The translations under genes were made by a program, and so were the position numbers. A DNA stretch of 64,000 nucleotides from Zygnema cylindricum (lineage: Eukaryota > Streptophyta > Zygnematophyceae > Zygnematales > Zygnemataceae): positions 7,501 to 71,500 of the forward strand of contig JBBHKE010001938.1 of the NCBI GenBank assembly GCA_037447655.1. Reading direction: 5' to 3'. Under the pieces are notes generated by a model, which was given only the letters and a program-made list of their open reading frames with translations, had not been told where the DNA came from and searched no databases. How positions within the stretch are numbered: position 1 is the first letter of the stretch; each line of letters starts with the position of its first letter. Below are positions 1-64,000 of this stretch, in pieces.

Positions 1-12
1 CAACAAAGAGCG

Positions 13-1611
13 TCACCCAATACAATTCGGTACTCTCTGTCTGCTTGAGTTAATACACGTGGTAACACAAATAACACGGCCGATATTCCACGTACTTCCA
101 GTTCCGACGCAGAGACCGGCACCTGTCCCTAAACACTGTATCCATGTTTTTGTGGTCCGGGTGCCGCAAAAACGCTTGATTACGCTCGAACATGTGTCCG
201 CAGATTGCCATTTATAATACCGTACACATGCGGTTGGCGCTTGTGACTGATAACTCAAGCAGTACTGTCACATGGAAGAGGATCCAAAAATGCAAATTTG
301 GTCAGTTTAAAGAACAGAGCTTGATGATGGTTAAAACTAGAATGGTTTTTGTACAGCGTCAAGGAAAAGTGTGAAAGCTTTACCGGCAAACCGACTACTA
401 GATTGTTGCAGTTAATCCCTTGATTAAGTTCGAAAAATTCTCGTTTTGAGAGTTTGATGGTTTTCTTTCGAAGCGACTTGCACCTCTTCTTGTCTAGATC
501 AGCAGCTGTGACGTAGTCCACTGCTACACACAACTTAGTGTTGCCATCGGGAGTACCTTTCTCCACACACACCTAGAGTTGGAGCAGCACAGGGATGCAA
601 AAATTAAGACGGGAGTCTTGTAATCTTCAAATCCTCAGATTGCCATATTGTGACATTGCAAAATTGCAACATTGTCACGTTGTGACATGTGACAGTGTGA
701 AATTGTGACATTGTGACTTTGTTACAGTGAGGCGAGATTTCAAGGAGGTGGACACACAATACCAACAACTAATCGTCGTATGCAATTTTTACTTGAGAGC
801 AAATGAAACTTACTTGCTGGCCTTTTGAAAGAGTCGCGTCCGTACAATCTAGGCCGGGATTCATTATGGCAAGAGACCCCGCAGTCAAGCTCAAGTCGGC
901 CTCGATAGACAGACAAGTGTCGCCCTGAACACGTCACAGCTTAACTAGTCAAGCAGTGGTTTTGCATTAACTTTCAAACAGACAAAACAAACGTAACAAT
1001 GGCAGTTTTGTTTTAACAACGACATATAGTTCTGAACAAGAAAATGTTGAAAATGAATGAAAAAATTTGAGAAATCGAAAGGCAAGTCATTCACCTTTTG
1101 CACGGAGTACATAGTGTTGCAAACTGCGTTCAACGCGGTCGGAATAATGAGAACATCTCCCGGTTTTAGGGACGAACAATCCTGCAAAACGAAAAATAAA
1201 AATCCATTTCAATTAAGCAAAGAAACGGTCTCACATCTTATGCCTAATCTCAATCCACAGCGTGAACTAATCGTCAGATCTCCTCCATAAAACAAGCAAA
1301 ACAAGCAAACCCTTCAAAATATAAACAAAGTCACGTGCCTATTTCTCACAATATAGACGCAATAGACAACATCCCAAGTTTTCCAAGCTCCATCAAATTA
1401 TAAACCTTCAAAATTTTCCAAAAAAACCCAAAATAAACCTGAAAGAGCTTAAAACCCTAAGGACAAAAGCCTGGAGAACTGGCCTCTACCTTCAGTGGAT
1501 TGACTGCCAGGAGCTGCCTTATGGTGATTCCAAAAGCCACCACGAGGATCTTACAAGTATCACCATTTTGGAAAGTATAATTAAAAGGCAGAAGGCCAGT
1601 GACTTGATTAG
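13..1611 (-). other. Four LysM-like modules (exons 11-15)
   Basis: LysM cores span exon junctions. Module 1 joins 1611-1490 ('YTFQNGDTC') to 1181-1095 ('LKPGDVLIIP'). Module 2 joins the end of 1181-1095 ('YSVQK') to 924-814 ('GDTCLSIEADL', 'MNPGLDC') and 'VCV' of the next exon. Module 3 is in 572-384 ('FFELNQGINC'). Module 4 is in 246-13 ('YKWQSADTCSSV'). LysM binds N-acetylglucosamine-containing glycans. Modules 3 and 4 are more divergent and lack the canonical GDT. A stop follows at 13-15; a further exon beyond the window cannot be excluded. Confidence 0.75.
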
Positions 1612-4600
1612 CTGCATCAAGAAGATTATTTTTTTCAGTTTAGTACATTTCTGATTTATTTTGTTACACAGATCACCATCATCAGTGTGGTCCACAATAC
1701 TTAGAGACTACATCTATCTATCGGCATTAACATGGTTAAGAAATTTGGACCAACATTAGTGTGAAATAACAGTTGAAACATTACAAAACATTACAAACAC
1801 AACACACATTGGTGTGCTTGATTTTGCAAAGACATGAGAAGGTAAAGGAGAAACTGACAGCTACATTGCTTTGGAAAACAGAAAACTTACGTGAGACACA
1901 TTTTTGCTGTCCTAGGCTCTTGAGGGAAAGGGAGAATTAAAAGTGAAACTGCTTTCGGAAAAAGAAAAACTTACGCGAGACACAAATTTGTTGTCCTTGA
2001 CTATTGAGGGAAAGCACATAGCCTCTGAAGCAGGTGCAGTGGTAGGAGCTTGCGCCCTCGTTCACACACGATCCCGCCAAACACGGATTTACAATGGATG
2101 TTCCGCAAATGTCATCTGAACCGCAACACATTTTCATTAAAAACACTAAACACTAAAAAACAGCAGAAATTTAAAATGGATCCAAAATGTCACGTGAACC
2201 GCAACACATTTCCATTAGAAACATTAAACAATAAAAAACAGCACAATGGATGTTCCTCAAATGTCATTTGAATTGCAACACATTTCCAATAGAAACATTA
2301 GACACCAAGAAACAGCACGAACTTAGATTGAATGTTCTGCAAATGCCATCTGAACCGCAACACCTATTCATTAGAAACATTTAAATTTAGATGTTCCGCA
2401 AATGTCATCAGAACCGCAAAAAAAAATCGTTAGAAACATCAAACACCTAAAAACATGGATTTAGAATGGATATTCCGCAAATGTTCATCTACTCCATAGC
2501 ATATTTTCATTACACGGTAAACACTTGTTCGACAAGGGAAAGAAAAAGGAAAACAATGCAAAACTTGAGGGATATTATGCTCACAAAAAAACAAATAGAC
2601 AAATTCTTCGGCTTTCTGTTACTTCAGTTTTCTTTTATTTTAATCTCTCAGTTCTGTTTTTTGTTGGATACATAGATTGGTACTTACTTGTGACGCAAGT
2701 TTCCGTGCCGTCTGTATTGTTAATGTTAACAAAATCCGTACGACACGTGCACGAGTAAGAATTCCCGGAAGCCAAACAGGTTCCACTTCCGCACGGATTG
2801 ATTGGCCCGCAGAGGTTGCTGCTCAGAGCTGACCGGGAAAAAAAAAAACACGTGAAAAACGCAGAGTGAAGCAAAACTGGTCGTCAGCAAAGAGAATAGA
2901 TAAAAAAAACTTCTGTAAAATTTTATGTTTTTTTCGATTTCCATTCATAACGTCACGATCGAAAAGTAAGACCATTACCGTTCGATTGCTTGCTTCAGAG
3001 TAGAAATCCAACGGTCCATCATAGAGTTAAACGCTTTTGACTGCCTGAAACATGTTTTAACTCTGATAACGATGGGCGGTGTAGTGTTGTGTATCGAGTT
3101 GTATCAAACCGATGTCCAATGCGGGCATGGGAATTGCTACCGACGTATGTAATTTTCACGATTTTCAAAAAACGACCGATATGGCAAAGTCAGATATGCT
3201 GGTGTTGGGGATGTTCTGTGGTGTGGCGATCTCATTCTTTTTGCCGATGTCACATCTACGCGACACCGATTCATTCACGAGATACTGATTTTATCGACGA
3301 GGTGGATGATGCCACATATGAAATTCGATGTGCATCAAAAAACCATATCGGTGCACCAACATATCGCATACCAATGTGCATCGATTCGCAACACAAAAAG
3401 CCAAACAAGACTAGGAAAAAAAAGCCGGCAAGTTCCGGTTGTACATAGTATGACCTATAACTGTATTGAATCCTATGGAGCCTTGAATACTTAGTATATT
3501 AAGATGGTTCGTATCTTTTCTAATTTGGAAGAATAGCTAGCATACACTGCAAGCACAACAAAACCGAGGGCTAGGTGAAAGATTTCGTGAAAAAGGAGAA
3601 AGCAAAAAAACAAGGAAAGAGGGACTAACAGGCAGAAACGGGGTAGATTGAGTTCACGCTCCCAATCCCGCAGATTCCTCGCTGGATCCGTGAGTGTCCC
3701 CCAAGGCCCCACGTTGGGCCGTACGAATTTCTTACGATCCAGAAGTTTACACCACCTTCCGTTCCGTAACCAACAAGCGTTACAACATGTGAGAGCATGG
3801 AACCCGGCATACACTGCCGTTGGATATCCGTAAAAATGTTCCACTGAGAAACAGCGACAGGCCAAAAAAAAAAAAAAAATGGAGCATGGTGAGACACTGA
3901 CACTCTTTTTGCAAGCTATAGCCTCTAACTTAGAAAAAAAGAAAATGAAGAAGAAAATGCAGAAAATTTTGTTAAAAAGAGCAGGAGATAAAAAGAGAGA
4001 TCCGAAACTCACAGAAGTCCACATTCTGAAGGATTCAGGCATGGTCATATAAACCACAAGGGGCTGCTGAGCCAATGCTGCAAGAAGGGCCGCCTCGTTC
4101 CAAGGTCCGATCTGCTCGTATGCCGTAACCCGAACGATGCCTGGAACCTCTAGCTGATGAACATGCAAACCATGAAACCATGTCAACAATACTCTATAAT
4201 CATGAAACCATGTCAACAATACTCTACAATCATGAAACCATGTCAACAATACTCTACAACCATGAAACCATGTCAACAATACTCTACAACCATGAAACCA
4301 TGTCAACAATACTCTACAACCATGAAACCATGTCAACAATACTCTAAAACCATGAAACCATGTCAACAACACCCTAAAATCCTAAAACTATGTCAGCAAC
4401 ACTCTAAAACCATTCAACAACAGTGTAACTATAAAACGAGATCAACAGTGCTAAAAATTCGAAACGATGTCAACCACGTCATCGTAAACTCTAAATGTCA
4501 GAATTTTAAACCACGCAAAAAAAAAAAAACTTTTACAGCCTCACTCTGCGTGGTGCAATGCGCGTCCCTACCAGTGAACAAAAACACAATCGTACTAGTT

Positions 4601-7600
4601 TTTGAGTACGAAATATACAATTAATTCGTGTTCAGTACGAAAAGTGAACCACGACAAAACCAAAAGTTCGTACTCTTCAAAGGAATGTACTTTTATTCTA
4701 TTTTTCGAAAGCCGCCGTACTTTACATTTCATTTTGTACGTTTTCATTTCGTAACTCCGTACCTTGCAAGTAGAAACCACTCCTTGGTAGGCACCGTAGC
4801 TGCCAGTTGTCGCTACGCCATTGGGCAAACTGGCGAGGCTCTGCATGGTGGCCTCGGGCCAACTGCCGCCGCACGATCCGCCGCAGTCCAAAGCCTGCTC
4901 TTCTGATAACGACAGAGGAGCGCCACCTGTCACGCGGGTCCGGAGGCCCTCCACGGAAGCCACGACAGAGAAAATCGAGCAGGCACCTGCAAATAGCAGC
5001 CATGTCGGGCAGACATTTTAAGAAACTGAAGCAGTTTTAAAAAACATGTTATACTCATAACTTATACTAGTTCACAAATATAAACATTAATTATGAAGAC
5101 CACAACCGATCGGAGGGGGAAAAAAAAAAGCGGTCGGAAAAAAGCTGTAAGTTTGAGGAAGATGGTATGTTCATATAGAGAGGATTTGTTTGTTTGGTGC
5201 TGTTAGGGTTCAGGGATAGCTGGGTGCAAGTTAGTTACCACAAAAAAGCTGGTTTTTGGTGTCGTTGGAGTATAAGAGTCTCCAATCTATGGCGGAAGGA
5301 AGAGGGGAGAGGACGAGGCTGGCGTGGCGGGAAAAAAGGTTAAGTTTGGAGGAGGTCGGGGGAGGCGTGTTGGAGACCGGAAAAGTAAGACCGGAGGGAG
5401 CTGCATGTAAAAAGGCCTTCATTAAAAATAAACTTTAGCTTCATAAAATGGTATTTTCTAGGATGTGGTGCAAAAGCTTCAGGAATGAAATAACATTCGA
5501 GAAAAATCTGTAATCAAACTCAGAAGTGCATCTACACCAAAAGTACTGAGAGAACAACAATTAGAGTAGAGAACAACTTATACAACATAATGCAGTGTAT
5601 ATTTCAAACATATAAATAAAATATAAGGAGAAAATTATTTCCACGATTAGTTGGTTTTGATAAAGGCGAATTCCGTGATAACTTTACATCATTTAAAAAA
5701 GGTGCAAAAGCCACATAGAAAACCCAATGGAAAAATCCACATTCTCTAAAGAAAAAGGTGGCACATTTACATGAAAGTGTATTAAAAGAGGATGGTCCAG
5801 CTGGCAGCCAGAGCTGCTCTCCCCTCAATCCACACGCTTGCTGAGTCAGCATAGATCCGCTGGTTCCGACAGCATGGAGACAGAGGCCAGAAAAAACGGA
5901 ACGGAACTGAACAGCGGAGTCGGAAGGCCGCACATAAATCAGATCCCAAAGCTGCGTCGAAGTTGTTAAACAATCTGGAGAAGAAACAACAAATTCCGAC
6001 ACAGAAAACGAGAAATGTGAGGGAACTTGAAAAATAAATCATCCAACAAATATTTACCAGTCCAGAAGAAAATTAATTTTACACTGTTTTACAAGCGCAA
6101 ATGATGTGAGATTGTTTTAGTGTTTTGAAAGTCGAAACTGACCCGAATGGATCATTGAAGCTCCACTAGGCTTTTTAGTATTTGACATATCTAAACACTT
6201 TGTTTGAAGAGTTTCCTGGAAACGATAGAAGCCACCCATTGGTTGGAGGAGCCAAAGGCCTCCAATGTTGTTATCGAAACCGTTAGAATCTGGAAAGAAA
6301 GAAAAAGAAGCGGAAAGAAAATCGGAAGGAAGATGTAAGCATAAAATCATGGTGTTGAATTCGACTACGCACACAAATGTTTGAAAAAAAAGCAAAGTTG
6401 AAATATACATCGTTTGATAGTACATTTGTCAAAGTTCAAAAGTTTAATGGTGGGCTAAATGCGAAGCCAATGCAATCTAAGAACAAGAAACAAAAGTATA
6501 AAGTTTAAACAGACGAAAACAATGAAGCAATAAACAAAAAGAAAAAAAAAACAGTGAAATAGTAGTTAATCGATTAATCAACAATCCAACAGTAAAAGTA
6601 AAACGGTAAAATAAAAAGTTACCCAATCAAATAATCAAAGAATAAACCCAAAAATCAACATACCAACAAACCAACGAAATAACGAGCGAACGAAACGAGA
6701 AAAAGAGAGACCAATAAAAAGAGTCCTTATTTCGTCTTACATGCCGAAAGTATAATTGCGGCGCCTTTGGTAGAAACATTGTTAGAGGCTGCCCAGGCAT
6801 TTGAGGACAAAGATGACGTCACCAGGAGGCTGCCTTCTGAAGGAGACGTCCACGCCGGAAAAGCTGTGTCTGCGATGCCGCACAGAAAAAGGCAAATTAT
6901 GCCGCAGAAAAAAGGCAAAATTTATGGCACAAAAAAGCAAAATATGTATGCCAAAGAAATAGACGAGATTTATACGACAGAAAACAACAAAACCTATGCC
7001 ACAAAGAGGTGTTATATTTATGCCACAAAAAAATACAAAATTTATGCCACAGAAAAGTCCAAAAAAGGATGGGATCCATAAATCACGGAACCTCTTTCCT
7101 TTGCAGCATTCCCACCTTTCCTGTTTCACATCGCCTGTTCCAACTAATATAATTCATTTTTCCTAATATCTCATCCATTCATCCCCCCCCCCTCTCTCTC
7201 CCCTATCCTCTACGATCAAATTATTTCTTCTCTCCCTTCTCTCAACCTCTCTCTAATCTTCCTGTTCCCCTCTTTCCAATTCCTTCCTCCTCTTTCCCTC
7301 CCTCCCTCTCTCTTCTTCCATCCTACAACCTCTGCCTCCTTCCATCTTCTCCCTTTGAGCCCCTTCCCTTTTCTACTACCTCCTCTAACAGCGTCGGCTT
7401 TATCCTCCCTCTCTCTCCCTCTCAATTAAACTTCATCCTCCAACTTTCTATCCTTCAGGCCTATTCAATTCTTTTCTGACTCTCTCATTAACCTCCCTCC
7501 TCTCTCTCCCACTTCACACTGTCTACATTCTAACTCTATCTTCCCCCTTCCTTCCTTTCCTTTTAGCCTCTAATATTTGAAGCATTATCCTCTCTTTCCC

Positions 7601-9376
7601 CTTTCTTCTCCCTTCACTTCTAAATATCCCTTTCCTTTCTCTCCGCTCTTCCCCCCTCCTCTCCCTATTCCCTTCCTCCCTCTGTCTCCCTCTCTCTCCC
7701 TCCCACTGCCTCTCTCCCTCCCTCTCCTTCCTCGAGCTCCCTCCCACTTCCACTCTCTCCCTTCCTCTGCCTCTCCCTCCCTATCCCCCCTTCTCCCTCG
7801 CCCTCCCTCTCCCTCCCTATTCCTTCCTCTTCCTGTCCCTCTCCCTCCCTCTCGTTCTCTCCCTCTCTCGCTCCCTCCCCCACTCTCTCTCTCCCTCTCA
7901 CTCTCTCCCCCTCTCTCCGTCTCTTTGTCTTTCCCTCCCTCTCTCCCTCCCCTTCCCTCACGTTTTTCTTTCCTCTCTTTCCCATTCCCCCTCATTTCCC
8001 TTCCCTCTCTTTTCCCTTACCTCTCTTTACCCTTCCCTCTCTTTTCCCTTCCCTCTCTTTTCCCTTCCCTCTCTTTCCCCTTTCCTCTCTTTTCCCTTCC
8101 CTCTCTTTTCCCTTCCCTCTCTGTTCCCTTCCCTCTCTGTTCCCTTCCCTCTCTTTTCCCTTCCCTCTCTTTCCCATTCCCTCTCATTTCCCTTCCCTCT
8201 CTTTTCCCTTACCTCTCTTTACCCTTCCCTCTCTTTTCCATTCCCTCTCTTTACCCTTCCCTCTCTTTTCCCTTCCCTCTCTTTTCCCTTCCCTCTCTTT
8301 TCCCTTCCCTCTCTTTTCCTTTCCCTCTCTTTTCCCTTCCCTCTCTTTCCCCTTTCCTCTCTTTTCCCTTCCCTCTCTTTTTCCTTCCCTCTCTTTTTCC
8401 TTCCCTGTCTTCCCCGTTCCTTCTCTTTACCCTTCCCTCTATTTTCCATTCCCTCTCTTTCCCCATTCCTTCTCTTTACCCTTCCCTCTCTTTTCCCTTC
8501 CCTCAATTTCCCCTTTCCCTCTCTTTACCCTTCCCTTTCTTTTCCCTTCCCTCTCTTTGCCCTTTCCTCTCTTTTCCCTTCCCTCTCTTTGCCCTTTCCT
8601 CTCTTTTCCCTTCCCTCTCTTTTCCCTTCCCTCTCTTTTCCCTTCCCTCTCTTTTCCCTTCCCTCTCTTTTCCCTTCCCTCTCTTTTCCCTTCCCTCTCT
8701 TTCCCTTTTCCCTCTCTTTACCCTTCCGTCTCTTTTCCCTTCCTTTTCATTCCCCTTCCCTCTCTTTTCCCTTCCCTCAATTTCCCCTTTCCCTCTCTTT
8801 ACCCTTCCCTTTCTTTTCCCTTCCCTCTCTTTGCCCTTTCCTCTCTTTTCCCTTCCCTCTCTTTTCCCTTCCCTCTCTTTACCCTTCCCTTTCTTTTCCC
8901 TTCCCTCTCTTTGCCCTTTCCTCTCTTTTCCCTTCCCTCTCTTTGCCCTTTCCTCTCTTTTCCCTTCCCTCTCTTTTCCCTTCCCTCTCTTTCCCTTTTC
9001 CCTCTCTTTACCCTTCCGTCTCTTTTCCCTTCCTTTTCATTCCCCTTCCCTCTCTTTTCCCTTCCCTCAATTTCCCCTTTCCCTCTCTTTACCCTTCCCT
9101 TTCTTTTCCCTTCCCTCTCTTTGCCCTTTCCTCTCTTTTCCCTTCCCTCTCTTTTCCCTTCCCTCTCTTTTCCTTTTCCCTCTCTTTACCCTTCCGTCTC
9201 TTTTCCCTTCCCTCTCTTTTCCCTTCCCTCTCTTTTCCCTTCCCTCTCTTTCCCCTTCCCCCTCCCTCCCTTTCTGTCCTTCCATCCCCACCTTTACGCT
9301 TCGCTCCATTTGCAGTCGCCAGGGCGGCCGCCGCCATGGCTGCCGCGAGGAAGAAAATGTGTGCCCGCCCGCCCAT
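13..9376 (-). CDS. Secreted lectin-papain-EGF-LysM multidomain protein (15-exon gene model)
   Basis: Exons on the minus strand: 9376-9298, 6869-6741, 6289-6143, 5974-5771, 5400-5239, 4986-4763, 4153-4013, 3843-3630, 2828-2688, 2115-1975, 1611-1490, 1181-1095, 924-814, 572-384, 246-13. Every junction has AG/GT sites and consistent phase, giving about 774 codons with a stop at 13-15. Order by residue: signal peptide 1-24, ricin-type lectin 27-187, Pro/Ser-rich linker to 219, C1A papain domain 220-433, EGF 434-481, EGF 481-528, four LysM modules 528-774. Known for the families: lectin and LysM bind glycans, papain cleaves proteins. The inferred role is an extracellular or vacuolar glycan-anchored protease. 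No I29/ERFNIN propeptide is seen. The exon 8 to EGF link assumes a GTTAGT donor at 3629; if it is unused, a TAG ends the protein after the papain domain. The last exon could splice outside the window. Confidence 0.8.
1830..2010. repeat. Tandem duplication across the EGF-2 5' splice site
   Basis: About 86 bp at 1925-2010, covering the end of the EGF-2 exon and its GTAAGT donor, is repeated at about 1835-1920 with moderate divergence. The second copy keeps a donor-like 'CTCACGTAAGT' in the intron. It could act as an alternative donor, but this has not been tested. Confidence 0.6.
1975..2828 (-). other. Two EGF-like modules (exons 9 and 10)
   Basis: Exons 2828-2688 and 2115-1975 are each exactly 141 nt and phase 1-1. 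Each carries six cysteines in EGF order: C440, C446, C451, C460, C462, C478, and C484, C492, C497, C507, C509, C525. The 'NPCGSGTC' and 'NPCLAGSC' segments with 'YxCxC' are typical. Equal length and phase suggest the modules arose by exon duplication. EGF modules commonly mediate protein interaction in secreted proteins. Confidence 0.8.
2086..2480. repeat. Tandem repeat of about 65 bp at the EGF-2 acceptor
   Basis: About six diverged copies. Each starts with the first ~20 nt of the EGF-2 exon plus its splice acceptor and continues into 'CGCAACACATTTCCATTAG'-like sequence. The first copy at 2086-2130 holds the real acceptor (exon begins at 2115). One other copy (around 2340) keeps the AG dinucleotide in the same context. 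Confidence 0.7.
3630..5400 (-). other. Papain-like cysteine protease domain, C1A (exons 5-8)
   Basis: Exons 5400-5239, 4986-4763, 4153-4013 and 3843-3630. The mature start 'LPSAIDWR' is at residues 220-227. Oxyanion Gln is Q237 and nucleophile Cys is C243 in 'CGACSIF'; the usual CGSCWAF Trp is replaced by Ser. The family 'LDCGGSCGGSW' stretch follows. Catalytic His is H381 in 'SHVVTLVGYG' and Asn is N401 in 'VRNSYGPTWG'. Spacing C to H 138 and H to N 20 fits papain. The active residues look intact, so an active enzyme is plausible. The absence of an I29 propeptide is unusual. Confidence 0.85.
4157..4420. repeat. 30-bp minisatellite next to the exon 7 acceptor
   Basis: About nine tandem copies of a 30-bp unit beginning ATGAAACCATGTCAACAATA, nearly identical at 4165-4350 and decaying to the right. 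The array starts within about 10 nt of the intronic side of the acceptor at 4154. On the gene's sense strand each unit contains TTGAC, which resembles a plant branch-point core. Confidence 0.85.
5771..6869 (-). other. Ricin-type beta-trefoil lectin module (exons 2-4)
   Basis: Three phase 1-1 exons (6869-6741, 6289-6143, 5974-5771) encode residues 27-187. The hallmark QxW motifs of trefoil subdomains are visible as Q126-L-W128 and Q172-L-W174. Repeated 'CLxxxGTSGSMLTQQ'-like and 'CLDMS..GASMI' segments fit lectin subdomains. The family binds galactose or other glycans. This is a carbohydrate-binding module on a protease; nothing resembling a ribosome-inactivating catalytic chain is present. 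Symmetric phase-1 exons are the kind that can be shuffled. Confidence 0.75.
6876..7066. repeat. 24-bp degenerate tandem repeat at the exon 2 acceptor
   Basis: Seven to eight imperfect units of the type GCCACAAAAAAGYAAAATTTAT. They begin about 6 nt from the acceptor of exon 2 (6869). On the gene strand the units read as T-rich tracts followed by GTGGCAT, so the array extends the polypyrimidine tract. Confidence 0.65.
7140..9290. repeat. Long homopyrimidine/homopurine tract with 16-bp units (intron 1)
   Basis: The plus strand is almost purely C and T for about 2.1 kb. From about 7985 to 9255 the basic unit is 16 bp (CTTTTCCCTTCCCTCT) with larger blocks duplicated. Long open frames through it only reflect the repeat composition. 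On the host gene's sense strand it is purine-rich and lies inside intron 1. Such mirror-like Pu/Py tracts can form triplex (H-) DNA. Confidence 0.9.
9298..9376 (-). other. Exon 1: signal peptide
   Basis: The ATG at 9376-9374 opens a short positive N-terminus (GGRAH) followed by a hydrophobic Ala/Leu/Phe run (IFFLAAAMAAAALATA) and a small-residue cleavage region near residues 22-25. This is a typical secretory signal. A GTAAAG donor at 9297 (alternative GTGGGG at 9291) ends the exon in phase 1, matching the phase-1 start of the exon at 6869. Upstream on the minus strand a TGACGTCA-type motif lies near 9530 and an AT-rich TATTAATATA near 9620. These could be promoter elements but are unproven. 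Confidence 0.6.
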
Positions 9377-9794
9377 TGTCGGCCGAAGAAAAGATACGAG
9401 GCAATAGAAAACCCAACTTGAAAGAAGAACACAAATAACGAGAACAAAACGAAAAACGACAAGAGCTCAGCTTTTCCGTGTCGGGTAGCGATGCAAAATA
9501 ACGGCGTCACAGATTTGATCTGGGCACCGACATTGGTGACGTCACAAGCCGGTGGGGATAGGAAACATAAAACGCCCTGGTAGGGCGGGGCGTTTGGGCG
9601 TACGGAAACGAAGGTCGCTATATTAATGAACAGGTCGGATATCTTGAAAGGCAGATATTACTGGGGGAGGCACATCTAGCCCAGAGGACACCTTGAAAGA
9701 GAAGAACCGGACCGTACTGTAATGTAATTGTAATTGTAATTGCAACCTCCTAAAAAATTATTTCATTGGTTCAATGTGCGACATCGCTGGAAAG

Positions 9795-9838
9795 GACAGT
9801 ACACTACAGTACAGTACTGTACTGTACTGTACTGTACA
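9795..9838. repeat. ACTGT pentamer repeat
   Basis: A run of tandem TACTG units preceded by its inverse, so the block is nearly self-complementary. The same pentamer repeat recurs at 10356-10378. Confidence 0.8.
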
Positions 9839-9876
9839 GGTAAGGTTCGTTAGTTGTTTCGCCCGTGGTGTGCAGG

Positions 9877-9923
9877 GTGTGCAGGTCTCCTACACGAGGC
9901 GAAATGCGCCGAGACCTGCACAC
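9877..9923. repeat. Perfect 13-bp inverted repeat
   Basis: GTGTGCAGGTCTC at 9877-9889 is exactly complementary to GAGACCTGCACAC at 9911-9923, with a 21-nt loop. Function unknown. Confidence 0.8.
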
Positions 9924-10040
9924 TTGCAAAATACCGCCCGGGTACCGCGGATTTTTAGGGTCATAGGGTTATTGGTTCGGGTTTTTTTTTATAAAAAAAA
10001 ACACGAATGAGAAAAAAAACCCTAAACATATTTATACTTG

Positions 10041-10067
10041 CGACGCGCCGCGCGGCGCGAGGCGTCG
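10041..10067. repeat. GC-rich palindrome
   Basis: A CGACGC...GCGTCG palindrome around CGCCGCGCGGCGCG in an otherwise AT-rich area. It would form a strong hairpin. No role assigned. Confidence 0.6.
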
Positions 10068-10156
10068 TAAAGCGAAATTGGAGTGAAAGGAGTGCAGGGC
10101 GACGTGGACCCCCTCACACGCGACCTTCACACCTAAAAACGCTCGATTCAGGTAAG

Positions 10157-10359
10157 TACACCGTGAATCGTTATTAGCCTTATGTACGCTATATCTGCAC
10201 CCCAAAATTTTGACATTGATACCTTAAATATAATAAATTACACTATTTAAGAACGTGGACCATAATCTGCCACGTCTCCTGGCACTAAATTAGAATGAGT
10301 GACGCTATTTTTTTCTATCCACTAATAATTTTTATACGCTAATAACGATTCGCGGTGTA
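10157..10359. mobile_element. MITE with TACACCG termini, copy A
   Basis: Terminal inverted repeats of about 22 bp with one mismatch (TACACCGTGAATCGTTATTA and complement) flanked by TA. The element is about 200 bp and non-coding. A TA duplication suggests a Tc1/mariner-mobilised family. Confidence 0.75.
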
Positions 10360-12191
10360 CTGTACTGTACTGTACTGTTCGAACAATGCGTAAAGTATAT
10401 GACACGTGTTTACCGTACGATTAAACTCCCGTCAGCACTGTTTAAAAAAAAAGAAACCGTCCGAACAACGCTAGGAAAAAGGTAATTTGTGTAACGACAA
10501 TATTATAAACTAAAAAGTGAGGTTCTTTACGGTAAACAGTAATTTCTGTACCATTTCGTAATGTTTTACTTTTTTTCCATAAATACAGCATGTTTACTGG
10601 GAATCTATGCAGATTCTACAAACAGGCTTACACTGCTACACTTGGCATACAAGCGTCAACACTGACCGTCGGATGTTGTACTCTTTCGCATTCCGCGACG
10701 CAATCGCTGTATCCAGCCAGTTGTGACTACAGTACTGTACTTACCTGTACCTTACCTCAAGGAGTACACTGACCAGGAACTGGATGTGTACGGATGAGCA
10801 ATGACAACCATGTGCCCCTTCGGACAGGTGGATGCAATCCAACGATAGCCACGAGAAAATCTTTGCGGACGATATGCTCTCGCGCGCCCTTTGCCATCCG
10901 TTGACCTTCGTGGAAAACATTTAGGGTTTTAAACATTACAGCACAAGTACGTACACTGTCGTAGTACGCTAGAAGAAATTTTAGTATTTTACATTTTAGT
11001 ACGGTCGTACAGATTTTTCTGAGAAAATTTTCGGTCAGTTTTAGTGAATCCTAAATTTTTATGCTTCCCGAAATAACGCGCCTAGCAAAATAAAGTGGTC
11101 CGCTCAGCTTCCCGTGGCAGTCGCGATCTTTGCGCTGTCGCATTTTGCCGTACAAGCTTTGCTGGATCGAAGGGCCCTGAAGGAGCGGAGCTCGTACAGT
11201 ATTTTGTCCTCTGGAAGTTTGTGACGCGTTTACCGTTGCTAACAATGTTGTTTTCCACCTCCTGTAAACCTGTGAAACTCATGTGGCTTGCGAAACTATC
11301 ACGGGCAGGATCACCTGATTTTTTGTCTTTTAATAGATTCTCAGTTGCAGTACTGTACACCGTATCTTTTTCTGTGTATGCATGTGGATGTCAGTGCAGC
11401 GTCAGCCATTTCAGGCAGGTCTGAAAAAACAATAGGGAATATTCATCCGAACCACAATTTGATTGGACAACCACTTTGACGCATTGCGGAGTTTCGTTGC
11501 GGCGTCAGCTTCGTTGGAAAAGGTTTATTGGGGGACAGAATTCCCAGACAGGGAATCCTCAGTATATTTATAGCGTTTTCATGATTTCTTACGCGTTTCA
11601 GTACGGAATTGCGTAGGACTACGACAAACTTGACGGCAACGAACTGTAATCGACTAATCTCAGAGTTTACTTTTGACGACGATGTAAGCGCGCGCGTCCC
11701 TTTCCTAATCGGTCCGTTACGATTTCCGCGACTGCCATTCACGTTCATGTCCGCGTTCCAACCTTGAGTTCGGGTGATAATAGGCAAGAAAAGCTTTTTC
11801 TTGTCCTGAACCTATTCGTATGCAGAAAGAATCCCCAGTTCGTCCGGAACAGACCAATACAAGGCCTCTATCTCTCCATCGCTTTTTCCTGCTGCCCCTC
11901 TCCCTTTTCCCGCTATTCTCTTTATCCTAACCAATCTTTCTATCCCTCGCTTTTCGTTACCTTCTCTTTGGGCGTGTCCCATTGTAATCGTTACTTAGCA
12001 AACTTATTTTGTATTACAGCGAAGATTTTGCGCACACTTTGTTCAAGTCTCCTAAAATTGTTACTTAAGTTTATGGCGACGTTGATAATGCTTGTGACGT
12101 TTGTCGACGTCTACAATCTGCATTGTCGCACCGCGTTTTTTGAAATTGCGTATAACGTCGCATGTCTTTGCGTGACATTGTAGACGTACAA

Positions 12192-12741
12192 TGTTAGGAT
12201 TTGGTACTGAGAACTCTGGTAGCGACGAGTCATTCTCGTAGCTAAGGTAGTGACGACCAGCGACGAAGTAGTTTCGTCGCTGGATAGTTGAAGTACCAGC
12301 GAAGAAGAAGTTTCGTCGCTGGATATTTGAAGTGACGTGAAATGAAATGTTTGTTTCATTTCACGTATGTTTGAATTGTACTATAGAAGTGACGTGGAAA
12401 TTTCTTAGTAGTTTCGGTTCACGAAAGTTCAAGACGTACCGCGTGATTCAAGTTGGTTCGCGGTTACGCGTACCGTGTTGTTCAAGTCGGTTCAAACTTG
12501 TCGGTCGTTCATTTCACCGCGTTGATTCTTACACGTATCTAGTCGTGTACCTATATATATTGGTTGTGACTTTTTGGTAGCATTATCTTTTGTTGGTGTA
12601 GCTTATTAAGGAGGCGTAGATAGATCAGAAGTAAAAAGAAAGAAGAAAAGAAGTTGTATTTGCATTGTGCTTAATATATTGAATGTTTTTTGGAGGAACA
12701 CCATTGTCGTGTGTGTGTTTTATTTGGTTTATAATCTTTCA
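12192..12741 (+). repeat. Copia-1 5' LTR
   Basis: Starts TGTTAGGATTTGG and ends TAATCTTTCA. It contains the perfect 27-bp hairpin 12257-12283 (arms CCAGCGACGAA/TTCGTCGCTGG, 5-nt loop) and a second hairpin of the same arm sequence at about 12294-12321 with one decayed base. A TATA-like TATATATA is at about 12550. Confidence 0.95.
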
Positions 12742-12760
12742 ATTGGTGTCGGAGCTGGTT
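12742..12760 (+). promoter_or_regulatory. Copia-1 primer-binding site
   Basis: Immediately after the LTR, ATTGGTGTCGGAGCTGG resembles the TGGTATCAGAGC site complementary to the 3' end of plant initiator tRNA-Met, with a few changes. Confidence 0.6.
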
Positions 12761-12779
12761 ACTGGCAACAATTGCCGGT

Positions 12780-15700
12780 ATGGCGGAGAAAGGGAAATCC
12801 CCGGCAGAACCTAGTGGAGGAGCTAGTGGGGGAGTTAGTGGAGGAGGAGTTACAGGGACACAATATGATGAGTATGACGAATGGGGGGAGAAAAATGTGA
12901 AGATGGACGAGGGAACGTTTGAACGCTTTCAAGAGTTTCTCAAAACACAAGAAGATGATGGAGATGGAGGAGTAAGTGGAGACTCACGCAACTCTAAGAA
13001 AATAAAGAAAAAGAAGGGGAAATCTAAACTTTATGAGGAAGAGGAGGAGAGCGAGGATGATGATTATAAAGTGTTTAATAAAACCATTGTCTTCACGGGT
13101 TCCAACTATGCAATTTGGAAGAGATACATTCGAGGAGCATTCACACCGAAAAAACTTTGGGACATCGTTATCGGGGAAGAAACACGACCGGATCCTTCCG
13201 TAGATCCAGCCGGAGCACATAAGTGGGACAAGAAAGATATGGCGGCCTCCACCGCACTTATACAAAGTTGTGCTAGTTCTATGCATGAACACCTTCTAAC
13301 TCATGATAGGGCTTTTGATTGTTGGACCGCTTTGCAAAATGCGTTTGAAAAAAGATTTGAGGCAAATGAAAATTATCTCTTTGAGGAGTATATTGGGTTT
13401 AGAATGAAGGAGAATGAGTCCATTGATGATGGAGTCAAAAGGTTTAATGTCATCATAGAACAACTTAACTCACTCAATAACTTCCCTACAGAAAAAGAGA
13501 GGTTGTTTGTTTTCATGAGGAGTCTTCCAAGCAAGTTTGCGGTAGCAAAGGAGGTCATCAAGGGGCGAGAGAAACAAACAATGGCATACGCTATCAATCA
13601 CTTGAAAAGTACAGAGAAGGAGAAAGCAACACCGAAAGAGGAAAACAAGGGATCATCCTACCAGAGTCATCAAGAGGAGGATGACGGAGGAGCTTACAAC
13701 TTTAGGGGATCTAGAGGGAGAGGAGGTGGACATCGTGGACGAGGAGGCAGGTCACAGGGCCCAGGGAGAGGCTCATATCAACGTGATACCTCTCATATGA
13801 CTTGTTACAATTGTAACGAGATTGGGCATGGCTCTTTTGAATGCCCAGACAAAAGTAAACAGTGTAACGTTTGTCATAAATGGGGACACACTGGTCGCGG
13901 TTGTTATCAAAACAAGGGAAACAATCGCGGAGGGGGACAGTTTAGAGGCGGAGGAAGTGGAGGAAGTGGAAATAGCTCATCAGGTAGAGGGGATTTTGTT
14001 GGGGATGGGCCAATGGGACAGGATCAAGAATTTTTCGTTTCACTTATCGAGGAATCACAGGAAAAGGAGGATATTCTATTTCACACACGAGGCAAGGAGA
14101 GTAAGGGAAAATTTAACAGTTGGATCATAGATTCAGGTGCCACACATCACATGTGTTCAGATCCAGGACTATTCACTGACATTAGAAAACTCACTATACC
14201 AAAATCCATCATAGTGGCTAATGGTTCAATGATGGTCATCGATACAGTGGGAACAGTACGGTTGGATCTACCAACACAAGATAGGGAAGGGAAAACTAGA
14301 GTCAATCGAGTACGCTTTAACAATGTGCTTTATAATCCGGGGGGGTGCATTAATCTCTTAAGTGTTCCACAGCTTCAAAAGAAAGGAGGAAGAGCCACAT
14401 GCTTGGAAGGAGGTAGAATCATTTTGAGTAGTAAAACAGGGCCATTTGCAGAAGGCATTGTGACTGAAAATATGCAAAGTAGACTGATTTGGAGGAAACC
14501 AGAAAATAGGACGGCAGATGAAGAAGGTCATCTTCATTCGGCAGAAGTTAACAAGGAGGACCTAACGTTGTGGCACCATCGTATGTGTCATACTTCAGAG
14601 AGTAACATTAAGGAGATGATTCGTCATGGGGCGGTTCGAGGGCTAGATGTGGCAACAGGAGAGAAGGTCATTGGATGTGTTGGATGCACAAAAGGGAAAC
14701 ATAAAAGGAAGCCTCATCCGGTGAAAGATCTTCAATTCAAAGCGATTGCCCCTCTAGATCTAGTCCATGTAGATCTTTGTGGGGACACACATCTAGAAAC
14801 CATTGGAAAAAATAAGTACATTATGGTGATAGTTGATGATTTCAGCAGAAAGACATGGGTATATCTTTTAAAAGCTAAGTCAGACGCTCTTGAAACATTT
14901 AAAGACTTTGTGGTCATGGCAGAGAGGGAAAGTGGGAGGCAGGTAAAGGCGGTACGTTCAGACCGAGGAGGTGAATTTCTTGCTTTCGCCGATTACTGTA
15001 AAGAGACGGGGATTAAGCAGCAGTTCACGGCTCCTTATTCCCCACAATCAAATGGAATTGCAGAGAGGAAGAATCGAACATTGCAAGAGATGGTACGCGC
15101 CATGCTCCATACGACGAAACTCACGCATCGTCTTTGGGGAGAAGCAATCAGGGCAGCTAACCATATTACCAACAGGAGAATAAACTCCGCTTTGGGCAAC
15201 AAAACACCGGAGGAACTTTGGAGTGGACAAACACCTACGGTAAAACACTTAAAGATTTGGGGATGTGAGGCTATGGGATACATAGAGGAAAGAAATCGGG
15301 AGGGAAAGTTTGCTGCCCGGTCATGGGAAGGATATTTTGTGGGATATAGTGAGAACTCAATGCAGTATAGGATTTACAACCCAGTCACTAGAAGGGTTAA
15401 AGAGTCTAGAAATGTGGAGTTTAATGAGAACTTGGAATGGATGGTGAAGGGAGCTAATGAGTCCAAACGATCTCAAGATTATGAGGAGGAAAGTCATTAT
15501 GAGAAGTTCACTGGAGAGGAGGAGGAAGAGGACGAAGTTTTGTCAGAGGTGGGGACGAAGAAAAATGTGCGTTTTGTAGAGAAACCTTTAGAGAATGTTT
15601 CGACACCTAAGCTTAGCGGCACCAAATCCCAAGGAGACAATGTCACCAGAGAATCATCCACAGGCATTGACAACGTGACATCAGAAGAGACACCCCTAGA

Positions 15701-17450
15701 GAAGGAGGATGATGACAAGATTGAGCACAGTGATTCGGATAAAGAATTTGCAGATGACGTACGGAGAAGTAAAAGATCCACTAAAAGGAAGGCACCGGAA
15801 CGATTTTCACCTGAACAGTCATATAAAAAGCAAACTAGCTACCAGAGGGCAATTTCCGAAATTAGAGAAGGAAGGGCGGAATCCTTTCTCTTATGAAAGG
15901 CAATTACAAAAAATCGTCCGGCGGATCCTCAATCATACCAAGAGGCTCGAGACTCGGACGAATGGGAGGAGAAGTGGAAACCGGCGTTTATCAAAGAATT
16001 TAATTCTGTAAAATCGAATGGATGTTTTGAAGAGGTAGATTTACCGGTTGGTAAAAAGGCGATTGACTCAAAGTGGGTTTTTAAGACAAAGACGGGAGCT
16101 TCGGGAGAAATTCTTAAGTATAAGGCGCGGTTAGTATGTAAAGGCTTTCAGCAGAAGGAGGGTATTGATTATTCAGAGACTTTTGCTCCTGTGGTTAAGT
16201 TTGATTCTTTGCGAGCAATTATTGCAATGGCGGCGGCGGAAGGAATGCATATCCAACAGATGGATGTAGAGACCGCTTTCTTAAATGGAGAATTAGAAGA
16301 GGAGGTCTATATGAAAATTCCAGAAGGAGTTCTTGGAAAGAATGGAAAAGTATGGAGGTTGTGGAAAGCTTTGTATGGTTTGAAGCAGGCACCAAGAACA
16401 TGGAACCATAAGCTTCACAAGGTCTTACTAATTTTGGGATTTAGGAGGCTTACTGCAGATTGTGGAGTGTATATTCGGGGAGAAGGTAGGGACATGGTAA
16501 TTTTCAGTGTTTACGTAGATGATTTCATTTCTATCTCTCACAACTTGGATTTACTTGGAGAATTAAAGATTGAATTTCGGAAGTATTTTAAAATCACAGA
16601 CTTAGGAGATGCACAATACATTGTGGGAGTTCAGATTCAGAGAAGGAGGAACGGTGATATTAAGTTAAGCCAAGAACAATATGCAAAAGAGGTACTTGAA
16701 AGATTTGGGTTTTTAGATTGTAAGCCACTTGGAACTCCCCTTGATCCTCGTGATAAACTTTCTAATTTTGTTAAAAGTCTCGACGTTGATGCCCCGTATA
16801 GGGAGGCGGTCGGAAGCTTAATGTATTTGAGTGTCGGTACTAGGCCAGACATTAGTGCCGCAGTGAGCGTCGTTAGTCGATATTGTAGCAATCCGAAAAA
16901 AATACATTGGGAGGCAGTGAAGAGAATCTTCATATATTTGCCTGGAACACTTAGTCTTGGAATTGTTTATAGGAAGGGTGAGGGCTTGAGTTGTTATGGA
17001 TATTGTGATGCCGACTATGGAGGAGACCATGATACAGGAAGGTCTACGTCAGGATATGTGTTTTTACTTGCAGGAGGAGCGATCTCGTGGAATTCCCGTT
17101 TGCAGCCTACTGTGGCACTTTCATCAACGGAGGCGGAGTATATGGCTGCGTGTCATGCTGCGAAGAATGTTGTGTGGATTAAAGAATTTCTATCGGAGGT
17201 TGGAGTGGAAAAAGAATGCATGCAAATATTAAGTGATAATATGTCTTCCATTGCACTTAGTAAAAATCCTATTTTGCATAAGCGCACTAAACACATTAAA
17301 ATTCAGTGGCATTTTGTTCGAGATTTGGTTGCGGAAAAAGAAGTTGAATTTTCGTTTGTTCCTACAGAAGAACAAGCTGCTGATATGTTAACCAAAGCAG
17401 CATTAAAGGAAGTCTATGAAATGGGAAAGAAATTAGTTGGCATGGAGTAA
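12780..17450 (+). CDS. Copia-1 gag-pol polyprotein, with one in-frame TGA
   Basis: One reading frame of 1556 codons. It has an acidic/Gly-rich N-terminus, a UBN2-type gag domain (about 100-280) and an Arg/Gly-rich stretch. Two CCHC zinc knuckles follow (about 342-375: CYNCNEIGHGSFEC and CNVCHKWGHTGRGC). Protease active site DSGA has D451. An HHCC zinc-binding pre-integrase region and integrase Asp/Asp/Glu (about D665, D728, E762) precede RT with YVDD (about 1245) and copia RNase H (CDADYGG, STEAEYM, LSDN). Codon 1039 (15894-15896) is TGA between integrase and RT; reading continues in the same frame with no other break. It replicates the element through an RNA intermediate. The TGA is either a fresh inactivating mutation (CGA to TGA is possible) or a readthrough point. 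Confidence 0.9.
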
Positions 17451-17471
17451 GAGGGGGCTTTGAGTATCTCA

Positions 17472-17484
17472 GTAAGAGGGGGAA
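17472..17484 (+). promoter_or_regulatory. Copia-1 polypurine tract
   Basis: GTAAGAGGGGGAA directly precedes the 3' LTR. A similar GTAAGAGGGGG lies about 28 bp upstream. It primes plus-strand DNA synthesis. Confidence 0.8.
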
Positions 17485-18034
17485 TGTTAGGATTTGGTAC
17501 TGAGAACTCTGGTAGCGACGAGTCATTCTCGTAGCTAAGGTAGTGACGACCAGCGACGAAGTAGTTTCGTCGCTGGATAGTTGAAGTACCAGCGACGAAG
17601 AAGTTTCGTCGCTGGATATTTGAAGTGACGTGAAATGAAATGTTTGTTTCATTTCACGTATGTTTGAATTGTACTATAGAAGTGACGTGGAAATTTCTTA
17701 GTAGTTTCGGTTCACGAAAGTTCAAGACGTACCGCGTGATTCAAGTTGGTTCGCGGTTACGCGTACCGTGTTGTTCAAGTCGGTTCAAACTTGTCGGTCG
17801 TTCATTTCACCGCGTTGATTCTTACACGTATCTAGTCGTGTACCTATATATATTGGTTGTGACTTTTTGGTAGCATTATCTTTTGTTGGTGTAGCTTATT
17901 AAGGAGGCGTAGATAGATCAGAAGTAAAAAGAAAGAAGAAAAGAAGTTGTATTTGCATTGTGCTTAATATATTGAATGTTTTTTGGAGGAACACCATTGT
18001 CGTGTGTGTGTTTTATTTGGTTTATAATCTTTCA
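17485..18034 (+). repeat. Copia-1 3' LTR
   Basis: Same length as the 5' copy. The one change I noticed restores the second hairpin arm (CGACGAAGAAG against CGAAGAAGAAG in the 5' copy). Confidence 0.95.
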
Positions 18035-18074
18035 TACAACCTCGAATTTTGTGGTGTTCATGGTTGACGAAGAT

Positions 18075-18108
18075 GCCTTTGCCTTTGCCTTTGCCTTTGC
18101 CTTTGCCT
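18075..18108. repeat. GCCTTT hexamer microsatellite
   Basis: Five and a half perfect copies of GCCTTT. Confidence 0.95.
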
Positions 18109-20824
18109 CTCATGTCTCGTTGCCTTGAAATGAAATTTAATTCTTGAGACCCCTACAAAAAAAACACATGTATTGGATGCAAACGGACAAAACAAAAAAA
18201 ACCTCGTGAACTTCTCTTCGTCAAAAACATTTGAAATTGTGTAAAACGTGCGAAGGTGCTTTCATATTTGTGGAGTGACGATAATTTACTTTAAAAATCA
18301 TCTCTGATATGTTTTGAGGTAAAGTTTGACAATGACGTGGCATGACGTGGTCGTTGAGTTGAAAAACACATGACGACAACATGTAATACATTCTAGGTTT
18401 GAAGCGGACGCAAATTGTAGTTTCAATTTTTTCATTTTCTTCGTACGGTTGCAATTTTATAGATAGGGCGCTAGGTTTTTGAGGAAAACTACAAAAAAAA
18501 ACCAATACTTTGGCACACGGGGATACACCCTTTCTCTCTACAATTTGTTGACGAACGAATTGTATTGAAAAACGTCAATAAATTGTTTTTTTAAGGCTGC
18601 TGAAGAATGAATTTGCCGTTTGATTTCGTATTTATAACAACTCTAAGTTCACCATGTTCGTGAACGCGTATGGCCATCTGCGGAAGTCATAACGAACGCC
18701 TGTAAAATAAACGCGCTTGCTCAAATCGTCGTCAGAAACAAAACGTTGAAACTACACCGCCGTCAAGTTTGTCGGAAGCTTTACACAATTCCGTACTGAA
18801 ATGCGTTATTTTATATTGAAAACGACGTCGGTCGGGTCTGCGAATATCGTCCTCTAGCTTATTTTATCCTGTGGCGACAATTTGTTTGAAAACAATTTCG
18901 CACGTTGGAACCCGATTTAGCGTCATCCTGTTTGGGCAGGTGAACAAAACATCCAAATTAAGGCCTTTTGTCAGCATACGTCGCCGACAAAATTTCGAGA
19001 AATTGACATCTCAGATTAAAATATTAACCCCAATATTCGAGGATTCTCGCTTTAGGGCCATGAGTGGAATTGAGTACGTCACTCCATTTGATAACAAAAC
19101 AAAAAAAACGTTCTGAACGTCGTGGATCCGGTGACGTTTCAAAAATGTCGACGTGGCGTGTCGATATTCGTCGGTGCGATAGACAAAAGTTGCCGATGGC
19201 CTTTGAATCTGGAAATTATTGCTACCGAGAATCGGGCTAAAATGATTTTAACGGAATGTTTGCCTCAAAAGTCTCTCGCACCGTACCGTATTTGCAAGTC
19301 AAGATCTTTCTGTTGTCGTTTTGCTAGATTCTGTACGACGGTCTTTCTTGTTGAGACACCAACAAACACAGAAAAATCAAGAGAATCGGTGAATGTTCGG
19401 AAGCGCGTCGTATTGACTGACCGTTAAATCATCGACGCGCAAAGCGACAATTTCAACGTTTCTGCCTGAGAGACTGCCGGTTCGGTCACTTTTTCAGTTT
19501 ATCGTTTTGTCTTTTTCTAACGGCTATCCCAAACATTCAAACAAATTGCGAGTACTTCCAAAATGCTTTGTCTTTTGTTCACCTGTCTGACGTCTTCGAC
19601 CCATTTGTCCCCCACAGGCGATCATTTCACGGTCGTTTTTCGCGAGCCCATGGGAAAGCTAATTTTTTAACCACAATTGAGTGCGGAAATAGTCATTTTT
19701 TGAATAAAAATAATCCCAAAGGATGCTGACTACTCAGCACATTTTGGGGCTTCGCGCGATAAATCAAAAGGTACTTATTTGTCCCTGTACTATTCGTACA
19801 AAAGGTGTAAAATAGGCCTAGTGAGCTGACTCTTATCGAACTACGCCTTTTTTACGCCGTGTGCAAAATAAACGCCGTGTTATGCGAAACTTTTGACTTT
19901 ATTTTGTACCATTAGGCCAATAACAGCTAGCCACGTGGAATTTACGAGGAAAAGAAATGAAATCTCGGGAAGAAAGAAAAAAAATCTGATTACTTTTGTT
20001 TCCTCTGATTTGCGCGCCTAAAAATTTTTGTGGGATTAAATCCAAACTGGAGCGAATCAATTTTCCTGTTTCCCTCATTTTTTTTTCCGACGGCTTTCCG
20101 ACGGCTAAAAGTGAAAAAGCGTTTCTACAAATTCTTAGCTTTTCTGTTTCTTTCGTACATTACACTCTACCAAAGTAACTGGACCACTGATTTCTTGCGA
20201 CTCAATGATCGGCAATGATGCCAATCATTGATATTTGGCGCTCTCTTTTTGTCGTTTAGCGAGGTTTGCTGTCGACCCTTGACATGACCGCTTTGGCCCC
20301 CAATGAGCGGAAGCCCGCGCTATCCATCAATGCAGCCTCACAAAAGACAAAACAGCACAACGCGATAACAACACGACACACGGTTGACTTATGCGAAACT
20401 GAAACATCCAAGAATACGTCTGCCAGAAGGAGGTTTTACATGGAAACTTTGCGATTTTTTTGAATTTTGAAACGGTCCTCGCACGCGTCTCCTAAGAATA
20501 GAAACGCCAAAGAAAAGTCAACCGCTTGTCGCATCGATCGGCCTTCCTTTACGGGGTAAGTACACAAATGCGCCAGTATTGGTGTCACTGCCAGCAAACA
20601 CTGTGATAGTACAAATATTGTACATATTTTACATGCTTATGTACGGTTACATCAATCTCTAGCAAATTCTGCCAATAAATGCGCGTTTGTCACTACCCTT
20701 TCACAGCCGCCTCTCGTTTGTCCGTTACGGCCCTTTCTATCGACAATAAAGGCCAGCTTCCATTGGCGAGAGAGTGGGGCTGTTAAGCTGTTTGCTGTGC
20801 GCCGTACATTATTGTACCATATGG

Positions 20825-21403
20825 TACACCGCCAGTCGGTATTAGCGTTTATAAATTATTAGTGTTAAATATTAATTAGCGTTATCAACTCTAATTTGAG
20901 ATTTTCAAGATTTCGAAAAAAAAAGTTTACGCTAATGCTACTTGATCCATAACGCTGATATGGGTACAACGGAGCTGCCAGCAGGATCTTCACAGTAAAA
21001 TAGTTAAAACAAATTGTACACCGTCGCGTCCTTTTACTCTAATTTATTCATAATTTTAATTTGGGTTTTCTCACGTATAATTAATACGCGATCAATATCA
21101 TTACACTAAAATAGGTACGATCTCATTCTGCCTTTCATTCCGAGAGCAGTTTTACGTGCGATCGCGATTATTTTAAACCATTTTTTGTACTATTTTACTC
21201 AACAAAGTACCATTTTATACGGACAAATATGTCCGTACATAACACTTTTCAATAATATCTTAAGCTAAAATTATTAACGCTAATTCACCAGAGCCTTAAT
21301 TAATGTAAAAAAAAATAGTGTTATTGATTGTATTTCAGGTTTTGGGGTCAAAATTGGGGGTGCCGATATAGCGTTCATAGCGCTAATACCGCTTGGCGGT
21401 GTA
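20825..21403. mobile_element. MITE with TACACCG termini, copy B (579 bp)
   Basis: Ends TACACCGCCAGTCGGTATTA and its near-perfect complement at 21381-21403 (about 21 of 23 matching), TA at the borders. The interior has repeated 'TTAACGCTAATT' and 'ATTAGTGTTAA' motifs and no coding capacity. Confidence 0.7.
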
Positions 21404-24400
21404 CCTGTATAGCTAGAATCTAGACATTTAAAAAATGAGATACGATTCACGATGGGCGAGCAAAGACAACGCTACACGTCTTATAGGTCATGCTTTTTCG
21501 TACAGAGTAGATGCCAATCAACCGATGCCAGTGTTTGGCTTGTTTCAAATATTTAAAGTCGTCAAAGATTTTTTAAGCTTATTTACATTGTTTTGGTGGT
21601 ACCACGTAGGCTTGTTTCAAATATTAGAATCGTCAAATATTGTCAAATTTGTAGGAGTATATTATCTTAGGGTGTGTGCCCATGTAGCCGAAACTTTATA
21701 ATGCTTCTTCGGATTTTAGCGCAGATTTTAGAGTGTACTTTTCAAAGTGTTCCTTTGTCAATCGTTACTTCGACCTTCGGTACTTGAAATATGTTACAGT
21801 TGTAGACTTGTACAGAATGTGCAACAGAGTACGAAACGAAATGTAGACAACTACGAAGCTTCCTAAAATTGTTGAACGGCGACGATTGTCGACGTCGAGG
21901 CTTTTGTGACATTGTAGATATTTATGGTTTTGTGACATAACGAAGTCATGCTATTTTGTGACGTCACCAGTACGTAAATTTCTCGCCATGGCTTCCCGAT
22001 TTCTTTTTGTTATCTTTTATCATTCGATATGCTATCAAACTAAGACCAAAAATATTATAAAAAAATAAAAATATATATATATTTGATATTATTATTTACT
22101 GCATTTCATTTAGAGAAGAGAGAAAGAGGAGCGGTCAAGTGAGAAAGAGCGGGAAAGACGAGGACGACGTAAACGTTTGCAAAGGACCCATGAATGAAAT
22201 TGGAGGTCCGAGACCCCAACAATTTATTTTCCATACATGTTTGTCATTTTCTTACGTACATGCGCGTGACGAGTAGTGAAAAAAATAGCGTGTACTCGTT
22301 CGTAAAATTTCAAAGACGTTTCACCCGTGCAATTTCGATTTTTAATTCGTCAATAATGTGTTATTTTAATAAGAATCACGTCGCGATTTAATTCCAGTAC
22401 AAGTGTGAAGATGAGCTAGCGTGAAGTGGAAGTGGGTCGAAATGATAATAATGCCAAATTGACGTGCTTTTCAAGTTCCAAGATGACGGAAAATGTACTT
22501 TGGTTCTTGCCCATTTTTCGAAAGGCGTAAGATTTTCTCGTTTCAAGTCCTATTTCTTGTGAAAACGATGGAAAACAACCCTTACTTGAACACATGGGCA
22601 CACAACCTTATTATACAATATGTACGGTAATGTCTTTATCCAATGGCACAGAGCCGCCTAAAAGAGTCATCGGTCGTGAATCGGGTACATCTCACTATCA
22701 TCTAGCTGTAGCTTTTGTATACAGCCTCGGCGAACACGAGGCCCTCTAGGGACGTCCACCAAGGACGTAATAAGAAGGTGGCCGATTAGAGAGCCGAATA
22801 GCGCGATTGCTTCGCAAATGATGACCCAAAAAAACTCAAACAAAGTGTTTGCCCCAGAACGTTTAAAGAATGTTTGTATATCTACAGTAAAAATGTTATA
22901 AAACAAAAAATAGATAATAGCAAAAAATATTACTAAAACATACAAGACCAACGGAATCTACATCGTGAATCCTTTATAGTGTTGATAACACTATATTCAC
23001 GCCCTTAAGTTTTGACCCTTAAAATTGAAATATAATTGATAATACTATTTTTTCTTCACGTTAATATAACTACGGCTTAATTAGTGTCAAAGACACTAAT
23101 TAGGAGACATTTAAATAGTGTAGTGTACAAAATATGTCAGTCCTTACAATACATGCTCGTTATTTGTATTGAAGTATGCAAAATATGTTAGATAACAACG
23201 TCGACACTATAAAGCAAGAGGCGCCGACACGTGCAAGCGCAATTAGATTTCATTCTTGTCAACAAAGACGAGAGGAAATAGCGCGCATCTGTTTTGAGTG
23301 CTAAAATATTCACTATGTAAACGTAGGCTATAACGACTATATTGTGCGAATGTGTATCCAAATTAGTGTTATGTGTGTTAAATAGAGTTGATGTTATGTT
23401 GGCTTTAGCACATGAAATCCAAAAAAGAGTTGATACCATAGTTTGTTTTTTTACATCAATAATTAGTTTAAACTATAAGCGATTCAACATGTACACCGTT
23501 TTTTTGTTGATGGAAAACAAGGCCCAAGTAATTAATTGTGTTATGTATCAACAAACTACTTGTCGCGATAAATTTGATATTCGATATGATGAAATATCGA
23601 ACGGTCAAAACTGTTTATATATCGCTTCGAGGCCAACATAAATCATCGCGATATTTTTAGTGGGAAGTGGGTTTCAACGTTCAACCTAAGTACCAAAATT
23701 ACCATCGGAAAGTAGTAAACTCCTTTCCCTCCCTCCCAAATTGCGCGACCTCGAGAGGTTGAAAATTCGATCATAAACCGGCATACTAAGGTATCGTGAT
23801 ATAACTTATCGTAATTTCATTGTTATATTAGCCTTCTCGATATACCGTATACGTATATCGATCGTCAAAAGGTAAAAGAAAAGCACACCCCACATCGGAA
23901 AAAGGCTCTCGATACACAACACGAGTAAATACACAATCCACGACTCTTATGATTGCCATCAGTCGTCGTAACCGTATAAACTTTGGACTAGCACATTTCT
24001 TTGTACAATTACTTTAATTCACTAACCAACTACGCCAAGAGGCACGCATTCATAACTGCCTTTCCATTGCTATACAATTGATTACGTAAAAAAACATCGT
24101 AATTTATGTAGATTGTACATATGTTTGTAGAGTTACCTTAGCTACTGTAAACACGAATTTGTGTTTACCCCTTTCATTTTGCGGAAATTTAATCCATTAT
24201 TTTATTCACCTTTTTCTTTTTTCTATTTAATTATCTTGCGAAACTATATCATTGCACATTTCTTTTTTTATTGATGTTATGTTTGTTACGTACCACAAAA
24301 TATTCCGAGCACGTCTATTGTATTTTTGAACCATTCGTTCAAATGTTTTGACATTGATTATAGAGATGTCAGTAGTTCATACTTCTTTTTATCAAAAAGT

Positions 24401-24679
24401 CAAATTTGTTTAAGCTCATTGTGTAACTCCTCGTCAACAACCGCACCCATTCTGGACTTTCTTTTTATTTCGTTAATATGCTTTTAAGGAAGGAAGACGT
24501 GTTTGTGCATGGTGAAATTCAATATTATTTCTACAAAGTCAGTGCCCCATGCATTTTTTTACAAAAATGTGTCATTTTTTGTACTTTTTGAACCTTTCTT
24601 AAAATTCTTATACCGATTCTGTGCGTATAAATCGTACGACAAAATTATGAAAAATGTATTGAAATGTACAAAAATGGAG

Positions 24680-25104
24680 TACACCGTGGATCACCTTTAC
24701 ATTTACGAAATAATTAATGTAAAAGAACAATCAGTGTTATTAACTCTATTTTGGGTTTAAGGACTTGACGCCAACAAAAAAATAGACGCTAATTTATACA
24801 CCTAACACTAATGTGGATTACATTCCCATATTGTAGCCGCGATAGTGTGTGTTCACATATTTGACTATTAAACATGTAAGAACGAGTTTTCACGATTTTA
24901 ATAATGAACAACTTTACCGAACACTAAACAATATTGTGTATTTCACTATTTAAAAACGGTTAAAATTAGAGTAATTAACGCTAATGAAACAGTACCTAAA
25001 TTAACCTTAAAAAAAATAGAGTTATTAATTATATTTAAGGTTCGAGGTTCAAAATTCGGGGGCACCGAATTAGGTTGTAAACGTAAATAACGACTCATCG
25101 TGTA
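24680..25104. mobile_element. Probable MITE of the TACACCG family, copy D
   Basis: Begins TACACCGTGGATCACC and ends near GACTCATCGTGTA. Its last ~150 bp resembles the right end of copy B (a 'GGTTCGAGGTTCAAAATTCG'-like stretch before the end). The termini are diverged, so borders are approximate. Confidence 0.45.
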
Positions 25105-25689
25105 GAGAGATAAATAAATATTTGAAGTGAGGTCGAACTGTGTTTCGTTTCATATTGATTAAGTTGTAGTAGTTTTTTTATTAAGTGTTTTTCTATTTTT
25201 TATTTTATTATAAATTAAAAGTCGGTCAACGCATTTTATGAACAGTGCATTTGTTCCACGTGCATATTCATTATTTCTTAAACGTTTCGCGCGGGCTTAT
25301 TATCAAATGGGTACCTCTATGGTTTAAGCTCATTATGTAAGTCCTCGTTAACAACCACACCCATTCTTTTTATTTGGTTCATATGTTTTTAAGGGAGGAA
25401 AATGTGTATGTACATGGTGCAATTCAAACTCATTTCCACGAAGTTATAGCCCAATGCAAATATAAATACATAATAGAAGAAAAGTCTAAATGCATAATAG
25501 AATTACTTTTTAGCGTTGGAATTGTGAAATTAGATTATAGTCATAATTAGGGTTTGGACGTACCTTCGGTACAATAAATGTACCGTTGACGTACATTATC
25601 TTTATTTGAGTACAATAATAAATTACATGTGTAGCTATTTCTTTAGTTTAGGGCTCAGTAGATAACTTTGTGAGTATAAACTTGTAGGA

Positions 25690-26505
25690 CTTTGTTTGGA
25701 AAAGGCAAACAGTTGTACCACTCCCATGGACTTGAAAAAAGTAAGTGATGGGAGTGTAGAAGGAGGAGTGATAATACTAGATGATCAGATGAGTGTAAAA
25801 GAGAGACAGTTTATAAAGTCTATTCCTTACAGATAGATTGTAGGAAGCTTGATTTACTTATTAAATTTACTAGATCGGACATAGGAGCAGCAGTTAGAGT
25901 CCTCAGTAGGAGTCTTAATGATCTTAGAAAGAGAGATTGGGAGGCAACCAAGAGAGTCATGAGATACTTGGTGAGAACCAGGAATTTTTGGTTGCATTAA
26001 CGAGGGGAGCACACAAACATCATTACTTGGAGTGATGCCAGTTTTGGGGATGCACCTATGAGAAGATGCATTTCTGGATATGTGTTATATGTGGGAAAAG
26101 GTGCTTGTTGTTGGAGTACCAAGCAACAAAAGGTGGTTGCTCACTCCACTATGGAGGATGATTACATGGCATCTTGTTCTACTGTGAAAGAGCAGATGGA
26201 TGTGGGTCAAGTCTTTATTACAAGAACTGGAGTATATGAAGAAGGGAGTGCATGAAGTGTTTTGTGATAATAAGGCTGCAATTGCAATTGCACCCAATCT
26301 AAAACATCATTTTAAGGCTAAACATATGGATATAAGATTGAGTTTTGTGAAGGAAAAGGTTGAAAACACAATTGTGAATCTTGTGTATAGAGGTGATGGT
26401 GAAATGGTAGCTGATATGATGACAAAGCTTGTGCCCTCTCCGAAGTTATAATTCTGCAGAGAAAAGTGTGGGTTAAAAGAGAAACTAAAATTAGACTAAA
26501 AAATA
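25690..26505 (+). pseudogene. Copia RT/RNase H remnant
   Basis: The translated pieces align by eye with the last ~270 residues of the Copia-2 polyprotein: 'TPMDLKK', a Pro-Tyr-Arg box, 'SRSLN', the DAS/DAD RNase H motif, and the terminal 'MVADMMTKLVPSPKL'. At least two stops and shifts (for example after 'SIPYR' and 'FWLH') break it. Confidence 0.75.
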
Positions 26506-26512
26506 AAGGGAG

Positions 26513-27551
26513 TGTTGAAATCACTAGATTTAGGGGAGATATTTTCTAGGTCTTAAATGATAAGTATAGGTAAAAGAAAAAGCGTAGGCAGCCTGCCTCG
26601 ACCTTCTCTCGCTAGCCACCATACTTGTTGTAGTCACTGAACGAGAGAGAGGGCGGTGGAGCCATGGCTGCCTGAACTCCTTAGGTAGGACTAAAGAGTG
26701 ACCTAAGTCACTCGTAACAAAAAGTTTGAGTAACTCCTTAGGTAGAACTAAAGAGTGACCTAAGTCACTCGTAACAAAAAGTTTGAGTCCGGCAAGACTC
26801 AAACCTCTGACTGGCAGAGCCAAGAGTAGGCGTCAACTCTTACCGGTCTGTCGTAGTAGTTCGTTAAGGTACATAGGGTTTGATAGCTATTTAAACATTA
26901 GCTAGATCATTAATTTGATTAACGGAATAACAAATTGAGGATATAGAAACTAGTTAAGTTTTAGTACGCACGAAAAAAATGTACCAGACATTTGTTATTT
27001 TGAACGGCTAGCATTAAAAGTCAGTTTGGATCCGACGGCTCTCATCATCGCCGAGATCCCAAAATGGCCCCCTTGGCAGTTTTCGGACGTGACATGACCA
27101 GTCCACAAGTGGCTAGATTTCTTTGGGAAGCAGGAATCCGGGGGAGCTCTAGGATAAGTTTGGAGGAGACAGACGTCCACTCCATGGCCTTGTCGCCTTA
27201 CAGAAAGTACATCGGCCCTAGTACCTTTCTTTACAAAACAGTCTTCTGATTGGTTCGTACATCATAAGATAGGGGTTGTGAGAAAGGTTTAGGACTTAGA
27301 GGATTGAGGAGATAGCCGCCTCTCTCCCAATAAGCTTGTATAAATATTGGCATCTTTGCCACTAGATAATTAATCACCAGGTCGGCGTTTTTCAGTAAAT
27401 TTTTCTGTTGTGGACTCGGAGGAGTCCACACTACACAGGGGTGTAATCAGATTGTCTATTTGCCTGCCTGGGTAGCACTTGTTCTAGTTGAAAGTGTGTT
27501 AGTGAAAAACTACCTAGAGGCTTCCTAAATTTTGCAGTCCAAATGGTGACA
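26513..27551 (+). repeat. Copia 3' LTR
   Basis: Preceded by a polypurine tract. Contains a 57-bp tandem duplication (26675-26731, 26732-26788) and an antisense tRNA-like segment at 26786-26858. The right end is inferred from similarity to other family LTRs. Confidence 0.6.
26786..26858 (-). other. tRNA-like segment inside copia LTR (antisense)
   Basis: On the minus strand a B-box-like GGTTTGAGTCTTG and an upstream A-box-like stretch occupy the same relative place as in the other LTRs of this family. Cloverleaf pairing is poor here. Confidence 0.35.
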
Positions 27552-28473
27552 CAGAATTGCACGGTCAACCACGATCTATCCAAACTATCATCTCGAACAA
27601 TATGATCCAAACTACATTTTGCGACATTGCTATGTTGCTACGCTGCGTTGCTATACTGCCACGCTGCGTCGCTATGCTACATCACTAAGTTGATACGTTG
27701 CTATGCTGCGCTAATCTGGCATCGCAGCTGCGCTGCTCTGAACCGCAGCTATATCCATGTTTCTAACCTGCAAGGTATACAACTCTGTAACACTCTTACA
27801 TTCGGTTTGAGGGTGGTACGTTGTGGAAAAGGCTAACTGCGTTCCACACATTTTGAACAAACTCTTCCTGAAGTGACTGACAAATTTTCTATCGCGATTG
27901 CTCACGATTTTCTTCGGAAGTCTATGATGACGGAGTATCTCTCAAATGAATAAGTCTGTCACATCTCAAACTGTAGTCGTGGTTCTCGTGGGTAGGAAAT
28001 GCGAAATTTTTGTAAGGTAATCCACGACGACAATTATAGAGTCATTGCCTTCCGAAGTCAACGGGAGAGCCACTTTAAAATCCATCAAAATCGCTTCCCC
28101 AGAAACAGATGGTATTAGGAAATGTTTTAAAAGTCCTTGACGACCCGATTCCGATTTATTCCTGTTACAAGAGTCACAGGTCTGGACATACTCCGCGATG
28201 TCCCGTGTCATATTCAGCCAGTAGTACGTCTCAACCAATCGTGCATTTGTTTTTTCTCGACCAAAATGTCCACTTAGTGGCTCGTCTTGACTCATTTTAA
28301 GTATCATGTGGCGTAACTCTTTGTTTGTCGGAACATAAAGTCGAGACACGTGACTCGGTCTGTACCGCCATATGTCGCTGGCAGTTTGAACTAAGATGTT
28401 TCGTTTGGCTAGTTCCTTAATTGCATCATCGTCGTCGTACGCGACCTTAATCCTACTTAGCCACTGCTCATCT
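27552..28473 (-). pseudogene. Ty3/gypsy integrase fragment (reverse orientation)
   Basis: The minus strand encodes 'SRLYVPTNKELRHMILKM', an HHCC zinc finger (GHFGREKTNAR...CDSCNRNKS) and the integrase core start 'AILMDFKVALPL'. A second piece, 'SNRDRKFVSHF', follows after a gap. It is close in sequence to the plus-strand gypsy at 31.9-32.5 kb. At about 27770 it jumps to sequence resembling the GCAGC-rich 3' region of that gypsy (41560-41750), so internal sequence has been deleted. Confidence 0.75.
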
Positions 28474-28868
28474 TGTTAAAATTTATGTATTTTCTAGGTC
28501 TGTATTGGAAAAATAAATAGAGTGTTGAAAAAAGGTAATTTATAGTTCACTTCTATTTTTTAGTTAGAATGTAAAGAGAGAGAAAGAGAGGACCAAAGGC
28601 AGGCCATGGCTGCTGCGTCATTTAGAAGGAGGCAGAATAAATTAGAAGGTATTTTACTAGTTTAAGCAAAATCCTTTCTCAAATTTATGAAAAATGGCAT
28701 GCAAAATATAATGTGTGATGTAATTATTATTTCAGCTCATCCAATACACTTCTTTAAATACGAAAGTATTCACTTAAAGTTTTATGAGGTGAAAAGAAAG
28801 AAGAAAAAGAAAAAAAATTGTGTGTTTAGTGGGAGTTGAAAAGTAGGTAGACTAGAAAACAAGGGGAG
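28474..28868 (+). mobile_element. Internally deleted copia (5' LTR piece fused to pol 3' end)
   Basis: 28474-28688 repeats the first ~200 bp of the LTR at 28869. The next ~180 bp matches the very end of the Copia-3 coding region (compare the complement of 61020-61150) and ends with the purine tract AAACAAGGGGAG. This is a deletion from inside the 5' LTR to just before the 3' LTR. Confidence 0.65.
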
Positions 28869-29965
28869 TGTTGAAATTTATGTATTTTCTAGGTCTGTAT
28901 TGGAAAAATAAATAGAGTGTTGAAAAAAGGTAATTAATAGTTCACTTCTATATTTTAGTTAGAATGTAAAGAGAGAGAAAGAGAGGACCAAAGGCAGGCC
29001 ATGGCTGCTGCGTCATTTAGAAGGAGGCAGAATAAATTAGAAGGTATTTTACTAGTTTAAGCAAAATACTGCCTCTGGCCGGATTTGAACCGAGGTCTGC
29101 AAAATACGGTGTAGACCCACACTTTATCCATTAAGGCACTAACGAAACGATACACGTGACATGTTTCACGCATATTTATCTATTGATCCAAAGGACTAAT
29201 TCGAAGCAGACTAACGAAAACGCGCATTAATCAATTCATGCATGGAAGCCAATCGAAGCCGTATAAATACAACTGATCAGACTGCCACCATTACAGCCGC
29301 CACCCACAATAAGCTTTCGGCGGCCTTTTAGGATAACGTCACGCGGTGCCACGTGGCGCCACATTACTTGATACCGGAGAAGATGGGAGGAGTAACCATG
29401 GCTCCCGATTTGGCAAATGTCACTTTGTAGACCATGTCGTACAATGGCCTTACAATAAGTACATTGCCTATCGTACCTTCTTGTACTTTATAGTGTTCCT
29501 ATTGGTCTAGGGTTTAGTAGACGGTAGTCGTGAGTAGGCAGACCAAGACTTAGTGATATTTAGGTACCTCTCTCTAAGAGAGCTTGTAACTATAAAGGTC
29601 ATCTTTGACCAACCATAACTTAATGCTCGGATGAGCAAATTCAGTGATTCTTTTTGCTGCGGACTTAGGGGAGTCTAGGCTACACAAGGGTGTAGTCGGT
29701 CAGAGCTTTTTGCGTGCCAGGGTGGCACTTACTCAGTGGGAAAGTCAAAGTGGGGAATAATGTCCAAAACACATATTCAAGCTTTGCATTCTGTGGTGGA
29801 ACTGAGCACACAGAAGGTCTTATCTTTACAGGGTGAAGTTATATTGGGGTTCTGATTATCAAGGGATCATTCATTTGGGTTTATATCAACTTGGAGTCGG
29901 CACTATCTAGATTAGCTTCTTTGGGATGTGCGAATTCTGTGGGCAATGGAGCCCATAGAATTACA
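28869..29965 (+). repeat. Copia 3' LTR (Copia-3 related)
   Basis: Starts TGTTGAAATTTATG right after a polypurine tract and ends ATAGAATTACA. The following bases are gypsy sequence, not a primer site, so this is a 3' end. The terminal ATGGAGCCCATAGAATTACA mirrors the Copia-2 LTR end, where a gag start codon sits. Confidence 0.7.
29069..29143 (-). other. tRNA-like segment inside copia LTR (antisense)
   Basis: The minus strand shows a perfect B box (GGTTCAAATCC, complement of 29081-29091) and an A-box-like TGCCTTAATGGA. Between them is a strong stem (GGTCT/AGACC), but a normal 7-nt anticodon loop and a paired acceptor stem are not convincing. More likely a Pol III promoter relic than a working tRNA. 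Confidence 0.45.
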
Positions 29966-29989
29966 GGTTCCAATGGTATGACACACTTC

Positions 29990-32900
29990 ATGTATTACCT
30001 CGTGGAGACCATGAGGTAATCTTGGGGAAGTCATGGCTACAAAAATAGAATCCGGCGATCGATTGGAGAAGTGGCGGCATGAGAGTGAAGAAAGGTGTAC
30101 AAGAGTTTGAGGTAAAAGCGGGAGCTGTTGGTAAGGGAGCTGAAGTGGGACGCCTACTTTCGGCCTTACATGTAAAGAGGGCACTCAAGAAGGGGGGGAC
30201 GATTGGTATGGCGGTCGTCCAGCCTATGGAGGAGGCGAAGGAAGATATTCCGGAGGAATGGAGGAAAAAGGACTCCGACTTCGACTCAAAATAAAGTGAC
30301 GACACCGAAAAGACTTCAAAAGAAGCCCCGAAAGTCGTGACAAAACTTCTTGAGGAGTATGTTGATGTTTTTCCCCCGAAGCTCCCATAAGGATTACCTC
30401 CAAAGAGCGAGGTAGACCACAAGATTTTTGCCTGGAGCAGTAACCCGGGCTAATCGGATGTACAAAATGAGTTACACAAATTAGACGAACTCAAAAAGCA
30501 ACTTGTGGAGTAGGTCGATGCCGGAGCAATTGAACCAAGCAAGTCACCGTATGGAGCCCCCGTCCTCTTCGTAAATAAAAAAAGATGGAGGTTTTCGTAT
30601 GTGTGTGGATTACCGAACGCTAAACAAGTTAACGGTGAAGAATGCGTACCCTCTACCGAGGATAGACGAATTGTTGGATCGACTACGAGGAGCTAAATAT
30701 TTTTCGAAGATAGATTTGCGGAGCGGTTATCATCAAATCAGAATTGAGAGGAAGATGTGGAAAAGACAGCGTTTAGAGCTCGGTACGGCCATTTCCAGTT
30801 TAGAGTTATGCGGTTCGGGTTGACTAATGCACCGACAACTTTTATGCATTTGATGAATTCCATCTTTGGGCAATATTTGGACGCGTTTATAATCATCTTT
30901 CTGGATGACATCTTGGTGTATAGCCGCACGCTGGAGGATCATATGAAGCATCTGCGGACGGTCCTACAAGTCCTTTGAGAGAACCAGTTGTACGCAAAAA
31001 GAAGTAAATGCGACTTTTGAAGGAGAAAATTGATTTTCTGGGCCATGTGGTGAGCCAGGAGGGCATTGCACTGGATCCGAACAAAACTAGGGCAGTGAGG
31101 GAGTGGCCGCAACCGGCGAACATTACGGAGTTACACAGCTTTCTTGGATTATGCTCCTACTATCAACGTTTTGTTGAAGGGTTTGCAAAAATTGCTGCAC
31201 CACTCACGGAACTACTCAAGAATGACGTGCCCTATGAGTGGACATCGGCGCAAGGGGCAGCCTTTAACACGCTAAAGGAGCGGTTGGTTACCGCCCCTAT
31301 GTTAGCTGTTCCCGACCCGGACTTGCCTTGGACGATAATCACCTACGCCATCAATAGGACTATTGGAGCGATCCTTATGCAAGATCAAGGAAGAGGCCTT
31401 CAACCCATTGCCAACGACAGTCGAAAACTAAAGGCAGCGGAGCATAATTGGGCCACCCATGAAAAAAAAACAATCGCAATCATAAATGCGCTAGAAGTTT
31501 GGAAGTGTTACGTCCAAGGGAAGCGGATCACAGTCATCACTAATCACCACGCCCTATAGTATCTTCAGACACAGCCGAAGTTGTCCAAGAAACAAGTGCG
31601 TTGGATGACGTTTCTTCAAACCTTCGGGCGAGAACTCGTTATTGAGTACAAGCCGGGAAAGACGAACTCGACGGATGCGCTGTCTAGGAGACCTAGCGTA
31701 GCTGCGCCGGTGATGGAGCAACGATCGCAAGCATCGTAGGATAGAAGCGCAAATTCTGTGAAAAAGAACACCGCTGCGTTAGACGCAGCGCAAGATCCGA
31801 CACTCAGCGCAGTCACCACTACAATACAAGTAGACGAGCACTGGTTGAGTAGAATCAAGGCCGCTTACGACGAAGACAAGACAATCAAGGAACTCATTAA
31901 ACGGAAGGCATTAATCCGAACCGCGAATGGTATGTGGCGATACAGTCCAAGTCAGACAACCCGACTTTACGTTCCGACAAACCAGGAATTACGTCATGCA
32001 ATACTTAAAATGAGTCATGACGAACAGCTCAGCGGACATTTCCGACGAGATAAAAACAATGGCACGTGTCGGTGAGGCGTATAATTGGCCGAACATGACT
32101 CGAGACATAGCGGATTATGTACGGACGTATGACTCTTGTAATAGGAATAAATCAGAATCGGGCCAAAAGGGTCTGTTACAACCCCTTCAGATACCAACGG
32201 TTCCTTGGAGGCGATTTTGATGGATTTCATCGTGGCTCTTTTGTTGACTCGAGAGGGCTATGACTCTATCTTCGTCGTTGTCGATTATCTAACGAAAATG
32301 GTGCATTTTCTACCCAAGACAACCACAGCCACAGCGAGGGAGGTGGCAGACTTGTTCTTTCGCGAGATATTCCGTCATCACGGACTTCCGAAAAGAATCG
32401 TCAGCGACCGCGATCCGAAATTCGTGAGCCACTTTTGGAGAAACCTGTTTGAGTTGTGTGGCATGGAGTTGGCTGTGTCTACAGCTTACCACCTTTAAAC
32501 GGATGGTCATACTGAAAGGGTGAATCAGACTCTAGAGGAGGCTTTGCGAGCGTACGTATCGATACACCAAACGCATTGGGTGAACCATTTAACGACAATC
32601 GAGGTGGCGTACAACAGTGCGGTGCACTCATCAACGAACGCTACACCATTCTTCCTCAATGGTCGACAGCCCACAATTCCTCAAAACTTGTTAGTAGCGG
32701 TGTACCCTACACTTACAACCCTCGATTTTGCCAAAACGCTGCAAGGGAAACTGGAAAAAGCGGCGAAGGCGCTCCTGCTTGCAAAGGATCAGCAAAAGTC
32801 GCAGGCCGACGCTCACCAAAAGGACACCTTTTTTCGCGTGGGTGATAAGGTTTGCCTTAGTATAGCAAACTTATCATTACCAAGTGCCCTCTCTAAGAAA

Positions 32901-33240
32901 TTGGCACCGAAATTCACGCGCACGTTCACAGTTCTTTCAAGGGTGGGAGAGGTGGCTTATGAATTGGATATACCGAGGGAGTGGCATATCCATAATGTCT
33001 TCCATGTTTCCCTTCTAAAACCATTTCGCGATCCCGATACGATTTTTCCTAATCGACGGGCGAATACCCCTTTTCCGCCCATTCGGGGCACTTCGGACGA
33101 GTATGAGGTGGAAGAGATCCTTCAATCGCGTTGCTCTCGTCATTCTACCTCTAGCCAATATTTGGTGCGTTAGAAGGGCTACGGCGTTGAGGACGACTCC
33201 TGCGTGGACGAGAAAGATCTGCACTCATCTGAGTTTCAGC
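29990..33240 (+). pseudogene. Chromovirus pol pseudogene (protease end, RT, RNase H, integrase, chromodomain)
   Basis: RT motifs: '[20 protein letters not shown]' (30602), '[14 protein letters not shown]', 'FLDDILVYS' (about 30898). Then comes RNase H, where 'YAINRTIGAILMQDQG' replaces the usual D-A-S. The 'GKTNSTDALSRRP' linker, HHCC zinc finger (about 31960-32150) and integrase core ('HHGLPKRIVSDRDPKFVS', 32370-32420) follow. A GPY/F-like region and a C-terminal chromodomain ('DEYEVEEILQSR', then VR-stop-KGYG) end it at about 33100-33220. At least eight stops or shifts exist; many stops are where CAA, CAG, CGA or TGG would be expected. Confidence 0.85.
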
Positions 33241-33399
33241 AGAGTTGCTACGCCGGTTTCAGCAGAGTGAGGACACTCGGCTTTATCGGAGGGGCAATCG
33301 CAGCGGACGCGATAAAGGAGTGAATCGCAGTATAGCAACCACCGCAATCATATTGGGGATGCGGCGAAGTAACGCAGCTGCGATGTTACCGGACCGCAG

Positions 33400-34441
33400 T
33401 GTAACTCTGAGACCTCCATAAGTCCTCAGAGTGGACAGCTTCCAAGAAGCCTCTAGGATAATCCTGACCCCTTTGTGATTAAGCAAAGATAACTGCCACC
33501 CTGGCAGACAAAAACGCTGACCAACTTCACCCCTGTGAAGACAAGACTCCCCTGAGTCGATAGCAAAAAGAATCTTTGAATTTGCTCCCCTGAGCAGTAA
33601 GTTATGGGGGGTCAAAGTTGACCTTTTATACAGAAGCTCTCTGGGAGAGGGGGTCCTATCTTCTAATTTTTCTAAGTCCTATCTCTCTCACAGACTCTAT
33701 CTACTGATGTACGGAACCAATCAGAATTGAGTTCCGTACGTAAAAGTACAGCCGCCGGTGTACTTTATGTACGGACATTGTACGACATGGCCAAAATGTC
33801 GACACATGTCAAATCCGGATTCGGTGCCATGATCTCCGGAGATTCTACGATCCAACGGAATTTCGCCACGCGTCATCCGATGTGGCGATGGCCACAAACC
33901 GCCGAAATCTTCCTCCGTGATCTCGGCGCTAATCCCGGCCGTCCGATTAAATTCAGATTTAATCGTGGCCGTAATAAATACATGCGCGGTATTTGTTTCA
34001 CTTCCGAAACAAATGCGCGGTATTGATTCGTAATCCGTACTATCATTCGTACCGGATCTATGCATCCCGTAAATCGTAACAGTTAAATGAATTATCGTAT
34101 GTATTCTAATTTATATAATTATCAAACTACGTAGTACGTAATACTACTGCTAGATCTAACGGCTAAGGCTACCGGCTATTTCCTATCTGCCGGCCGGTAG
34201 GTACAAGGATCAAATCCTGCCGCCGGCACATTCCTTTTAAATAAATAAATAAATCCTAGTATAAAATTCCCGTAAACCTCAGGATAGCCAAGGTAGCCAT
34301 GGCTCTAGCTTCCTCTCCAATTTCTCAGTGACTGCGACAAGTTTGAGATTTGGAGAGAGAAGTTAGAGGTAGACTGCCTCGGCTTCTTTCTATATTTCTA
34401 TTCAGACCTAGAAAATACTAATAAAACCATTAGTTTCTACA
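33400..34441 (-). repeat. Copia-2 3' LTR
   Basis: TG...CA ended, 1042 bp. Carries a plus-strand (antisense) tRNA-like segment at about 34155-34229 and a TATAAAAGG-type box near 33627 on the minus strand. Confidence 0.95.
34155..34229 (+). other. tRNA-like segment in Copia-2 3' LTR (antisense)
   Basis: Plus strand: A-box-like TAACGGCTAAGG, B-box-like GGATCAAATCC, and an intervening CCGGC stem. Same position and orientation relative to the element as in the other LTRs of the family. Confidence 0.4.
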
Positions 34442-34454
34442 CTCCCCTTATTTT
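34442..34454 (-). promoter_or_regulatory. Copia-2 polypurine tract
   Basis: AAAATAAGGGGAG on the minus strand lies directly between the gag-pol stop codon (34455-34457) and the 3' LTR. Confidence 0.85.
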
Positions 34455-37400
34455 CTAGTCAATCTTTAATTTCAGACCACACTTCTCCCTGCAAAAAATT
34501 AGCTTAGGGGAAGGCACAGGTTTGGTCATCATATCTGCTACCATCTCACTATCTGGTCTGTACTCTAAACTGATTATTTTGTTTTCTACTTTCTCTCTAA
34601 CAAAACTGAGTCTGATGTCCATGTGTTTGGCTTTAAAATGGTGTTTAGGATTGGCAGAGATAGCGATTGCTGCCTGATTATCACAAAATATTTTCTGCAC
34701 ACCACTCTTAAGGTGACCAAGCTCACCAAGCAAAGACTTGACCCACATCAATTCTTTTACAGCAGAGCAAGAGGCCATATACTCAGCCTCCATGGTGGAC
34801 TGAGCAATAACCTTTTGCTGTTTGCTACTCCAACAGCAAGCCCCATCACCCACATATAATACATATCCAGAAGTACATCTCCTCATCGGAGCATCACCAT
34901 AACTGGCATCACTCCAAGTAGTGATGTCAGTATTCTCCCCACCCAAATGCAACCATAGATCTCTAGTTCCTACCAAGTATCTAAGGACTCTCTTAGCTGC
35001 CTCCCAATCCTTCTTAGTGGGAGCATTTAGACTTCTACTCAGCACTCCTACAGCTGCAGCTAAATCCGGCCGGGTACAATTCATAAAATAGATTAGACTT
35101 CCCACTACTTGCCTGTAAGGAATAGTCTGCATGAACTTCTGTTCATCAGGAGATAATTCCTCGTCTAAGACTATGACTCCTTCTTCCTCACTCCCCTCAC
35201 TTCCCTTCTTCAACTCCATTGGAGTTGTACAACTATTAGCTTTATCCATTTGAAATTTTTCAAGCATGTTCCCTATTGCTTCTTTTTGAGTCAATCTTAT
35301 AATTTTCCTTTTTCGGTCTCTCTCTACTTGAATTCCCAAAATATATCTTGCTTCTCCCATATCCTTCATTTCAAATCTCCCCTTAAGATCGGTTTTCAGT
35401 TTGTTAATTTTTTCCATTGATTTACTTAATACAAGCAAATCATCAACATAAATTGCAATAAATATCAAACCTTCCTCATCTTCGAAAACATAGATTGAGT
35501 GATCTGAGCTGATCCGAATATATCCCAGACCGGTAAGAAACTCATCAAGCTTCTTATTCCATTGTCGAGGTGCCTGTTTCAAACCATAAAGAGATTTAAT
35601 CAGCCGGCATACCTTACTCTCCTCTCCTTCTTCCACAAACCCTTCGGGTTGTCGCATGAAGATCTCCTCTTCCAATTCTCCATGCAAAAAGGCTGTTTTT
35701 ATGTCCATCTGGTGCACTTCCATGTCTTCCGCCGCCGCTAAACTGAGAAGTATGCGGACGGAGGGAAATCTGACCACCGGAGCAAAGGTTTCCTCGTAGT
35801 CAATTCCTTCCTTTTGTGTAAATCCCTTTGCCACTAATCTGGCCTTGTAGCGCTCGATTGTGTTATCTGGGTTCAGTTTTAGTTTGAAAACCCACTTACA
35901 ACCGATTGGTTTTCGGTTAGGTGGACAGTCCACCAGCTCCCAAGTATCGGCTGCCATGATTGAAGCCATCTCCTCATTGATGGCTGTCTTCCATCGGTTT
36001 CTTTCTGGACAAGTCATCGCCTCTCCATAAGTTTGAGGTTCATCTTGATGAGATAGTTTAGTTACCTTGTTAATAACCTGTTTTTCTTGCAGTCTTTTGC
36101 TACTTCTCCTCCCCCCCTCAAAATCTGAGGCCGGAATAGATGGTTCTCGTGGATTCTTTCGAACAAACTCGGCTTCTCCCCTATCCCTTGATTCCGAATC
36201 AATTTCCACCACGTCTTCCGCTTCGAGTAGAGTTGTCACTGGAGTTTCCACAGCCGAGTCCTTTTCGGTCTGATTTGTTCCTGCAAGAATGTCATCTTCT
36301 CTAAAACCTGGATAGTTAGGAAGCTCAAAGTCATCGGAATTTTCTGACTCAAATCTGATTTTTACTGACTTCGTATATTTGAAGGGATCTACAGACTTTC
36401 CTTCATCCATAACTACTAGATGCTTTACTAAGATTATATCTTCCCTTTTTAGATCATAAACTCTATATCCTTTAACATCTTCATCATATCCTAATAAGTA
36501 TCCTGGTTTTCCTTTAGGATCTAGCTTCCAATTGGACCGATCAGTATCTAGACTGAATACTTGACTGCCGAAAACCTTTAAATGAGATAAGTCTGGTTTC
36601 CGGCCTGTCCATCTCTCATAAGGTGTTTGATCTTTTATAGCTGAAGTAAGAACTCTATTTTTGAGGTAATTAGCACAGTTCATTGCTTCTGCCCAAAACC
36701 TTTTTCCTATCTTCTTATCCGACAACATACTTCTAGCACTATCACTTAGTGTTCTATTTAACCTTTCAGCTACCCCATTCTGTTCAGGATTTTCTGGAAC
36801 TGTCTTTTGGTGTTGAACCCCATCTTCCCTCAGAAAATCCTCAAACTGGTTAGAAGTATACTCTCCACCATTGTCACTCCTTACTCTCTTGATTGGAGTT
36901 TCATGGAGTTTTTCGCTCCATGCTTTATATTGTCTAAAACAATTCTCAGCTTCGGACTTGTTTTTCAAAAAATATACCCGGGAATACCGAGACCAATCAT
37001 CAGTTATAGTCATCATAAATCTCTTCCCCCCCGGTGAGGGTACTTTAGCCGGTCCCCAAATATCTGTGTGTACTAGATCTAGAATTTTTTCTCCCTTATA
37101 GGTGGCTGACTTAGGAAAGGGTAATCTGTGTGCTTTACCTTGAGCACATCCACTACAATCACTTATATCATCACTCTCACTGAACTGAATCCCTTCCACC
37201 ACTCCCATCTTTTTCATCTCTCTTAACTTATCTAGATTCACATGCCCAAGCCTCTTATGCCACATCATAATATCATGAACACCAGCATAATAAAGTTTCT
37301 TCTTTTCATTACTTAAGATCAGCCTAAACATCCCATGGCTACCTTTCTCAGCAATGAAATAGACATCATCCTCAAAACTAGCAGTAAAGACTCCTTCCCT

Positions 37401-38813
37401 AGTGCTAGTAAAAAAACCCTTATCATCTAATACTGATGTAGAGATAAGATTTTTGTTCAGCTCCGGAATAAACAATACATCGGAGAATGTTAATATGGAT
37501 GTCTTTCCTTCCACTAACACTTTTAGATCTACCGATCCTACAAGAGTAGTGGTGACTATCCTCCCATCCCCGTACTCTATCTCTACGGTGGGAATCTTTC
37601 TTATCTTAGTGAACAGGTGTCTATCCTTACACATGTGCATGGAGGCACCTGAATCTACAATCCAGCCTGCTTCACCTTTCAATCCACCGTACGCACATTT
37701 CTGCCTCCGTGGAATTTCGACCTCATTTTTCGCCTCCAACTCCTCATCCAAAAGGAGCTCATCGTCCTCGTCCTCGGATTCAGCCTCAAGTACCTGTGTG
37801 ACAAGGGCCTTTTTCTTTCCTCTCGAGGTACCACCGGTCTGCCCCTCCTTTAACCGAAGCTCGGTTAGCTTAGTGCACTCTGCCATATAGTGCCCCGGTT
37901 TCTTACAAAAATGACATAGTCCTTTGGGAGCCCTTGGTTCGAACTCATCGGCCGGTTTTTTCTGCTCCCTACCCCCATAGTTTCCGACCGGTTTTCGGGA
38001 ATCCCTGTTCCTCCAATCAGTCGCTGTTGCCAAGGCTTGGCCACTCTTTCCTCCCCTTCGGATCTCAATTGTATTCTCTTGAACGAGGATCATTCCTACC
38101 ACTGAGTTCCATATCCACCTTGAGTCAGGCAAGTCCTGCACACGGTAAACTATGTTCACGAACTCATCAGGTAACTTCATCAGTAAACAGTTAACCTTTT
38201 CTTTTTCACTCAAATCTTTTCCCGCACTCTGTAGCTCCATGAAGAGTGTAGCAAGCTCATTGCAAAAATCCAACATATTTCCCCCTTTGTATACATACTC
38301 CTTAACTTTCTGATCAGCCAACTGTTGTTGCTGAATCGTACCACTTCGGTACATCTCTATAAGAGCCATCCAAAGATCGGATGCCCTTTCTACCTGCAAA
38401 TGAGGACATGCAAGTCCTTGAGTGAGATGGCGTAGGATGAAGTGCTTTGCCGCCATATTGTTGAAGTCCCAGGTTTCAGTATCATTCTCCTCGTTCCTCG
38501 GAATAGGTGACATGAATGCTAAACCAGTTGCTATTGGTGTGGTCGCCTCCTTCTCCTTTCCTTTGTCCACCACCTCTCCTTCCTTTGTTTCCTCCGTTGA
38601 AGGTGAATCCTCTTTCCTGGTGAATCTGCTTCCTCCAAACCCTGGAGGAATTCCAAGACTTGATGGACGCCCCAATCGTCCACTCACTATCCCCCAAAAC
38701 CTTTTTTCGCATAGAGCTCCTATCATCATACTTTCCCAGTATATGAAGCCAGTTCCATTAAAGATTGGTACCCTAGAGGGTGGGCCCATAACCTGTAACT
38801 CTGAGACCTCCAT
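34455..38813 (-). CDS. Copia-2 gag-pol polyprotein
   Basis: 1452 residues without a break. Gag region; CCHC knuckle CHFCKKPGHYMAEC (about 299-312); protease DSGA (about 385); HHCC pre-integrase motif ('WHKRLGHVN', 'CSGCAQGK'). The integrase core has 'DIWGP', 'SDNGGEY' and 'NGVAERLNR' with D and E 36 positions apart. RT has 'IYVDDLLVL' (about 1120). RNase H has 'SDASYGD', 'STMEAEYMA' and 'FCDNQAAIAI'. It provides all functions for copy-and-paste transposition. Met1 is inside the LTR (38811-38813) and Met9 (38787-38789) lies in the primer-binding site; both are in frame and either may start translation. Confidence 0.95.
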   Translation of the reverse strand: MEVSELQVMGPPSRVPIFNGTGFIYWESMMIGALCEKRFWGIVSGRLGRPSSLGIPPGFGGSRFTRKEDSPSTEETKEGEVVDKGKEKEATTPIATGLAFMSPIPRNEENDTETWDFNNMAAKHFILRHLTQGLACPHLQVERASDLWMALIEMYRSGTIQQQQLADQKVKEYVYKGGNMLDFCNELATLFMELQSAGKDLSEKEKVNCLLMKLPDEFVNIVYRVQDLPDSRWIWNSVVGMILVQENTIEIRRGGKSGQALATATDWRNRDSRKPVGNYGGREQKKPADEFEPRAPKGLCHFCKKPGHYMAECTKLTELRLKEGQTGGTSRGKKKALVTQVLEAESEDEDDELLLDEELEAKNEVEIPRRQKCAYGGLKGEAGWIVDSGASMHMCKDRHLFTKIRKIPTVEIEYGDGRIVTTTLVGSVDLKVLVEGKTSILTFSDVLFIPELNKNLISTSVLDDKGFFTSTREGVFTASFEDDVYFIAEKGSHGMFRLILSNEKKKLYYAGVHDIMMWHKRLGHVNLDKLREMKKMGVVEGIQFSESDDISDCSGCAQGKAHRLPFPKSATYKGEKILDLVHTDIWGPAKVPSPGGKRFMMTITDDWSRYSRVYFLKNKSEAENCFRQYKAWSEKLHETPIKRVRSDNGGEYTSNQFEDFLREDGVQHQKTVPENPEQNGVAERLNRTLSDSARSMLSDKKIGKRFWAEAMNCANYLKNRVLTSAIKDQTPYERWTGRKPDLSHLKVFGSQVFSLDTDRSNWKLDPKGKPGYLLGYDEDVKGYRVYDLKREDIILVKHLVVMDEGKSVDPFKYTKSVKIRFESENSDDFELPNYPGFREDDILAGTNQTEKDSAVETPVTTLLEAEDVVEIDSESRDRGEAEFVRKNPREPSIPASDFEGGRRSSKRLQEKQVINKVTKLSHQDEPQTYGEAMTCPERNRWKTAINEEMASIMAADTWELVDCPPNRKPIGCKWVFKLKLNPDNTIERYKARLVAKGFTQKEGIDYEETFAPVVRFPSVRILLSLAAAEDMEVHQMDIKTAFLHGELEEEIFMRQPEGFVEEGEESKVCRLIKSLYGLKQAPRQWNKKLDEFLTGLGYIRISSDHSIYVFEDEEGLIFIAIYVDDLLVLSKSMEKINKLKTDLKGRFEMKDMGEARYILGIQVERDRKRKIIRLTQKEAIGNMLEKFQMDKANSCTTPMELKKGSEGSEEEGVIVLDEELSPDEQKFMQTIPYRQVVGSLIYFMNCTRPDLAAAVGVLSRSLNAPTKKDWEAAKRVLRYLVGTRDLWLHLGGENTDITTWSDASYGDAPMRRCTSGYVLYVGDGACCWSSKQQKVIAQSTMEAEYMASCSAVKELMWVKSLLGELGHLKSGVQKIFCDNQAAIAISANPKHHFKAKHMDIRLSFVREKVENKIISLEYRPDSEMVADMMTKPVPSPKLIFCREKCGLKLKID
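38779..38793 (-). promoter_or_regulatory. Copia-2 primer-binding site, half-tRNA type
   Basis: Minus strand GGTTATGGGCCCACC directly after the 5' LTR. It is complementary to the anticodon stem and loop of plant initiator tRNA-Met (GGTGGGCCCATAACC), not to the tRNA 3' end. Drosophila copia and yeast Ty5 are known to use such cleaved half-tRNA primers. Confidence 0.8.
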
Positions 38814-39835
38814 AAGTCCTCAGAGTGGACAGCTTCCAAGAAGCCTCTAGGATAATCCTGACCCCTTTGTGATTAAGCAAAGATAACTGCCACCCTGGCA
38901 GACAAAAACGCTGACCAACTTCACCCCTGTGAAGACAAGACTCCCCTGAGTCGATAGCAAAAAGAATCTTTGAATTTGCTCCCCTGAGCAGTAAGTTATG
39001 GGGGGTCAAAGTTGACCTTTTATACAGAAGCTCTCTGGGAGAGGGGGTCCTATCTTCTAATTTTTCTAAGTCCTATCTCTCTCACAGACTCTATCTACTG
39101 ATGTACGGAACCAATCAGAATTGAGTTCCGTACGTAAAAGTACAGCCGCCGGTGTACTTTATGTACGGACATTGTACGACATGGCCAAAATGTCGACACA
39201 TGTCAAATCCGGATTCGGTGCCATGATCTCCGGAGATTCTACGATCCAACGGAATTTCGTCACGCGTCATCCGATGTGGCGATGGCCACAAACCGCCGAA
39301 ATCTTCCTCCGTGATCTCGGCGCTAATCCCGGCCGTCCGATTAAATTCAGATTTAATCGTGGCCGTAATAAATACATGCGCGGTATTTGTTTCACTTCCG
39401 AAACAAATGCGCGGTATTGATTCGTAATCCGTACTATCATTCGTACCGGATCTATGCATCCCGTAAATCGTAACAGTTAAATGAATTATCGTATGTATTC
39501 TAATTTATATAATTATCAAACTACGTAGTATGTAATACTACTGCTAGATCTAACGGCTAAGGCTACCGGCTATTTCCTTTCTGCCGGCCGGTAGGTTCAA
39601 GGATCAAATCCTGCCGCCGGCACATTCCTTTTAAATAAATAAATAAATCCTAGTATAAAATTCCCGTAAACCTCAGGATAGCCAAGGTAGCCATGGCTCT
39701 AGCTTCCTCTCCAATTTCTCAGTGACTGCGACAAGTTTGAGATTTGGAGAGAGAAGTTAGAGGTAGACTGCCTCGGCTTCTTTCTATATTTCTATTCAGA
39801 CCTAGAAAATACTAATAAAACCATTAGTTTCTACA
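38794..39835 (-). repeat. Copia-2 5' LTR
   Basis: 1042 bp, almost identical to the 3' copy; antisense tRNA-like segment at about 39549-39623. Confidence 0.95.
39549..39623 (+). other. tRNA-like segment in Copia-2 5' LTR (antisense)
   Basis: Same as the segment at 34155-34229, with two base changes near the B box (TTCAAGGATCAAATCC). Confidence 0.4.
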
Positions 39836-40167
39836 CGCAGCGCTGTGGTTGCGCAACGACCGAAGCGCAGCGTTATTGCGGTGCCGTCAGAGAATCGCTG
39901 CGCTGAGAAAAAAGCGAAACGGCGTAGTTGTGTCTTGCCACATTGGTAACAACGAACACTCAGTGTCGTCGCAGGAGCGCAGGTTACTAAAGGTTGGACG
40001 CTGCGATACTCTTGCACGCTGCGACGCATGGAAAACCCTAATCGTGAAACCCTCAACCCTCCATGATAAAGTCGCCATCTGCTCTCGCGAACCAGCCCAG
40101 TGGAAGTAATTTGAAGAGTGTTTCACTCCGCACAACCAGCTTACCTTCGCTTCTTTAATTACCTGAA

Positions 40168-41469
40168 TTGTCTTATACGACAGCATCCATGGGGTCGTCG
40201 TCCTCTCCACCACCAAAGAGGAGGAGACTGATACGGGTGGGGCAAAGGGATGTACCCCGTCCCGATAGATTGTTAGTGGCGGCAGAGGCCATGGCAGAGG
40301 CAGACGGGAGGAGAGAGGTAGAAGCGAAGCCAAAACCGGAGGAAACAGCTAGTACCGAGGCAGGTCCCGCAGAGACTAGTGGAGGGGAGGGGTCAAAAAA
40401 TTCACAAGACCCTCAATACAACCCACTCCGAGAAGGGGATTAGGAGTATGAGGAAGATCATGAGCTCTCACAAGCGGAGGAGCCAGAGCGAGAATCAACA
40501 CTTCCGCCAATTGAGGAGCGCGCCTCGGATCTAGAGGTGGTGCGAGACCCCAATAAGGAGAGTACCGCAGATGAGCAGTCTTCTAAAAGTGCGGAAAAGA
40601 AGGCGGAGGCACAGTACCGCAGAGGTGACGATGTGTTTCTCCTTCGAGGGGGACAAGAGGACACGGTGAAAAGAGTGAAAAGGGAGAAGAAATTCCCGAT
40701 TATATCTTTCCACTCCCTAGTGACACCCGACATCTGGATCTCACCTTCAGCTTCGCGAAGCGCTTTTATTGGGACCCTTCAGAGTGGCCCGAAGAGTGGC
40801 GTAGCGGAAAGCCCAGGGACCCTATCTATATTCCCGCCAACGTACTGTCACACCCGGCCTAGAGTTATATGAGGACAAAGGACCTGGGGAACAACCACAA
40901 GGGTTATGTGCAGCTTAACCCCCATGCCTTGTCGTTCGTGAAGGTGGTCGAAGATCACTACCGGTATAGGTTGGATGTTTGCGAGTTACTTAACCACTAT
41001 CAACCGTGGGATGTCCGTCTTCACGACACCATCTCTCGGGCAGAGGTCACATCCGAGGTACGGGCACTCAAATTGGCGCGGAAGAATGCTATGCAGCGGG
41101 CCCGAGCGGCCAGAAAACACATTTCTTTCAAATTAAGAAAGGTACCTCGGTGGGAACCAGTAGAGCAAGTGGCGGAAGAGGAACCGCAAGCAAAGGAACC
41201 CGAAGCTCCCCAAGTTCCGGCACCTGAAGCATCGGCACCGGTGGCCATTCCGCCGCCACCCGAGGAACCAACTACGGAACCAGAGGAAGGGGTGGACCAG
41301 GTTTGGGAGCGAATCACTCGGAGGCGCTTCGCAGCGGCAGACCACCATATTGCGTTGCTGGAGACTTGATGTGAGCAGCTCCAAAATCAACTCGACACCC
41401 TGCGATAGGAATTAGACGAGTACCGCGAGGAGACCTATGACATACTCCGGCAGTTGCAGTTTCCCTGAG
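40168..41469 (+). pseudogene. Third ORF of the gypsy element, unknown protein
   Basis: Downstream of pol on the same strand. The start may be ATG at 40168 or 40189. A basic/Ser-rich start is followed by an acidic Glu-rich region. After a frame change near 40695 comes a conserved-looking domain ('WDPSEWPEEW', 'IPANVLSHP', 'LDVCELLNHYQPWDVRLHD'). A Pro/Ala/Glu-rich stretch and a Leu/Gln/Glu coiled-coil-like end follow ('CEQLQNQLDTLR'). Stops at 40441, about 40860, 41367 and about 41406 break it. Not an envelope-type protein: no signal or membrane segment is seen. I do not recognise the family. It resembles the remnant at 56.8-57.8 kb. Confidence 0.55.
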
Positions 41470-41955
41470 TAAGGTTCAACGGGACGCTGAATCCTTAGTG
41501 GGAGGCATTCTAACAGGGTTACATAGTTGAGAACTTAGTGGCTAGAAACTAGGCTACTATAGTTGCGGTTGCAGAACAGTGCAGTTGCGTTTGCAGACCA
41601 ACGCAACATAGCAGCGTATCAACGTAGTAGAGTAACGTAGCAATTTAACAGCGCAGCATAACAACGCTGCAGAATGTAGATTGAACTGTATTGTTCTAGA
41701 AATATATTTTGGATAGATCTCGGTTGACCGTGAAGGTCCACATGTACAATTGTACAGTTATAGGTTGACTAGCCAACAGTTAGTTTATATAGTTGAGCAG
41801 ACTTAGTGCAAGGACAAACTTTTTGAGTAGACCTTCGCAGCGAGCGCTGAATCTTATAATCCTCTCCCGAGTAATAAAGCGCAACCTTGTTCTGTCATTG
41901 CTGTTAAGATTCCTAATCGGGGGATAGAATGGACGATCCCAATAAAGGGATTGAT

Positions 41956-42026
41956 GAGCCGGCTAGGATTTGAACTTGGGACCTTTCACTTAAGCTGCGA
42001 ACGCACTACCACTGTGCCACCAACTC
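41956..42026 (-). tRNA. tRNA-like unit in TRIM 3' LTR (decayed)
   Basis: 71 nt. Acceptor, D and anticodon stems as in the other copy, but two T-stem pairs are lost and the B box reads AGTTCAAATCC. Confidence 0.4.
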
Positions 42027-42067
42027 GGATGTTACGCCGGTGGGTCCATTTTCATATAGGTTTTTAG

Positions 42068-42504
42068 TAGTTTTGTGTATCGGTAAGGATTTGCCGATAA
42101 TCGATATGGGTCTTTTTTCGGGTAGCTGATAAACGATATATCGGTAGGGAAATATATGTACGGACCGTACATATAAAAGTACGTCCAATCATACACGTAA
42201 ATCGTAAACATATATAAACGTACTGAGGTGCCTACTAATTAGATCATTTATACAAGCCGAAAGTACAATAGTCGGCATAAGATATGTACGACTTTAGTAC
42301 GGCTCTAGATATAAAGATGTAACTTTCACATCCGACGTTATGGCTTGTCCCTTTCTTCCTTGTGATCCACTGGAAACCTGCCACGTGTACTACGGAAAGA
42401 AAGTACAGAAAGTACAAATATATCGGTAGCTTTGACCGTTCGATAACCGATAACTATCGGTATCGGTGTTATTGCGATAACATTTTTACCGATACACAAC
42501 ACTA
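42068..42504. mobile_element. hAT-type MITE inside the TRIM LTR
   Basis: 437 bp with 19-bp terminal inverted repeats (TAGTTTTGTGTATCGGTAA, one mismatch) and an 8-bp target duplication GTTTTTAG/GTTTTTGG at 42060-42067 and 42505-42512. TAG-type termini with 8-bp duplication define hAT elements. The uninterrupted LTR copy at 42633-42854 shows the empty site. Non-coding. Confidence 0.85.
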
Positions 42505-42566
42505 GTTTTTGGTGTGGATTTTACCACAATTCCGGATATCGAGCGCACGTTTCACGTACGTCAACA

Positions 42567-42575
42567 CCCCCCCTC
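42567..42575 (-). promoter_or_regulatory. TRIM polypurine tract
   Basis: Minus strand GAGGGGGGG immediately before the 3' LTR. Confidence 0.75.
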
Positions 42576-42619
42576 GAGAGGTAGCCGGTCATAATAGTCC
42601 ATGTAAACCTGGTCCCCCT

Positions 42620-42632
42620 GGCTCCGATACCA
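42620..42632 (-). promoter_or_regulatory. TRIM primer-binding site
   Basis: Minus strand TGGTATCGGAGCC, with no gap to the 5' LTR. It is complementary to the 3' end of initiator tRNA-Met with one change from TGGTATCAGAGC. Confidence 0.85.
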
Positions 42633-42854
42633 TGTTAAGATTCCTAGAATCGGGGGATAGAATGGACGATCCCAATAAAGGGATTGATGAGCCGGCCAGG
42701 ATTTGAACCTGGGACCTTTCACTTAAGCTGCGAACGCACTACCACTGTGCCACCAACTCGGATGTTACGCTGGTGGGTCCTTTTTTATATAGGTTTTTAG
42801 TCTGGATTTTACCACGATTCCGGATATCTAGCGCACGTTTCACGTACGTCAACA
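42633..42854 (-). repeat. TRIM 5' LTR
   Basis: 222 bp, TG...CA ends. On the minus strand: a TATATAAAAAAGG box near 42785-42797, then the 71-nt tRNA-like unit, then a short hairpin (AATCCC/GGGAT) and the LTR end. Confidence 0.9.
42689..42759 (-). tRNA. tRNA-like cloverleaf in TRIM 5' LTR (nominal anticodon CTT)
   Basis: 71 nt folds on paper into a full cloverleaf. Acceptor 7 bp (GAGTTGG/CCGGCTC with G-T pairs), D stem GCAC/GTGC, anticodon stem TTCGC/GTGAA with loop AGCTTAA, and T arm CCAGG-TTCAAAT-CCTGG. A box TGGCACAGTGG and B box GGTTCAAATCC fit the Pol III consensus. Position 33 is G rather than U, so translation use is doubtful. No T4 terminator follows at once. Same orientation as the retroelement. 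Confidence 0.6.
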
Positions 42855-42859
42855 ATTGC

Positions 42860-45800
42860 TGTGTGTTCTTGCTATTGCTAAGAGGAGATCTTTGATATCT
42901 TTCGCTGTGCATTGTGGTATTTTGTCCCTTTTACAGATGAAAATTACGATCCATTATGCAGATTTGATTGGTAATACACGGTTATTCGATGATTTTTCAC
43001 TTCGCAATTGTGAGTAGACCGCATTTCTGCCATGGACATATGTGCCCACGACCAACATCCCTCTGCGACCAAACCGACGAAAAATAGATGGCGACCACCG
43101 TAAAAGGGTACGTTACGTGAAACGCCAGACGGGCCACGACATACACTGACAAAGATAAATTCTATAGCTAAAAGACAGATTCCACCTTATTAAATCTTCA
43201 TCATACGCCACTCTGTCCAAAACAAGTTTAGGCCCATCGGATCTCGACAAACTTGTGTATAATAGATTCGTTTTTCATTAACCGCCGTTTGTGCGAAACG
43301 AATTCTTTATTGCTGTCCAAACAAGAGGAATATGTGAATAGAGGATTACGGACGAATGAAGAGCGGGTTGTTGGATACGCAACATAAAATAATGCTCGTA
43401 CTCCAAAGTGTTTGGGAACATTAAAGGTCGCTTACTATATTGTTACAATTTTGTTACTGCTGCGGGGTTAGAGAGGTTAAAAGTAAAAAGTGGTTGGCTT
43501 TTGCGTGTTTTTATATTTATGCGTTCGGATTTAGTTATAGTGGTGTTTGACCCTGTTGTCGAAAAGAATACGTCTCGTCGAAGGACTCCATAGTGTTTTG
43601 CGTTCTAGTTAAAAAAGATCGAATTTGTCGAGATTCAAATCTTTGATGCGCACCGTATCACATTGTATCGTAAAAAATGAGCGGAAAACAAAATCTTATT
43701 TCGTAAACTATGTTGCATAGAGAGGACCAGGGGTCGCAAAAGTCAAGATTTTAGATACCCGAAACCGACATTTTTTTTTCAAAATATGAACACCCGATAC
43801 CCGACCGGGGTATGTTACGCTCCGAAATTGTTACCCGTTACTTGATACGCGTTTAAGAAAAAAAAAAAGCTAACCGAAACTCGATTTCTCGCGACTGCCT
43901 GTTCACGTCCGTACCAAATAAGTACAAAACTAACGGTACATCTCCCTCATACTTTCCACGATACCAAGAGTAGAAACTAAAAAGTACAGTATTGTTGGAT
44001 AGTATGGACATTACAAAACCCTTTAATTTGTTTCGTATTATGCTTACCCGGCCGTACCCGATTTTTTCTTATTTTTTTGTGAATCACCCGCCCGAATCAG
44101 ACTGGCCTGTAAAATTTGGCACCCAAATCCGTTCCGGATCCGACGCTGCTGGCCGGGTAACCGTCGGGTACCGATTCGTGTACCTGATTGCGATCTCTGG
44201 AGAGGATGCAAGCGACGATGTAACAAATAAATTCCATGTTCCCTAATTTTCGCCACATAGCTGCACTTTTTTTTCATTTGTTATTGTAAGCCGGCACATT
44301 GAACTGATGGCTTATTGACACGTGGAGGGCTAAACCGAACGGACGGGCTAGCTGGCGGTGACCGAGCTTTGGTGATCTCCAGGTGGCAGTACGGTTTGTC
44401 ATTACGAAATTTATTTGATCTTCTCGCTGTCGCCAGATATTTCCCAACGACTGGGTTCCATTGGCTCAAAATTTGGGTTCAATTTTTTTTTTTGAAAAAC
44501 CGAAAATCAAACACTGCACTATTTTCATCCGCCGTTCGCGCCATTTTAATCCCGCTCTGTAACGCTGTCAACTAGAAGCCGTATGAGCATAGAACTCCTG
44601 CCAGCGCTGCTTCTGGTACCGGAAGCATTAAATTTGCCGTACAGTGTAGTACAACTCACAGAATCCTTTCCAAACTTTTACTTGCGTGAACCGATACTTT
44701 AGAGAGAATCAAAGACAGGATCTTTCATGTGCTGGATAACGCTACGAGTCCCATTGGATATGTCTCTACCGCGGAGTGCAAACAACCAGCTTGGCACGTC
44801 GTTTCTATGCCTGGGGCTATTCAGGCTACACGACAAAAAAGTGTCGTTTGTCCCATTTGTCTTTTACTGTCAAAATACTTCTGACAGAAAAGGACGGTTT
44901 TTCTCTGCCGACTATTTCCCCATACGAGCACCAATAGGGGAAAACCTTGTCACCTGGCGAAACTAAAGCGTCCTACGTGGCACAGGCTTCCGGCGCTGTT
45001 ACAAGAAATGAGATCTGCAAACGATACAGCTCGTCGCCTGTTGATGACGAAACAGAAAAGCTCTAAAAGGACATGTTTTAGATTCGTCTTTTCAAAATGT
45101 AAACGCTATCCGATCAGACTCACTGACTCAGAAAGATTAAAGCTGGGACAATCGAGTGGATCTTTCTCTCCACCTGAAGATTACAGCTAATCTCAGATTC
45201 GTTTCTATAAAATGTAACGCTGTCCGGTGTGATTCACTAACGCCTGAAACAACTGTAACGCACTTGAGAAGATGACAGCTGGGAGAATCGAATAGATCGC
45301 TCCTCCATCATAAGATGACAGCTGGCACAATTGAAACGGGAGCGCTTTCTAAAGTGGGGATCCAGTGTGAGATGTCAATCCTGAACCAACAAGAGGGGGA
45401 TTAACACGTTTGTACGGCAATTTGTTTTATCGAAAAATCGCGAGCTTGGACGTTGACATTGCAATCGCGGAATGGCACGAAGTCAAGGACACGCGTCTCT
45501 CTTACGAGTCATTAAGTGGATGGATATTGACCAAATCCTTGCTGTTCACATTGGTTATGAAAAATGTCAATTAGGTAGGACGTTCACATGGTGAAGGCAA
45601 TGGAACAGTTTCACACTGTTACACAAAACAAATCGTACAGTAAACGCGTTACAAAAAAGTACATTGTAAGCGCTGCGTGAACGACAAAGCAAAAACGGTC
45701 CATCGCTACGGAAGCATAGATTCATGAAAATGTACGAACGCTACAGTAAATCGTACGGCAAAGCAAACAGGAAATGTGCACGCAAGCCTCAACCGAAAAC

Positions 45801-48800
45801 TGTAGGTAGTGAAAATACAAGGGCCACCAATAAAAAGCTAATGTAAAAGAGCACTTAGAGTACATTCCCATGTGTTAAAGTAAGGGTTTCTTACTGTCTT
45901 CTTTCTCAAAAATAGACCCTGCAACCATAAAATCTCCTGTTTAAAAATAAAAATGTGAAATCCATAGTACAAATTGCGCCATCTTGAAACTTACAATGCA
46001 ATACAGCTTGTCGTCTTGCTCTTTTCGACCCACTCCGACGTCATTACCTGGAAGCGACTCGAGAGTCTATTTTATTTAAAGTAACCGTTGAACAATGAAT
46101 TGGATTATGGTTTTGCACCTGTTTGTAAAATTTTGAAACATTTTTGCAAAGCGCGTAGTACACAAGAAAAAAAATCGTCCGTTTGCAACCTGCACGGAGT
46201 TTTCAATGGTCCGTTTCTAACCTGTACGGAATTTTTAATGTGCAGGGTTCTCCGGAAACAGATGTCATTGAAAAGAGATATCCTTGAAGACGCCTCTTTC
46301 CCTCTCTTCTCGTATTACCACTTCTATCTCATACTTCTTGGAATGAAACACGACAATAATGGTATAAAATGAAAGAGCTCTAAAAAACATTTCTTTTGAC
46401 TATCTTTGGACGCAGTTTGATGGAGGTAGAGCGAAAAAAGACGAAAAAATTAAATCGAAAAACCATGGCAGAATGTTTTGAATTAGTGACGTCGACGTTA
46501 TCACAAGTGAGCATGATGTCAAAATGTCACAAAACCCTAGACATCTACAATGTCACAAAAAACTAGACGTCTACACCCGTCGCTATTTTTGTACGTCACC
46601 AATTGTCGCGAGTTTTGTAGTCGTCGACAACCATCACAAATTGTACCCACGTCTACCACTGTCGCAGTTTAAAGTAATAATATAGTTTTCGAACAGGGGG
46701 AAACTCTGAAAAGTACTACGAAGAATCTTCACTAAAAACCAAAGTAACAAAACTAAGTTACTGTTACATGAGAACATACCCTAATGCCATAATCACATCC
46801 CTTGTTTTTATTATGACTAGTTTTTGACCTTGCATCCTAATCCGGTGATTGTTGTTGATAAAACAACAAATACAAATAAACAAATACATCTCAAGAGCTT
46901 TTACATTATTGTTCTCCAGGTTCCTTTCCATTCACATGGGTTTTAATTCGTCGCCTAGTTTCTTACAATGAGCCTAATGATTCATTTCTTCGTGAGGTTA
47001 TAAATGATTTGCACAGTTTCAAAGCTTCCCTGTTGTAGACTGGCAATACATGTACAATTTTGAAACACACAAAAAAGAAATGTGTAACAAACAAAGAAAA
47101 CTCAACTACGATGACACAACTAAAAACTTCCTCGACAGTTTGAGATGGTTGGTCTCCTCATCGGTTTTCTTTTTTCCCTCCACTTCCACTTTGTACTTAG
47201 ATGGTTCTCTATCGCGCTTTCTAATGAAGATTAATTGCTATAATGTGCGAGTCTCTTTGTATAAAAAATAAATAAAAAGTAAACACCAATAAATATACAC
47301 AGCATGGACCTTCACAAGAAGTTACACCGTCCCTCACTAATAGAGCTGGCGAATTATTAGCGTTAACACTTTGAAAATAAACTACACTAAATTTTGTTTT
47401 GAAACGTGGCTTATTGTGGACCACTTAAAAAGAGTTATTAACCTAATTTGTGATGTCATGCCAAAAAACCACTAGTAATTAGAGTGATTAACTCTAATAG
47501 CAATAGGTGGTGTAGGTCAACTTAAATATTAACACCAATTTAACACTCCAACTCTATTAAGGATTAACGCACAAATCATTCCAAACTAGTGCACTACTAT
47601 AAAGAGAGTTCTCTTTACTATCACAAACAAACTGCTAAAAAACCCTGAAAAACTCAATAAAACTCTGGATCGTATCGCAAAACACTTTCTTTAACTGTCC
47701 CTTGTTCGGGGGAAAATTTGTAGGTTAACTCGAAAAAAAATGACTGGCACATATTTATTCGATGAGCTCAATTTCTTCGGAGCGCTAAAAAAGTTTCTAA
47801 GGAACTACATTACAAAATTTGAAGAGGCATTTTTTACGATACAAGTCATTGCCAAAGTAAAGACAATAAAAGGACTTATTATGGCACGTAAACACAGACT
47901 CCAGAAATTCCTTCAGCTCTCTTATTTTTGGCATTGTCAAATTATTGTCTTCTCCCTTTCATAAGGCGAGGGCGTGACGCCTTCCTCTCGGCTTTCTCCC
48001 TCTTTTTCCGTGTTTTCTCATCCTCTTCTTGTTCCTGTATCAATAAGACAGGTATACATCATAACGATAATAACATGGACAAAAAAATGCAGAAAGTACA
48101 CCACGAATCTCTATTAGCACTAATAACGTTAACAATTAGTGCTAACTCAGTGCCGTATTTTTTGCCTTCTGACCATAAAGTAGTGTTAAGAACACTAATT
48201 GTTTTTAATAAGGACTGAAATAGAATTAACTACGCTAAAATAAACTCGCAATTCACTGTGCAGTTTATGGGAAAAAGGTAAAAATAAAATCTATAGCTAC
48301 TTAAATATGCACATTTAAAAAGACAATTCTTTCCGCAAAGTCATTACAGACTCCTCTGGTTCATAGCCACTTTCAAAACAAAATTCATACAAAAGATAGT
48401 GCGATATACTCTAGTTAGCTTAATCTCTAATAATAGCTCATAGGTTCCTGACCCCATTACCCTCTATGAGATTGCCAAAAAAGCTTTACTTAACTAGAGA
48501 TCCCAAAATCTAACCAAGTTAAGTTTCAAACTTACCGGAGGGGCAGCTTGGAAAAAGTATGGATAAAGAACTAATACCCAAAGCTTATATATGGCAAATC
48601 CTGGGATCTGTACAGAAAATTAAAAAATTGTTACCATCAAAAAACAGACAAAAACATGTTGTATTATTGCTTATGAATAACATTGTGACATACTTGTTGT
48701 ATAAAGCTAAAAAAAACATACTTGACAAAATTAAAATGCTCTAAATTGCATCCACGCGTCCATTATCTGATGACTACACTTATCACCATTCGTGCTCATG

Positions 48801-48996
48801 CAATTAAATCTAAACACTGTTAACCTTAAAAAACTCGATGCCAAAGAAATTCTGGTACAGGTCAAAGTGGGACTGCGAAATCTTAACTGCAATCTGTTCA
48901 AGATTTAAGTGAGAAGATGCAAACTCCTCACTTTCAAGACCAGTATATGTTTCTTACACCTGCTTCATGTGAAGTATTTGCAAAGCAAATTTTGTG
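42860..48996. other. AT-rich region without recognisable genes
   Basis: No domain or splice-consistent chain found. Patches at 43750-43870 and 44045-44180 are rich in ACCCG/CGGGT motifs and may be relics of an inverted-repeat element. 45960-46040 and 46700-46780 resemble 49660-49730 and 49560-49640, a dispersed repeat. 46490-46690 is a reversed copy of the repeat seen at 12040-12190. Confidence 0.5.
48097..48262. mobile_element. Possible MITE relic of the TACACCG family
   Basis: Starts TACACCACGAATCTCTATTA like the other copies. The right end is weakly matching, so the border is approximate. Confidence 0.3.
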
Positions 48997-49006
48997 NNNN
49001 NNNNNN
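48997..49006. other. Assembly gap (10 N)
   Basis: Ten N bases. Sequence on the two sides may not be truly adjacent. Confidence 1.
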
Positions 49007-51390
49007 CGTCACGCCCTAAGTGACAATTTCGTTTGGTACACATAGGGACACCCGAAATCCGGGTCCGCCGGATCTGCGCTAAAAAACAAAAAAAAATCTC
49101 TAAGTTTGAAGTACATAGAGACGCACCCTAAGTGACGCACGCTAAGGTGTCAAGATTGTAAAGTTTGACTTCAAAACTTTGGTTGACTAAAATATTTGAG
49201 ATAGTACATCGTACTTTGAACGACGCCTAACTAAGGGTAACTCCCCATGTAATCGGTACTTTGATAAAGTATTTTGGACTGTAGTAAGGATTCTCCGTAC
49301 TACTTTGAAGAGCGTCCCTGTGTGCGAAAATGAAATTTTTGTGCGACAGCGAAAGGTATTTTAGGGTATCAACACGTCGACAATGTGGCGTACGGACTTT
49401 ACGATGTCATAAAAATTGTCCAGCGTGCGGAGAAACGCCTCAAATTGAAGCCGAGTGGAAGTTTCGCCTCATTCTGTGTACCACTTCATCTGTCACAATT
49501 CTTCGTACACGTCTACGTAAGTCACTTTTTTAAGTGACAAGTTATTTCCTTTTACATCCGAATGCTCTGAAAGATGTACGGAGAGTCTTCGCAAAAAAAC
49601 AAAGTAGCAAGACTAAGTTTCGGTTACATGCGAAGTACCCTTAGAAGTACATTTTGCGTCATCGTCGAACTTAGAATGTAGTACATGTTGTCGTCTTGTG
49701 TTTCTCGACCCACGGCCACGTGAAAAAACGTCAACTTCAAAACTTTTCTTTAAAACACGATGGACGATGCGTTTTAAAGAAAAGTATTTTCACTAAACAA
49801 ATAAAAACACATTTTAGCACGTGTCTAAGATTTTCAAAATTTTCAAACGATTTCAAGCGACGAGGAAACGTACACGAATTGCTATGCTTTGTCCATAGTT
49901 GTTCAAACCGTTTAGTGCGAACAATTACCGCGACGAATTATGCTTAACGAACGCATTGAACGATTTGAAACAATCGTTAAAATCGTAAATTAATTTTCAT
50001 CCGTACTATTCCGTACATGTAAAAAAAAATGAATTTTACATACAACGCAGTTTGTAAGTTTTCCGCTAAATGAGCGCTAAACAATTTTAAATAGGGAATT
50101 GCTAATCGCAGAGACAATTTTTGCGACGCGCAGGTACACCGTGAATCGCTATTAGCATCAATGCTTTTTTCGCCACTTAAAACATATTTTTTCCGTACAC
50201 ACTTGTCGGATTTTGGATCTGACGGTTTCGATTAAAAGGTAACATACACAGCTTCCGATTGGCGGTCTCAAATTGAAAATCCGACAATTGTGTACAGAGA
50301 AAAGATGTTTTAAGTGGCAAAAAAAAACATTGACGCTAATAGCGATTCACGGTGTAGTTTGTTCAAAAATTGTACATTTGAAGTACAGTATAGTACAAGT
50401 TACGTACCTTTGAGTTCAAATTTGACGGTCAATCCGTCAAACAACTTTGACTGGCAAAATATTGTAACGATGGTTAAAAAAGTGTCGCGCTTGCGAACGT
50501 CAACCGTCATAAAAAAAAAAAAATCACACGGTCGGCGTAGGTTTACGATAACAAAACTGCGGCAACCACATGTGAATAAAATGGTTGCACGCAAGTAAAC
50601 CGCGAATCGTTATTAATGTCAAAGTCACAAATTTGGGTTCGTAAAATTTTTTTTTTTCCGCAATTAGTATACGTGATTTTAAAATTTCCCTGACGTTAAT
50701 TCACGTACAGTACAAAATAGCGTGAAGTCTGAAAGTACATTAATATATAATTAGTGTGGTGTACAGTCTATGTCAGACCATACATAAATGTACCTTTTGA
50801 GTTGAAGTTTTTAAAAATAAATTTTAAATTATACACGCATGCATACGAACGTGCGCTAAAAATATGGGTTCGACCTCGTCGCCAAAAAACACGTTTGCAC
50901 ACATTCCCCTACAATTGCCTCTTTTGCAGTGTAAATATTAAATATGTTCGCAGGTGGGAAGTCGCGATCTTTCAGTTAAAGAAGTGAACTGTGTGTAGTT
51001 ACACGCCCACATACAACTTCTTGAAAATGCGAACACTTACTTCATGTGATTTTTTAGTGTTCCGTTTATATAAACATTATAACATGTTTTGTGTCCAATT
51101 AGCGTCAATATGTATCCCGTTTCGGTGCAAACGAACGAAACTACCGTAAATGTTTATTCTAATATGGTGTTTATATGTGGTTTCACCATGAATTAAAATT
51201 AATGTATACGTTAATAAGGGGTCAAAGTGACAAAGGGACCACAAATTACAATAAATAGGTAAAAGTAAATAGAATAAAAATACAACATTTGGCGTTAGTG
51301 ATATTTTGGTCGAAGTAACGCCAAATGCGGACTATCAATAAAAAAATGGATCATTTTTAGACGAATCACATCCAACCAATTTTATTTATT
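49007..51390. other. Non-coding region with MITEs
   Basis: No recognisable gene. Contains one clear TACACCG MITE (50135-50356) and a likely second, decayed one at about 50590-50763. Confidence 0.55.
50135..50356. mobile_element. MITE with TACACCG termini, copy C (222 bp)
   Basis: Perfect 22-bp terminal inverted repeats (TACACCGTGAATCGCTATTA...). Inner arms also pair (CCACTTAAAACAT with the complement ATGTTTTAAGTGG), so the element nearly folds on itself. TA borders. Confidence 0.85.
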
Positions 51391-51599
51391 TTGGGATCTA
51401 ACGCTACGTCGTCTTTTGGCAAACAAACAGATTTCATTCATTTCATGAGGAAGCGGGCGAAAATACCGCCGCCACCTTCATTTCACTTCCATGGATTCGC
51501 AATCGCATGTGGCGTCTCCTTCTCCCTCGTCATGTGTGGCGTCACTCTATTTCCCTCTACATTAACTCCGCCCCTCTTTTCCCCTCCCTTTTCTCCCGA

Positions 51600-53030
51600 G
51601 CGTACCTATGCTGATCTCCATTTTTTTTTCTTTTTGTGGGTTTTTTGAACTATGCTCCCTCTCCTTAGTGCCCTCTCATTTCTACCTCTCTTTCTCCCTC
51701 TCAATATATCTCCAACCCCTATCTTTTTCTTTCTCTTTTTCTCTCTCCCTCTCCCTCTCCCTTTACCTCTCCTTCTCTTTTGCTGTAATAGTATTTCTTA
51801 CCTCTCAAAAAATCCCATTACTACAACCAAATTCTACCACGCATTCCACATATTGGAAAATACACATCCACATTGGAAAACATCCAAATCGTGCATTTTC
51901 TTTCGCAAACGTTTACCAAAATCAAAACTCTATATTTATAACACTTAAATACCCATATAAAAACAAGTTCCATCCACTATTGCTGTTACATTCCCCCTCT
52001 CCCCCTCCCCCTCCCTCTCCTCACCCTCTCGATGTCGCACTATCTCCCTCCCTCTTTTCTTCTCCCTCTTCTTACTCTTTCGATTTATCGCTCTTTCTCC
52101 CTCCCTCTCTCGACTTGCCGCTATCTCTCCCTCTCATTTTCCCTCTCCCTCTCTATGTTTTTCTCTCAGTTCGCCGCACTTGCTCTCTCCCCCTCTCTCG
52201 CTTCCCTCTATATGCAACTATATCCCCCTTTCTCTTTCCCTATCCCTTTCCTATTCTCTCTCCCTCCCTCTCCCTCTCCTCGTCCCTCATGTTTTCACCT
52301 TCTCGATCCACCGCACTTTCTCCCTCCCACTCTTCCTCTCCCTCTCCCTCTCCCTCTCCCCACTCCCTCAATCTGTCGCTATCTCTCCTTTTTCTTTTTT
52401 AGTTGTCACTCTATCTTTATGCTACTTTTTTTATATCTCATTTAAATCTTATATTTATTTTGTCTCCCTCTCTCTCTCCCTTATGGTACTCAGCGATGAG
52501 AATGTATCATCACTGAATGGTATGTTTTTCTTTATTGCCAGTCGACAACGTAAATGTCTGAGTACTGAATGGCATGTTTCCCTCTCCTATCCTCTCTCTT
52601 TCTTACCCGCTCGATCTATCGCTCTCTCCCTCTCCTTTTTCCTCTCCTCCCTCTGTCAACTTGTCGCTATCTCTCCCTTTCCCCATCCCTCTCCCTCTAT
52701 AATTTTGTCAACTTGTCGCTATCTCTCCCTCTCCCAATCCCTCTCCCTCTATAATTTTTTCTACCAGTCTGCCACACTCGCTCTCTCCCCCTCTCCTTTT
52801 CACTCTCCCCCCTCCCTCTATTTGCCGCTATCTCTCTCTGTATTTTTCCCTATCCCTTCCCTACTCTCTCTCCCTCCCTCTCCCCCTCACTTTTTAGATA
52901 TGTCGCACTGTCCCCCTCCTTCTGTCCCTCTTCCTCTCCCTCTTCTATTGAAATTGCCGTACTTTTCAACTCTCGATCTCTCTCTTCCTCTCCCATTTCT
53001 TTTTCCTTGCATTTAAAACCCGTGGTTTCT
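51600..53030. repeat. CTCCCT-rich pyrimidine tract
   Basis: Plus strand rich in CTCCCT/CTCTCC with interspersed 'CGATCTATCGCTCTCTCC'-like units. The open frames through it are low-complexity artefacts. It differs in unit from the tract at 7.1-9.3 kb. Confidence 0.8.
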
Positions 53031-54215
53031 CCTTCCCTTTCCCCCTCTCCTATTTACCCCCACGCTAAAATTACACATTAGTGTTAGTAGTTTTTTTAAC
53101 TAACTCCATTGTTGTATTTCTTTCTTTGTTGTAGGCAAGGGAGTTCATTCAGTAAGTTGATTGTGATGGAGGAAAACACGGATAAATTGTGGGAATGTCA
53201 TCGAGTTCTCTTTAGTCCATTTAATATTAGGACTTCCAAACAAATTTCTACATGAGTTTGAGAAGGTTATTAGATTATCTTATGTATTTTTTATGGGCAA
53301 TGTACTTTTTGTTCATGTAGATGAATATGTTATTTACATTTTAAAAATAGATATTTGCTTGTAGATATTGTAGTTATTTTACGGTGAATATTTTTGTGAT
53401 TCTTAGGCGAAAAAAAACTGATTTCTTTTTAGTGTATTATTTTAATAATTTTATAATTGTAATTAATTTTGATGCTGTTGCAAACACGGATGCTATGATT
53501 TTATTTCCCAATGTTTTGTAAATGATATGCGTTACACGTGATGAAGTGTTTGGCCATTGTCTACTATTTTGGTTGTCGCCCATTTGATTGTTCTCTCTTT
53601 TTGTCTCTGTTTTTTTTGTCGTTGTCACCCTATTTTCATTTTACATCTTTTTTCGCAGTCATTCTCCCATTTTTTTTTGGCCCCTTCTTGTCTTACGGGA
53701 CTCAACGACGACAATGTATCGTCGCTGAATGGTATGTTTTTCTATCTTGCTAGTCAACGACGTGAATGTTTGGTTGTTGAATGGCATGTTTTATTTTTCA
53801 CCATTCAACACATACACCGTGTCAACAGAAGGTGGCCGAACCCATTTCTCCATCCGATGATTACTTTTCTCTTATTTTCTATCCTTGGTTAATATTGAAC
53901 GGAACAACACTATTTTTCTCTCTAGTCCTTATATTCTCCGTCTTGTGTTTTTGTGCTTCATACTTAATTTTTACATCCTTAAGATCCAGTTTTTCAGTTC
54001 TCTCGTTTCCTATCTGTCACTTTCCCATTTTCGATATTCTCTGTTCTTTCCTCTCACATGGTCTCTCTACTTTATATCTTTGTCTCTCTTACCCTTGTTA
54101 TCCTTAGTCCATACTATGACTTTTACCATCCAGCGACGATGCTATGTCGTCGCTGAATGGTATATTTCATATCCGGCCAATCAGCGACGACAATGTATCG
54201 TCGCTAATGGCAAGC
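52488..54215. repeat. Dispersed TCGTCGCTGAATGG palindrome units
   Basis: Three units near 52490-52575, 53700-53790 and 54120-54215. They share hairpins of AGCGACGA with TCGTCGCT followed by GAATGGTATGTTT, and later GAATGGCATGTTT. The rest of 53030-54500 shows no recognised gene. Confidence 0.65.
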
Positions 54216-54508
54216 TGATACTACAATTTGGAATACGTCTTTTTAACATCACTACAAATACATTTCATATATTATTTTGGCCATTCAACTTGCGTAGAAA
54301 AAATATGAAAACTAAAAAACAAAGCGGGATATATAATATTCAATGTGAAAAGAAAAAAAACAATGTATACTGTATACTGCAGTCAAAGAAAAGTACAAAT
54401 AATAACCTACCAATATAAAACTACAAAACAAAAGCTAAACAAATCCACACTATTATTAAGAATTTATGCAAACGCCCACTATCCATTTTACCACCTCTTC
54501 TAATTAAT

Positions 54509-56400
54509 TCACTTGTCTATAAAGTGCCTAAAAATACTGTAGTCCTCTAACTCTTCGTCATGACTAGCTTCATTATCTTGAATGTCCGCCTCTCGAAGGA
54601 GTTGGAGTAAATCCCGTGCGAGAGCTGAAAGAGGTGGCACCTCGTCGCCCTTGAAATGGTTTCGCCATTTCATGATTATCACTTGCAAATCTTGCCTAAG
54701 CATATTCTCTTCCAATTTCGCGTCCTTTAATGACAATCCAAATTTGATCATCTCTTTCTGTGCATACCCCATGCCATTATTGTCCTTCGTTTTTTTCACC
54801 TGGCGAATTCAATCGCGTGCCAACTTTAAAAAAAATGATTTTTCTGTCTAAGTAGCTTACCCAACCATTTTTGGCCCTTAGGTAAGGACCACTTGTGGCT
54901 CTTTATCCCCTTCATTTTCTAATCTTCCCATTTTTTGGACCATACCTCCTTGATTTTAGAAATTACAAATGAATCGACGGGTTGTTCTAGATGTGATGCA
55001 CACGGTGGGAAAAAATGGAGGGTTGTTCTTTTTGTGAGTAAAGTGGTGTTCAACTCCTCGGACATGTTGTGACCGCCACAATTGTCCACAAAGATAACAT
55101 TTTCTCGCCCATCACGATCTCCTTGGTATGACCTCAGCTCAGCCATCCAATGCAAGAAGTCCGTTTTCTCATTCCAACCTTTAGGCCCGGTGCGATAAGA
55201 AACTCTTACAAAAGTGAGAGAGGGAGTTACATGAGGGGGAGATAGATATGGCATAGAGAGAATATGAGAGTACAACGGTGAGGGAAAAGGAGAGGGAAGA
55301 AGGCGAGAAATATAGTAGGGAGTGAGAGAGAGGAGGGGATATTTAGTGAGTGAGGGAGGGAGAGAGAGGGCGAGAAAGGGATGGGGAAAAAACACAGTAA
55401 ACAACACAAATCCCCAAAATTATTATTTTTGGGGTGGTATACAAGGGAGAATGAGGAATATAATGGCGTCAACATTTACGAGTATAAATACACAAATGGA
55501 AGGTAACACACCTAGTATGTCATCGTGGATGCCCTTTATCAGGTTGCCACAAAGTTTGTTGGCGAAGATTAACATAGGAGATTCAATTCGGGCGTTGACT
55601 CCGCTCGTGAGTCGAACCATCAAAGTCATCGACTCTCCGCCTCCCGCAACGTCCGCGTATTTAACCACCTCGTCCCCGCGAAAACCCAACGTCTTTTTGT
55701 TATCGATATTTACAATGACGTGGGTCTCGTCCAAGTTTTCGACTAGATCCTCGTTGTAGCGACCTAATATCACAATAACACATAAGAATGTAAAAAAAAA
55801 ACAACACACATAAGTATGATAGTAGAAGCAACAACTTCATTCATGTATTTGCATTTATAACACTCTTTAAAATCATAAAAAATAATAGATCTAACATGTA
55901 TTACAACATATATCAATGAGTCTTATAAAATTACAAAAAGTTTACCAAATAAAAATCCCCGTTCTAACTCTCCCATCTGATATGCTAACGTTTTTCGATG
56001 TACTCCTCCTTCTCCGGGCTTAATTGTAACTCTCATTTTTGAGCCCTCGTCACAATACTGTGTTTCTCGCAAAATCGTTGAGTCAATCGTTTTGTCATTT
56101 TCATTTTGATCTCTTTTCTGTTTTTGTCGAGAAACAACCTCGCGTTATCCTTCTTCATACGTCTAATGATATCAATTGTCATGGTCCCCACAATAGATTG
56201 AGACATTTTCATACCCGCCTTTCTGAACCGATAAAACTCCTCCACCAACTCCGAGTGCACAGCTATGACCCATGGAAATTCCTTTTTCCCCTTATGCAGC
56301 ATTGCCTTTGTCACCACCACAGTTTTTCTTCCAAATCCCGCAGACGACAAGGTGTGCGTGGTCGCCCGTATGCTACTCAATGTCATAACCCTACCCTTCC
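54509..56400 (-). pseudogene. Pogo-like DDE transposase gene, inactivated
   Basis: Four blocks. 56386-56033: N-terminal helix-rich region with 'EEFYRFRKAGMKMS' and 'MTKRLTQRFCEKH'. 55763-55512: 'ENLDETHVI', first catalytic Asp. 55202-54919: 'VIFVDNCGGHN', second Asp, and 'SHLEQPVDSFVISK', third Asp 37 positions on. 54800-54509: 'GMGYAQKEMIKFGLSL' and an acidic C-terminus. The splice sites joining blocks 2 and 3 agree in phase. In-frame stops after 'RAQK' (about 56033) and 'KKWED' (54919) indicate inactivation. It belongs to the DDE_1/pogo branch of Tc1/mariner; cut-and-paste transposition is the family role. Confidence 0.75.
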
Positions 56401-56518
56401 ACCATCGACTTGCCTCTTGTTATTATGCAACGAGAGGAAAGAAAAGTAAAAACAGAATAACATGTCAATCTTAATCCATATAAGAAAAATTATAAATTAT
56501 ATAAAAAAAATAGTTTAA

Positions 56519-56690
56519 CGACGACCAGCAGTCGTAGCTAAATTCAGCGACGAATGTTGGTCGTCGCTGGTTCAGTTATCTGGTGCTAATTCAACCTTCA
56601 GCGACGAGCGACAACAGAAAGTGGTCGTTGGTTTAGGTATCCGGTGCCTATTGAACGTTCAGAAACGATAGAAAGTCGTCGATGGTTCAA
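56519..56690. repeat. CAGCGACGA palindrome cluster upstream of the transposase
   Basis: Three decayed units containing CAGCGACGA...TCGTCGCTGG and 'GGTTTAGGTATCCGGTGCC'. Together with the cluster at 54120-54215 they bracket the transposase gene, as subterminal repeats of a transposon would. Confidence 0.55.
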
Positions 56691-56819
56691 AGACGAGGTG
56701 AAGTTGTTGCTATGTAAAACAAACAACAAGATAAACAAAAAAAACAAGGTAAGTGAGTGGGTGGAAGATGGGAAAAGATAGAGTGAAGGAGTTAATATGT
56801 CAAAGACAAAAATACTTAC

Positions 56820-57806
56820 CAACTACCGTTTCTTTTTTTTCTGACAATGACCTTGTGAGCCTCATCAAGTGATCTCGATCCGCTCTTATTTGTTTTTGTT
56901 GGGCCGCCACTTGTTGAGTGAGTGTCGCGATTATTAATGGCAAATCATATCCTCTCGGTGGTGAGGGGGGGCTCATCGGCGGGGGAACCCTTTGTATTTC
57001 CCATAGACAAGGACAAGGCACTATCGCATTGCGCAAATTTGGCAATACCGTCGTACGAGCATCTCGGAGTGCGAGTACCTCAAGAGTTACTCGACAATAT
57101 TTGAGGATGTTGTATAGCCGCGGGTCCCGCGGATGATGATGACGTAACAATTCTAGAACATTCACCCAAAAAACTGTCCTCCCCACGAACAACCCAAGTT
57201 AGCCGGGATCCGCCGGATCAAATTGCCTTATGTGGGCAAATGTCGAGCCTCGGTCCTCAAGCGAGATGAAAAGCCAAGTTGGATGTGCGGTGACATCGAG
57301 GGGGATGTCAAGAATTTGGAGAAAAGGATTCGTGTCCGGGTTTAGGGGTCAGGGTTGACCATACTGCCAATGTTCCGGCCATCCGACAACAGGAATATAA
57401 TGTTCAGGCGAGCCACAAAAGTGTCTATTTCCTCCTCTCCCATAGGAGGAAGAAAAAACTAATCCGGATGCTCAACCGAGTATGGAGGTTGAGGATACGG
57501 AGGAGCCATTTCATTGGCTCTCTCCCTATTTTGCGTGGGAGGTGCCCTGAACACATCGTCATCGTCTTCAAATTCGTCCTCACGTTGCTTCTCCTCGCTA
57601 TCCAGAGTTTGCTCGTCCTCGGTGGTGTGATCATCCTCGTTTTTCCACACCGCAATGTCATTGGGTTCCAAAATTTTGACGATGGGCTTGTCTACTGACG
57701 GTTTTTCGCCATCCGCGATGCTCTCATCGCTACCCGAAGATGAGTGGACGTATAATTTCTTGTCCATAGCCATTTTCAGCCATGGATTTACCCTCGGAAG
57801 CACCAC
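56820..57806 (-). pseudogene. Unknown ORF beside the transposase, related to the gypsy third ORF
   Basis: Starts at about 57806 with an acidic Asp/Glu-rich region and a 'PPYPQPPY' stretch. After a frame change near 57460 it reads 'WPEHWQYGQP', 'IPLDVTAHPTWLF' and 'VNVLELLRHHHPRDPRLYN'. A Pro-rich link and a coiled-coil-like Gln/Lys/Leu end ('LTQQVAAQQKQIRADRDHL') follow. At least two stops and a frameshift are present. Matches in order with the ORF at 40.2-41.5 kb: WPExW, IPxxVxxHPxW, VxxLxVxELLxHxxPxDxRL. Function unknown. Confidence 0.55.
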
Positions 57807-57809
57807 AGA

Positions 57810-58830
57810 CTACCCTAAAAACAACCTACTTTGAATCCACTAAATATTCTACAAAAATAACAAAACAACATAAAACTATATAAACAAATAGTTTACGGGT
57901 CATTAAGTATTCTCACAAATTTCATATAAAAATACTAAACATAATTATCACATCATCCTGTAAAAGTTGCAGAAAAACAACTTGCTTTAATTCTTTGATA
58001 AAACTGACAACTTCACAATGAAGCTACACACAGACCAGACACAAAATATGTTGAATGTAGACAATACAGGAAAGAACACCCATGCAAAATTCCAGATAAT
58101 TTTGCCAACAGATCTGAGAGCAATCCTCAGATAAAATTACCAAAAATGACCATAGCCAGGTTTGGTATAGAAAAGTTCCCGTAGTCCTAAAATGACTAAG
58201 TCATACAAATACAAACTAGAGCACGCTACTGAATGTACAGAGGCATACCAGTCGTACACTATCTACCAGCTACTTTTATTAATGTTAGTATACCCGAATA
58301 GTTCAAGGTATGTCAAAATGAGTAAATCTACACTAATAACTAATTCACAAAAAGACAAAACAATGTTCAATCAAATATTTACACCGACACCTCCGTAAAA
58401 TCTGCGTATGACAGTTCGCTTTGTCACTTAATGATAAGTCCACTAAGTGAACCGATATTACATAAGTAGAGTGCACACAATCATACGTCATCAAAATATC
58501 GGGAACCTTGTAAAATAGTGGCGGACGCTGTTCACCCTCTACGTGCAGCACAAACCACTTGTCGAATTGATCTTCTATGTCCTAAATATTTTTTTTACCG
58601 AGACCGTGTCATTTGCCCTAAAATGTTGTTCGATATGTTTCACTTCCACTTGCCAAATAAGACGCTTCGTACCTGCGGCGTCTTTTTTTATAAATGCGCC
58701 GGTCGCACTATGTTTCGTACCAGCGGCATATTTTTTCAACATTTCAAATATTTCGAATCGGATCGCTTCGCGATCCGCCGTCCTTTCTCAATGCAACAGG
58801 TGCCATTCAAATACTCTCTCACGTCCTTTT
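57810..58830. other. No supported gene
   Basis: AT-rich sequence. Short frames without motifs; nothing recognised. Confidence 0.5.
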
Positions 58831-58832
58831 AA

Positions 58833-59685
58833 TTGCAATCGTGCAATTACTCCCCCAATCCACAAATCCATTCGAACCTCTATTTGTACCACCACATTGC
58901 TTCAGGTAATAATCTACGCACCAAACGTCGCGTGCGCACAAAATGTGGCGTATGCAGGAAACTAACATTTCAAATACAACATAGTTCGTCGCCCCCATCA
59001 CTCACTTTCTGCTTACCCTGTGCTATCTCCCTCTTCCTAACTATCATTTTCCGTGCTTCACTTTCCCCACCCCCCTCGACCGCCGCCACCTCCCCCACTC
59101 CTTCCTCCTCTACGGTCTCACAAAATCTTATGAACTTTTTTTTAATTATTCTCCTTTTTCTACCTAATCTTCCCCGTGCCTCACTACCCCCACCCTCCTC
59201 GACCGTAGCCTCTTTTCCCTTTCTTCCCACTCCCAATGTCGTTTTCTCCTCCCTCTCCTCACTCAACAAATTATCTTCCCTACCACCATCACTTTTTTCC
59301 TCCTCGTCGCCCTCATCAAAAAATACTAATTTTCGTTTTATTCTTCTTCATTTTTTCTCCACTTTTTCTCGTGCATCACTTCCTTCACCCTCCTCTACCA
59401 TCGATCTACCATCCCTCACCATATGGTCCCTTTATCCTTCTCTATTTTTCTATGGCAATAGTTTTCCCTTCACCTTTCGTTGCATCTCATCTCTGGTTGG
59501 TTTTATGGGTAGCCCGAGATGATTCTCTATAGTGAGTTCCTCCAAAGCCTGGTGGCGGACACCTCACTTCTCCCAAAACAATTCCGCATAAGTTCTTTTC
59601 GAAAAGTAATCCCTCCATCAAAAATCCCCAATAAGTGAAGCATGTTCCATCAAACATAGGCATCCTAGATGATGGGCCCGTAACT
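58833..59685 (-). pseudogene. Copia-3 gag fragment with low-complexity expansion
   Basis: The first ~170 bases after the primer site (59685 downward) match 63360-63200. Instead of the rest of gag, the frame then enters a Glu/Lys/Gly-rich region. It has three imperfect repeats around 'EEGGGSEAR' and 'RKREI/RKRRI'. A stop lies in the LTR-adjacent start region. Confidence 0.5.
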
Positions 59686-60873
59686 TGAAACTATATGGGC
59701 TCCATTATCCCACAGAATTCGCACATCCAAAAGAAACTAATCTAGGTAGTGTCGATTCAACTTGATATAAACCCAAATGATTAACCCCTTTACAATCAAA
59801 ACCCCAATAGAGCTTCAACCTTGTGAAATAATACTTTCCGTGTGCTCAGTTCCACCACAGAATGTAGAGTTAGAATATGAGTTTTGGACACATTCACCCA
59901 CTTTGAATTTCCCTTAGAAATACAGCCACCCTATCAGACAAAATCTATGACCGACTACACCCGTGTGTAGCGTAGACTCTCGTGAGTTGGCAGCAAAAAG
60001 AATCTTTGAATTTGCTCCCCTGAGCAGTAAGTTATTGAGTGTCAAAAATGACCTTTTGTACAAGAGCTCTCTCGGAGAGAGGCGGCTACCTACTAAATTC
60101 TCTAAGTCTTATCTCTCTCTAAAACTCTATCTAATTACTTACGACACCAATCATATTACTGTGTCGTATTAAAAGGTACAGGTGTCGGTGTACTTCTGTA
60201 CGACCATCGTACAACATGGACGAAATGTCGACACATGTCATATCCGGATTTGTTCCCCTAATCTCCGGAGTTGTCCCAATCCAATGTTGACTTTCCACAT
60301 GTTACATGATGTGGCGATGATCATAAAACGCCAAAAGTACATATTTTGCGATTTGGGCGCCTATCGTGGTCGTCCGATCAAATCTGACTATATTTCTTGC
60401 TGTTGAAAATAGACGCGCGGTAAATGTTTTGCGGTCGCAACAAATGCGCGGTATCCGTTTTATAGAGTACATAAAACCGTACTCCGTACTATCTAAGACT
60501 GTATCTATGCACTACGTATCTATTTCCCGTTAAACAAACTAGGCTACGTGTAACTATTTAAATGCGTGTCAAACTCCATCTATCATAGCATTGATCCTAA
60601 ACTTATAGGATAAAGCTGACGGCTACTATGACGAACGACATGTACCAGGCTCAATTCCTAACTCCATCAAACTTTTTTGTAACTCTATCAAGATTGGCCT
60701 TCCTGTCCTCTTTGGACAGCTTATTCAGCCATGGCTCTCACTCCTCCCACGGTCTTTAGTAAATGCAACAAGTGTGGGGACTTGAGAGAAGTGTTTGAGG
60801 CAAGTTGTCTGTGTCTCCTTTTTGCCTTTTATTTTATAATCTCTAGAATTAGAAAACACTTTGAATTTCAACA
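59686..60873 (-). repeat. Copia-3 LTR shared by two tandem copies
   Basis: 1188 bp. The right end (60873) is preceded by a purine tract, as for a 3' LTR. The left end (59686) is followed by a GTTACGGGCCCATC primer-site remnant, as for a 5' LTR. It therefore serves both neighbours. Confidence 0.7.
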
Positions 60874-60917
60874 CTCTCATTATTTTATAGTCTAATTTTC
60901 TTTCAACTCCCATCAAA

Positions 60918-60925
<8 letters not shown>

Positions 60926-60993
<68 letters not shown>
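60926..60993. repeat. AT dinucleotide microsatellite
   Basis: About 33 AT units next to the 3' end of the Copia-3 internal region. Confidence 0.95.
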
Positions 60994-60997
<4 letters not shown>

Positions 60998-61337
60998 CTT
61001 TTCTTTTCTTTTTCCTTTTTCTTTCATGAAGCTTTAAGCGAATAACTTCATATTTAACAAAGTGTATTTGATGATCCGAAATAATTTCATCTTGTTGATC
61101 ATACATTTTATTTTGCATGCCACCTTTCATAAATTCGAACAGAGATTTTATCCACCTCCTCCATTTTTCATCCAAGCAAAATCCACTATCCCATTTGCAT
61201 TTCCAACAGTCAGCCCCATCCCTAATCTGCAACATATACCCGGATGATAACCCTTTTACAAACACATCTTCATAAGCGATATTACACCAAAAAGTGATGT
61301 CAAATCTGCCACCCCCCCAAATTTTCCCAGAATCCAC
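60993..61337 (-). pseudogene. Copia-3 RNase H-like remnant
   Basis: An open frame of 114 residues aligns with the Copia-2 RNase H: 'GLSSGYMLQIRDGADCWK' against the TSGYVLYVGDGACCWS box, then a DxQ/HFxxKxxxIRL box. The catalytic Asp of SDAS is Asn ('WCNIAYED'), and the acidic residues of EAEYM and CDN are lost. Catalytically dead yet still open. Confidence 0.55.
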
Positions 61338-61450
61338 TAGTCCTCGCTAAGTTCGTCATAAGATCTACATCTTTCGTACTCATATATTTATCCATGATAA
61401 TTACCACATTTTTTGAACTTTTCTCACTCTCTCCCGTGGAATTCTTTTCT

Positions 61451-62514
61451 CTATCACTTTCTATTTTTATTCCAAAAATATATATTTATCCTCCTCTAAA
61501 CCTTTCATTAAATATTCCTCTTCTCCCTTATCCTTGGAATTCGTTGACGTTTCCTTTTCCAACCAATTTTTTGTTTCCAAAATATCTATGAAACTATCCT
61601 CAATATTTTGAACTCCCTCAAGTTTCTCCTCTCTCTTTAATTCCCTTGTAGCTCCAAAAGTACACTGTTGCTTTTGTGGAATTTTTGTGTGCTTTTCTCT
61701 CTTCCCCATATTACCGATGCGGAGAAGCTCCAAAATATCTTCATCCTTTTTCTCCTCTTCCCCTTCTTCCTCCTCATCCACATTCGAACTTCTAAGTTCT
61801 TCTAAACAAGAGCATTCCTCCATATAGTGACCCGGTTCCCTACAAAAGAAACAAACCCCTCCTTTCAAAGCTCCCTTTTCTTTTCCTCTCCATCTCTTTC
61901 CACCAAAGTTCCGATAGGGTTTACCTTGTTCTTTCTTCCTCTCATCACGCTTCGGCCCGTCGCCATCATTTCTCTCATCACGCTATCACTTTCTATTTTT
62001 ATTCCAAAAATATATATTTATCCTCCTCTAAACCTTTCATTAAATATTCCTCTTCTCCCTTATCCTTGGAATTCGTTGACGTTTCCTTTTCCAACCAATT
62101 TTTTGTTTCCAAAATATCTATGAAACTATCCTCAATATTTTGAACTCCCTCAAGTTTCTCCTCTCTCTTTAATTCCCTTGTAGCTCCAAAAGTACACTGT
62201 TGCTTTTGTGGAATTTTTGTGTGCTTTTCTCTCTTCCCCATATTACCGATGCGGAGAAGCTCCAAAATATCTTCATCCTTTTTCTCCTCTTCCCCTTCTT
62301 CCTCCTCATCCACATTCGAACTTCTAAGTTCTTCTAAACAAGAGCATTCCTCCATATAGTGACCCGGTTCCCTACAAAAGAAACAAACCCCTCCTTTCAA
62401 AGCTCCCTTTTCTTTTCCTCTCCATCTCTTTCCACCAAAGTTCCGATAGGGTTTACCTTGTTCTTTCTTCCTCTCATCACGCTTCGGCCCGTCGCCATCA
62501 TTCCTCTCATCACG
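61451..62514. repeat. 532-bp tandem duplication within gag
   Basis: 61451-61982 and 61983-62514 are nearly identical (I see one base change near their ends). It repeats the CCHC-knuckle part of gag, so the duplication is recent. Confidence 0.95.
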
Positions 62515-63250
62515 CTTCCGACACTCACCACCAATTGTTAGTGCATTCACCTTGTCACTTCCCGTATGAAGCTCCATAGTGCTTTCCCTCACAAGAATCA
62601 TGCTCCATAGTGCTTTCCCTCACAAGAATCATCCCCATATTAATGCTTCAAGTTCATGAGGAGCCATCCATTTCTTGCATACAATTAATTATGTATTCGT
62701 ACTCATCTGGGATTTTCATGAGTATTGTATCAATCTTTCTCTCCTCGGATTCTACATATCCCAAACTAGCAAGCTCAACATATAAGGCAGCAATATTATT
62801 GCAAAACTCTATCGTGCTACCGCCATTATAAACATAGGCCTCTATTTCGTGTTTTACTAACAACTGCCTCTGTGTAGTCTCATTCATATAAATCTAACTT
62901 AGGGTTTCCCAAATTTATGAAAACTTGGTAAGATTTAAAAGAGTGATAGCTATGGATTTAGACACATTTCTAAGTATGAGATGTTTTGTTATGGTGTTTT
63001 TATACTCCCAAATTTTACTGTCACTTTCTTCAGTTTTTCTTATAACCCCTATAACAGGAGCTGTACAGGAGAGCCTAGCTCCCCACACCATAGGTGTCCC
63101 TTTATCCTTCTCCCCTTTTCCCCCTTCTATGGCAATAGTTTTCCCTTCACCTTCCGTTGCATTTGATCTCTGGTTGGTTTTCTGGGTAGCCCCATATGAT
63201 TCTCCATAGTAAGTTCCTGCAAAGCTCGATGGCGGACACCTCACTTCTCC
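61467..63250 (-). pseudogene. Copia-3 gag pseudogene
   Basis: Pieces: 63244-62915 (N-terminal part), 62887-62654 ('EAYVYNGGSTIEFCNNIAAL', gag UBN2-type), 62601-61999 with a CCHC knuckle (CFFCREPGHYMEEC), and 61868-61467, the duplicated copy. Order and motifs match Copia-2 gag. Small shifts separate the pieces. Confidence 0.7.
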
Positions 63251-63362
63251 TGATACAATTATCTATAAGTGCTTTTCGAAAAACAATCCCTCCATGATAA
63301 ATCCCCAATAAGTGAAGCATGTTTAATCAAACATAGGCACCCTATATGTTGGGCCCATAACC

Positions 63363-64000
63363 TGAAACTCTAAGGGCTCTATTGTCCCACAGAATTTGCA
63401 CATCTAAAAGAAGCTAATCTAGGTAATGTCGACTTCAACCTCAGGCAAAAGCTATGACTGACTACATCCTTGTGTAACATAGACTCCCTTGAGGTGGCAG
63501 CAAAAAGAATCTTTGAATTTTCTCTCTTGAGCAGTAAGTTATCGAGGGTCAAAGTTGACCTTTTGTACAAGAGCTCTCTCGGAGAGAGGCGGCTACCTAC
63601 TAAATTTTCTAAGTCTTATCTCTCTCTAAAACTCTATCTACTTATTTACGGCACCAATCACATTATTGTGTCGTATAAAAAGGTACAGGTGTCGGTGTAC
63701 TTCCCTACGACCATCGTACAACATGGCCGAAATATCGACATATGTCATATCTGGATTTGTTCCCGTAATCTTCAGAGTTGCCGCAATCCTATGTTGACGT
63801 GCCACATGTTACATGATGTGGCGATGATCGTAAAACGCCAAAAGTACATATTCCGCGATCGCGGTGCCTTTTGTGGCCTTCCGATCAAATCTGGCTATAT
63901 TTCTAGCCGTTGGAAATAGATGCGCGGTATTTGTTTCGCGGTCGAAACAAATGTGCGGTATCCGTTTCATAGAGTACATAAAACGGTACTCTGTATTATT
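63363..64000 (-). repeat. Copia-3 LTR, cut by the window end
   Basis: Begins TGAAACTCTAAGG next to the primer site and parallels 59686-60320 with moderate divergence. Continues beyond 64000. Confidence 0.75.

Follow-up and report, generated by a model that had tools for sequence, protein, structure and literature searches.

The gene under study runs from position 9376 to 13 on the minus strand of a 64,000-nucleotide stretch of Zygnema cylindricum DNA (the window), and its 15 exons were re-derived from the sequence. All introns are GT-AG with phases 1,1,1,1,1,0,0,1,1,1,0,0,0,0, and the joined exons encode 780 amino acids followed by TGA, in line with the single 15-exon frame proposed in an earlier note made from the DNA alone. 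Exon 1 (9298..9376) supplies the start codon and a signal-peptide-like segment (MGGRAHIFFLAAAMAAAALATANGAK) without homologue support; most of intron 1 (6870..9297) is a 16-bp tandem repeat, pyrimidine-rich on the plus strand (83 copies at 7930-9264). A beta-trefoil lectin follows. Exon 2 (6741..6869) encodes the N-terminal half of its first repeat, where the relative P0008 aligns (44% over 36 amino acids), exon 3 (6143..6289) has the GLW of repeat 1 and the start of repeat 2 (CLD), and exon 4 (5771..5974) has the QLW of repeat 2 and then repeat 3, again with QLW. Exon 5 (5239..5400) carries a linker (SKLNLFSRHAS) and the N-terminus of the C1A protease (IDWR...KNQLFC), which continues through exon 6 (4763..4986) with catalytic Cys243 (GACSIF) and exon 7 (4013..4153), and ends in exon 8 (3630..3843) with His381 and Asn401. 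The acceptor of exon 7 is uncertain by 6 nt, our model reading K-LE-VPG where P0001 has K-A-VPG. A TAG at 3625..3627 lies within the intron 8 donor GTTAGT and is not used as a stop. Exons 9 (2688..2828) and 10 (1975..2115) are phase 1-1 exons encoding one EGF module each. The LysM array starts in exon 11 (1490..1611), with most of LysM 1 (Pfam LysM at residues 539-582); exon 12 (1095..1181) holds the end of LysM 1 and the start of LysM 2, exon 13 (814..924) the body of LysM 2, exon 14 (384..572) its end plus a degenerate LysM 3 (from the P0003 alignment), and exon 15 (13..264) a degenerate LysM 4, the C-terminus and the TGA.

The junction between exons 8 and 9 decides whether this is one gene. 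Three independent proteins, P0001 (82% identical), P0002 (55%) and P0008 (42%), all cross it without a break, and the contigs that encode them are too short to contain the introns of the window gene. Their continuity across the join places the TAG at 3625 in an intron and makes the gene single; homology thus establishes that lectin, protease, EGF and LysM parts form one polypeptide from one gene, and not, as the earlier note had allowed for, transcripts that stop after exon 8 or separate genes. When P0001 was compared with the window by tblastn, 12 of the 15 exons (4-15) were matched collinearly, all on the minus strand and with 71-87% identity, the one extra cross-match pairing an EGF exon with an EGF exon. 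A pseudogene was also considered and rejected, because the 15 exons lack a frame break and exons 4-15 are conserved in P0001. The C-terminal ends of P0001 and P0002 align to the same residue as that of the window gene, and exon 15 has matches of 47-67% at 23 further genomic places.

The least certain parts of the model are exon 1 and LysM repeats 3-4. When 9 kb of upstream sequence were scanned, seven candidate starts emerged, of which that at 9376 was the most hydrophobic, there paired with a donor at 9291; the donor of our model, GTAAAG at 9297, lies outside the donor pattern of that scan, and both donors are in phase. We regard the signal peptide named in the earlier note, like LysM 3-4, as likely.

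A Pfam search of the joined protein returned Peptidase_C1 (7.8e-35), LysM (7e-17 in two stretches; 61.6 bits vs. a cut-off of 20.9), RicinB_lectin_2 (4.1e-7), Ricin_B_lectin (1.2e-6; 29.2 bits vs. a cut-off of 29) and EGF (9.8e-5 in two stretches), giving the order signal peptide, ricin-B lectin, C1A, two EGF modules and LysM array. This agrees with the order from lectin to LysM proposed earlier, as does the replacement of the propeptide: no I29 match was obtained in the joined protein at E<=1, and its position is taken by the lectin and a linker of about 40 amino acids. The I29 inhibitory propeptide is typical of C1A enzymes, albeit not universal. Two of the four LysM modules originally counted are recognised by Pfam, the third and fourth being degenerate and below threshold. 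In relatives, P0003 has three Pfam LysM stretches, and an AlphaFold model of P0002 built with four sequences, poor as it is (pLDDT 39, pTM 0.26), contains four beta-alpha-alpha-beta units.

The trefoil has three QxW-type repeats (GLW, QLW, QLW). The motifs of repeats 2 and 3 are kept in four of four sequences and the Trp of repeat 1 in three of three. A putative sugar-site Asp is present in repeat 2 and is a His in repeat 3 of the window gene. The trefoil exceeds the Pfam cut-off in the window gene and P0002; P0008 gave no ricin-B match at E<=10, and its lectin rests on alignment. Against PDB, the lectin region matched ThreeFoil (2e-6); the other four matches were antibody chains (0.0056-0.33), which we took as chance. 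The CDtoxinA family (PF03498), which has a general trefoil likeness, stayed below cut-off in the window gene (0.002) and reached 22.9 bits in P0002 (cut-off 22); a toxin reading was dropped, this score being ascribed to that likeness. A search of the whole genome with PF14200 gave no matches and is uninformative, as it misses even the window gene with its short exons.

Far from being an isolated oddity, the window gene is a member of a multigene family within its own genome. Exons for trefoil or linker precede same-strand C1A exons at 13 further places. A larger sister set shares the C1A-EGF-EGF-LysM core but has plant-type LRR repeats plus EGF in the lectin's place: among 20 sampled loci we found C1A at 20, linker and EGF at 19 each, LRR and LRR-cap/EGF at 18 each, LysM at 16 and trefoil at none, with an antisense control giving C1A at two and EGF at one. 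Module order is constant across the sampled loci except for one stray LysM match (in L017). LRRs were detected by tblastn with a generic consensus and by a profile, both of which found them where a regular expression gave a single match; one single-LRR exon of 31 amino acids (L015) had no Pfam match by itself. By eye, a similar linker, KLNxFxRxAS, precedes the protease in both branches. A tree of the His/Asn exon sets the window gene apart from the LRR branch, and trefoil exons stand upstream of its protease where members of that branch have LRR exons; by sequence, it represents the lectin-type branch within a protease-LysM family. These comparisons show that a common C1A-EGF-EGF-LysM core without I29 bears exchangeable N-terminal modules, either a trefoil or an LRR array with EGF. 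Hevein plus trefoil is likely a third such front, as P0008 has an additional hevein-like module; neither two regular expressions nor tblastn with the N-terminal part of P0008 found a corresponding exon in the window. A protein search with residues 330-760 was not exhaustive, P0002 and P0003 being absent from the matches listed although another search lists both, and lack of a match in it carries no weight.

What might such a protein do? We consider it probable, with reservations, that the product of the window gene is a single secreted, modular cysteine endopeptidase of the lectin-type branch, glycan-directed and part of a repertoire for defence or microbe interaction; an extracellular, glycan-directed protease had already been suggested in the earlier note and seems plausible. 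The most likely function, we infer, is extracellular glycan-directed proteolysis in defence. The LysM tail would hold the enzyme outside the cell on GlcNAc-type polymers, such as wall fragments or the walls of fungi, oomycetes or bacteria. Its front module would contribute a second specificity while occupying the place of the inhibitory propeptide, and the papain domain would cleave proteins at the bound surface. Candidate targets are chitin, peptidoglycan and the alga's own wall. The many diverse copies favour an extracellular defence or microbe-interaction repertoire over housekeeping. Rather unlikely, in our view, is that the protease acts on the alga's own wall or mating structures, with lectin and LysM modules binding its own wall polymers and the enzyme remodelling wall proteins during growth, sexual reproduction or wounding; a family this large and diverse, with LRR modules in its sister branch, is more in keeping with the recognition of varied foreign targets. 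Should that role be true, it would still be a new way of aiming papain proteases at glycans. Plant immune recognition is usually viewed in terms of receptors with LRR or LysM ectodomains that signal via kinases, whereas here receptor-type modules are joined to a protease in a single secreted chain, in many copies. A wider reading, which we put forward only tentatively, is that the lineage might hold a large secreted "recognition-protease-anchor" repertoire, an enzyme-based extracellular analogue of receptor-kinase immunity. In it, a papain domain with a LysM tail would carry an LRR, trefoil or hevein-trefoil front, and recognition would act directly on the protease, the recognition module also replacing the propeptide. 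If true, this would be an untested branch of plant-lineage immunity.

An alternative is a largely non-catalytic glycan-binding protein, in which the C1A fold would be a decoy or a scaffold with lectin and LysM modules on either side. The window protein has the catalytic set in a papain context (Q237, C243, H381, N401), alignment bearing out the residues named earlier, and it matches known C1A enzymes (actinidin, 1.3e-31 by phmmer against PDB; ficin, 4.3e-45 with a profile of five sequences). Gln19, Cys25, His159 and the six papain disulphide cysteines are kept in all four sequences that cover them, and the catalytic Asn in three of four. Such conservation makes a non-catalytic protein improbable, but three substitutions speak for it: Ser replaces Trp after the catalytic Cys and Trp177 is Tyr or Phe, both in four of four sequences, and the Asn is Ser in P0001. 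Judging from the Ser after Cys and the Ser for Asn, some members may have little or no activity.

Literature searches listed no report of the order lectin-C1A-EGF-EGF-LysM, for which the earlier note likewise knew of no described protein, or of its LRR version. Two of its parts, C1A with LysM and lectin with papain fold, are known. C1A plus LysM combinations have been reported in the green lineage outside vascular plants, in which they are said not to be retained (PMC6362431). The passages of that paper on these combinations give no species; the proteins share C1A and LysM in one chain with the window gene, and the same passages mention no ricin-B lectin, EGF pair, LRR in the chain or large expansion. 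P0005 of Closterium sp. NIES-65 has the same C1A-EGF-LysM core, preceded by a segment that matches the LRR-cap/EGF exons seen in the LRR branch. Support for a legume-lectin-like segment in it is weak (PF00139 below cut-off, at E 0.0019-0.088 for different fragments), and the idea that the expanded paralogues have a legume lectin in that slot was rejected, the segment having matched only linker, C1A and chance-level rows there. The N-terminal part of P0005 has a hAT-transposase-like match, and its gene model may therefore be a false fusion.

In MOA, an N-terminal ricin-B trefoil lectin precedes the protease; this fungal protein is not known to have EGF or LysM modules. Published accounts describe MOA, the agglutinin of the mushroom Marasmius oreades, as a lectin fused to a papain-like protease that acts as an AB-type chimerolectin (PMC4764322; PMC13324453). 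The window protein, which shares with MOA the order of lectin and then papain-fold cysteine protease, could likewise bring its protease into grazers by means of the lectin, but this is very unlikely: the MOA protease is described as calcium-dependent and strongly atypical where ours is plain C1A, the EGF and LysM modules favour wall anchoring, and MOA is absent from the five PDB matches of the lectin region. Nor is it among the 60 of 171 PDB matches listed for the whole protein. Scarcely credible, finally, is a false merger of two adjacent genes, lectin-protease and EGF-LysM, in which the TAG at 3625 would be a genuine stop; that codon is in frame directly where the protease domain ends, but we reject this reading given the three proteins that span the join and the identical module order found again in the same genome.

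The family lends itself to asking how C1A enzymes are kept inactive when I29 is missing. Land-plant granulin-type C1A proteases (RD21 type) resemble the window protein in having a C-terminal cysteine-rich module, granulin rather than EGF and LysM, and keep I29. In cathepsin C, a non-I29 N-terminal exclusion domain stays with the mature enzyme; unlike the front of the window protein it is not a lectin, and LysM is lacking. One of the proteins matched in our searches, P0007, is cathepsin C.

An important question is whether the lectin, protease and LysM parts at the left end of the window belong to a single gene, as an earlier note on this DNA had claimed, or to separate ones. Fifteen exons on the minus strand (9376 to 13) join through GT-AG introns with consistent phases into a chain of 780 aa, which likely starts with a signal peptide and on which Pfam finds, in order, ricin-B lectin, Peptidase_C1, EGF and LysM. 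The TAG at 3625-3627, flagged earlier as a possible stop after exon 8, is part of the GTTAGT donor of intron 8. Three database relatives speak for one gene, being continuous across all its parts: P0001 (664 aa, 82% identity to the window protein over 85%) and P0002 (744 aa, 55% over 95%), both from a protein search, and P0008 (812 aa, 42% over 96%), from a profile search. Alignment shows lectin, protease, EGF and LysM following each other unbroken in 3/3. The longest source contigs of P0001, P0002 and P0008 (3368, 3672 and 2925 bases) are shorter than the ~6.1 to 6.9 kb that the matching exons cover in the window, from which we infer that all three are spliced or nearly intronless sequences. 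P0001 starts inside the lectin, with its Met aligned to model residue 115, and P0002 at about model residue 43. In P0008 only the alignment reveals the lectin; Pfam gives no ricin-B match at E<=10. A tblastn search of the window with P0001 recovers exons 4-15 in order (12 of the 15) at 71-87% identity. A whole-protein search of the Zygnema assembly (58 of 528 candidates scored) turned up no other place with an exon above 70% identity, which favours P0001 being the orthologue in a related species over its being a paralogue. Intron 1 of the window gene is mostly a 16-bp tandem repeat (7930-9264), and intron 6 contains a 30-bp tandem repeat (4168-4413).

Residue alignment of the window protein with these three relatives shows an intact catalytic set in the window gene. 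Papain Gln19, Cys22, Cys25, Cys56, Cys63, Cys95, Cys153, His159 and Cys200 are conserved in 4/4 and Asn175 in 3/4, the exception being P0001, the closest relative, which has Ser in place of the catalytic Asn with Cys and His conserved. Trp26 is Ser in all four, and Trp177 is Tyr or Phe in all four and Trp in a further relative, P0003. The I29 propeptide is absent from the chain; both this and the catalytic set had been proposed before. The trefoil repeats of the window gene read GLW, QLW and QLW; the CLD aspartate is kept in repeat 2 (3/3), and its position in repeat 3 is variable (His, His, Asp, Glu). Against the PDB, the lectin region matched the designed trefoil ThreeFoil (2e-6). P0008 also has an N-terminal hevein-like segment (PF00187; 8.4e-5 for the fragment and 0.014 for the whole protein, in both cases under the curated cut-off), for which no exon turned up in the window.

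Parts of this architecture have been described. The accessible text of PMC6362431 reports C1A plus LysM combinations, not retained by vascular plants, and, in chlorophytes and/or bryophytes, EGF together with GNA or ricin-B lectins; it does not report the lectin-C1A-EGF-LysM chain of the window gene. In the fungal protein MOA, a lectin is joined to an atypical papain-like protease (PMC4764322). A literature search covering few subscription journals returned no titles or abstract openings naming a ricin-B-C1A-EGF-LysM or LRR-C1A-LysM protein.

In the assembly, where the window occupies C1453:7501-71500, the lectin plus linker of the window gene gave 32 matches, four of them the window gene itself (70/70 candidates scored). 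By position, relative to the C1A matches listed, at least 13 other places have a trefoil or linker match followed by a C1A exon in the same orientation: C1638 (two), C2007 (two, the first by linker match only), C41, C791, C2211, C695, C2476, C1920, C1552, C2241 and C120. The distances, 0.3 to 9 kb, come from exon matches and not gene models. No listed C1A match accompanies the lectin matches on C1179, C225 and C1525. The last LysM exon of the window gene recurs, among the matches listed, in at least 23 other places (47-67%), and lectin or linker, C1A and this exon occur in order in the window and on C1638, C2007 (two), C41 and C2211. Two lectin-C1A copies on C1638 (76835-78801 and 83064-85030), 6229 bases apart, have identical match scores and are therefore probably a very recent tandem duplication. 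In a midpoint-rooted tree of the His/Asn exon, a short alignment of roughly 70 residues whose deep nodes carry no weight, P0001, P0002 and P0008 group with the window gene and three low-ranked sampled loci (L040, L043, L044), while the LRR loci, P0003 and P0005, a protein of Closterium sp. NIES-65, fall outside this group; two of the three loci (on C2476 and C695) have lectin exons.

C1A sequences are numerous in this genome (352.8 Mb, 2689 contigs): PF00112 gave 303 candidates, all 150 scored were above the cut-off, and by eye all but 13 of these cover the His/Asn half. We sampled 34 distinct places with flanks, namely the two best-ranked (C1970 and C547, 3.2 kb each), 20 from ranks 4-29 (10 kb or up to the contig end, leaving out N-terminal-half rows, second rows per contig and the C327 row) and 12 from lower ranks (1.8 kb each). 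Downstream of the C1A exon an EGF exon is present in 29/34 (19/20 plus 10/12); the 3.2 kb at C1970 and at C547 gave no EGF match. A profile scan of the 20 loci, seeded in part from seven of these same loci, found LRR in 18, LRR-cap/EGF in 18, linker in 19, the C1A Cys exon in 18, the His/Asn exon in 20, EGF in 19 and LysM in 16, and trefoil and hevein in none. Module order is uniform except in L017, where a single stray LysM match falls between LRRs; the antisense strand gave C1A at two loci and EGF at one. Pfam on ten frames of L015 found C1A, EGF-type matches below cut-off and one LysM at its cut-off, and no match for its 31-aa LRR frame. More LRR exons, of the form NxLSGSIPSSIGQLTSL, lie in the upstream stretches (L029-L033) of five of the 20 loci, with one stray antisense match (0.012). 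The expanded members thus read LRR(n)-EGF-C1A-EGF-EGF-LysM, with LRRs plus an EGF where the window gene has its trefoil. In the 20 sampled loci (L009-L028) the LRRs, where present, sit on separate short exons. P0005 has a legume-lectin-like segment between its LRR/EGF-like part and C1A (PF00139, 0.0019 on the fragment, below cut-off), possibly another lectin type occupying the same slot.

As for function, the LysM tail of the window protein may anchor it on GlcNAc polymers, the trefoil could provide a second specificity and substitute for the propeptide, and proteolysis would then be local, outside the cell. For the family we favour defence or microbe interaction because of the many copies with receptor-type front modules. 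A function in the alga's own wall or in mating is a less likely alternative, with a precedent in Volvox VcPap-11 (PMC2474614).

Elsewhere, the window carries two young Ty1/copia-type elements. The first (12190-18034) has 552-bp LTRs of 99.8% identity and a coding part split over two frames with a stop near 15896 at their junction; the second (33400-39836) has 1043-bp LTRs of 99.6% identity and one 1454-aa frame, and diverged LTR-like pieces (about 75%), noted along with it, lie at 59.9 and 63.4 kb. At 61451-62516 lies a tandem repeat (99.8%) of a 534-bp piece of a gag-like zinc-knuckle frame.
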